A stretch of DNA of 25,964 nt from a virus. The stretch spans positions 1-25,964 of the IMG/VR virus record IMGVR_UViG_3300048839_000913; one strand, written 5' to 3'. This document shows positions 1 through 25,964 of the stretch, piece by piece. Both the position numbers and the translations under genes were made by a program. The notes under the pieces were generated by a model. It saw only the letters and a list, made by a program, of their open reading frames with translations. It was not told the DNA's origin and did not search any database. The number at the start of each line of letters is the position of its first letter. Position 1 is the first letter of the stretch.

Positions 1-27
1 CAGTCCCGACGCGGCAGCGCTAACCCG

Positions 28-56
28 TTGACACGGCCGCCGCGCCATGCTAGACT
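28..56 (+). promoter_or_regulatory. Sigma70-type promoter, left edge
   Basis: A perfect -35 hexamer TTGACA (28-33) is followed after exactly 17 bp by TAGACT (51-56), which matches four of six consensus -10 bases including the key A2 and T6. Transcription would begin near 63. The terminator-like hairpin at 112-152 lies only about 50 bp downstream, so this promoter either makes a short RNA or is attenuated before the head gene operon. It is predicted from sequence only. Confidence 0.5.
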
Positions 57-62
57 GTTGAC

Positions 63-152
63 GGCACGAATTAGACAGACTGGTTTCAACTCCTCCCCAT
101 CCCTCTGTATTAGCGCCGCGTGACCCTGGCTCCAACGCGGCGCTCCTCTTTT
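63..152 (+). ncRNA. Candidate small RNA or attenuated leader
   Basis: The interval lies between a consensus-like promoter (28-56) and an intrinsic terminator (112-152). No start codon with a plausible ribosome site and reading frame is visible. The predicted RNA of about 90 nt has an unstructured 5' half with two C-rich stretches, CTCCTCCCC and CCCTCT (about 91-105), which are complementary to Shine-Dalgarno sequences. It ends in a GC-rich hairpin plus a T tract, the layout of many trans-acting small RNAs. It could equally be the 3' tail or leader of something unrelated. Confidence 0.3.
112..152 (+). terminator. Intrinsic terminator
   Basis: AGCGCCGCG (112-120) pairs perfectly with CGCGGCGCT (136-144) around a 15-nt loop and is followed by CCTCTTTT. 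A GC-rich 9-bp stem with a short T run fits a rho-independent terminator on the plus strand. It would end either the short transcript from the promoter at 28-56 or an operon from outside the window. Confidence 0.6.
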
Positions 153-280
153 GTGCGCCTATTGCATTTCTACAACATAAAGATTAAACTATAACCAAGT
201 GGGCAATATCGCCCGCGCACAACTGCATAACGCTCGGTTAATTACGGGGCGGCACTAGATAGGATAGCTCGGCTTGACGC

Positions 281-304
281 GGGGCGACCTGAAAGTGTCG
301 CCCC
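281..304 (+). terminator. Hairpin before scaffold gene, possible weak terminator
   Basis: GGGGCGAC (281-288) and GTCGCCCC (297-304) form a perfect 8-bp stem with an 8-nt loop. The following TTCGCGTTTC is only weakly T-rich, so it may be a leaky terminator or a leader structure about 33 nt before the scaffold start. The rest of 153-337 holds an AT-rich patch (about 154-200) with a TATAAC box at 190-195 but no good -35. It could hold the late promoter, but I cannot support that firmly. No gene is visible in this stretch. Confidence 0.35.
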
Positions 305-337
305 TTCGCGTTTCTAGGACAGTGCCAGGAGCACACA

Positions 338-931
338 ATGAGTGACACAACCCCGGCCCCGGCGGCCACACCCGAAGCCCAGGCGGCAGACGGACAGCAG
401 ATGGAACCCGAACAGACGAATAGCGAACACGCGCAAGCCCTCTCCCCTGAGCAACTACGCGCCGAGTTGGAAGCCGCCCGCAAGGAGGCCGCCAGCTATC
501 GCACGAAATTGCGCCAGACGGAGAAAGCCAAGACCGACGCCGAGACGGCCGCAATGGCCGAGCAAGGCAAGTACAAGGAATTGTACCAGTCTGCTAAGGC
601 GAAAGCCGACGCGGCCGACGCGCTCCAGGAACGGCTAGACGCTATCACCGCTCAGGCCCAGGCGGCCAACGAGCGGCGCATCGCGGCCATCCCTGAGCAC
701 ATGCGGTCGCTAGTGCCGGAGTATGACGACGCGCTGAAGCTGGCCGCGTGGCTAGACGCCAATGCGGCCGTATTCAGTCGCCCCACCCCGCCGCCGCTCG
801 ACGGCCGCGCGGGGGGCAATGGGACACCGGCAGTGGTAACAGAAGACGAAGTGAACGAGTACGCGGCGCGGTGGGGGCTTGACGCTCGGCACATCGACCG
901 CGCTCAACTGGCGAAAGTGATTAAGAGGTAA
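338..931 (+). CDS. Phage capsid scaffolding protein
   Basis: A 197-aa protein of the scaffold type that templates procapsid assembly and is then removed. It has a proline/alanine-rich disordered N-terminus (1-35), a long charged coiled coil (about 37-115, with the GKYKELY motif at 77-83 often seen in siphophage scaffolds) and a C-terminal helical part (about 160-197) ending in basic LAKVIKR. Basic C-termini of this kind bind capsid protein in known scaffolds. The start has AGGAG seven bases upstream. The call rests on the coiled-coil layout and on its place just before the decoration and major capsid genes. No protease domain is visible in it. Confidence 0.75.
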   Translation: MSDTTPAPAATPEAQAADGQQMEPEQTNSEHAQALSPEQLRAELEAARKEAASYRTKLRQTEKAKTDAETAAMAEQGKYKELYQSAKAKADAADALQERLDAITAQAQAANERRIAAIPEHMRSLVPEYDDALKLAAWLDANAAVFSRPTPPPLDGRAGGNGTPAVVTEDEVNEYAARWGLDARHIDRAQLAKVIKR

Positions 932-936
932 AGACA

Positions 937-1335
937 ATGGCTTTTGGACGTAAGTCTACTCTGACCGACGTTCGCGCCCTTGTCGTACCCAGCGACCCGC
1001 GGACGATTATCCGCAAGGGCACGTTAGGGGCAACGACTGAGGCGGGCGAAATCGTCACCCTGAAATCGGATGGGAAGTGGGACCCGGCGGCCGCGTCGGC
1101 GGTCGTCCTGTTTGCCGGAATTGCTCTCAATTCCGGCGCGGATACCGAACCGGTGGACGTGCTTCTGTTTGGCCCGTGCGAGGTGTTGGTAGACGCCACG
1201 CCCGGCACGGCCATTTATATCAGCGACACGGCGGGCGAGTACTCAGAGACCGCCGGCACGAAGAGCTTTATCATCGGCTACGCCGAGACGGCCACAAAGC
1301 TCTTTGTCCACCCGCAGCCGGTGGCCCTGGCTTAA
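937..1335 (+). CDS. Capsid decoration/stabilisation-like protein
   Basis: A 132-aa beta-rich protein between scaffold and major capsid genes, the usual position of head decoration (cement) proteins. The pattern of short hydrophobic strands with glycine turns (for example GTLGATTEAGEIVTLKSDGK at about 28-47, then VLLFGPCEVLV and GTAIYISDTAGEYSETAG) resembles DUF2190/gpD-like capsid cement proteins, in which a beta-barrel carries values such as 'is this a start-up value' strands. I assign it by layout and fold appearance rather than by a diagnostic motif. AGAGG lies eight bases before the ATG and overlaps the end of the scaffold gene. The downstream gene begins within 20 bp. Confidence 0.6.
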   Translation: MAFGRKSTLTDVRALVVPSDPRTIIRKGTLGATTEAGEIVTLKSDGKWDPAAASAVVLFAGIALNSGADTEPVDVLLFGPCEVLVDATPGTAIYISDTAGEYSETAGTKSFIIGYAETATKLFVHPQPVALA

Positions 1336-1351
1336 GGAGTAAGTGACAACA

Positions 1352-2464
1352 ATGGCATGGGGCAACCGTGACACGAAAGACAATGTAATCCTGACGGGTA
1401 TCGACGCTACGCTGCTGGAGAAATACCGGCTGCGCGACGGCGCGACCTATGCCCAGATTGTCGGCATGGCCGAGACGATGCTGGGCGGCTTCAATTCCGG
1501 CATGGCGAGTGACCCGTTTTGGTCGATGCTGGTCAGCTACACCGACCAGATCGAAACGCGCTACGCCATCGGCAACACCGGTACGATGGTGGCCCATACC
1601 GAGTATGGCCGCCCTGACCCGGAACGCGCCGCGCTGGCCGGGCACATGCTCCCCTTCCGTAAGTGGGATCACATGCTGGGCTGGACGGCCGACTATCTGG
1701 AAGACGCCCGTTTGACCGACATCGAAGCCGACTTGCTCATGGGCCTTGACGCCGTTCGCAACCGCTGGCGCATGGCCCTCTTGCAGCGCCTCTTGAAGCG
1801 CGGCGATGAATCGGGCAGCGTCAACGGCCTCAGCGCCACCGGACTTTCGCCCGGCTTTGCGACGGCCGCGGCCTCGACCGGCGTTGACTTTACCCCGCCC
1901 TCTTACGGCGGCGCCACATTCACTTCCGACCATGAGCACTACGTCGCCATCGCCGGCGGCGCGTTCACCGCAGCCGTCTTTACCGACGCCGCCGCCGAAC
2001 TGCGCGAACACGGCCATGAGGCTCCGTATGAGTTCCTCATCGGCCCGTCGGACGAATCGACGGTAAGCGGCCTGACTGGTTTCGTGTCAGTCAATGAGCA
2101 GCTTATCAATCAGTCGGCCTTGACGGCCGTCACCACCTTCACCGGCGCGGCCATCGACGGCAAGCGGCCCATCGGCGCTATCAGCGGCTTTCGTGTGTGG
2201 GTTGTGCCGGGTATCCCGCAGTACTACGGCTTCGGCTTTAAGAGCTACGGCCCGAACAACATGCGTAACCCGTTGCGCGTGCGGTTGCCGGAAGGTGAAC
2301 GCGCCCCGCGTGCGCTGATTGTGCGCGACAGCCTCATGCCCGGCATCACGCCGGTGCAGAACCTCATGATTCAGACGCGCTTCGGCGTGGGTGTTGGCGA
2401 CCGGACGAACGGCACGCCGCGCTACGTCAACAATGCCAACTGGGCCGACGGCACGGCCGCCTAG
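1352..2464 (+). CDS. Major capsid protein (HK97-fold type)
   Basis: About 370 aa, which builds the icosahedral shell. The C-terminal third carries features common in HK97-fold capsid proteins: a hydrophobic P-loop-like strand region (YYGFGFKSYGPNNM, about 290-305), then an arginine-rich strand and a closing RFGVGVGDRTNGTPRYVN segment, equivalent to the 'R-x-GFGVGN/DR' ending of many capsid proteins. Its order after scaffold and decoration genes agrees. Two starts are possible: GTG at 1343, only three bases after AAGGAG, or ATG at 1352, twelve bases after it. I list the ATG but cannot decide. A stable hairpin without a T tract follows the stop (2486-2518). Confidence 0.87.
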   Translation: MAWGNRDTKDNVILTGIDATLLEKYRLRDGATYAQIVGMAETMLGGFNSGMASDPFWSMLVSYTDQIETRYAIGNTGTMVAHTEYGRPDPERAALAGHMLPFRKWDHMLGWTADYLEDARLTDIEADLLMGLDAVRNRWRMALLQRLLKRGDESGSVNGLSATGLSPGFATAAASTGVDFTPPSYGGATFTSDHEHYVAIAGGAFTAAVFTDAAAELREHGHEAPYEFLIGPSDESTVSGLTGFVSVNEQLINQSALTAVTTFTGAAIDGKRPIGAISGFRVWVVPGIPQYYGFGFKSYGPNNMRNPLRVRLPEGERAPRALIVRDSLMPGITPVQNLMIQTRFGVGVGDRTNGTPRYVNNANWADGTAA

Positions 2465-2485
2465 TACGGTTTGACCTCCTCATAG

Positions 2486-2518
2486 GCTACGGGGGCGGGC
2501 TAACCCCCGCCCCGTAGC
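2486..2518 (+). terminator. Post-capsid hairpin without T tract
   Basis: GCTACGGGG pairs with CCCCGTAGC, and after a single bulged G the inner CGGG pairs with CCCG, around a small loop. No T run follows, and the next gene starts 14 bp later, so full termination is unlikely. It probably protects the capsid mRNA 3' end or partly lowers expression of genes downstream of the abundant capsid message. Confidence 0.5.
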
Positions 2519-2532
2519 GAACGGAGTGACGT

Positions 2533-2748
2533 ATGAGTGAACCTATCAGGCTTTACGGCAAGGACGGACAGGAGGGCTACGCCTATGGGCAGGCCCAACG
2601 CCGGGCCATGCTGGATAGCGGCGAGTGGTTCGCAACGGCCGCCGAGGCGGGCGCGGGGGTAGTGGAAACGAACGTAACGGAATCCCCCGCGCCGGCTGCG
2701 AAGGTGCAACCCGCGCCCAAGACGACGCCAAGAAAGGGCAGCCGATGA
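2533..2748 (+). CDS. Small protein between capsid and connector genes
   Basis: A 71-aa protein. The first half is polar and aromatic (YGKDGQEGYAYGQAQRRAML); the last third is a disordered alanine/proline/lysine-rich tail ending in KGSR. I do not recognise a family. Similar short proteins with an N-terminal 'KDGxEG/xxVxxxxxAxxxLxxGW' pattern and a charged tail occur at this spot in many siphophages without known function. GGAGTGACGT precedes the ATG. Its stop overlaps the next start as ATGA, so the two are translationally coupled. Confidence 0.6.
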   Translation: MSEPIRLYGKDGQEGYAYGQAQRRAMLDSGEWFATAAEAGAGVVETNVTESPAPAAKVQPAPKTTPRKGSR

Positions 2749-3134
2749 CCGTAACCTACGCCTACGCAATGACCGATGATGTATCCCGCGTGCGCTTCTG
2801 GCTGCGGGATACAACGGTTGCTGCCGGGCCGCTGCCGGGTGACGCCAATTTTACCGATAGCGAAATTGAGGAATTGATCGCGCTAGAGGGGGATTGGCGT
2901 CGGGCGGTGGCGGCCGGGTTCGAGGCGCTGGCGTCGGCCTGGTCGCGTCACCCGAACTTCACCAGCGGCGACCTGTCCATCAGTCGCAGCGACATCGCCC
3001 GCCAGTACCGGGAGCAGGCCGCCGACTGGCGGCGGCGCTACGGTTCGAGCGGCGCCACGGCGTCGGTCGTCGTCGGGTCACTCCGGCGCGTCGATGCTTA
3101 CAGCGAGGCGAACGGTGATACTGAGTACAGTTGA
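2745..3134 (+). CDS. Head-tail connector (adaptor) protein, gp6/gp15-like
   Basis: A 129-aa mainly helical protein in the position of the adaptor that sits under the portal ring. The sequence fits the family pattern: an N-terminal DDVSRVRFWLRDT helix, an NFTDSEIEELIALEGDWRRAVAAGFEAL helical hairpin (about 35-62), then a helix with ISRSDIARQYREQAADWRRRY (about 78-100). The DxxxVRxWLxDT and 'FTDxEIxxLI' phrases are typical of phage gp6-like connector proteins. A longer upstream frame exists, but the ATG at 2745 overlaps the previous stop (ATGA) and gives the normal family length. It overlaps the next gene by about 20 bp. Confidence 0.72.
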   Translation: MTVTYAYAMTDDVSRVRFWLRDTTVAAGPLPGDANFTDSEIEELIALEGDWRRAVAAGFEALASAWSRHPNFTSGDLSISRSDIARQYREQAADWRRRYGSSGATASVVVGSLRRVDAYSEANGDTEYS

Positions 3135-3444
3135 GCGCGACCAGATGCGGGCCGACGCGCTGGACATCACCGGCGCGGGCAGTGGCCTGACCGTCTCAAT
3201 TGCCCTCATTCGCGGCACGCAGGTCATCGCGGCGCAGAACGCCCGGCTCTACGGCAGCGGCGCGGGCACGTCGTCGGGCGCGGGCACGGAATCGGCGCAA
3301 ACGTCAATTCGCGTTGTCGGTGCGCCGTGGATGAACATCCGCGCCCGCGATAGGTTTACCCATGATGGTGTCCAATACGAAGTGGTGGCCGTCATGCCGC
3401 AGCGCCACGTTGCTACGGTGGCTCAAGTGAGGTCGCTGCAATGA
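3115..3444 (+). CDS. Head closure / head-tail stopper-like protein
   Basis: About 109 aa, beta-rich after a short N-terminal helix. It lies between the connector and the HK97 gp10-like gene, where the head closure (stopper) protein is normally encoded. The segment VGAPWMNIRARDRFTHDGVQYEVVAVM (about 70-95) resembles the 'xIxxxDRFxxxGxxYxVxxV' barrel strands of these proteins. The GTG at 3115 has a GAGG about six bases upstream and gives a short overlap with the preceding gene. An in-frame ATG at 3094 lacks a ribosome site and would add seven residues. The stop overlaps the next ATG (ATGA). Confidence 0.6.
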   Translation: MILSTVERDQMRADALDITGAGSGLTVSIALIRGTQVIAAQNARLYGSGAGTSSGAGTESAQTSIRVVGAPWMNIRARDRFTHDGVQYEVVAVMPQRHVATVAQVRSLQ

Positions 3445-3815
3445 GCGGGATGCGCGTTCGGATTGACTGGAAGCGCGACCCGGACGACCTCGGCCGTGCC
3501 ATCGCCAAGACGGGCGAACGGGTAAAGACCCATGCGCTTGTGCCGTATCTGGAACGCCAGGCCGACAGAATCCGTAGCCAGATGAAACAGGAAGCGCCGT
3601 GGCAAGACCGCACCGGCGCGGCACGGCGGCAGTTATTGGCGGAGGTGGAGCAGGACGACCAAAAAGTGGCGCTTGTGTTTTCGCACGGCGTCCCCTATGG
3701 CAAATACCTGGAACTCTCCAATGGCGGCCGTTATGCCATCATCGGCCCAACGGTCATGAGGGAAGGCTGGGTGCTTATGCGCGGCATGGCCGGGTTAATG
3801 GACAGGGCCGGGTAA
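3441..3815 (+). CDS. HK97 gp10-like neck/minor tail protein
   Basis: A 124-aa protein matching the HK97 gp10 family layout: N-terminal amphipathic helices (about 17-50), an APWQDRTGAARRQL segment (about 53-66), the VPYGKYLELSNGGRYAIIGP motif (about 85-104, the 'Yaxyle.G......I.P' signature of the family) and a C-terminal helix. In characterised phages this protein belongs to the neck and joins head to tail. The start overlaps the previous stop and the stop TAA abuts the next ATG directly. The function is placed by family and order, with no catalytic role expected. Confidence 0.75.
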   Translation: MSGMRVRIDWKRDPDDLGRAIAKTGERVKTHALVPYLERQADRIRSQMKQEAPWQDRTGAARRQLLAEVEQDDQKVALVFSHGVPYGKYLELSNGGRYAIIGPTVMREGWVLMRGMAGLMDRAG

Positions 3816-4238
3816 ATGACGACAAACCCCAAGACGGCCATAGCCAACGCCCTGAAAGCCGACGGCCCGCTCACGGCGCTGCTGGCGGGTGGTATCTACA
3901 CCAACGCCCAGCTAACGCCGGGGATGGACGCGCCCCACCCGTTCGACGAATACGGGCGGGTGCGGCCGTCGGCGCTGGTTCGCAACGAGACGACGGCGAC
4001 CGACGGGCCGCAAGGGATTTATGACCGCGCCTTCGTGGTGGTGTTCTTCTACGACCACGCCGGCTACGCGACGATTGACGAAGCGGCCGAACGGGCGCGA
4101 GTGGTACTGCACCGGCGTTACATCGGTGACGGTTCGTATGAGGTGCGCCACATCGATGACGTGAGCGACCAGTACGACGACGCGATATTGGCTTACATGC
4201 ACCGCAGCCGCTACCAGGTGGCGCGGTATCGAGGATAG
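3816..4238 (+). CDS. Tail terminator / tail completion-like protein
   Basis: A 140-aa alpha/beta protein with the pattern of DUF3168/gpU-like tail terminators: an N-terminal helix (AIANALKADGPLTALLAGGIY), a central pair of strands (RAFVVVFFYDHAGYATIDEAAERARVVLHRR is the strand-helix core, about 68-98) and a final strand DAILAYMHRSRYQVARY. The DD--Y---RY--A end is common in these proteins, which cap the tail tube at the head end. The start is exactly contiguous with the preceding stop. The order (gp10-like, then terminator, then tube) is canonical. Confidence 0.68.
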   Translation: MTTNPKTAIANALKADGPLTALLAGGIYTNAQLTPGMDAPHPFDEYGRVRPSALVRNETTATDGPQGIYDRAFVVVFFYDHAGYATIDEAAERARVVLHRRYIGDGSYEVRHIDDVSDQYDDAILAYMHRSRYQVARYRG

Positions 4239-4243
4239 ATGCA

Positions 4244-4579
4244 ATGGCAAGACAATCTAAGACAGTGGAGCTGGTTGTACCGGGCGGGCTGGCCCCGACC
4301 TACGCCAACGCCCACGCCGACGGGCACGCAATTCCCTGGTCGAAAGACATGTTTCTCCATGTCAAGCAGACGACCGGGGCGCGGGTGCTGACGGTGAAAG
4401 TGGGTGAGACGTTTGAGGGCCGGGTCATCACGTCGCGCACCGTCACCGTGGCAGAGAACACCGACCCCTTCATCGGCCCGTTTAGCGACCGCTACATGCA
4501 GTCGGACGGGACGATTCATATCGACTGGGACGCGACGACCAATACGACATTCGCCGCGCTGCGGCTGGGGGTGAGCTAA
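4244..4579 (+). CDS. Small beta-rich structural protein, function unknown
   Basis: A 111-aa protein rich in valine, threonine and glycine. It has a pattern often seen in one small protein of actinobacterial and other siphophages: a first strand with ELVVPGGLAPTY, a middle VTVAENTDPFIGPFSDRY and a final DGTIHIDWDATTNTTFAALRL. The 'fIGPF...y...dGtv.v.y....n...aalr' phrase is recurrent in those phages, but its role is not known to me. GAGG lies nine bases before the ATG. The stop overlaps the next ATG (TAATG). It is likely virion-associated by position. Confidence 0.6.
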   Translation: MARQSKTVELVVPGGLAPTYANAHADGHAIPWSKDMFLHVKQTTGARVLTVKVGETFEGRVITSRTVTVAENTDPFIGPFSDRYMQSDGTIHIDWDATTNTTFAALRLGVS

Positions 4580-5031
4580 TGACCGACAAGAAACAGATGG
4601 TTGGCGTTCGGCGGTTGCCCGGCCCGGTGGTTCACACCATTGGGGAATACGAATGGAGCGCGGCCAACGGCTTTATGACCGAGGTGGACATTGAGACGGC
4701 CGCCGGGCTGCTGACCGAGCCGCGGGGCCGCTTCTCTCTGGCCCCCGGCCTGTCAGTGGCGGGCCGCAAGGCGCTGGCTGAGGCGATGGGCGTAGAGCCG
4801 AAAAACATCATTATCCCCGAAGCCGACGCCCCCGCGCCGACTGCGCCAGAGGTAACGGTGTCCAACATCGTCGGCGGCAAGCGGGCGCCTGAGTTGGCCG
4901 CGCTGGGTGTGACTGAGGCGCGGCAGTTGGCGGCGCTGGACGACGAAGGAATTGAGCGGCTGGCGGCATCGTCGGGCGCGAGTCGTGAAGAAGTGCGGGC
5001 CTGGGCTAACCAGGCCAAGCAAGGACGTTAG
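4579..5031 (+). CDS. Tail-module protein with C-terminal helix-hairpin-helix-like domain
   Basis: A 150-aa protein. The N-terminal part (about 1-75) contains PGPVVHTIGEYEWSAANGFM and a SLAPGLSVAGRKALAEAMG stretch and has no family I recognise. After a proline/alanine linker (80-92), the C-terminus (about 95-148) reads as two helix-hairpin-helix units: VGGKRAPELAALGVTEARQL, then DDEGIERLAASSGASREEVRAW. It has the G-x-K-x-A-x-x-L, G-[IV]-T and 'SxxxVxxWxxQA' pattern of HhH/DUF4332-type domains. HhH units usually bind DNA or protein, which is odd between tail genes. Translation is coupled to the gene before it by TAATG. Confidence 0.55.
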   Translation: MTDKKQMVGVRRLPGPVVHTIGEYEWSAANGFMTEVDIETAAGLLTEPRGRFSLAPGLSVAGRKALAEAMGVEPKNIIIPEADAPAPTAPEVTVSNIVGGKRAPELAALGVTEARQLAALDDEGIERLAASSGASREEVRAWANQAKQGR

Positions 5032-5038
5032 GTGAAGC

Positions 5039-5569
5039 ATGGCAAACGAGACATACGGTAAGTTTCTGTACGGCTTGCGCGACCTGAAGGTGACGAACAT
5101 CGGCGGGACGGTGCAAGAAGACCTTGACGCGGCGCAGACGTTGACGTTTTCTCCGACCTTTAGCTCGGCGGAATTGCGCGGCGATGACGTGATTAAAGTC
5201 AGTATGGGCAGCCTGTCGGGCGGCACGGCGGCGCTTTCGGCCGGTGGCTACAGTAGCGCGGCCGTGGCGATCATGTTCGGCAAGACGCTCAGCCAGTCCG
5301 GCACGACGCCGAATGAGTTGACGACGCTGCAATTGAACGCGGGCGATGTCATGCCCTACTTCAAGATTTACGGCTTGGCCCGCGACGAGGCCGGCGGCGA
5401 TGTCCACGTCCTGCTCCCCAAGTGCAAGGTGACGGGCTGGGGCGGCATCGACCTCTCTGATGAAAACTGGTTTGTCAATTCCGTGGATGTGCAGTGTCTT
5501 GACGACGGCTCTAATGGCGTTGTCAAGATTATCCAGCACGAGGCCACGACCGCCCTGCCGACCAGCTAA
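5039..5569 (+). CDS. Major tail (tube) protein
   Basis: A 176-aa beta-rich protein that should polymerise into the tail tube. It carries the features of Siphoviridae tube proteins: an N-terminal strand with FLYGLRDLKVTNIGG, a SAELRGDDVIK segment (about 43-53; 'elrGdd' is typical), a central sandwich, and a C-terminal NSVDVQCLDDGSNGVVKI strand. It lies just before the assembly chaperone and tape measure genes, the invariant tube position. AGGTGA lies six bases before the ATG. The gene is followed by a GCAA-capped hairpin (5587-5606). Confidence 0.82.
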   Translation: MANETYGKFLYGLRDLKVTNIGGTVQEDLDAAQTLTFSPTFSSAELRGDDVIKVSMGSLSGGTAALSAGGYSSAAVAIMFGKTLSQSGTTPNELTTLQLNAGDVMPYFKIYGLARDEAGGDVHVLLPKCKVTGWGGIDLSDENWFVNSVDVQCLDDGSNGVVKIIQHEATTALPTS

Positions 5570-5586
5570 GCGGACGCAACGAAGAA

Positions 5587-5606
5587 GGGGCCGGGCAACC
5601 GGCCCC
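5587..5606 (+). terminator. Post-tail-tube hairpin with GCAA tetraloop
   Basis: GGGGCCGG (5587-5594) and CCGGCCCC (5599-5606) form a perfect 8-bp stem capped by GCAA, a stable GNRA tetraloop. No T tract follows, and the next ribosome site AGGAGG begins nine bases later. It is best read as an mRNA stabiliser or partial terminator after a highly expressed gene, matching the hairpin after the capsid gene. Confidence 0.5.
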
Positions 5607-5625
5607 TGTCACATAGGAGGAAAAT

Positions 5626-6054
5626 GTGACGGATAGACTGGCGACATGGCGGGCAGCCACGGCCCCGCGTGAAATCACACTCGCAGACGGTCGCACGATG
5701 CTCGTCAAGCGCGTGCGGCTGGAAAGCCTCATCGCCAGCGGCACTATTCCGGTGACGTTGATGCAGCGGGCGACGCGCATGAAACCCCGCAAGGGCGGTG
5801 AGTACAGCGAAGAAGATACGGCCGCCTACGTCAAGGCGGTGGGCGCGGTTGTTATGGCCGTGGCCGTTGACCCGCAAGTGACGGTTGACGGCGCGGGCGA
5901 CAGCATCGCCCTGGACAGTATCGACTTCCTCGACCAGCAAGAGATTTTTATGGAGGTGAACCGGCCGGTCGCGGCGGTTCAATCCTTTCCTGTCGAACCG
6001 AACGGAAGTGATGTTGCTGCACCTGATGGCGAGAACCTACAGCCAGCGGCCTAG
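5626..6054 (+). CDS. Tail assembly chaperone (gpG-like, first frame)
   Basis: A 142-aa protein between tail tube and tape measure genes, where siphophages encode chaperones that bind the tape measure during tail assembly. It starts at GTG with a perfect AGGAGG five bases upstream. Visible parts are a short beta N-terminus (REITLADGRTMLVKRV), a helical middle with EEDTAAYVKAVGAVVMAVAV (about 66-85), an IDFLDQQEIFMEVNRPV helix (about 103-119) and a flexible alanine/proline tail. The last 30 codons overlap an open +1 frame (5960-6190) that ends exactly at the tape measure start. This is the arrangement of the two-frame chaperone genes. Confidence 0.75.
   Translation: MTDRLATWRAATAPREITLADGRTMLVKRVRLESLIASGTIPVTLMQRATRMKPRKGGEYSEEDTAAYVKAVGAVVMAVAVDPQVTVDGAGDSIALDSIDFLDQQEIFMEVNRPVAAVQSFPVEPNGSDVAAPDGENLQPAA
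5986..5992 (+). other. Possible +1 frameshift site TCC-TTT-C
   Basis: In the chaperone frame the codons are CAA-TCC-TTT-CCT (5980-5991). The Phe tRNA reading TTT (5986-5988) could slip +1 onto TTC (5987-5989), keeping full pairing at the first two bases and improving the third. Translation would then continue CTG-TCG-AAC in the frame of the second chaperone part. No in-frame stop lies between 5960 and 6188 in that frame. The exact slip position is inference; any site from 5960 to 6052 is possible. Confidence 0.35.
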
Positions 6055-6190
6055 CGCCATTGTCGGTATCGACGACGAATGGGCGGCGTATCAATTCGAC
6101 GCGGCCGTGCTGATTGAATCGCTAGACGACAGCGGCGGCAAGGGTAAGCCCGCAGGGGCGGGCGATTGGAGCGCACTGGCTAGACTATGA
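5987..6190 (+). CDS. Second part of tail assembly chaperone (gpT-like, +1 frame)
   Basis: An open frame with clear protein character but no convincing ribosome site of its own. Possible independent starts are GTG 6008, ATG 6011 and ATG 6026; the first two have only GGAAG one to three bases before them. The core RPSAIVGIDDEWAAYQFDAAV resembles the conserved part of second-frame chaperone products in other siphophages ('RPS-lLGI-dey-Ay-fD-A'). The stop overlaps the tape measure start (ATGA). I expect it to be made as a C-terminal extension of the upstream protein by frameshifting. This needs +1 or -2, unlike the -1 shift of lambda G-GT. Confidence 0.6.
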   Translation, partial: FLSNRTEVMLLHLMARTYSQRPSAIVGIDDEWAAYQFDAAVLIESLDDSGGKGKPAGAGDWSALARL

Positions 6191-9100
6191 CCGTAGACCT
6201 CGGAACCGCACGCGGGCGCATAGAGATAGATGCCGCTGGCGTTGACAAGGGCGTAAAGCAGGCCCAGTCGGCGCTAACCCAGTTTGGCGGCATGGCGACG
6301 AAGGCACTTGTCGGCGTCGGCGTGGCAATGGCGGGCGTCCAGACGGCCGTGGCCCTGATGGGCAAGGCGTGGCAGACATTCGAGCGCGGGGCGCAGATTG
6401 ACGCCATGCAAAACCGCTTTGAGCGACTGGCGGATAGCATCGGCTCTAGCGGCGACGCGCTCATGGCCCGGCTGCAAGAGGCTACCAACGGCATGATGAC
6501 CTCGGCCGAACTCATGTCGTCGGCCACGGACATCATGTCGCTCGGCCTGGGCAAGACGGAAGACCAGACAGTTAGACTGGCGACAGTCGTCGGTAAACTG
6601 GGCTGGGATATGCAACAAGTCATTCTGACTTTTGCGAACAATTCCAAGATGCGACTTGACGCGCTTGGCCTGTCAGTGGAGGACGTGACCAAGCGGGCGA
6701 AAGAGCTAGAGGAGCAGGGCTACAGCACGGACGCCGCGTTCGACATGGCCGTGATTGAGGCGGGCGAGGCCAAAGTCGAGTTACTTGGCGACGCCAGTCA
6801 GACGACGGCGGGCAAGCTAAAGATATTACAAACGGCCGTTGCAGAGGCTCGAGACACGTTTGCTACCGCCTTTACTGACCAGTTGTTAGGGCAAGTAGAG
6901 GAGCTTACCAATAGCACGGAGGAGCTTGCCGAGCAGATGCAATACGCCGCCGCCGGCGCGGGCGAGTTAGCCGCGGCGGCGTCTCGCCCCGGTCTTAACC
7001 TGCTGGTCGGCTTTGGTAAGATGGCCGAGGTGCGATCGCTGGGGAAGGCATACCAGGAACTTGGCGGCGACCTTGCCGCACTACAGGCGGAGTATCAGGC
7101 GCTATTTTCCGGCCGGTTGCGCGAAGAAGAAGAAGAAGAAGCGATCCAGAGGTTGCGCGAAGAGGTTGAGCTTCTGGAAATGAGCGCCAAACTGCGCGAC
7201 CCAAAGGCGTGGGAAGAGTATTACGCACCGGCTGTTAAAAAAGCAGCTGAGGCCAGAGCAGCCGCGGCGGAGTTTTCCGGCACGGCGCTAAACCTAGCTA
7301 CACATCTGACCATCGCCGGGGAGCGGTTCAAAGACGCAACTATCGGCGGCGGCAAGTTTGGCGACCAACTAGACGCGGTGGCCGACAAGGCCGCTAGGAC
7401 GCGGGCGGCGCTAGACGAAGCGGCTCAGCGGGCGCAAGCCTACGCCGCCGCGTTCGGCGCGGTGGAAGGCGACTATACGACCGAGCTACAAGGCGCTGAT
7501 GAACCACTGGTTACGCCAGCGCAAACGGTCAGCGTGACGACGCAAGTCAGCGGCCCGACTGAGGCGCAGCGGCAGGCGGTGGTGGCCTACACCGGCGAAC
7601 TGGAAAGCCTACGTCAAAAATACTTCGACCTGACCAACGGCGTCGGCACGTTCGGGATGGAACAGGGCAAGCTCGACGAGGCTATAGCCGAGACGGCCGG
7701 AGAGATAGCGCATTACGAGGGGCTGCTGGCCGGTATCCCGCCGGCGGTCAATGACGTGTCCACTTCGCAGCAGGGGCTATCGGTCAACGTAAGCGCGGTG
7801 CGACAGGGCATCTACGACCAGCTAGTAGAGATGCAAGCCGCGCCAGAGATTATCACGGCCTACGCCACGGCGACGGGCATCATGTCTAGCGCCCAGGCCG
7901 AAGCGGTACTACAGGCGGCGGCCGTCAAGGTCAAAATCGAGGAACTGGCGACGGCCATCGCCGCCGGCATGCCCATCGACAAGGCGCTGGCCGATCTGGA
8001 CGCCTTTATCCTGAAAATGGAGCAGGGCGTACAACCGGCAGCGGCGACGATGGCGACGACCGTCCCGCAAGACGTGGCCGATATGGGCCTTGCCATGTGG
8101 GGCGAGGCCATTACGGCCGGCGAAGGCGTACCCGAAGGCGTGGCGCAGGGAATCAACGATAGTCTGGATACGGCCACGACGGCCGCCACCGACGCGGCCG
8201 ACGCTATCACCGGCGCGGTGCGCGTCGCCCACGGTATCGAGTCGCCCTCTAGTGTCTTTGCCGAGATTGGGGCGCAGGACATCGCCGGGCTGATTGAGGG
8301 CGCGGCCGGCATGGAAGGCGAGGCGGTGGACACGATGGAGGGCATCGGCCAGTCCACTACCGACGCCTGGGATGCGACGATTGCGGCGTCTGAGGGTATC
8401 GGTCAGTCCATTATGGACGGCATTATCGCCGGGGTGGAATCGCGGCGCGGCGCGTTGCAATCGACAATGGAATCTGTCGCCGCCGATGCGACCAGTACAA
8501 CCGAAGGCGCATTTAAGATTGAATCGCCGTCGCGGGTATTTATGGACATCGGCCGCAAACTGATTGATGGCGTCATCGTGGGCGTGGAGCGCACGGAGCG
8601 GGCCATGATGGAGCGGCTCAGGACGTTGGCCGGGGATGCGCGAGACACGTTCCTAAATGAACTTCTAGCTTTTGAGCGGTTCGGTATTGTCGCGGCGCTA
8701 GGAGAGGCGGCCGAGGGACTACTCAGTATTGGCGATAGCGTGTTTGGCCTACAGTCTAACACGCTGGCAACCAACATAGACGAGACGACGGCGCAGATGG
8801 TGGCCGCGATGAACGCCCTGCGCGGGGCATATGGCGATATTCGGGTGGATAACCTGCTAGAGATGACACCCGACGAACGTGCCTACTTCCTCCAAACGTT
8901 GCGCGGCGACCAGCACTATACCAACGACATTGACGCCCGCTTGCGACTGGACGAGGCGATCCGGCTGGCCCACGAGCGCAATGAGCTGGAACGCGAATAC
9001 GTCCGGCAGCAAGAGGAGTTGGCCGCGCTGGAAGAACAGCGGTCGCGGCTTGACTTCCTACAGACGCAAGTAGACCTGCTGAACCTCATCCGCGAGAACA

Positions 9101-9552
9101 ACCTGGGCGCCGACATCCTGGACGGCCTGACGCTGGGGCTTGACGCCTCCATGACCGACATTCTGGCGGCCATGACCGAGGCCACGCGGCAGCTTATCGA
9201 GCGTGCCAATGACGAACTGGAGATCGCGTCGCCGTCGGCCGTTTTCCAGCGCATAGGCGAGCAGGTCATGGAGGGGTTAGCCGAAGGGCTGTCCTACACC
9301 CGCGACGTACAGAGCCGGGTGCGCGACGCGCTAGGCCGCATGACCAACGTCGGGCTGGCCGATGCACGGCAGTTGGAAAGTCGTTTGCGGGCCGGACTGA
9401 ATCAGACGTTGCGCCTTGACGCGGGCGGGCTGGCCCCGGCGCAGACGCTCTACAACTACGGCGGGCTGCATATCTCTGTGGCCGACGGGACGACGGCCGA
9501 CCAGGTGCGCCAGATGTTCTTCAACGGCCTGCTATATCAGGGAGGGGCGTAG
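6187..9552 (+). CDS. Tape measure protein
   Basis: 1121 aa, the longest tail-core gene, which sets tail length and is later threaded out ahead of DNA. At about 0.15 nm per residue it implies a tail near 165 nm. It has an N-terminal TP901-type region (MTVDLGTARGRIEIDAAGV, then helices to about 230), a hydrophobic helix near 35-58, coiled coils (about 300-330 with a run of six glutamates; 930-975) and three copies of an I-x-SPS-x-VF-x-x-IG motif at 684-695, 778-789 and 1013-1024. Such SPS repeats are common in tape measures and are usually followed by a GL/GV helix. A (GAA)6 tract lies at 7123-7140. No lysozyme or peptidase motif is evident. Confidence 0.93.
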   Translation: MTVDLGTARGRIEIDAAGVDKGVKQAQSALTQFGGMATKALVGVGVAMAGVQTAVALMGKAWQTFERGAQIDAMQNRFERLADSIGSSGDALMARLQEATNGMMTSAELMSSATDIMSLGLGKTEDQTVRLATVVGKLGWDMQQVILTFANNSKMRLDALGLSVEDVTKRAKELEEQGYSTDAAFDMAVIEAGEAKVELLGDASQTTAGKLKILQTAVAEARDTFATAFTDQLLGQVEELTNSTEELAEQMQYAAAGAGELAAAASRPGLNLLVGFGKMAEVRSLGKAYQELGGDLAALQAEYQALFSGRLREEEEEEAIQRLREEVELLEMSAKLRDPKAWEEYYAPAVKKAAEARAAAAEFSGTALNLATHLTIAGERFKDATIGGGKFGDQLDAVADKAARTRAALDEAAQRAQAYAAAFGAVEGDYTTELQGADEPLVTPAQTVSVTTQVSGPTEAQRQAVVAYTGELESLRQKYFDLTNGVGTFGMEQGKLDEAIAETAGEIAHYEGLLAGIPPAVNDVSTSQQGLSVNVSAVRQGIYDQLVEMQAAPEIITAYATATGIMSSAQAEAVLQAAAVKVKIEELATAIAAGMPIDKALADLDAFILKMEQGVQPAAATMATTVPQDVADMGLAMWGEAITAGEGVPEGVAQGINDSLDTATTAATDAADAITGAVRVAHGIESPSSVFAEIGAQDIAGLIEGAAGMEGEAVDTMEGIGQSTTDAWDATIAASEGIGQSIMDGIIAGVESRRGALQSTMESVAADATSTTEGAFKIESPSRVFMDIGRKLIDGVIVGVERTERAMMERLRTLAGDARDTFLNELLAFERFGIVAALGEAAEGLLSIGDSVFGLQSNTLATNIDETTAQMVAAMNALRGAYGDIRVDNLLEMTPDERAYFLQTLRGDQHYTNDIDARLRLDEAIRLAHERNELEREYVRQQEELAALEEQRSRLDFLQTQVDLLNLIRENNLGADILDGLTLGLDASMTDILAAMTEATRQLIERANDELEIASPSAVFQRIGEQVMEGLAEGLSYTRDVQSRVRDALGRMTNVGLADARQLESRLRAGLNQTLRLDAGGLAPAQTLYNYGGLHISVADGTTADQVRQMFFNGLLYQGGA

Positions 9553-11489
9553 TGTCATACACGACGCGGGTTATCTCAATTGGCGACCTCAACGTGGAAA
9601 GCGGCAGCGGCTATGAGGCTACGCTGCTGCAATCCTACATTCAGCCGGAAGCGGTTGTGACCCGCGCCCCGCGCGACCACGATTCGCCGGCCGCCATTCA
9701 CGTTGCGCCGGGCGTTAGCGAGTACATCCTGACGGCCCTTGTCGTGGGCGAAGGCGTTGACGCCGACACCCTGGACGCCCGCCGCCGGGCGCTCATGCGG
9801 GCGCTGGACACCACCCGCGCCCCGGTGACGGTGACGATTGAGAACCAGACCGGCACGGCGCGGCGGCGTTACATGAACATGGTCGTCATCAAGCCCGACC
9901 AGGTAGCCGGGCAGGTGGGGCAGGGGTTCGCGGCCCGGATGCAGCCGGCCGACGACGTGCGCTGGCGCAGCGTCAATAGCGAATTCGAGACGTTTGAGCT
10001 AACCGCCACGGCCACGCACTCGGTCAGCGTATCGGGCGACCTGGACGTGTTGCCGCAAATTCACATCACCCCGACGAGCGACAAGGATGTGCCCCGCTGG
10101 GAGTATCGCCGCCGGTTCATCATCGACTGGCGTAGCGAGACGGGTGGTATTCATACGGTGGACGTGAGCGGGCCGGACAACCTGAATACGTCGGCACTCC
10201 TGTCGGCGGGGAAGATCACCGACGAGACCAACGTCGGTGTGACGTTTATGAACAGCGCCTTTGTGCGGCGCGACTTCGGCGGTTTTGGCAGCACGACAAC
10301 GAAGGTCTGGATCACCGTCAACTTTGCGCCGGGCGCGGCGGTGTATCTGATGGCGGCCGTCGGTGCGTCGGCCACGACGATAGCCATAGAGGACGGGATG
10401 CGCCTGCCGCCGTCCGGGGCGCTGATGATTGACAGCGAAATCATCACCTATAGCGGCCGCACGGATACGAAGCTTTACAGCGTCGGGCGTGGGGCGTTCG
10501 ACACGACGGCCGCCAGTCATGGCGCGGATTCACTCGCCAGAACGGTCTACGTCGGCTACATCCTCTACGGTCCGAACGCGACCACGCCGACGCCGGTTCC
10601 GGGCCGCGACGACCTCCTGCCGAACCTTGACCTGGAACTATCGACTAACGACACGTGGTACTACAACTCAACCCGCGCCGGGTTCAACAGCGGCCCGACG
10701 CGGCCGGGCGCGTGGAAGTACTCGCAGTGGGGCGGGGAGAGTAATGACCTGTGGTACACGTCAGCCTCGACGGCCGCGGGCGGGTATAGCGACCTGCGGA
10801 CGCTGCCGTGGCGGGCGCTGGGGCTGAGGCCGGGGCGGGCTGAAATGGCGTTCTTCTCCAATCGCTTTGCCCTGCCGATTAGTAACGTGCGCGTGCTGGG
10901 CCGGCGCATGGTGGCGGCCGATGAGGAGACCTATCCCGGTGCGCCGCGTCTGACCATCCTTGACGACGCCTTCGACCAGTCCACATCCTGGGACGCGGGC
11001 GCGGAGGTCTACCCGCCGCCGCCGAACCAGACATTTGACGTGAGCCATAACCCGATATTGGCGGGCTGGGAGCAGTTCGGGGGAACCTTGCCGCCGCAGC
11101 GCGTCCGGTGGGGTTTCGTCGGCACGAACCACGTCCAGGCCGACATTCAAGAGATGTACGTCTCTTTCTACGATGAGCCGACCATTACGCTAGGGGCCGA
11201 AGATACAGACTACGACCTCGACTTCACCATCACCAACGAGACGACGGGCGAGGCTATCACCATTAAATTCCCCGACATGGCCCCCAACGAGACGCTGGTC
11301 ATCGACGGCGAAGAGCGGACGGTCATCTACACCGGCGACGGCAGCACGCGCTATGACGTGGTTTCCCGCAACGCCCCGCGCCCGCACTTTCTGAGCCTCG
11401 CGCCGGGCACGAACTCGATCAAGTTTGAGGAGGACGGCATGGGCGCGATGGAGGTCTATCTATCATGGCGGCCGAGGTGGTACACATAA
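9552..11489 (+). CDS. Distal tail protein (Dit-like) with large inserted domain
   Basis: 645 aa starting at GTG that overlaps the tape measure stop, with GGAGGGG four bases upstream. The N-terminal third (about 1-165, YTTRVISIGDLNV ... 'dtldaRRraLmraLd' ... strands with RRRYMNMVV) and the last 100 residues (about 545-645, with TGEAITIKFPDMAPNETLVI and a closing LSLAPGTNSIKF) fit the ring and galectin-like halves of siphophage Dit proteins, which link tube to baseplate. Between them lies an insertion of nearly 400 residues. It includes a small domain at about 272-325 (GALMIDSEIITYSGR, then RGAFDTTAASH) of a kind recurrent in phage tail proteins, and a carbohydrate-binding-like beta region (about 355-540). 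Such inserts make 'evolved' Dit adhesins. Confidence 0.72.
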   Translation: MSYTTRVISIGDLNVESGSGYEATLLQSYIQPEAVVTRAPRDHDSPAAIHVAPGVSEYILTALVVGEGVDADTLDARRRALMRALDTTRAPVTVTIENQTGTARRRYMNMVVIKPDQVAGQVGQGFAARMQPADDVRWRSVNSEFETFELTATATHSVSVSGDLDVLPQIHITPTSDKDVPRWEYRRRFIIDWRSETGGIHTVDVSGPDNLNTSALLSAGKITDETNVGVTFMNSAFVRRDFGGFGSTTTKVWITVNFAPGAAVYLMAAVGASATTIAIEDGMRLPPSGALMIDSEIITYSGRTDTKLYSVGRGAFDTTAASHGADSLARTVYVGYILYGPNATTPTPVPGRDDLLPNLDLELSTNDTWYYNSTRAGFNSGPTRPGAWKYSQWGGESNDLWYTSASTAAGGYSDLRTLPWRALGLRPGRAEMAFFSNRFALPISNVRVLGRRMVAADEETYPGAPRLTILDDAFDQSTSWDAGAEVYPPPPNQTFDVSHNPILAGWEQFGGTLPPQRVRWGFVGTNHVQADIQEMYVSFYDEPTITLGAEDTDYDLDFTITNETTGEAITIKFPDMAPNETLVIDGEERTVIYTGDGSTRYDVVSRNAPRPHFLSLAPGTNSIKFEEDGMGAMEVYLSWRPRWYT

Positions 11490-12310
11490 AAGCCGCAGTT
11501 ACAACCCTTGCGCTTCTGGCCCTGGCGACGGTGGCGGCTACGGCCGCGGCCCAGCCGGAGCCGGCGCTGCTATTCGTCATGAGCGGGCAATCCAACGCCG
11601 GGCAGCAGGCCGCGCCGGGACAGGTTGCCCCGGCCGACGCCGCGCCGGTGAGCGGGGCGTTCTACTACGCGCCGCAACACACGAAAACGCAAACCCTGGG
11701 GCCGATGCAGCCCTATCGGGGCGCGTTCGGCCCAGAGCTTAGTTTTGCCCGCGCCATTCGGGCGGCATGTCCAGGGCGCACGGTCATTGTCGCCAAGCGG
11801 TATCTTGGCGGCACGTCGATTATCGCCTGGGAACCGACCGCGCCTAATGCCCAATGGAAGCGCGACATGGCGGCCGTCGGGCACGCGACCAAGCCGCCGC
11901 AGTACGCTCCGCTGGCGCAGACGGTGGCCCAGGCCGTCGCCCGCTACGGCGGCCCGGTGGAGTATGCCGGTGTACTCTGGCTACAGGTGGAACGCGACAG
12001 CCGCTATACCTATGGCGCGGTGCGATATGAGGGCAACTTGCGACGGCTCATTGCCGCCTGGCGCAATGAGTGGCACTCCCCCGCCATGCCGGTGGTAGCG
12101 ATGGACAGTCACACACAGTTAGACGACGGCGGCGCAACGGTGCATCAGGCTATCGTAGACGTAGCCGCGACCGTGCCGGGCGTGGGTTGGGTAGAGACCC
12201 GCGACCTATCGACGAAGGCGGACAACATTCACTTCGATAGCGCCGGTGTCGTGACGTTTGGCGAACGACTGGCGGCCGAGTGGCTACGACTGTCTGGGGG
12301 GTGCGGCTAA
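11465..12310 (+). CDS. SGNH hydrolase, sialate O-acetylesterase-like, with signal peptide
   Basis: 281 aa. Residues 1-29 look like a Sec signal peptide (K9, hydrophobic 11-28, AAA before Q30). The catalytic core follows the SGNH/SASA plan: block I SGQSNAG with nucleophile Ser43, a GGTSIIAW stretch (115-122), a strand LWLQVERDS (171-179) and block V ADNIHF with Asp253 and His256. The family normally has Q-G-E-[SAN]-D; here it reads Q-V-E-R-D, a Gly-to-Val change near the oxyanion region. The likely role is removal of acetyl groups from a host surface polysaccharide. GGAGGT nine bases upstream supports this start inside the previous gene's end. A secretion signal in a tail cluster is unusual. 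Confidence 0.72.
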   Translation: MAAEVVHIKAAVTTLALLALATVAATAAAQPEPALLFVMSGQSNAGQQAAPGQVAPADAAPVSGAFYYAPQHTKTQTLGPMQPYRGAFGPELSFARAIRAACPGRTVIVAKRYLGGTSIIAWEPTAPNAQWKRDMAAVGHATKPPQYAPLAQTVAQAVARYGGPVEYAGVLWLQVERDSRYTYGAVRYEGNLRRLIAAWRNEWHSPAMPVVAMDSHTQLDDGGATVHQAIVDVAATVPGVGWVETRDLSTKADNIHFDSAGVVTFGERLAAEWLRLSGGCG

Positions 12311-12909
12311 TGGCAACGTTGAGCTTGCAGGTAGCGGCCGGGAATGACGACGCCCGCGAAGTGGCGACGACGATGTACCTGGACGAGGCGACGGGCATCA
12401 TCATGCCGTCCAACTCGGCCGGGACGTGGGCGGCAACGCGCTTTACCGGCGTGACGATTCCGCCCGGCTCGACGGTGACGGCCGCGACCTATGAGGTCGA
12501 TGTCTACACCACAGCCAACGATAACCCGGATGTGAACGTCTTTGCCGACGACGCCGACAATTCGGCGCAGCCGACGACCTCAGCCAGCAACCTGTCAGGC
12601 CGGACGACGACCACGGCCTCTGTGGTCTGGACGGCCACGAACATCGGCACGGGCTGGAAGTCGCCCGGCGACCTGAGCGCCGTGATTCAGGAAGTTATCG
12701 ACCGGGGCGGGTGGGCCAGTGGCAACGCGATCACAATTTTGTTGGACGCCCGCAGCACGTCCAATGACTTCCGGTTCCGACCCTATGAGTACAACTCAGC
12801 GAACGCGGCGAAACTGACCATTACCTACACGCCGCCGGCCGGGGGCGCAAGCAGCAAGACGGCCGCCGTGCGGCTGACAAGTAAAGTTGGAGGTGGACTA
12901 GCGCGATGA
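12310..12909 (+). CDS. Tail-associated beta-sandwich protein
   Basis: 199 aa. The ATG at 12310 overlaps the preceding stop (TAATG); an in-frame ATG 30 bases upstream would lie inside the esterase gene and lacks support. The body resembles a beta-sandwich carbohydrate-binding or adhesion module often found in phage and secreted proteins. It has a first strand with the pattern 'yldeatg', GVTIPPGSTVTAATYEVDVY (about 46-65), NPDVNVFADD, a WTATNIGTGWKSPGDLSAVI stretch (about 108-127), GNAITILLDA and a final AAKLTITYT strand before a Ser/Ala/Lys-rich tail. No catalytic site is visible. The stop overlaps the next ATG. It is probably part of the tail tip or fibre. Confidence 0.6.
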   Translation: MATLSLQVAAGNDDAREVATTMYLDEATGIIMPSNSAGTWAATRFTGVTIPPGSTVTAATYEVDVYTTANDNPDVNVFADDADNSAQPTTSASNLSGRTTTTASVVWTATNIGTGWKSPGDLSAVIQEVIDRGGWASGNAITILLDARSTSNDFRFRPYEYNSANAAKLTITYTPPAGGASSKTAAVRLTSKVGGGLAR

Positions 12910-13946
12910 TGTACCTGGGCGACTTCGCATCACAGGCAACCGTAGATTTCATGTGGAGCAGCAACAACGCCAGCGGCGCGAGTATCACCCGCGCCACGAA
13001 CGGCACGATTAGCGTCTACAAGGGCAACTCCACGACGCAGACGACAACGGGCGTCACTGATACAGAGGACTTTGACAGTCTGACCGGCGTTCACTTCTGC
13101 CGGATTGTGACGACTGACGCCTTTTACGCCACGGCCAACAACTACACGGTGGTGCTAAGCGGGGCGACGATTGACGGACAGACGGTCAATGCGGTGCTGG
13201 CGGCGTTCTCCATCGAAAACCGCTACAACCCCACGCCGCCGACGGCCGCGGCGATTGCCGATGCGGTGTGGGATGAGGTGGCCGAGGGACATCTATCGGC
13301 GGGTACGTTCGGGGAGTATCTGGAAGCGGCGGCCAGTGACCCGTGGGGCACGATCATGACCGACTATACCGACGCCGACACGGCCGGGAAAATCCTCAAC
13401 GACATCGCCGGCAGCAGCGGCGCGACGCCGGCTGACATTGCCGACGCGGTGTGGGATGAGGCGACGGCCGACCATGTGGCCGCCGGTTCGGCGGGGCTGG
13501 CAATGGCCTACGCCCGCGACGGCTCGGCGGTCTACGGTTCGACCACGGCCGCCAACAATCTGAAGAAGGCGTTTGACGGCAGCGGCAGCTACACCGCCTC
13601 GACACTGACCATCGGGGCGGTGACGGATGTTACCAATGTGGTAGACGCCAATCTGACCGGCATCAACTCCGACGCGGCGACATGGGCCGCAGCGCTGGCG
13701 ATCTGGAAGTCGGGCATTCCGGGCACGGTCGCATCCGGCAGCAACACCTCGACGGTCATCACGACCGACCTCCCCTCGACGGCTACGGGGCGCTACATCA
13801 GCAAGACGCTGGTTGTGTTGACCGGCAGCCGGGCGGGCGAGGGCGGCAAGCTGGTGACGGCCTACAACGGGACGACAAAGGAGCTTACGGTCGAAACCAT
13901 GACCGGGGCGCTCACTGTCGGTGACACGTTCGTTCTTCTGGGATAG
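12906..13946 (+). CDS. Tail fibre-like protein with ADAVWDE repeats
   Basis: 346 aa. The N-terminal domain (about 1-105) is a beta-sandwich with MWSSNNASGASITRATNGTI and HFCRIVTTDAFYATANNYTV, typical of phage and environmental 'upper fibre' proteins. Two degenerate helical repeats follow, IADAVWDEVAEGHLSAGT (about 118-135) and IADAVWDEATADHVAAGS (about 177-194), each starting with ADAVWDE. The C-terminus (about 280-346) is a small beta domain with TGRYISKTLVVLTG, GKLVTAYNGTTKELTVETM and GDTFVLL, a module recurrent in tail proteins. The ADAVWDE repeats occur in many metagenomic phage structural proteins of unknown role. The start overlaps the preceding stop (ATGA). Confidence 0.6.
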   Translation: MMYLGDFASQATVDFMWSSNNASGASITRATNGTISVYKGNSTTQTTTGVTDTEDFDSLTGVHFCRIVTTDAFYATANNYTVVLSGATIDGQTVNAVLAAFSIENRYNPTPPTAAAIADAVWDEVAEGHLSAGTFGEYLEAAASDPWGTIMTDYTDADTAGKILNDIAGSSGATPADIADAVWDEATADHVAAGSAGLAMAYARDGSAVYGSTTAANNLKKAFDGSGSYTASTLTIGAVTDVTNVVDANLTGINSDAATWAAALAIWKSGIPGTVASGSNTSTVITTDLPSTATGRYISKTLVVLTGSRAGEGGKLVTAYNGTTKELTVETMTGALTVGDTFVLLG

Positions 13947-13949
13947 CAC

Positions 13950-15083
13950 ATGGCACGCAACCGGGCGGCAGGGTTATGGGTAGGGCGACGGGCGACGGGG
14001 GGCGTTGAGCCGCCCGCGCCCGCGTGGTCGATGCAGATCGGGCGGCCGTTCGCCTCCACGCGCTACCTGATTACCGTGGCCGACCGCGACGGGCTGGTGA
14101 TGGGCGAATTATGGGGCCAGTTGGAAAGCGTCAATTGGCGCATGGATGGCTACGGCCAGGCGGCGCTCCTGACGCCGCCCGACATTGCCCGCGACAAGCC
14201 GTGGCTCATTGAACACGGCAACCGCGTGCTGATTGAATTCGAGAATGGACTAGAGCCGTGGGGCGGGGTTATCGACTTCCCGCGCGAGACCTCAGCGTAT
14301 TCGGCCCGCGTGCAGATGTATCAGGCGGCGTATGTTCTCAACTGGAAGCTGCTGGCGCAAGACGGCGGCTACTACCGGGGGGAGTGGTCGAACCAGGCCG
14401 CCCACATCTTGCGGTCGCTCGTCCACTTCCGGGGCGATATGAACGTCCATACCGAGCAGGTCGGCGGCGAGGAAGGGCCGACGGTAGATGTGACGTTCGG
14501 ACAGGAAGAGAGCGTCGCATCGGCCGCGCAACGGTTGCGCGACCTTGACCCGGATATGCACTACATCGTCAAGGGGCGGCGGGAGAACGGCCGTATCGAG
14601 TTCTACCTGGACGCCTGGCACGGCGTCCGGCGGGATGATAGCCGCGTCGTCGCTCTCATCGGCGGTCACAACTTCGTCGGGGCCACGACAATGGAGCAGG
14701 GGCCGGTGTCCAACGTCATCAAAACGGCCGTGCCGGGGCAGGATGCACCCTGGACATCCACGGAAAGCGGCAGCGTGGCCCGCTACGGCCGCCGGGAAGA
14801 GTGGCTCACGCCGACCGGCGTCGAGGAGTGGGGGCCGGCGCAGGCGGAACACACGGCCCACAACCGGCTCGGACAGGTGGCCTGGCCCAGGCTGCGGACG
14901 AGCGGCGCGGCGCTGGATTTAGCGCCGGGGCGCCTCCGGGATTATGGCGTAGGGTCGGTTGTGACGCTGGAGGCCGAACGGCCGTCGGCGCGGTCGAACC
15001 CGGCGCTCATTATCAGCATGGATTACGCACCGGGCGACGGCACGCTCGGTCTGGTATTCGACGATACGGAGGAGCGGCAATGA
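13950..15083 (+). CDS. Baseplate hub / tail-tip protein (Gp37-like)
   Basis: 377 aa resembling the siphophage ReqiPepy6 Gp37-like/Tal N-terminal hub family, which forms the central tail tip. After a basic N-terminus come YLITVADRDGLVMGEL, VNWRMDGYGQAALLTPP and NRVLIEFENGLEPWGGVID, the strand series of gp27-like hub domains. The middle has VASAAQRLRDLDPDMHYIV and the end has ALIISMDYAPGDGTLGLVF, the 'V..v....g......v' close of such proteins. No peptidase or lysozyme domain is present, so it is a hub without fused enzyme. The ribosome site is weak (GGGATAG). An internal ATG at residue 27 is an alternative start. Its stop overlaps the next ATG. Confidence 0.65.
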   Translation: MARNRAAGLWVGRRATGGVEPPAPAWSMQIGRPFASTRYLITVADRDGLVMGELWGQLESVNWRMDGYGQAALLTPPDIARDKPWLIEHGNRVLIEFENGLEPWGGVIDFPRETSAYSARVQMYQAAYVLNWKLLAQDGGYYRGEWSNQAAHILRSLVHFRGDMNVHTEQVGGEEGPTVDVTFGQEESVASAAQRLRDLDPDMHYIVKGRRENGRIEFYLDAWHGVRRDDSRVVALIGGHNFVGATTMEQGPVSNVIKTAVPGQDAPWTSTESGSVARYGRREEWLTPTGVEEWGPAQAEHTAHNRLGQVAWPRLRTSGAALDLAPGRLRDYGVGSVVTLEAERPSARSNPALIISMDYAPGDGTLGLVFDDTEERQ

Positions 15084-15322
15084 GAGAGAGGGGGCGCGAC
15101 TACTACATTGATAATCCGCTGGCGCGAATCGAGAGGCTGGAGCGGCGCGTGAAGGCGCTGGAGGAGGCGCTTGTCCGGGCGAACAACTCCCTGATGGGCA
15201 TTGCCAACGTCAACGCCGGGCCGCCGCATATCATTGTGCCGCAGCCGGAGAACGGCGGCAGGTGGGAAATTTTCATGGAAGAGATCGACGGCGTGCCGCG
15301 CCTGATAGGACAGGAGCTATAG
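15080..15322 (+). CDS. Small coiled-coil tail protein
   Basis: 80 aa. The start at 15080 overlaps the hub stop as ATGA; the frame stays open further upstream, but only as shadow sequence of the hub gene. A heptad-like helix, LARIERLERRVKALEEALVR (about 13-32), is followed by a short linker and a C-terminal beta part (HIIVPQPENGGRWEIFMEEI). This resembles small trimeric attachment or chaperone proteins between hub and fibre genes, but I recognise no family. AGGAG nine bases before the next gene lies at its very end. Confidence 0.55.
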   Translation: MRERGRDYYIDNPLARIERLERRVKALEEALVRANNSLMGIANVNAGPPHIIVPQPENGGRWEIFMEEIDGVPRLIGQEL

Positions 15323-15323
15323 C

Positions 15324-18300
15324 ATGGCGACGCGCTACGTCAACAATGCAACCGGCAGCAACGCCAACGCGGGCACGTCCAGCGGTTCGCCGTGGAAGAC
15401 ACTGGCCTACGCCTACACCAACACGGCCGCGGGCGACACCATCTATCTACAGTCATCGACCTGGAATGAGGCGCTTGACCTGAAGAAAGCGAACCAGACG
15501 TGGGCAGCCCAGAGCGGCCACACGCCGATACTGGACGGGCGCTATCATGATGGGCTATTCCGCGCCAACGGGACATTGCCCGCGCCCAACGACGTTCCTA
15601 ATGCGGTCGTCCGCGGCTGGACGCCGATGCTCAACATTGACGCGACCGGCATCAATGTCATCGGCCTGACCATTCAGAACAGCGGCGGCCGTGGGATGTA
15701 CGTCGCCAGCGGCAACGACATCAAAATCAGGAATAACCGCATCGACTTCACCTATGACGCGGGCCTGTCGTCGGGCGACACCGGGCCACTCAAGACCGGC
15801 TGCGAGATTACCGGCAACGTCATCACCCGCTCAACGTTCAAGGCGTACGACCCGACCAAGAACGGCAACGAGCTGGAGAAAGAGGGCGTCAGCCAGTCGA
15901 TGAAAGTGGCGCGGTACAAGAACGTCCTGGTATCCGGCAACATCTGCGCCTATAGCGCCGGGGAAGGTATCGACCTGGGCAAGGGCAGCGAGGGGATTGT
16001 CTGTGAGAACAACATCTCATTCAATCACCGGCATATCCACATCTATATGATGTACAGCAAGGACACGATTGTGCGTAACAATCTGGTGTTCTTTGCCGGC
16101 AACCTGCCGCAGACGCTTAACGGCAAGGGTAAGGCGGCCGTCGGTATCTCGATTCGGGATGAGGTCAGCGGCGCGAAGAAGGGCTATCCGGCGCAGTCCG
16201 GGGCGCAGATTTACAACAACATCGTTATCGGCAACGGGGCGCTCATCCTCATCGACGGTAACGAGAAAAAGACCACAGTTGACAGGCTATGGATTGCCTA
16301 CAACACGCTCGTCGGCGGGCCGTTGACGGAAGACGCGGCGCTGCTGATTAACCAGCCCGGCGAAGGACGGCCGCCGCACCGGGGCATCGTTGAGAATAAC
16401 GTCATCGACATGCGTTTCAGCCACGCCGACGGACGGTGTACGCAGGGCAGCTATTCGAGCGGCCTCGTCTTCCGTAACAACTGCTGGTCGAAACAGTCCG
16501 AGATAGCGGCCACGCGCGGGGCGAATGACCAGGTAGGCAGCCCGGCATTGGCGAACGCCGGGGCGACGCTGACCGCCACGTGGTCGAGCGGGCCGGGCGC
16601 ACCGGCGACCAACATCAACCCCAACAACTACAAGCTCACGTCATCCTCGACTCGCTGCATCGACCTGGCCTCCAACGGCAGCGCGGCGGGCGGGTTCACG
16701 CCGCCGGCGCTGAATCGGGACTACTTCGGGGCCAGTCGTGGGGCCAACAAAGACATTGGGGCGCATGAGTTCGGCGGCGTCGTTGCCAACGACATTGCCG
16801 CCAGCTTCGCCCAGTCGCCGTCGTCCGGGGCCGCGCCGCTAACCGTCCAATTCAATGACACGTCGCAAGCCTACGGGGCGGCGGTTATCAACTCATGGAG
16901 TTACAACTTTGGTGACGGCACGACCTCAACGCAACGCAACCCGGCCAAAACCTACACGGTGGCCGGAACCTATCAGGTGACGTTGACCGTACAGGACACG
17001 GCCCTTGGCCTGACCAGCACCTACACCGGGCCGCTTATCACCGTCGGCTCGACGCCGACCGACAGCGTGACGGCCAACTTCTCCCTTGACCCGGCCAGCG
17101 GCGTAGCGCCGCTTGAAGTCCAGTTCACCGACGCATCGACCACAACCGGCGCGGCCGTTATCAATAGCCGCACGTGGTTCTTTGGTGACGGCGACACGGC
17201 GACGACAACGAACCCGACTCACACTTACACGACGCCGGGCGTTTATCAGCCGGCGCTCGTGGTCGAGGATACGGTGCTAGGACTGACGAATACCTACGCC
17301 GGGCTAACGCTCGTGGTGGAGGCATCAACGATTGATAGCGTCATTGCCGACTTCTCCGCGACGCCCCTCTCCGGCGTTGCGCCACTGGCGGTGACATTCA
17401 CCGACGAATCATCGGACACCGGCGCGGCGACCATTGATAGCTACGCCTGGGATTTTGGCGACGGCGGCACATCGACGACCGCCAGCCCTGGTTACACCTA
17501 CGCCACGCCGGGGGTGTACTACCCTCAGCTAACGGTTTCCGACACGGCGCTCGGCCTGTCCGACACCCACGCGGGCGCGGCCGTTATCGTCACCGCGCCG
17601 GGCGGCGGGGCGACGGTGGCTATCCGGCAGACGCGGGCGGCGCTGCGGACGTCGGACGGCAGTCAGACTATCACGGCCGCCGGGCTGGGCGGTCTTATTC
17701 CGAGCCGGGCCATTCTGCGATTGACCGGGGCCACGGCCGACAACACGGCCGCCGACGGGTCGCTGATGTCAGTCGGCTTCGTCACCAGCCAGAGTAATCA
17801 GGCCGCGTGCGTGGTGGCGTCGCAACACGGCGCGGCGACAACCAACGGGGCGCGGTGGATGGTAGACGGCGCGTGCCTCGTCATCATCGACGCCAACGGC
17901 GCGGAGGTCGGCCGGGCCACGTTCACCGGCTGGGTGGCCGACGGGCTTGAAATGTCCGTTGACTGGACAGGCACGCCGGCGGCCTATCTGGTGACGGTGG
18001 AGTTTGCCGGGGGGACTGAGTATCAGGCATACGCCGCCCTCGTCACGGTCGGCGGCGTCGGCTCGACGCTTGACGTAAGCGGCGGCTTCGCGCCCGACGC
18101 GGCGCGGTTCGCCACGACGTGGGCCATGACGCCCCAGCCTGACGCGACTATCGCGTTTGGCCTGGCTCATAGAGAAGGTGTCCAGTACGGCATTGAACGC
18201 CACCACGCCGACGGGCTGGCCGACGCCTCGCTCACCGGCCGCTTCTACGATAACTACGTTCTACCCTGTCGCTACACACCGACGACGTGGGGCACGGTCG

Positions 18301-19298
18301 GCGCGACGGCCTGGACGGGCAGCGCGTTGACGCTGACCGTCGCCGGTGGGCAGGTCAACAACAGCCTCATGGTGCTCCTGGAGAAGTTCGGCACGTCACG
18401 CTCGACGGCCGGGCTACTGACAAGCGGATCGGGCACGCAGACCGAGACGCTAGGCTGGACGCCTCAGGCGGTGATGCACCTGGCGTCAACGCGGCAGGAG
18501 ATGGGCACGAAGAACAACGCCACATCCGGCACGCTGGGGCTACATTCGGTGACGGCCGATGGGGAGTACACCGACACCATCAGCGGCGAACACGGCGCGG
18601 CAACGACAGACGAGCAGAGCCTGAGCGACAACGCCCTGACGCTGCCGGGCCACGACGGGGCGACGGTCGGCGCGGCCACAACCGCGCTGGCGGCGACGGG
18701 CTACACGATTACCTGGGGAACCGCGCCGGCGACGGCCGTCCTGTGGCCGCGGCTGGCCGTTGAGGTCGGGACGAGCATCGCCACGCTGACGGCCGACTTC
18801 ACCGCCGAACCGCGTGCGGGGTCGCTGCCGCTGACGGTCCAGTTTACCGACCTGAGCGGGCCGGACGTGACAAGCTGGCTGTGGTCGTTTGGCGACGGCG
18901 CGACTTCGACCGAGCAGAACCCGGAACACACCTACACCGAAGGCGCGTTCTTCACCGTCTCGCTCGCCGTCTCGGACGGCACGGACACGGCCGAAGTGAC
19001 CAAGAGCGGCTACATCGCCGTGACCCAGCGCGTGCGGCGGCGGGTGATTATTGGGCCGTACCTGATGACAAGCGTCACGCCGACCAGTCGCAACGAGACA
19101 CAGTGGGCGGCCGACAGCGACGAAGTGCCGTCGGGTTCCATGTCGGCGGCGCTGGAACTGGACTATCTGCCGCTGCGGGACGACCCGGACACGCCGACGG
19201 CCGAAGGCGGCGTAGTGAAGATTTACAACCACCCGGCCACGGGCGACCTGAAGCGGGTGGACGGCGGCGGGGCCGTCGGGACGATAGACGTAACATGA
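15324..19298 (+). CDS. Tail spike: right-handed beta-helix plus four PKD domains
   Basis: 1324 aa, the probable receptor-binding protein or depolymerase. Residues 1-480 are a pectate-lyase-like beta-helix: the DUF1565-type opening RYVNNATGSNANAGT and AGDTIYLQ, then coil turns such as IRNNRI, ITGNVI, VSGNIC and VENNVI. Three PKD domains follow (about 494-575, 582-668, 674-758; each with [FW]xFGDG), then two related beta domains (about 770-950 and 1035-1145, sharing HGAATT at 835 and 1090), then a fourth PKD (about 1156-1238, WSFGDGATS) and a short C-terminal region. PKD domains usually bind glycans or space enzymes. The catalytic residues of the helix cannot be assigned by eye. AGGAG precedes the ATG. 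Confidence 0.8.
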   Translation: MATRYVNNATGSNANAGTSSGSPWKTLAYAYTNTAAGDTIYLQSSTWNEALDLKKANQTWAAQSGHTPILDGRYHDGLFRANGTLPAPNDVPNAVVRGWTPMLNIDATGINVIGLTIQNSGGRGMYVASGNDIKIRNNRIDFTYDAGLSSGDTGPLKTGCEITGNVITRSTFKAYDPTKNGNELEKEGVSQSMKVARYKNVLVSGNICAYSAGEGIDLGKGSEGIVCENNISFNHRHIHIYMMYSKDTIVRNNLVFFAGNLPQTLNGKGKAAVGISIRDEVSGAKKGYPAQSGAQIYNNIVIGNGALILIDGNEKKTTVDRLWIAYNTLVGGPLTEDAALLINQPGEGRPPHRGIVENNVIDMRFSHADGRCTQGSYSSGLVFRNNCWSKQSEIAATRGANDQVGSPALANAGATLTATWSSGPGAPATNINPNNYKLTSSSTRCIDLASNGSAAGGFTPPALNRDYFGASRGANKDIGAHEFGGVVANDIAASFAQSPSSGAAPLTVQFNDTSQAYGAAVINSWSYNFGDGTTSTQRNPAKTYTVAGTYQVTLTVQDTALGLTSTYTGPLITVGSTPTDSVTANFSLDPASGVAPLEVQFTDASTTTGAAVINSRTWFFGDGDTATTTNPTHTYTTPGVYQPALVVEDTVLGLTNTYAGLTLVVEASTIDSVIADFSATPLSGVAPLAVTFTDESSDTGAATIDSYAWDFGDGGTSTTASPGYTYATPGVYYPQLTVSDTALGLSDTHAGAAVIVTAPGGGATVAIRQTRAALRTSDGSQTITAAGLGGLIPSRAILRLTGATADNTAADGSLMSVGFVTSQSNQAACVVASQHGAATTNGARWMVDGACLVIIDANGAEVGRATFTGWVADGLEMSVDWTGTPAAYLVTVEFAGGTEYQAYAALVTVGGVGSTLDVSGGFAPDAARFATTWAMTPQPDATIAFGLAHREGVQYGIERHHADGLADASLTGRFYDNYVLPCRYTPTTWGTVGATAWTGSALTLTVAGGQVNNSLMVLLEKFGTSRSTAGLLTSGSGTQTETLGWTPQAVMHLASTRQEMGTKNNATSGTLGLHSVTADGEYTDTISGEHGAATTDEQSLSDNALTLPGHDGATVGAATTALAATGYTITWGTAPATAVLWPRLAVEVGTSIATLTADFTAEPRAGSLPLTVQFTDLSGPDVTSWLWSFGDGATSTEQNPEHTYTEGAFFTVSLAVSDGTDTAEVTKSGYIAVTQRVRRRVIIGPYLMTSVTPTSRNETQWAADSDEVPSGSMSAALELDYLPLRDDPDTPTAEGGVVKIYNHPATGDLKRVDGGGAVGTIDVT

Positions 19299-19318
19299 CC
19301 TCAGAGGTAACTATCTAA
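19295..19318 (+). CDS. Seven-codon coupling mini-ORF MTSEVTI
   Basis: An ATG overlapping the tail spike stop (ATGA, 19295-19298) opens a frame of seven codons, MTSEVTI. It ends at TAA 19316-19318, and that last A is the first base of the next gene's ATG (TAATG). It thus bridges the two genes without a gap, and contains the AGAGG ribosome site of the downstream gene. It probably passes terminating ribosomes onward rather than making a functional peptide. Confidence 0.35.
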   Translation: MTSEVTI

Positions 19319-19665
19319 TGTCGCCCGCTGCGGCTGACACCATCCGCGCCGCCGCCGATGTGGTGCAATGGCTGAATCTAGCAACCTGGCTAGCCATTCT
19401 GCTATTGGCGCTGGAAATGGGGCGGCGCTGGCGGACGGCGCGGCCGTATCTGGCCGGGCCGGTATCATTGGGAGCGCACAATATCCTCTTTTACATCGTC
19501 GCTCTTGGGCCGGGAATGCCCGGCCCGGTGGCGTCGCTGTGGTCGGCGTTGCGCGTCTTCCATATCGCGCTCGTCATTCTAGCTGTCCTTGTGGCTGCGT
19601 TTGCCGTGGCGTTATCCCCCACCCCGCCCGATTGGCGCGGTTATGAGGGTGCGCCGCATGAGTAG
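19318..19665 (+). CDS. Small membrane protein, possible holin-type
   Basis: 115 aa with three likely membrane segments: about 17-34 (VVQWLNLATWLAILLLAL), 44-64 (around LGAHNILFYIVALGPG) and 76-98 (LRVFHIALVILAVLVAAFAVAL). Basic residues lie between the first two (RRWRTARP). Its size and position after the tail spike and before two further membrane proteins suggest the lysis region, and three-TM proteins can be class I holins, but no family is recognised. AGAGGT lies ten bases upstream. Its end overlaps the next start by eight bases. Confidence 0.5.
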   Translation: MSPAAADTIRAAADVVQWLNLATWLAILLLALEMGRRWRTARPYLAGPVSLGAHNILFYIVALGPGMPGPVASLWSALRVFHIALVILAVLVAAFAVALSPTPPDWRGYEGAPHE

Positions 19666-20197
19666 CACCACGAGCGCCATTATTGCGGCGCTGGCGGGCG
19701 TGGCGTTGATCTCCGTCCTGGTCGGTCTCATGGCCTACTTCGCCGGGCGGCGCGGGCCGTCCGACGGCTACCGGCACTATGAGCAGGCGTTGGCCGACAT
19801 GCAGCAACGGTTAGAGCGCACCGAACAACGCAGTGACCGACAACAGGAACAAATCGACCGGCTGCGCGATATGCTGGCACAAGAGCAGGACTACAACCGC
19901 GCATTGGCCCGCGCCATTAGGGACGCGGGCTTAGAGCCGCCGCCGCGGCCGGGCGGCAGTGGCAACACAGAGACCACGCGCGGCAGTGACCGGGCGGCTC
20001 TGGCCCGGCACATCGCTGAATCATTCTCGCTAGACGAGATAGACGGTATCGCATTCGAGCTAGGGATGGACGGGGCGTTAACGGGCGATTCACTGGAAAC
20101 CCGCGCCTCGTCTCTTGTGTTGACCGCCTGGCGGCGGCAACGGCTATCGGAGTTGGAAGTCCTATGCCGTAGAGAGCGGCCGCGAGGGGGATTCTAA
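19658..20197 (+). CDS. Membrane-anchored coiled-coil protein with EAD/death-like C-terminal domain
   Basis: 179 aa. It has a single membrane helix at 7-29, a long polar coiled coil at about 38-89 (ADMQQRLERTEQRSDRQQEQ region), a proline/glycine linker at 93-110 and a compact helical domain at 111-175. That domain reads FSLDEIDGIAFELGMD, then LTGDSLETRASSLV, then RRQRLSELEVLCRRERP. It matches the remembered pattern of effector-associated domains (EAD7-like/bDLD): 'L...l...Fs.dEl..l.fdLGid...L.G....r A..Lv.....r.rl.eL...crr.rP'. These domains normally connect effectors to NTPase or protease immune proteins in multicellular bacteria. Topology with a short N-terminus suggests a cytoplasmic C-terminus. 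The overall plan also resembles an i-spanin. GAGG nine bases before the ATG decides the start. Confidence 0.6.
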   Translation: MSSTTSAIIAALAGVALISVLVGLMAYFAGRRGPSDGYRHYEQALADMQQRLERTEQRSDRQQEQIDRLRDMLAQEQDYNRALARAIRDAGLEPPPRPGGSGNTETTRGSDRAALARHIAESFSLDEIDGIAFELGMDGALTGDSLETRASSLVLTAWRRQRLSELEVLCRRERPRGGF

Positions 20198-20198
20198 T

Positions 20199-20393
20199 AT
20201 GACTGAATACATTGTCAGGGCGGGCGCGCAAGGGGAACCGCCTCCCCCGCCGCCGCCGCCGCCCGATCCTGTTGAGTGGGTATCCGTGCCCGTCACTGAG
20301 TGGCAGCGTATTCAGGAATTGACCGCCGCGGCGCGGGCGTCGTTGGCTGAGTTGGCAGAGTTGGCAGAGTTGATTGAAGAACCGGCCGCCTAG
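20199..20393 (+). CDS. Small proline-rich protein with AEL repeats
   Basis: 64 aa starting two bases after the previous stop, with GAGGGGG eight bases upstream. It contains nine consecutive prolines (about 14-22) encoded by a CCG/CCC tract, then VEWVSVPVTEWQRIQEL, and a C-terminal acidic helix with three 9-nt tandem units at 20343-20369 encoding LAE-LAE-LAE. I recognise no family. Both tracts are prone to slippage. By position it belongs with the membrane protein cluster. Confidence 0.5.
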   Translation: MTEYIVRAGAQGEPPPPPPPPPDPVEWVSVPVTEWQRIQELTAAARASLAELAELAELIEEPAA

Positions 20394-20414
20394 ACGCGGC
20401 AAGGAGTTATGAGG

Positions 20415-20729
20415 ATGACCGATAATATCATTGCATCATTGGCCGGTGCAGTGCTGGCGTTGTTGTTCGGCTACGCGCCCGGCGTGCGTCAGTGGTATGA
20501 GGCATTGGAACCGACGCGGAAGGCGTTGGTCATGGCCGGGGCCTTGCTCATTGCGGCGTTGCTGCTGTATGGCGCGGCGTGCTATACGCCGTGGCAGGTG
20601 GGGGTGACGTGTGACGAGGCGGGCTTCTGGCAATTGGCTCAATTGTTCATTGCCGCACTGGTGGCAAATCAGGCGACCTATCTCATTGGCGTAAAACCGT
20701 CGCGTACGGCGACGGAGCGAACGGAGTAG
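20415..20729 (+). CDS. Membrane protein, probable holin-like
   Basis: About 104 aa with a first membrane segment at about 4-21 (IIASLAGAVLALLFGYAPG), a second at about 37-57 (VMAGALLIAALLLYGAACY) and an amphipathic third at about 68-92 (GFWQLAQLFIAALVANQATYLI). The arrangement 'FGYxPGxxxWxxALxPxxKxLxM' and 'GVTCDxAGxxxLxxxFxxALxANQAT' is common in unassigned phage membrane proteins near lysis genes, so a holin role is likely but unproven. ATG 20409 lies only two bases after AAGGAG, whereas ATG 20415 has an eight-base spacing, so I prefer 20415. Confidence 0.55.
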   Translation: MTDNIIASLAGAVLALLFGYAPGVRQWYEALEPTRKALVMAGALLIAALLLYGAACYTPWQVGVTCDEAGFWQLAQLFIAALVANQATYLIGVKPSRTATERTE

Positions 20730-20836
20730 GGGTAAGTATCGGGTTCGTGGCGTGGCGTCTAGCACGCGCCAACGTCGCAAGGCTGATGAGATTCTACAGG
20801 AACCCCGGCGCGGTTACGGTTTCCCGCGCCGCTTCC

Positions 20837-20874
20837 AGCGCCGGGCGGCGTTTCCTCCTACGTCGCCCGGCGTT
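20837..20874 (+). promoter_or_regulatory. Strong intergenic hairpin with CCTCC loop
   Basis: AGCGCCGGGCGGCG (20837-20850) pairs with CGTCGCCCGGCGTT (20861-20874) over 14 positions with two G-U pairs. The loop is TTTCCTCCTA, which contains a full anti-Shine-Dalgarno CCTCC. It lies seven bases before the ribosome site GAGG (20881-20884) of the next gene. It may be a processing site, a partial terminator after the membrane cluster, or a control element for the downstream gene. The remaining sequence of 20730-20889 shows no gene I can support. Confidence 0.45.
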
Positions 20875-20889
20875 ACCACTGAGGATGAC

Positions 20890-21123
20890 ATGCCTAGACT
20901 AACACCCGACGCCCGGCAAGCGGCGAACGTAGACGCATACAAGGCGGCGCTGTCGATGTTCTGGGGCAACATGACCGCCTTAGAGCAAATCGTAGAGGAA
21001 GATTTTCCAGACGGGGCAAATGAGACAATCGCCCCGACGCGGTATCAGGTGGACGCGATACGCGACCTGGGCAACCGCGTCGGGGCGTTGGTTGAGGGGT
21101 ACTCGACCCCTCCACCGTTCTAG
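20890..21123 (+). CDS. Small hypothetical protein, last plus-strand gene
   Basis: 77 aa. The ATG at 20890 has GAGG five bases upstream; the frame extends upstream, but that part overlaps the hairpin and reads like non-coding sequence. The protein is mostly helical: LTPDARQAANVDAYKAALSM, MTALEQIVEEDFP and a third helix YQVDAIRDLGNRVGALVEG. No motif or family is recognised. It ends seven bases before the convergent minus-strand gene, with a dyad in its last codons (21094-21112). Confidence 0.5.
   Translation: MPRLTPDARQAANVDAYKAALSMFWGNMTALEQIVEEDFPDGANETIAPTRYQVDAIRDLGNRVGALVEGYSTPPPF
21094..21112. terminator. Dyad at convergent gene ends, possible bidirectional terminator
   Basis: GAGGGGT (21094-21100) and ACCCCTC (21106-21112) form a perfect 7-bp stem around ACTCG, inside the last codons of the plus-strand gene and 19 bases from the end of the minus-strand gene. 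T runs on both sides are weak, so termination activity is only suggested by the convergent setting. Confidence 0.35.
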
Positions 21124-21130
21124 GGGGCGG

Positions 21131-21514
21131 CTACTCCTCTTCCTCGTTGCCGCCAATCGCGGCGGCGAATTGCCAGAATTCGGCCGGGTTAGCGGCTCTG
21201 GCGTCGGCCAGGGTAAATGGACGACCGTCCTCGCCATGAAGCCGGACGCCTGTGATGCGCCCGTCGGCGTCGCGCACCATTGGGTCGCGTTGCTCGGCCT
21301 CGGCGGCGATGTGGATGATGATGCCAATGGCCGTGGCCGTCCGGTCGGGGGCGTGCCGGTAGGCTGTCGCTATCCGGCTGACAAGCTCGCTTAAACTTGG
21401 CACATTGTTCCGGCCGTGGATGCCGAGGTCGGCCACCAGCGCCATTAGCGCTGCCTTGTGTTGCTCCGCCTGAGCGCCGAGGCTCAAGCGGAGAATGTCG
21501 GGGCGCTGGGTCAT
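21131..21514 (-). CDS. Hypothetical phage protein
   Basis: 127 aa. It is helical in the first half (LRLSLGAQAEQHKAALMALV, then VPSLSELVSRIATAY) and has a beta-like middle with VRDADGRITGVRLHGEDGRP, followed by PFTLADARAANPAEFWQFAA and an acidic EEEE end. The middle reads like the 'V..dG.itgv.v' type of small phage proteins, but I recognise no family. The start overlaps the stop of the upstream gene (TAATG on the minus strand), so it is coupled to it and transcribed from the promoter at 21832-21860. Confidence 0.5.
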   Translation of the reverse strand: MTQRPDILRLSLGAQAEQHKAALMALVADLGIHGRNNVPSLSELVSRIATAYRHAPDRTATAIGIIIHIAAEAEQRDPMVRDADGRITGVRLHGEDGRPFTLADARAANPAEFWQFAAAIGGNEEEE

Positions 21515-21795
21515 TAGTAGGCGTACTCTTGTTCGTCGTCTACGTTGGTTGCGTCGTCGCCCAGGGCCAGGGAACGCATCCCCTGCCGCCGGGCTTCGGA
21601 CTTGCTGTAAATGCCGTGAATCCGTTTTGCTGTTTTGATGTTAGCCGGGGAATCGCCGGCCAAGACATAGTTCTCCGGGCCGTCCAGCTTGTAGTCAATC
21701 CATTCCTGAGCCTCCTGCCGGCTTTCGAATGGGCCGTGCCATGTGTCGGGTGAGTTCTGCCAGAAAGTATCCGTCCGAATGTAATAAGTTTTCAT
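21514..21795 (-). CDS. Small hypothetical protein behind regulated promoter
   Basis: 93 aa. It opens with YYIRTDTFWQNSPDTWHGPF, followed by ESRQEAQEWIDYKL, a beta-then-helix unit of the kind found in many small phage accessory proteins. The end is acidic (DDATNVDDEQE). AGGAG lies eight bases before the ATG. It is the first gene after the strong promoter with twin operators, and is therefore the main product controlled there. The function is unknown. Candidates such as a host-takeover or early regulatory peptide are only guesses from position. Confidence 0.55.
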   Translation of the reverse strand: MKTYYIRTDTFWQNSPDTWHGPFESRQEAQEWIDYKLDGPENYVLAGDSPANIKTAKRIHGIYSKSEARRQGMRSLALGDDATNVDDEQEYAY

Positions 21796-21821
21796 CTCTC
21801 TGTCTCCTATCTATTCCTTAA

Positions 21822-21852
21822 CTGTACCTACAGTATAGCATGTGTAGCTACA
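21822..21852. promoter_or_regulatory. Twin dyad operators overlapping the promoter
   Basis: CTGTACCTACAG (21822-21833) is a dyad with a two-base centre. TGTAGCTACA (21843-21852) is a perfect 10-bp palindrome with the same arms, TGTA and TACA. The centres (21827.5 and 21847.5) are exactly 20 bp apart, close to two helical turns. One dyad overlaps the -10 end and start site, the other lies in the spacer. This is the geometry of cooperative repressor binding, and the repressor is not identified in the window. Confidence 0.55.
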
Positions 21853-21860
21853 GTCGTCAA
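21832..21860 (-). promoter_or_regulatory. Strong sigma70 promoter on minus strand
   Basis: Read on the minus strand, TTGACG (21860-21855) is followed after exactly 17 bp by TATACT (21837-21832). Transcription should start near 21825, about 30 nt before the ATG of the 93-aa gene, leaving a short leader with its AGGAG. Surrounding sequence is AT-rich compared with the window. Two dyads overlap the promoter, so it is probably repressed. Confidence 0.72.
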
Positions 21861-21895
21861 TAGGTTTCCCGACCAATTCCCAAAACTCGCCCCCA

Positions 21896-22084
21896 TTACC
21901 GCCGCAACCGGTCGACCACTGCCCACAGTAGCAGCAGCACGGCCAGGGCCGCGCCGATGGTGACAATGGTATCGACGCCGATGCTATGAGCCGTAGCCGT
22001 TGCCATGATGCGGCCGAACATGAGCCAGCCCAACGCGCCGCCGATTGCCAGCGCCATGAGACCTAGTAGCCTGTCAGTTGTCAT
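21896..22084 (-). CDS. Small two-TM membrane protein
   Basis: 62 aa with two membrane segments: LLGLMALAIGGALGWLMFG (about 6-24) and VTIGAALAVLLLLWAVVD (about 40-58), and a basic end RLRR. The ATG at 22084 overlaps the upstream gene's stop by eleven bases. The frame extends upstream, but there it is the shadow of the HTH/zinc gene. No family is recognised. It ends just before the operator region. Confidence 0.5.
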   Translation of the reverse strand: MTTDRLLGLMALAIGGALGWLMFGRIMATATAHSIGVDTIVTIGAALAVLLLLWAVVDRLRR

Positions 22085-22391
22085 TGGCACACCATCCGCA
22101 TAGATCGCCACGCCCTGCCGGCGCGGCCGATAGCAGAATCGTACAGCGGCGGCAGTGCGGCAAGGGCGACGGTTCACCCCGCCCCGGCGCATAGGCCAGA
22201 AACGCTATCCCTAGCAGGTCGCCCCGGTGACGGACTGAATGGTATTGCCGCCCCATTGCGTCGGCTATCTGCCGCCGCGTGTGGCCCTCAGCGGCTAAGC
22301 GTCTAAGGGTGGCGTCTTCTTCCGGCGTGAATGGGCGACCGACGCGCCCGGTGCGCCGCGTCGCCATTTCATGAGCCATTGTTAGTGTCAT
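22074..22391 (-). CDS. Myb-like HTH plus zinc-ribbon DNA-binding protein
   Basis: 105 aa. Residues about 19-61 form a SANT/Myb or GcrA-like helix-turn-helix (RPFTPEEDATLRRLAAEG, then TRRQIADAMGRQYHSVRHRG). The C-terminus has two CxxC pairs, Cys80/Cys83 and Cys98/Cys101, a zinc-ribbon-like knuckle. The 'FTPEEDAxLRxLxAEG-xxxxIAxxxGRxxxSVRxRxxxLG' phrase is common in phage regulators of this type. It probably binds DNA and may control this operon. The ATG at 22391 has GGAGG upstream and overlaps the previous stop (ATGA). Confidence 0.72.
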   Translation of the reverse strand: MTLTMAHEMATRRTGRVGRPFTPEEDATLRRLAAEGHTRRQIADAMGRQYHSVRHRGDLLGIAFLAYAPGRGEPSPLPHCRRCTILLSAAPAGRGDLCGWCANDN

Positions 22392-22627
22392 GGCATAGCC
22401 TCCAACGCCATGAGCAGCACGGCCAGCACTGCCACGGCAACGACGGCGACGAATGCCAGGACGACGCACCCACCGCCGATAATGCCGCCGATGTTGGCGG
22501 CTTGCGCGGCCGGGTCGGTCGGTAGTGGCCGGTCGATGTGGCGACGCTGGAAAGGACGCCAGGCCAGTTCGGCCGGAATGAGAAAGACGGCGATGGCGGC
22601 CAGGGTTATCAGGAAGTCGGTGATCAT
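22388..22627 (-). CDS. Small two-TM membrane protein
   Basis: 79 aa. The first membrane segment is FLITLAAIAVFLIPAELAW (about 5-23), then a basic loop with RRHIDRP, then a glycine-led hydrophobic stretch IGGGCVVLAFVAVVAVAVLA (about 50-69). No family is recognised. The start overlaps the upstream gene stop (ATGA), and the GAGGAG ribosome site lies within that gene's last codons. Confidence 0.5.
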   Translation of the reverse strand: MITDFLITLAAIAVFLIPAELAWRPFQRRHIDRPLPTDPAAQAANIGGIIGGGCVVLAFVAVVAVAVLAVLLMALEAMP

Positions 22628-22866
22628 GGCGTCGGCTCCTCTTGCGGCGCGGGGGGGCTGTCATCCACTCGAATAGCCATGCTCAGGATCGCGCCGTAGG
22701 CCGCCAGCCAGTTGTCGCGCTGCACGTGCGTCCACTGATGATTCGGCGGAAGTTGCAATATTAGCCAATCCAACACGTCACGGGCGCTGAGGCTGGTGAT
22801 GCGAGTGGCCTTAAGCTCCTCTATTTCTGCCTGAGCATCTTCATACCATTGCCTATATCGGTTCAT
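22624..22866 (-). CDS. Small helical protein, unknown
   Basis: About 80 aa. It has an N-terminal helix YRQWYEDAQAEIEELKATRI, a middle SARDVLDWLILQLPP with NHQWTHVQRDNWLAAYGAIL, and a proline/glutamate tail ending in QEEPTP that contains the next gene's ribosome site. The start may be GTG 22869 (five bases after GGAG, overlapping the preceding TAG) or ATG 22866 (eight bases); I list the ATG. No known family is recognised. Confidence 0.5.
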   Translation of the reverse strand: MNRYRQWYEDAQAEIEELKATRITSLSARDVLDWLILQLPPNHQWTHVQRDNWLAAYGAILSMAIRVDDSPPAPQEEPTP

Positions 22867-22868
22867 CA

Positions 22869-23186
22869 CTATTTCTCCTCTGCCGCGCCCGCGTGCGACG
22901 GCGGGGGTGCGGCTAGCACTACCACCCCGGCGGGTTGCGCCGTCGGCAGTTTGCCCACCCCGACGACGATGTATACCACCCCGGCGGCTAGTTCCTGACT
23001 AGAGACATAATCATCGTCCTGAGTGGCCCCCATGACCACCCCGGACACTTCACCGTCTGCCACCCCTGAAACTACCATGACCACCCGACACGCACTACCT
23101 AGCGCGGCACGGATGGCCTCGATTGCCGCCTCAGCCGTTACGATGTTTGCGCCGGGCGGCGCGGGCGCGTTCGCGTAATTCTGCAT
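22869..23186 (-). CDS. Hypothetical protein with one iteron copy
   Basis: 105 aa, rich in Val, Ala and Gly: a VVMVVSGVADGEVSGVVMG core, then AAGVVYIVVGVGKLPTAQPAG. The start at 23186 overlaps the upstream gene by 56 bp and has AGGAG at ten bases; a shorter internal start near residue 37 is possible. One copy of the 12-bp repeat TTTGCCCACCCC (22950-22961) falls within it and encodes GVGK. Three ACCACCCCGG words (22921, 22975, 23035) also lie in the gene. I recognise no family. Confidence 0.4.
   Translation of the reverse strand: MQNYANAPAPPGANIVTAEAAIEAIRAALGSACRVVMVVSGVADGEVSGVVMGATQDDDYVSSQELAAGVVYIVVGVGKLPTAQPAGVVVLAAPPPSHAGAAEEK
22925..22961. repeat. 37-bp imperfect repeat, copy 1
   Basis: The unit runs from CCCCGGCGGGTTGCGCCGTC to the iteron TTTGCCCACCCC. 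A diverged copy with the same order of elements (CCCCGCCGGGGTGCGCCGTC, then CTTTCCACCC) occurs at 23505-23540, and a partial third (CCCCGGCGCGGGGTGCGCGG) at 23667-23698. These encode the TAQPAG, TAHPGG and TAHPAP segments of three consecutive minus-strand genes. Confidence 0.45.
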
Positions 23187-23577
23187 AGACCTGGTACTCC
23201 TGTTCGCTCATAAGTTCTAATTCGTCGGCCTTGCCTAGCGACACCTTGCGCCACTGGCCGTCTATTTTTTTCCACTGGCGACGGCGCGGATAGCGTTTGC
23301 CCGACTTGACCGGGAACTCAATCCACCCGCCGCGCTTGTCGGCAGAGGGTCGGCCGCGCTTCTTCAACGCGGCTTTTTGCCCACCCCGGGCCGGTTGCTC
23401 AGGGGTGGGCAAAACTGGATCGCCCGTGGGGTGGGCAAAACTTTCTCTCTGAGAATCTTTGCCCACCCCTATTTGCCCACCCCTAATAGGTGGACTTTTG
23501 CCCACCCCGCCGGGGTGCGCCGTCGGGCGGCTTTCCACCCTAACGGCCCCTTCGTCACGCTCCCTTGCGCTCGCCAC
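23131..23577 (-). CDS. Basic protein whose coding sequence carries the iteron cluster
   Basis: 148 aa starting at GTG (the stop of the upstream gene overlaps it as TAGTG). The N-terminal half (about 15-70) is low-complexity and is built from the 12-bp repeats read in different frames: GVGK, RGGQ, FAHPT and LPTPE. The C-terminal half (about 72-148) looks like a normal protein: KKRGRPSADKRGGWIEFPVK, then RYPRRRQWKKIDGQWRKV, then an EQEYQVYAELRERARAARRK helix. It is strongly basic, so nucleic-acid binding is possible. It could be an origin-binding protein whose gene holds the binding sites, but that is inference. Confidence 0.5.
   Translation of the reverse strand: MASARERDEGAVRVESRPTAHPGGVGKSPPIRGGQIGVGKDSQRESFAHPTGDPVLPTPEQPARGGQKAALKKRGRPSADKRGGWIEFPVKSGKRYPRRRQWKKIDGQWRKVSLGKADELELMSEQEYQVYAELRERARAARRKHRNG
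23376..23508. repeat. Iteron-like repeat cluster, TTTGCCCACCCC
   Basis: Six perfect 12-bp copies occur in 133 bp. Direct copies lie at 23376-23387, 23458-23469, 23472-23483 and 23497-23508. Inverted copies (GGGGTGGGCAAA) lie at 23402-23413 and 23428-23439. The starts of the first three are exactly 26 bp apart. A seventh copy lies at 22950-22961. Most copies are flanked by extra T or A on the T-rich side. The conserved unit is DNA, since the encoded peptides differ by frame. Confidence 0.7.
23505..23540. repeat. 37-bp imperfect repeat, copy 2
   Basis: This is the partner of the element at 22925-22961, immediately adjoining the iteron cluster. About three quarters of positions agree by eye. 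Confidence 0.4.
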
Positions 23578-24410
23578 TACTGGCGCGAAGTAGGGTTTCG
23601 CGCATCGGCCCCTCCGCTGAGTGGCTTACCCGGCGCACCGTTGCCGACATTGCCGCCCTGCCCCTGCCCCGGCGCGGGGTGCGCGGTCGTTTGTGGGGAG
23701 TGGGTAGAATTGCTTACCGGGTCAACGGCGCGGGCCACTGACAGAAAGGCGGCGATGTCGGCGGCCGTCAGGCGGGGTTGCTCCGGTTCCACAATGCGCG
23801 GCGCGTCCTGCCGGCCGCGTTCCATGATGTCGGGCACGCCGTTGCGGTCTTTGTCGGCGCGGATGTCGGCCAGCAGTTCACCGAACATCACGCCGGATAG
23901 CTCATGGCTCAACGCCTGTTGAGCGTCTACGCGGCGTTGTTTCAACGCGGTCAACGCCCCCTCAAAGATGGCGTCTTTCTCGGACTGGATAGCCATCTCC
24001 TTGCGGGCGTTGGGGTCGCCAAGATGGAAAATCAGCACGCCCAAGACGTTGACGGTCGTCCAAATGCCAATGCCCCAAATGGCGATTGTGCCGAGCATCT
24101 GCGGCGCGGCGGCCATCGTCTGACCACTCAGCAGAATCTCAGAGATAGTCATGAGGCCGACGCCGACGAAATTGAACAGGCAGAGGATGATACCCACGGC
24201 CCGCTGGATAGCGCCCTCGGCATGACTGAGGAACACGAATAGCCAACTAATCATGCCGACATCGAAGACGACAAGCCCCAAGAGGGGGACGATCCACATC
24301 TGGCCGGGAAGGGCCATGCTGAGGAAACTGTAGGTGAGGCTACTCGTCCAGGCAAGCAGGACGATAGCGACGCCATAGAACAGGAATTTAGCGATAGTAC
24401 GATTTAACAT
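23577..24410 (-). CDS. Four-TM protein with acidic DxDxNGxPD loop
   Basis: 277 aa. Four membrane segments are visible at about 8-32, 38-62, 69-93 and 106-130. A long cytoplasmic-type C-terminus follows: a coiled helix with ARKEMAIQSEKDAIFEGAL and KQRRVDAQQALSHEL (about 135-172), then DIRADKDRNGVPDIMERG (182-199), whose Asp186, Asp188, Asn190 and Asp194 form a calcium-loop-like motif as in thrombospondin-3 or dockerin loops. A helix TAADIAAFLSVARAV and a disordered Pro/Gly tail complete it. GGAG lies eight bases before the ATG. I recognise no named family. A signal-sensing or membrane-remodelling role would be guesswork. Confidence 0.6.
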   Translation of the reverse strand: MLNRTIAKFLFYGVAIVLLAWTSSLTYSFLSMALPGQMWIVPLLGLVVFDVGMISWLFVFLSHAEGAIQRAVGIILCLFNFVGVGLMTISEILLSGQTMAAAPQMLGTIAIWGIGIWTTVNVLGVLIFHLGDPNARKEMAIQSEKDAIFEGALTALKQRRVDAQQALSHELSGVMFGELLADIRADKDRNGVPDIMERGRQDAPRIVEPEQPRLTAADIAAFLSVARAVDPVSNSTHSPQTTAHPAPGQGQGGNVGNGAPGKPLSGGADARNPTSRQ

Positions 24411-24478
24411 TTATGTGTCTCCATTTACCAAACTGCTAAACTACACGCGGCGTCGGGTGGGTGTCTCCAGCCCGCGCC

Positions 24479-24501
24479 CGCCGGTGTCCCAAGCACCGGC
24501 G
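24479..24501. terminator. Intergenic hairpin on the minus-strand operon
   Basis: CGCCGGTG (24479-24486) pairs perfectly with CACCGGCG (24494-24501) around a 7-nt loop. It lies just past the end of the 86-aa minus-strand gene. No T run follows on the minus strand; on the plus strand TCTTTGTC follows. It is probably an mRNA processing or partial termination structure. The rest of 24411-24507 shows only the ribosome site for the next gene. Confidence 0.4.
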
Positions 24502-24507
24502 TCTTTG

Positions 24508-24768
24508 TCAGGGGGTGGACTTCTCAACACCATCTGCAATCAGATAGACGCCGCCACCGTATTCCAGCGCCCGAATATGGGCCACATCTTTGAGGATGCT
24601 GCGGGCGTTGTCCTTGCTGATAGGCATTGATCGGGTGTACCCCGCAATTTCAACGACAATGTAAGCACGCGATCCGCGCCAACGTAGCTCATCGACGAGC
24701 TTGTCGCTATCGCAATCTTTCGCGGCATAAATTGCGTTCCAGAATTTCAGGCTTTCACTATCCATCAT
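24508..24768 (-). CDS. Small hypothetical protein
   Basis: 86 aa. It begins with a charged helix, ESLKFWNAIYAAKDCDSDKL, then VDELRWRGSRAYIVVEIAGYTRSMPISKDNARSIL and HIRALEYGGGVYLIA. The strand-helix order (AYIVVEIAG, then SKDNARSILKDV, then GGGVYLI) suggests a small alpha/beta fold. I recognise no family. AGGAG seven bases upstream supports ATG 24768 (a second ATG follows directly). Confidence 0.5.
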   Translation of the reverse strand: MMDSESLKFWNAIYAAKDCDSDKLVDELRWRGSRAYIVVEIAGYTRSMPISKDNARSILKDVAHIRALEYGGGVYLIADGVEKSTP

Positions 24769-24794
24769 CGTTCACTCTCCTTTCACTACACACC

Positions 24795-24817
24795 CGGCCC
24801 CGTTCACGGCGGGGCCG
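24795..24817. terminator. Intergenic hairpin
   Basis: CGGCCCCG (24795-24802) and CGGGGCCG (24810-24817) form a perfect 8-bp stem with a 7-nt loop between the 68-aa and 86-aa minus-strand genes. No T tract is present on either side, so processing or attenuation is more likely than full termination. Confidence 0.4.
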
Positions 24818-24831
24818 TCACTTCGATGGGG

Positions 24832-25038
24832 CTAGGGCGTCGGCTCCTGCTGCCCTTGCCGGGCCTCATAGCACGCTTGGCAATATATCGGCGCGCCAGA
24901 CACAAACAGGCCAGCGCTGGTGGGCCAGCAATACAGATGCAATAGCGGCTTAACCGCGCCGCACTTGGCGCAGCACCCCACCCGGCGCAGAGCCTCGCGA
25001 TCTGCCGGGGTAACTATCGGGGGATAATGCGTGGTCAT
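24832..25038 (-). CDS. Small zinc-ribbon protein
   Basis: 68 aa. Two cysteine pairs, Cys23-x-x-Cys26 (GCCAKCG) and Cys53-x-x-Cys56 (YCQACYE), enclose a hydrophobic hairpin, the layout of a treble-clef or zinc-ribbon knuckle. A short N-terminal stretch with PADREALRRV precedes it. Such proteins in phage early regions commonly bind DNA or modify host transcription, but the target is not visible. The start overlaps the upstream stop (ATGA), and the end carries the QQEPTP tail that includes an AGGAG. Confidence 0.6.
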   Translation of the reverse strand: MTTHYPPIVTPADREALRRVGCCAKCGAVKPLLHLYCWPTSAGLFVSGAPIYCQACYEARQGQQEPTP

Positions 25039-25607
25039 TGCGTCGCCTCCTGTGGGGCGGGGGGTAGGGGCGGGATGGGCCGCCAGTAGTTCGGCGTGGA
25101 CATAGGCGGCGTGCGATAAGTCGCACCCTGAAAGCTACTCCGATACCACGCCGTCCCGCTGTACCACAGGTCATAGACGCCAACGCCGATGTCGCCCACT
25201 TGATACCAGTCGGGCGCGGGCGGGTTCTCGCTGCCCGGCCGCCACGCCGCCGCCGCTTCCAGTTCGGCCACGCGGGCGGTCAACCGCCGGTTCTCGGCCG
25301 TCAGTTGCTCGGCGGCCTGCTCGGCGCGTCGCAGATGCAATTCAGCGTCAGTCGCGTCGTTGGCGGCGTCGTTGGCTCGTTGCTCCGCGAAGAGCATGTT
25401 TTCAAGCCGTTCGTAGGCCAGCGCCTCAGCCGCCTCAGCGCGGGCCAACAATGCGCGGGCCGGGCCGATGATCCATTCCAGGTCGAAGTCGATGATCGGC
25501 GAGGTGTACATAATCGCCACATGCTGCTCAATAGCCTCTACCAACTCCGCATTGGAGAGGGGCGTGTAATCGGTTTCACACGTGATGTCTCTGTCGTCTA
25601 GTTTCAT
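25035..25607 (-). CDS. DUF551-like phage protein with coiled coil
   Basis: 190 aa. The N-terminal helical part (AELVEAIEQHVAIMY, about 19-33) is followed by a coiled coil (about 55-120, with AEQRANDAANDATDAELHLR and RRLTARVAELEAAAA). The C-terminus (about 121-185) has the DUF551 pattern seen in many phage proteins: WRPGSENPPAPDWYQV, then VGVYDLWYSGTAWYRS, then NYWRPIPPLPPAP (compare 'W.pvse.lP ... v..yd.g.W ... thWmPLPepP'). Its biochemical role is unknown. The ATG at 25607 is preceded by GGGAGAGAGACGACG, and longer upstream frame is non-coding in character. Confidence 0.62.
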   Translation of the reverse strand: MKLDDRDITCETDYTPLSNAELVEAIEQHVAIMYTSPIIDFDLEWIIGPARALLARAEAAEALAYERLENMLFAEQRANDAANDATDAELHLRRAEQAAEQLTAENRRLTARVAELEAAAAWRPGSENPPAPDWYQVGDIGVGVYDLWYSGTAWYRSSFQGATYRTPPMSTPNYWRPIPPLPPAPQEATQ

Positions 25608-25621
25608 CGTCGTCTCTCTCC

Positions 25622-25669
25622 CACCCCCGCCGCCCGGCTTAGGGCGCGTTGCCGGTGGCGGCGGGGGTG
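25622..25669. promoter_or_regulatory. Long leader hairpin before the DUF551-like gene
   Basis: CACCCCCGCCGCC (25622-25634) pairs perfectly with GGCGGCGGGGGTG (25657-25669). Four further inner pairs (CGGC 25635-25638 with GCCG 25651-25654) and a two-base bulge close a 12-nt loop. On the minus strand it ends about 14 bases before the ATG at 25607, next to the GGGAGAGAG purine run. It could control ribosome access or mark a processing site. The other bases of 25608-25767 show no gene. Confidence 0.45.
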
Positions 25670-25767
25670 TCCTTGACGTGTGGGAGCCTGTACCGGTTAA
25701 CGTGCGCCCTTGACCGGGACATCCCCGGCCCCACGAACCGGCGACGGTTAGGCCGCCGGGGGAGTGG

Positions 25768-25964
25768 CTAGTTCTCGCCTCGATAGTGCGCGACCAGGGC
25801 CGCCGCGTCGTCAAATCCCTGAGCTGAGGCAAGGTCGTCCATTGCCTCCAGGATGAGCCGGGCGTCTTTACCGTCGCCAATATCATAGGCGATTGCGACC
25901 GTAACATCGTCATAGATGACACAGAATGTCCGATCCTTGACAATCTCTAGCAGTCGCTCTAATA
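25768..25964 (-). CDS. Partial hypothetical protein at right edge
   Basis: Read from the window edge toward lower coordinates, an open frame (codons from 25962 down to the stop TAG at 25768) encodes 64 residues and lacks its start. The sequence reads as a compact alpha/beta C-terminus: LERLLEIVKDRTFCVIYDD, then VTVAIAYDIGDGKDARLILE, then MDDLASAQGFDDAAALVAHY. Codon use and the helix/strand pattern look like real coding. No family is recognised. Its beginning lies beyond the window. Confidence 0.55.
   Translation of the reverse strand, partial: LERLLEIVKDRTFCVIYDDVTVAIAYDIGDGKDARLILEAMDDLASAQGFDDAAALVAHYRGEN

Follow-up and report, generated by a model that had tools for sequence, protein, structure and literature searches.

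What would lead a phage to place, at the end of a small membrane protein encoded just behind its tail genes, a domain of the kind that bacteria use to wire immune effectors together? The 25,964-base stretch of virus DNA analysed here over its full length (hereafter the window) raises this question through a gene whose product, P0001, ends in an EAD7 domain. Effector-associated domains (EADs) are described as small domains, themselves not enzymes, that link effectors with core conflict systems, mostly in multicellular bacteria; EAD7 is counted among the effector-recruiting EADs, and the homotypic contacts of EADs are a prediction by the authors who described them (PMC7159879, PMC8195603). The EAD7 domain is thus already known; its occurrence in a membrane protein from the lysis region of a phage appears to be new, and the matches listed in the open-licence literature include no description of EAD7 in a phage.

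A membrane protein ending in EAD7

The gene runs from an ATG at 19658 to a stop at 20195-20197, as the preliminary description of this DNA had placed it, and hydropathy finds one hydrophobic segment, at residues 8-26, in the 179-residue product, in keeping with the single membrane helix described there (Table 1). The AlphaFold2 model of P0001, built from a two-row alignment, has helices at residues 3-31 and 35-89, a stretch of low confidence at 96-107 and four helices within 104-173. The coiled coil that had been proposed to follow the membrane helix fares less evenly: a long helix is indeed modelled there, but its crude heptad score is no better than that of shuffled sequence, 120 of 500 shuffles being as good, and for this reason we speak of a long helix.

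Table 1. Features of the window in and around the EAD7 gene
Feature	Position	Strand	Basis
PKD / beta-helix fibre-like protein, end of tail region	15324..19298	+	Pfam PKD, Beta_helix; G004 and the P. breve phage have similar beta-helix proteins close to their EAD7 genes
Small membrane protein with three transmembrane (TM) segments, 115 aa	19318..19665	+	ORF, hydropathy; overlaps EAD7 gene by 8 bases
EAD7 protein gene (P0001), 179 aa	19658..20197	+	open frame, translation; same-architecture homologues in G003/G004, G020 and the P. breve phage
Single transmembrane helix, residues about 7-26	19676..19735	+	hydropathy 2.66, flank charges
Long helix, residues 35-89, possibly coiled coil	19760..19924	+	AlphaFold2 helix 35-89
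EAD7 domain, residues 116-175	20003..20182	+	PF19960 above cut-off; domain model; death-fold structural matches
C-terminal RGGF and stop	20183..20197	+	alignments, motif scan; end CRxxRPxGGF common to four carriers
Proline-rich 64-aa protein, directly downstream	20199..20393	+	ORF; hydropathy: no hydrophobic segment; no significant family match
2-TM protein, 106 aa	20409..20729	+	ORF, hydropathy; holin-like in size and topology only; no significant family match

Relatives were located through the major capsid protein, the tape-measure protein, tblastn and a scan for the C-terminal motif. EAD7 was found, with one match per record, in five of the 25 virus or plasmid records that were profile-searched, namely the window itself (G000), G003, G004, G020 and W01; G003 and G004 are 99.95% identical over 14.8 kb, which leaves four distinct carriers. 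W01 is the circular, 40,759-base 'plasmid III' (NZ_LN890657.1) of Candidatus Promineifilum breve, a member of the Chloroflexota, and with its terminase, minor head, protease and capsid genes, a tape-measure relative and a holin-like gene it holds a phage gene set and has the appearance of a phage or phage-plasmid genome that was deposited under a plasmid label; below we call it the P. breve phage. All four carriers have the same architecture, one N-terminal TM helix followed by a helix-like charged stretch and an EAD7 ending in CRxxRPxGGF, an ending that G020 has by construction because the motif scan that found it required it. Over the whole protein, identity to P0001 is 44% for the P. breve phage and 30% each for G004 and G020. 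The window, G004 and the P. breve phage also have in common the N-terminal part of the tape-measure protein (50-56% in local alignments; in a longer alignment with the window, 53% for G004 and 42% for the P. breve phage) and some fibre genes.

Beyond these records, tblastn of P0001, of the P. breve phage protein (P0003) and of the domain of the G004 protein (P0002) against 50,697 phage records gave no match, nor did blastn of window 19300-20800 or a viral scan with the protein of window 9552-11486, and among the plasmids searched a significant match came from the P. breve record only. One candidate locus, L001, was rejected as a homologue, its likeness being confined to a short stretch, RDAGLEPPP, of a long frame that is otherwise unrelated. 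A further record, G001 (L019), has a contig end identical to window 1-6778 and probably represents upstream sequence of this phage or of one nearly identical to it; at 10895-12231 it carries adjacent genes for QueC and a Vut_1 transporter, plus an N6/N4 DNA methylase, which suggests 7-deazaguanine base modification or salvage.

The C-terminal domain had been thought, from its motifs, to resemble EAD7, and this subtype was called correctly: residues 116-175 of the 179, at the very terminus of the protein, match PF19960 over positions 2-62 of its 62 with E 3.2e-9 and 36.9 bits, against a curated cut-off of 32 bits. The other distinct carriers score 39.8 (G004), 45.9 (P. breve phage) and 38.6 bits (G020), and the match spans positions 1 or 2 to 62 of the 62 in all four. 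When a model made from the other three domains was run against each carrier in turn it scored 79.7-101.2 bits, while the best of 2000 shuffles of each reached at most 12.1. Four distinct homologues above the cut-off, together with leave-one-out scores so far over the shuffles, rule out a chance resemblance to EAD7.

Modelled alone, the domain comes out as four helices (pLDDT 88.5, pTM 0.78), a helical bundle of the death-like class, in line with what had been expected of it. A second look with VIA-align at the 47 chains ranked highest by Foldseek placed at the top 8srz, a Lysobacter bacterial death-like domain, and 9frr, titled CARD, each with Z 8.0, rmsd 2.5 and 69 of 73 residues, although a Z under about 13 may mean just a common arrangement where helical bundles are concerned. 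Of the 22 rows listed, 14 carry a death, CARD or pyrin domain in their titles and six more are what we take to be death-fold domains, so that 20 of the 22 fall in this class by title or by our own assignment, ASC2 and a viral FLIP among them; a de novo design and a cullin model make up the remainder. Foldseek alone was weak for the domain model (best E 1.6, an ankyrin death domain), and a sequence search of solved structures, with matches accepted up to E 10, gave ten, all weak (best 0.0052) and none of them confined to EAD7. Because the Z scores fall below the level trusted for bundles, the identification as EAD7 is carried by the sequence profile, with the fold agreeing. For model m81813dc19435 compared with BFVD, the best viral match (E 0.16; TM 0.80, by target length) was A0A2H4P853, an uncharacterised 63-aa protein from Pseudomonas phage ventosus that is perhaps a stand-alone death-like domain in another phage.

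Pfam recognised no effector domain in P0001 besides the helix, and PADLOC gave weak matches to the helical part alone, the best of them (ZorA, E 0.0032) to the helical part of P0003. Weak PHROG matches to Rz-like spanins cover the membrane and long-helix part of P0001 (best E 7.4e-4) and of P0003 (best E 5.5e-4), and P0002 has none. Since P0001 joins its EAD7 only to a membrane helix and a long helix, we class it as an EAD7 domain protein and not as a known EAD system.

In each of the six carrier pairs the EAD7 domain is more conserved than the rest of the protein, with 42-68% identity against 20-60% (pair by pair, EAD7 and remainder, 42/21, 59/33, 42/20, 45/23, 68/60 and 54/27). Within the domain, all six pairs have fewer nonsynonymous than synonymous differences per site (0.24-0.43 against 0.58-0.77, the synonymous sites being near saturation). 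A fixed partner, or self-assembly, would explain such conservation no worse than an arms race would.

Gene neighbourhood and relatives without EAD7

The window holds major head, tape-measure and distal-tail genes in that order. Among the tail genes lies one for a carbohydrate esterase of sialic-acid type (SASA, E 6.5e-26; 11465-12310), and farther downstream the minus strand encodes at 23577-24410 an apparently membrane protein that is 64% identical over 216 aa to a G004 protein and belongs to no Pfam family. The P. breve phage, too, has a 3-TM gene immediately before the EAD7 gene, in the place that matches the window and with a 4-base overlap. In G004 the gene immediately after the EAD7 gene encodes a long protein with an M23 peptidase domain (E 1.3e-17), and a holin-like gene comes next (phrog_565, E 3.1e-7). 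The order in G020 is the same (M23, E 2e-17); its holin-like gene gives no Pfam holin match, and much of its DNA is 81% identical to that of G004. A holin-like gene of the P. breve phage (phrog_565, E 1.5e-6) lies past a beta-helix gene.

No lysin was recognised among 20 proteins of the window (15 scanned against Pfam and 15 against PHROGs, with several small genes, mostly on the minus strand, left out). When eight records were searched with the M23 profile, G004, G020 and G010 gave matches and the window, G001, the P. breve record, G011 and G016 gave none, and Amidase_2 matched nothing in any of the eight. The preliminary description had put the gene in a late region and a lysis cassette; it does follow the tail genes, and lysis genes stand beside it in G004 and G020, but the window itself yielded no lysin, and the lysis-cassette setting of the window gene is one that we infer from these two relatives.

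Cassettes of similar layout occur without EAD7. In G010 and G011, which are closely related to each other, a 3-TM gene, the gene for a 118-aa TM-helix protein and a 2-TM gene stand in that order, and G016 has a 131-aa TM-helix protein flanked by small membrane genes. The 118-aa protein stops shortly past the residues that line up with the beginning of the carriers' linker, and hhalign of the G010 and G011 proteins against the carriers gave a probability of 52 over 35 columns (E 1.4e-4). None of the eight records G010-G017 yielded a match, at E 1 or less, to a profile made from three carriers, so that kinship with the carriers rests on place, on layout and, for G010 and G011 only, on this weak hhalign match; homology of the EAD7-less proteins to the carriers is suggested, and weakly. 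Hydropathy of plus-strand frames by eye and the three-carrier profile recognised no such cassette protein in G014, and in the other relatives the contig ends near the tape-measure or capsid gene or that stretch was unread. With a similar-looking protein lacking EAD7 in G010, G011 and G016, the domain looks optional in the cassette protein. The tape-measure tree does not place the change as gain or loss: the three carriers stand on one side of a branch in 0% of 200 bootstrap trees, and they may still share a single origin. By the crude heptad score, the shuffles as good number, of 500, 1 for G004, 0 for G010 and 3 for G011 (clear cases), 15 for G016 (fair), 61 for G020 (weak) and 362 for the P. 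breve phage (no better than shuffled sequence).

On which side of the membrane would the domain lie? All seven TM-helix proteins, with or without EAD7, have no lysine or arginine before the helix and one to three within the following 15 residues (three in P0001), which by the positive-inside rule would put the C-terminal part in the cytoplasm. Because the N-tails are very short and the net charge following the helix is negative in three of the seven, this topology evidence is moderate at best, and a cytoplasmic EAD7 is weakly favoured by the sequences.

What a membrane-held EAD7 might do

We propose, with a probability of roughly 0.4, that the protein is a membrane-tethered adaptor which docks on hypothetical EAD7 immune proteins of the host late in infection, most likely as a decoy. 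The one N-terminal helix and the long helical spacer would anchor EAD7 at the inner face of the host membrane, and there the phage EAD7 might contact, homotypically, the EAD7 of hypothetical host immune or cell-death proteins, a contact that we envisage because EADs have been proposed as homotypic coupling domains. Held at the membrane and effector-less, the phage domain could then capture host EAD7 effectors and keep them off their core complex until the virions are ready, much as, by analogy, poxvirus pyrin-only proteins block inflammasomes. A protein with no enzyme attached, from a record with one EAD7, is as expected of a decoy, and the architecture suggests that the phage plugs into the death machinery of its host. 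Counter-defence genes are often early, and the P0001 gene stands among late genes, which counts against a decoy. For the proposal as a whole speak the family and predicted fold of the domain, its absence from like cassettes, its conservation and the lysine and arginine counts beside the helix; the limits given above for the Foldseek and Z scores, for the topology and for the homology of the EAD7-less proteins weigh on the other side. Sequestration of host EAD partners, a scaffold for counter-defence and a trigger of death, which the preliminary description had put forward, are likewise hypothetical roles. One carrier, the P. breve phage, is harboured by a Chloroflexota organism, and chloroflexi are among the reported sources of EAD-bearing VMAP-ternary systems (PMC7159879). 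On the analogy with viral decoys, effector capture is our first choice and the timing of lysis by death-fold assembly its main rival. In a wider and more tentative form, phages of filamentous bacteria may perhaps have captured an immune adaptor domain onto a lysis-cassette membrane protein, a bacterial counterpart of the viral death-domain decoys through which host suicide signalling would be either captured or used as a cue for lysis.

That main rival holds that EAD7, by self-assembly or by docking on an activated EAD7 complex of the host, clusters the protein and thereby triggers or times holin and lysin; in a variant of it, virions would possibly be released as soon as the suicide response of the host starts. 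Death-fold domains assemble homotypically, and the gene arrangement speaks for such a role, with the EAD7 gene immediately before the M23 endolysin-like gene and then the holin-like gene in G004 and G020 and, in both the window and the P. breve phage, overlapping the 3-TM gene. There is also a precedent in LypABC, a CARD-NLR-like system needed for lysis by the gene transfer agents of Caulobacter (PMC13236601). However, the like cassettes of G010, G011 and G016 are without EAD7, neither the window nor the P. breve record yielded a recognised lysin in the M23 and Amidase_2 searches, and membrane opening by this protein would be an assumption, so we consider control of lysis rather unlikely, if the most serious of the alternatives.

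A plain structural role, in which EAD7 serves only for oligomerisation or for docking with another protein of the phage and is unconnected with the immunity of the host, would sit well with EAD7 being the best-conserved part of the protein across carriers. Since the carrier records hold no second EAD7, any phage partner would have to be of another kind, or EAD7 itself. EAD7 is, however, known from immune and conflict proteins (PMC7159879, PMC8195603), PF19960 also matched a bacterial EAD7-TIR protein (see below), and the domain is absent from the like cassettes, all of which makes a purely structural role improbable.

Still less probable, in our estimate, is a phage-borne immune effector, for which EAD7 would couple the protein, in a lysogen, to the core immune system of the host against rival phages, as a form of superinfection immunity. 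EAD7 has been described as recruiting effectors to core systems (PMC7159879), and one carrier is kept as the circular 'plasmid III', which makes a lysogenic state possible. Against this, the gene is placed in the late structural and lysis block, and the searches for an effector domain came back with the weak PADLOC matches mentioned above. Lastly, an ordinary Rz-like i-spanin with a C-terminal domain that is EAD7-like by chance would account for the weak PHROG matches in P0001 and P0003 and for the small proline-rich gene next downstream in the window, but it is hardly credible with EAD7 above the cut-off in four of four distinct carriers, lysine and arginine counts that favour a cytoplasmic C-terminus, a 64-aa neighbour that offers neither a hydrophobic segment nor, by eye, a signal peptide or lipobox, and with the Chloroflexota being generally described as bacteria without an outer membrane. 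The charges beside the helix and the absence of an evident lipoprotein partner likewise argue against all homologues being i-spanins, a possibility that the preliminary description had raised, and it is disfavoured.

Death-fold domains link sensors to killers in animal immunity as in bacterial defence, and animal viruses counter with death-fold decoys, for which no phage equivalent was found among the open-licence matches listed. If docking on host EAD7 proteins is true, the phage would be directly attacking EAD-based immunity, or making use of it, and the conflict systems of this class are largely predicted computationally; it would also tie the control of lysis to host immune signalling and provide a small, testable handle on the binding partners of EAD7.

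Comparison with known systems

Set beside the EAD7 family (PF19960; Kaur et al. 2020, PMC7159879; Kaur et al. 2021, PMC8195603), the phage domain is alike in scoring above the cut-off over nearly the whole model, in being all-helical and in its terminal position. It differs in being encoded by phages, in its fusion to a membrane helix and a long helix, where the known members, as those papers present them, are fused to an enzymatic effector, a STAND NTPase or VMAP, and in having no second EAD7 in the carrier records. Among 392 relatives of a MAG titled Saccharibacteria, none of them known to be a Chloroflexota genome, we found one EAD7, in an EAD7-TIR protein on contig C62 of G036 (L054; 51.2 bits), where the domain is likewise terminal but at the N-terminus and joined to a TIR and a zinc-peptidase domain; PF19960 thus also detects EAD7 where the protein has a classical architecture. 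When it was scored with a model built from the four phage domains, this EAD7 reached a value that is not significant (5.0 bits, one of 2000 shuffles being higher), and because that model does not pick it out, the link between the phage domains and the G036 EAD7 runs through PF19960. The contig that encodes the EAD7-TIR-zinc peptidase may be a binning contaminant.

With the bacterial death-like domain of Lysobacter enzymogenes (8srz) the phage EAD7 shares the predicted fold at 14% identity, and the Lysobacter CARD belongs to a CARD-NLR defence system of the host (PMC13236601). Rz-like i-spanins (phrog_214, phrog_739, phrog_89) resemble P0001 in their N-terminal TM segment, long helix and lysis-region gene, whereas P0001 has a C-terminal EAD7, the opposite predicted topology and no o-spanin partner that we could see. 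LypABC offers a likeness of another sort, a death-fold machinery tied to the release of phage-like particles, the Caulobacter gene transfer agents; it is host-encoded, with peptidases and an ATPase (PMC13236601), where P0001 is a membrane protein with a death fold encoded by a phage. The closest parallel to the decoy that we favour lies outside bacteria, in the poxvirus pyrin-only proteins such as M013, effector-less viral death-fold proteins that block host assemblies homotypically (PMC3775265). Theirs is a pyrin domain in an animal virus, and what the two would have in common is an analogy of mechanism, not membership in one family.

Follow-up and report, generated by a model that had tools for sequence, protein, structure and literature searches.

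A bidirectional six-copy iteron-like array at a gene junction in a tailed-phage fragment, and its counterpart in a related phage

Genes and repeats at the locus

The window, by which is meant the whole stretch of DNA analyzed here, comprises all 25,964 bp of the IMG/VR record IMGVR_UViG_3300048839_000913. Since major head, tape measure, major tail and neck proteins are recognized in its sequence, the window is taken to be a fragment, around 26 kb in length, of a tailed phage. Its capsid protein is about 23% identical to the capsids of actinobacterial phages. The structural genes are found on the plus strand up to about 20.7 kb, and a group of minus-strand genes extends across 25.9-21.1 kb. The window also encodes a 281-aa protein with an esterase-like 'GQSNA' motif (11465-12310) and, downstream of this, a 1324-aa protein in which PKD-like stretches recur (15324-19298), neither of which has a PHROG match at 1e-3.

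Three adjoining minus-strand genes make up the locus. A gene for a 277-aa membrane-protein-like product (23577-24410) lies upstream of a 148-aa basic ORF (23131-23577), the end of which is overlapped by a 105-aa gene (22869-23186). The first two share a single base: the stop codon TAG of the one and the GTG of the other form TAGTG, and stop/start overlaps of this kind are a usual sign of translational coupling. The 105-aa gene has no family match. A first scan of genome contigs with an alignment of the 277-aa protein returned nothing. Distant homologues of this protein are present in 9 of 400 genomes of the Chloroflexota, the phylum of an Anaerolinea genome, and from this we infer that the host of the window phage probably belongs to the same phylum.

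The 148-aa ORF harbors an array of six copies of the 12-bp, non-palindromic word TTTGCCCACCCC, spanning 23376-23508. All are exact matches: four lie on the plus strand (23376-23387, 23458-23469, 23472-23483 and 23497-23508) and two on the minus strand (23402-23413 and 23428-23439). With respect to the direction of the gene, the former are forward (F), the copy at 23376 reading GGGGTGGGCAAA, and the latter are reversed (R); the copy at 23497 is the one nearest to the stop codon of the 277-aa gene. Four of the six carry one extra T (TTTTGCCCACCCC). A seventh exact copy is located at 22950-22961 on the plus strand, inside the downstream 105-aa gene and 414 bp from the array, and there is no further exact copy in the record. 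The original prediction of six copies, four direct and two inverted, with another some 400 bp away, was thus accurate, as were its translations of the repeat for the minus-strand ORF (GVGK, RGGQ, FAHPT and LPTPE). Three copies of a different word, ACCACCCCGG, also occur within the 105-aa gene (22921-23044), close to the outlying copy.

Chance does not account for the array. With up to two mismatches allowed, TTTGCCCACCCC has 11 matches in the window against 2.6 expected, and the 11-mer GGGTGGGCAAA with up to one mismatch has 8 against 0.52. The largest cluster of an exact 12-mer within 150 bp has six members, as against two in 100 dinucleotide-preserving shuffles of the window. When a bidirectional cluster is defined as at least five 9-mers in 350 bp, with two or more on each strand, the array is the only one in the window, and such clusters are seldom met in other DNA: pattern-selected loci have 2 in 883 kb, neighborhoods of Chloroflexota elements 3 in 298 kb and weak-hit loci 2 in 78 kb. 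The gaps between copies, in the direction of the gene, are 13, 2, 18, 14 and 14 bp, an irregularity that excludes a tandem or slippage repeat. A peptide repeat is likewise excluded, as the copies differ in both frame and strand. The array was also considered as an intrinsic terminator, a reading rejected because nothing within 23376-23508 resembles a terminator and the T runs are not on the side of the stems where a terminator would have them. The sole viral matches to an inverted pair (L227/L228) were set aside as a stand-alone hairpin, unlike the array of the window.

The ORF remains open across all six copies, and the array fills its 5' part, with a domain marked by GWIEFPVKSGKRYPRRRQWKKIDGQWRKVSLGK, here called the GWIE domain, found only after it. 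The array had been placed in a gene for a basic protein; more precisely, it occupies the leader or N-terminal region of that ORF, ahead of the part that is conserved in a related phage. The start codon is uncertain: use of the GTG at 23577 would make the array coding, whereas use of a TTG within the second copy would leave it mostly as leader. No initiator or known DNA-binding family is matched by the GWIE protein in Pfam, PHROG or NCBIfam, and its structure is predicted poorly (pLDDT 49-56); two or three strands followed by a helix are predicted, a topology that could fit a small DNA-binding domain of the sheet type, at a confidence too low to rely on. Searches with the basic protein gave nothing in IMG/VR and nothing credible among phages and plasmids, and a profile built from two GWIE sequences gave only noise in 400 Chloroflexota genomes.

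The suggestion that the array marks a replication origin is only partly borne out, and features expected of a lambda-type origin are missing. Besides the missing initiator match, no AT-rich unwinding region was found beside the array, where the AT content is 0.29-0.46 per 100 bp and from which the most AT-rich 60-mers of the window lie away, and the array gene is followed by the 105-aa gene and not by a helicase loader. No promoter-like site was found in the region of the array, and no ParA- or ParB-type gene was recognized next to it in this fragmentary record.

The same junction in a related phage

The only phage relative found is a single viral contig, IMGVR_UViG_3300048835_000416 (L008, also L024), with a record of 17.5 kb. 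It codes for a protein closely homologous to the 277-aa protein (66-68% identity). The gene is followed directly by a different word, TGCCCGACAAA, present in six exact copies of which three point each way. The gene after this array specifies a basic protein with the same C-terminal GWIE domain (26 identical columns; 35% identity over 51 aa, E 8e-4), and its candidate ATG also sits within the array (ATGCCCGAC). Only the 277-aa and GWIE genes were matched between the window and the compared parts of the L008 record, although a gene similar to the 105-aa gene in size and placement can be made out by eye. The module of 277-aa gene, array and GWIE gene is known from two phages only. L008 also carries a separate candidate initiator gene, which appears wHTH/DnaD-like by eye and has no Pfam match.

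Neither phage has the motif of the other: the window lacks TGCCCGACAAA and L008 lacks TTTGCCCACCCC, and in an 11-mer search that allowed one mismatch, the L008 motif is absent from the rest of the L008 record. When the GGGCAA part common to both motifs is used to define direction, the copies are oriented FFFRRF in the window and FFFRRR in L008, such that position, copy number and the initial order of orientations are retained while the motif is replaced in every copy. A concerted replacement of this kind at a homologous site supports protein-binding iterons that act at the level of DNA, and it is the strongest evidence that the array is a DNA site recognized by a factor that changes along with it. 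L008 does keep the gene and lack the repeat of the window, but it has another array in the same place, which strengthens the reading as a DNA site. Together with the mixed frames and strands, this upholds the proposal that selection acts on DNA in preference to peptide. Direct repeats of the L008 type are present in none of 400 Chloroflexota genomes, and a related pattern in none of 59 cyanobacterial genomes.

Repeat clusters in other elements

In Chloroflexota genomes, the DNA around 18 homologues of the 277-aa protein (L229-L246) was searched for places where a 9-mer recurs identically at least five times in 350 bp. This small sample yielded five such clusters, two of them from close relatives, and all lie in or beside replication genes; the other 13 neighborhoods have none. 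One element (L230) has GTCCGATGA in both directions within an AAA_25/Toprim helicase-primase gene, slightly upstream of its 277-aa homologue. Another (L233) has copies of CCATCAATTATTGA, mostly in one orientation, within a gene that weakly matches Phage_rep_O and is followed by a gene for a DnaC/IstB-like ATPase, a layout like that of lambda O and P. Two clusters of a single genome (L232, L234) consist of AGTAGTTCA in both directions adjoining CHC2 primase genes, and the fifth (L238) consists of direct repeats within a gene with a DnaA_N domain. The iteron-like character claimed for the window array is supported by this association with replication genes. Some kin elements also appear, by eye, to have a ParA-like gene. 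In Chloroflexota elements (L183, L186, L188, L200, L201), the position of the GWIE gene is taken by a small zinc-finger-like gene (CxxC...RYCxxxC...) that follows the 277-aa homologue and overlaps it.

Repeats are also encountered outside these elements. Initiator-like HTH genes with internal repeats are found in unrelated phages and prophages (L013, L033, L128). The word TTTGCCCACCCC itself forms direct-repeat arrays near early or recombination genes in an unrelated group of phages (L009, L012, L014-L021, L147), which were rejected as kin because the repeats are direct only and lie beside unrelated genes; one of these arrays occurs in Limnohabitans sp. 2KL-1. In a viral contig (L028:5337-5800), copies of TTTTGTCGGAC are densely arrayed in both orientations, for the most part outside long ORFs. 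Among the matches listed from a degenerate-motif scan of genome contigs, most are coincidental or unrelated repeats.

A set of cyanobacterial plasmid genes (L202-L212) has a comparable layout. These encode a small C-terminal domain, 'GSIHWRTITKNGKDYPQAYYHW...KYIPK' (GSIHW...KYIPK), preceded within the coding sequence by 5-16 copies, in both directions, of a motif specific to each gene, such as CCCTAGTAA, CCCCTAGGA or CCCCTAGCA. In a Fischerella plasmid, 12 of the 14 copies in the whole plasmid lie within the one gene. The family was confirmed on plasmids; it was not found in 59 sampled cyanobacterial genomes. The domain is undescribed, often occurs twice per protein, and is often fused to KilA-N plus Dam, to Dam alone, or to Mom. 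Profile comparisons with the GWIE domain gave no significant similarity, and therefore the resemblance to the window module appears to be one of layout and not of membership.

Small DUF6788-like proteins ('GSIE.K.INGCGPY.YLR...YLGK', L214-L221) constitute another group, several of which adjoin non-coding arrays of inverted pairs. Pairs of TTTAGGGTGC are 49-50 bp apart in two genera and those of GTTAGGGTGC are 39 bp apart in a third, a difference of around one helical turn. The spacing of the inverted pair (TTAGGGTGC; L216, L219, L221) is constant, at 49-50 bp in Gloeothece and Planktothrix and 39 bp in Calothrix. Many copies of GGGAACG, in both directions, are found on Synechococcus elongatus plasmids (L218:300-780; also L217 and L220), just upstream of DUF6788-like and thermonuclease-family genes. 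Neither hmmsearch nor hhalign gave a significant link between the DUF6788-like and GWIE domains, and the Pfam model DUF6788 has only a weak, sub-threshold match to a single Rhodothermus protein. DUF6788-like proteins are encoded in 3 of 301 Chloroflexota genomes, without arrays. A GGG core is common to the window motif and most of the cyanobacterial motifs, and is found in the motifs of the window, L008 and several cyanobacterial plasmids.

Interpretation and comparison with known systems

It is highly likely that the array is iteron-like and bound by a protein, for it consists of clustered, near-identical short sites that are specific to their replicon. The array would then provide cis-acting binding sites of the phage where the 277-aa and GWIE genes meet, and most of it would be translated into the N-terminal region of the GWIE-domain protein. 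The binder may be a DNA-binding protein encoded by the phage, and the small basic GWIE protein from the same gene is the most plausible candidate, at a little under an even chance. By contacting copies in both orientations, the binder would form a nucleoprotein complex that controls the initiation of replication or copy number; such a role is favored, if tentatively, and the complex probably regulates the GWIE gene as well. Array and protein are proposed to evolve together, which would give each phage its own motif. As a whole, this explanation of an iteron or operator array with a GWIE-type binder and a role in replication control stands at about an even balance. Set against it are the lack of a family match and of a confident fold for the GWIE protein, the absence of an AT-rich unwinding region, the separate candidate initiator of L008, the restriction of the module to two phages and the 13 kin neighborhoods without a cluster.

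Two alternatives keep the array as a protein-binding site. It could act as an operator only, through which the small protein or another phage regulator represses or couples expression of the operon with no part in replication. Its position, where one gene ends and a tightly coupled second one starts, fits such a function, as do the direct TTTGCCCACCCC arrays upstream of early genes in unrelated phages (L020, L147), one of them by an excisionase-like HTH gene; yet the array lies inside the operon and not at its head, the region lacks a promoter-like site and the clusters of kin elements favor replication genes, all of which makes a purely operator function unlikely. Somewhat more doubtful is an origin or partition site served by an initiator or ParB-like protein encoded beyond the 26-kb fragment, with the GWIE gene merely as host. 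Only 1.5 kb of the record remains upstream of the 277-aa gene, and so replication genes may be missing; the separate initiator-like gene of L008 and the L230 array, located in a helicase-primase gene upstream of the 277-aa homologue, also agree with this reading, but in both phages the GWIE gene has the array at its 5' end, even though their other genes differ.

Readings that dispense with a bound protein fare worse. Both arrays fold as RNA far better than shuffled sequences (z -7.3 and -6.9), which would agree with inverted copies that form stable transcript hairpins controlling translation or processing. Such folding is, however, expected of any array with inverted copies, the predicted structures differ between the phages (three hairpins versus one long nested stem), three copies share one direction and the L233 array is mostly of a single orientation; an RNA element is accordingly very improbable. 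Short identical words can also spread through slippage or gene conversion, but a neutral expansion, or a small functionless mobile repeat, is hardly to be reconciled with irregular gaps, both orientations, no degenerate copies and a different motif in L008 with the same copy number at the same site, and is given the least credence.

Under the favored explanation of an array with a GWIE-type binder, two phages with the same gene order and a wholly replaced six-copy motif represent a natural experiment in the joint change of binder and array specificity. Should the small protein prove to be the binder, it would represent a new and compact type of DNA-binding domain, one missed by current family libraries, and the array would mark a replication-control or regulatory site of phages that probably infect Chloroflexota. 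The similar layout in cyanobacterial plasmids, with its fusions to DNA-modification domains, would make the arrangement general. On the broadest and rather improbable view, phages, integrated elements and plasmids would share an undescribed control unit, in which a small DNA-binding domain is encoded by a gene that itself carries the bidirectional array, and motif and protein diverge together to give each element a private specificity.

Among known systems, ori-lambda sits within gene O and comprises iterons and an AT-rich region (PMC6022878, PMC7466680). If the GTG at 23577 is the start, the array of the window would resemble lambdoid origins in having short repeated sites within a phage gene, translated as part of a protein, and it has six copies as Stx-phage origins have six iterons. 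To this extent the likeness to lambda O put forward by the original prediction may stand; it fails in that the lambda iterons (ITN1-4) are 18 bp long with internal dyad symmetry, whereas those of the window are shorter, asymmetric and of mixed orientation, and in that lambda has an adjoining AT-rich region, a recognized initiator, O, and then a helicase loader, P, which have no recognized equivalents here. Some staphylococcal rep genes also contain their own origin (PMC5703833). With these genes and with iteron plasmids (Rep_3 and relatives) the array shares multiple identical short sites near the gene of the likely binder and a replicon-specific motif, but the window has no Rep domain and mixes inverted with direct copies. 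A search of the literature on iterons in Chloroflexota phages found none. The cyanobacterial plasmid genes come close in having gene-specific, bidirectional, intragenic arrays with a GGG core before a small C-terminal domain, and differ in their unrelated profile and frequent Dam, KilA-N or Mom fusions; the DUF6788-like genes likewise encode small proteins, several beside short inverted-pair arrays with a GGG core (TTTAGGGTGC, GGGAACG), but their arrays are non-coding and their profile is also without a link to GWIE. Intragenic iterons are already known, and what the window would add is a new form of them, tied to an unrecognized small protein.
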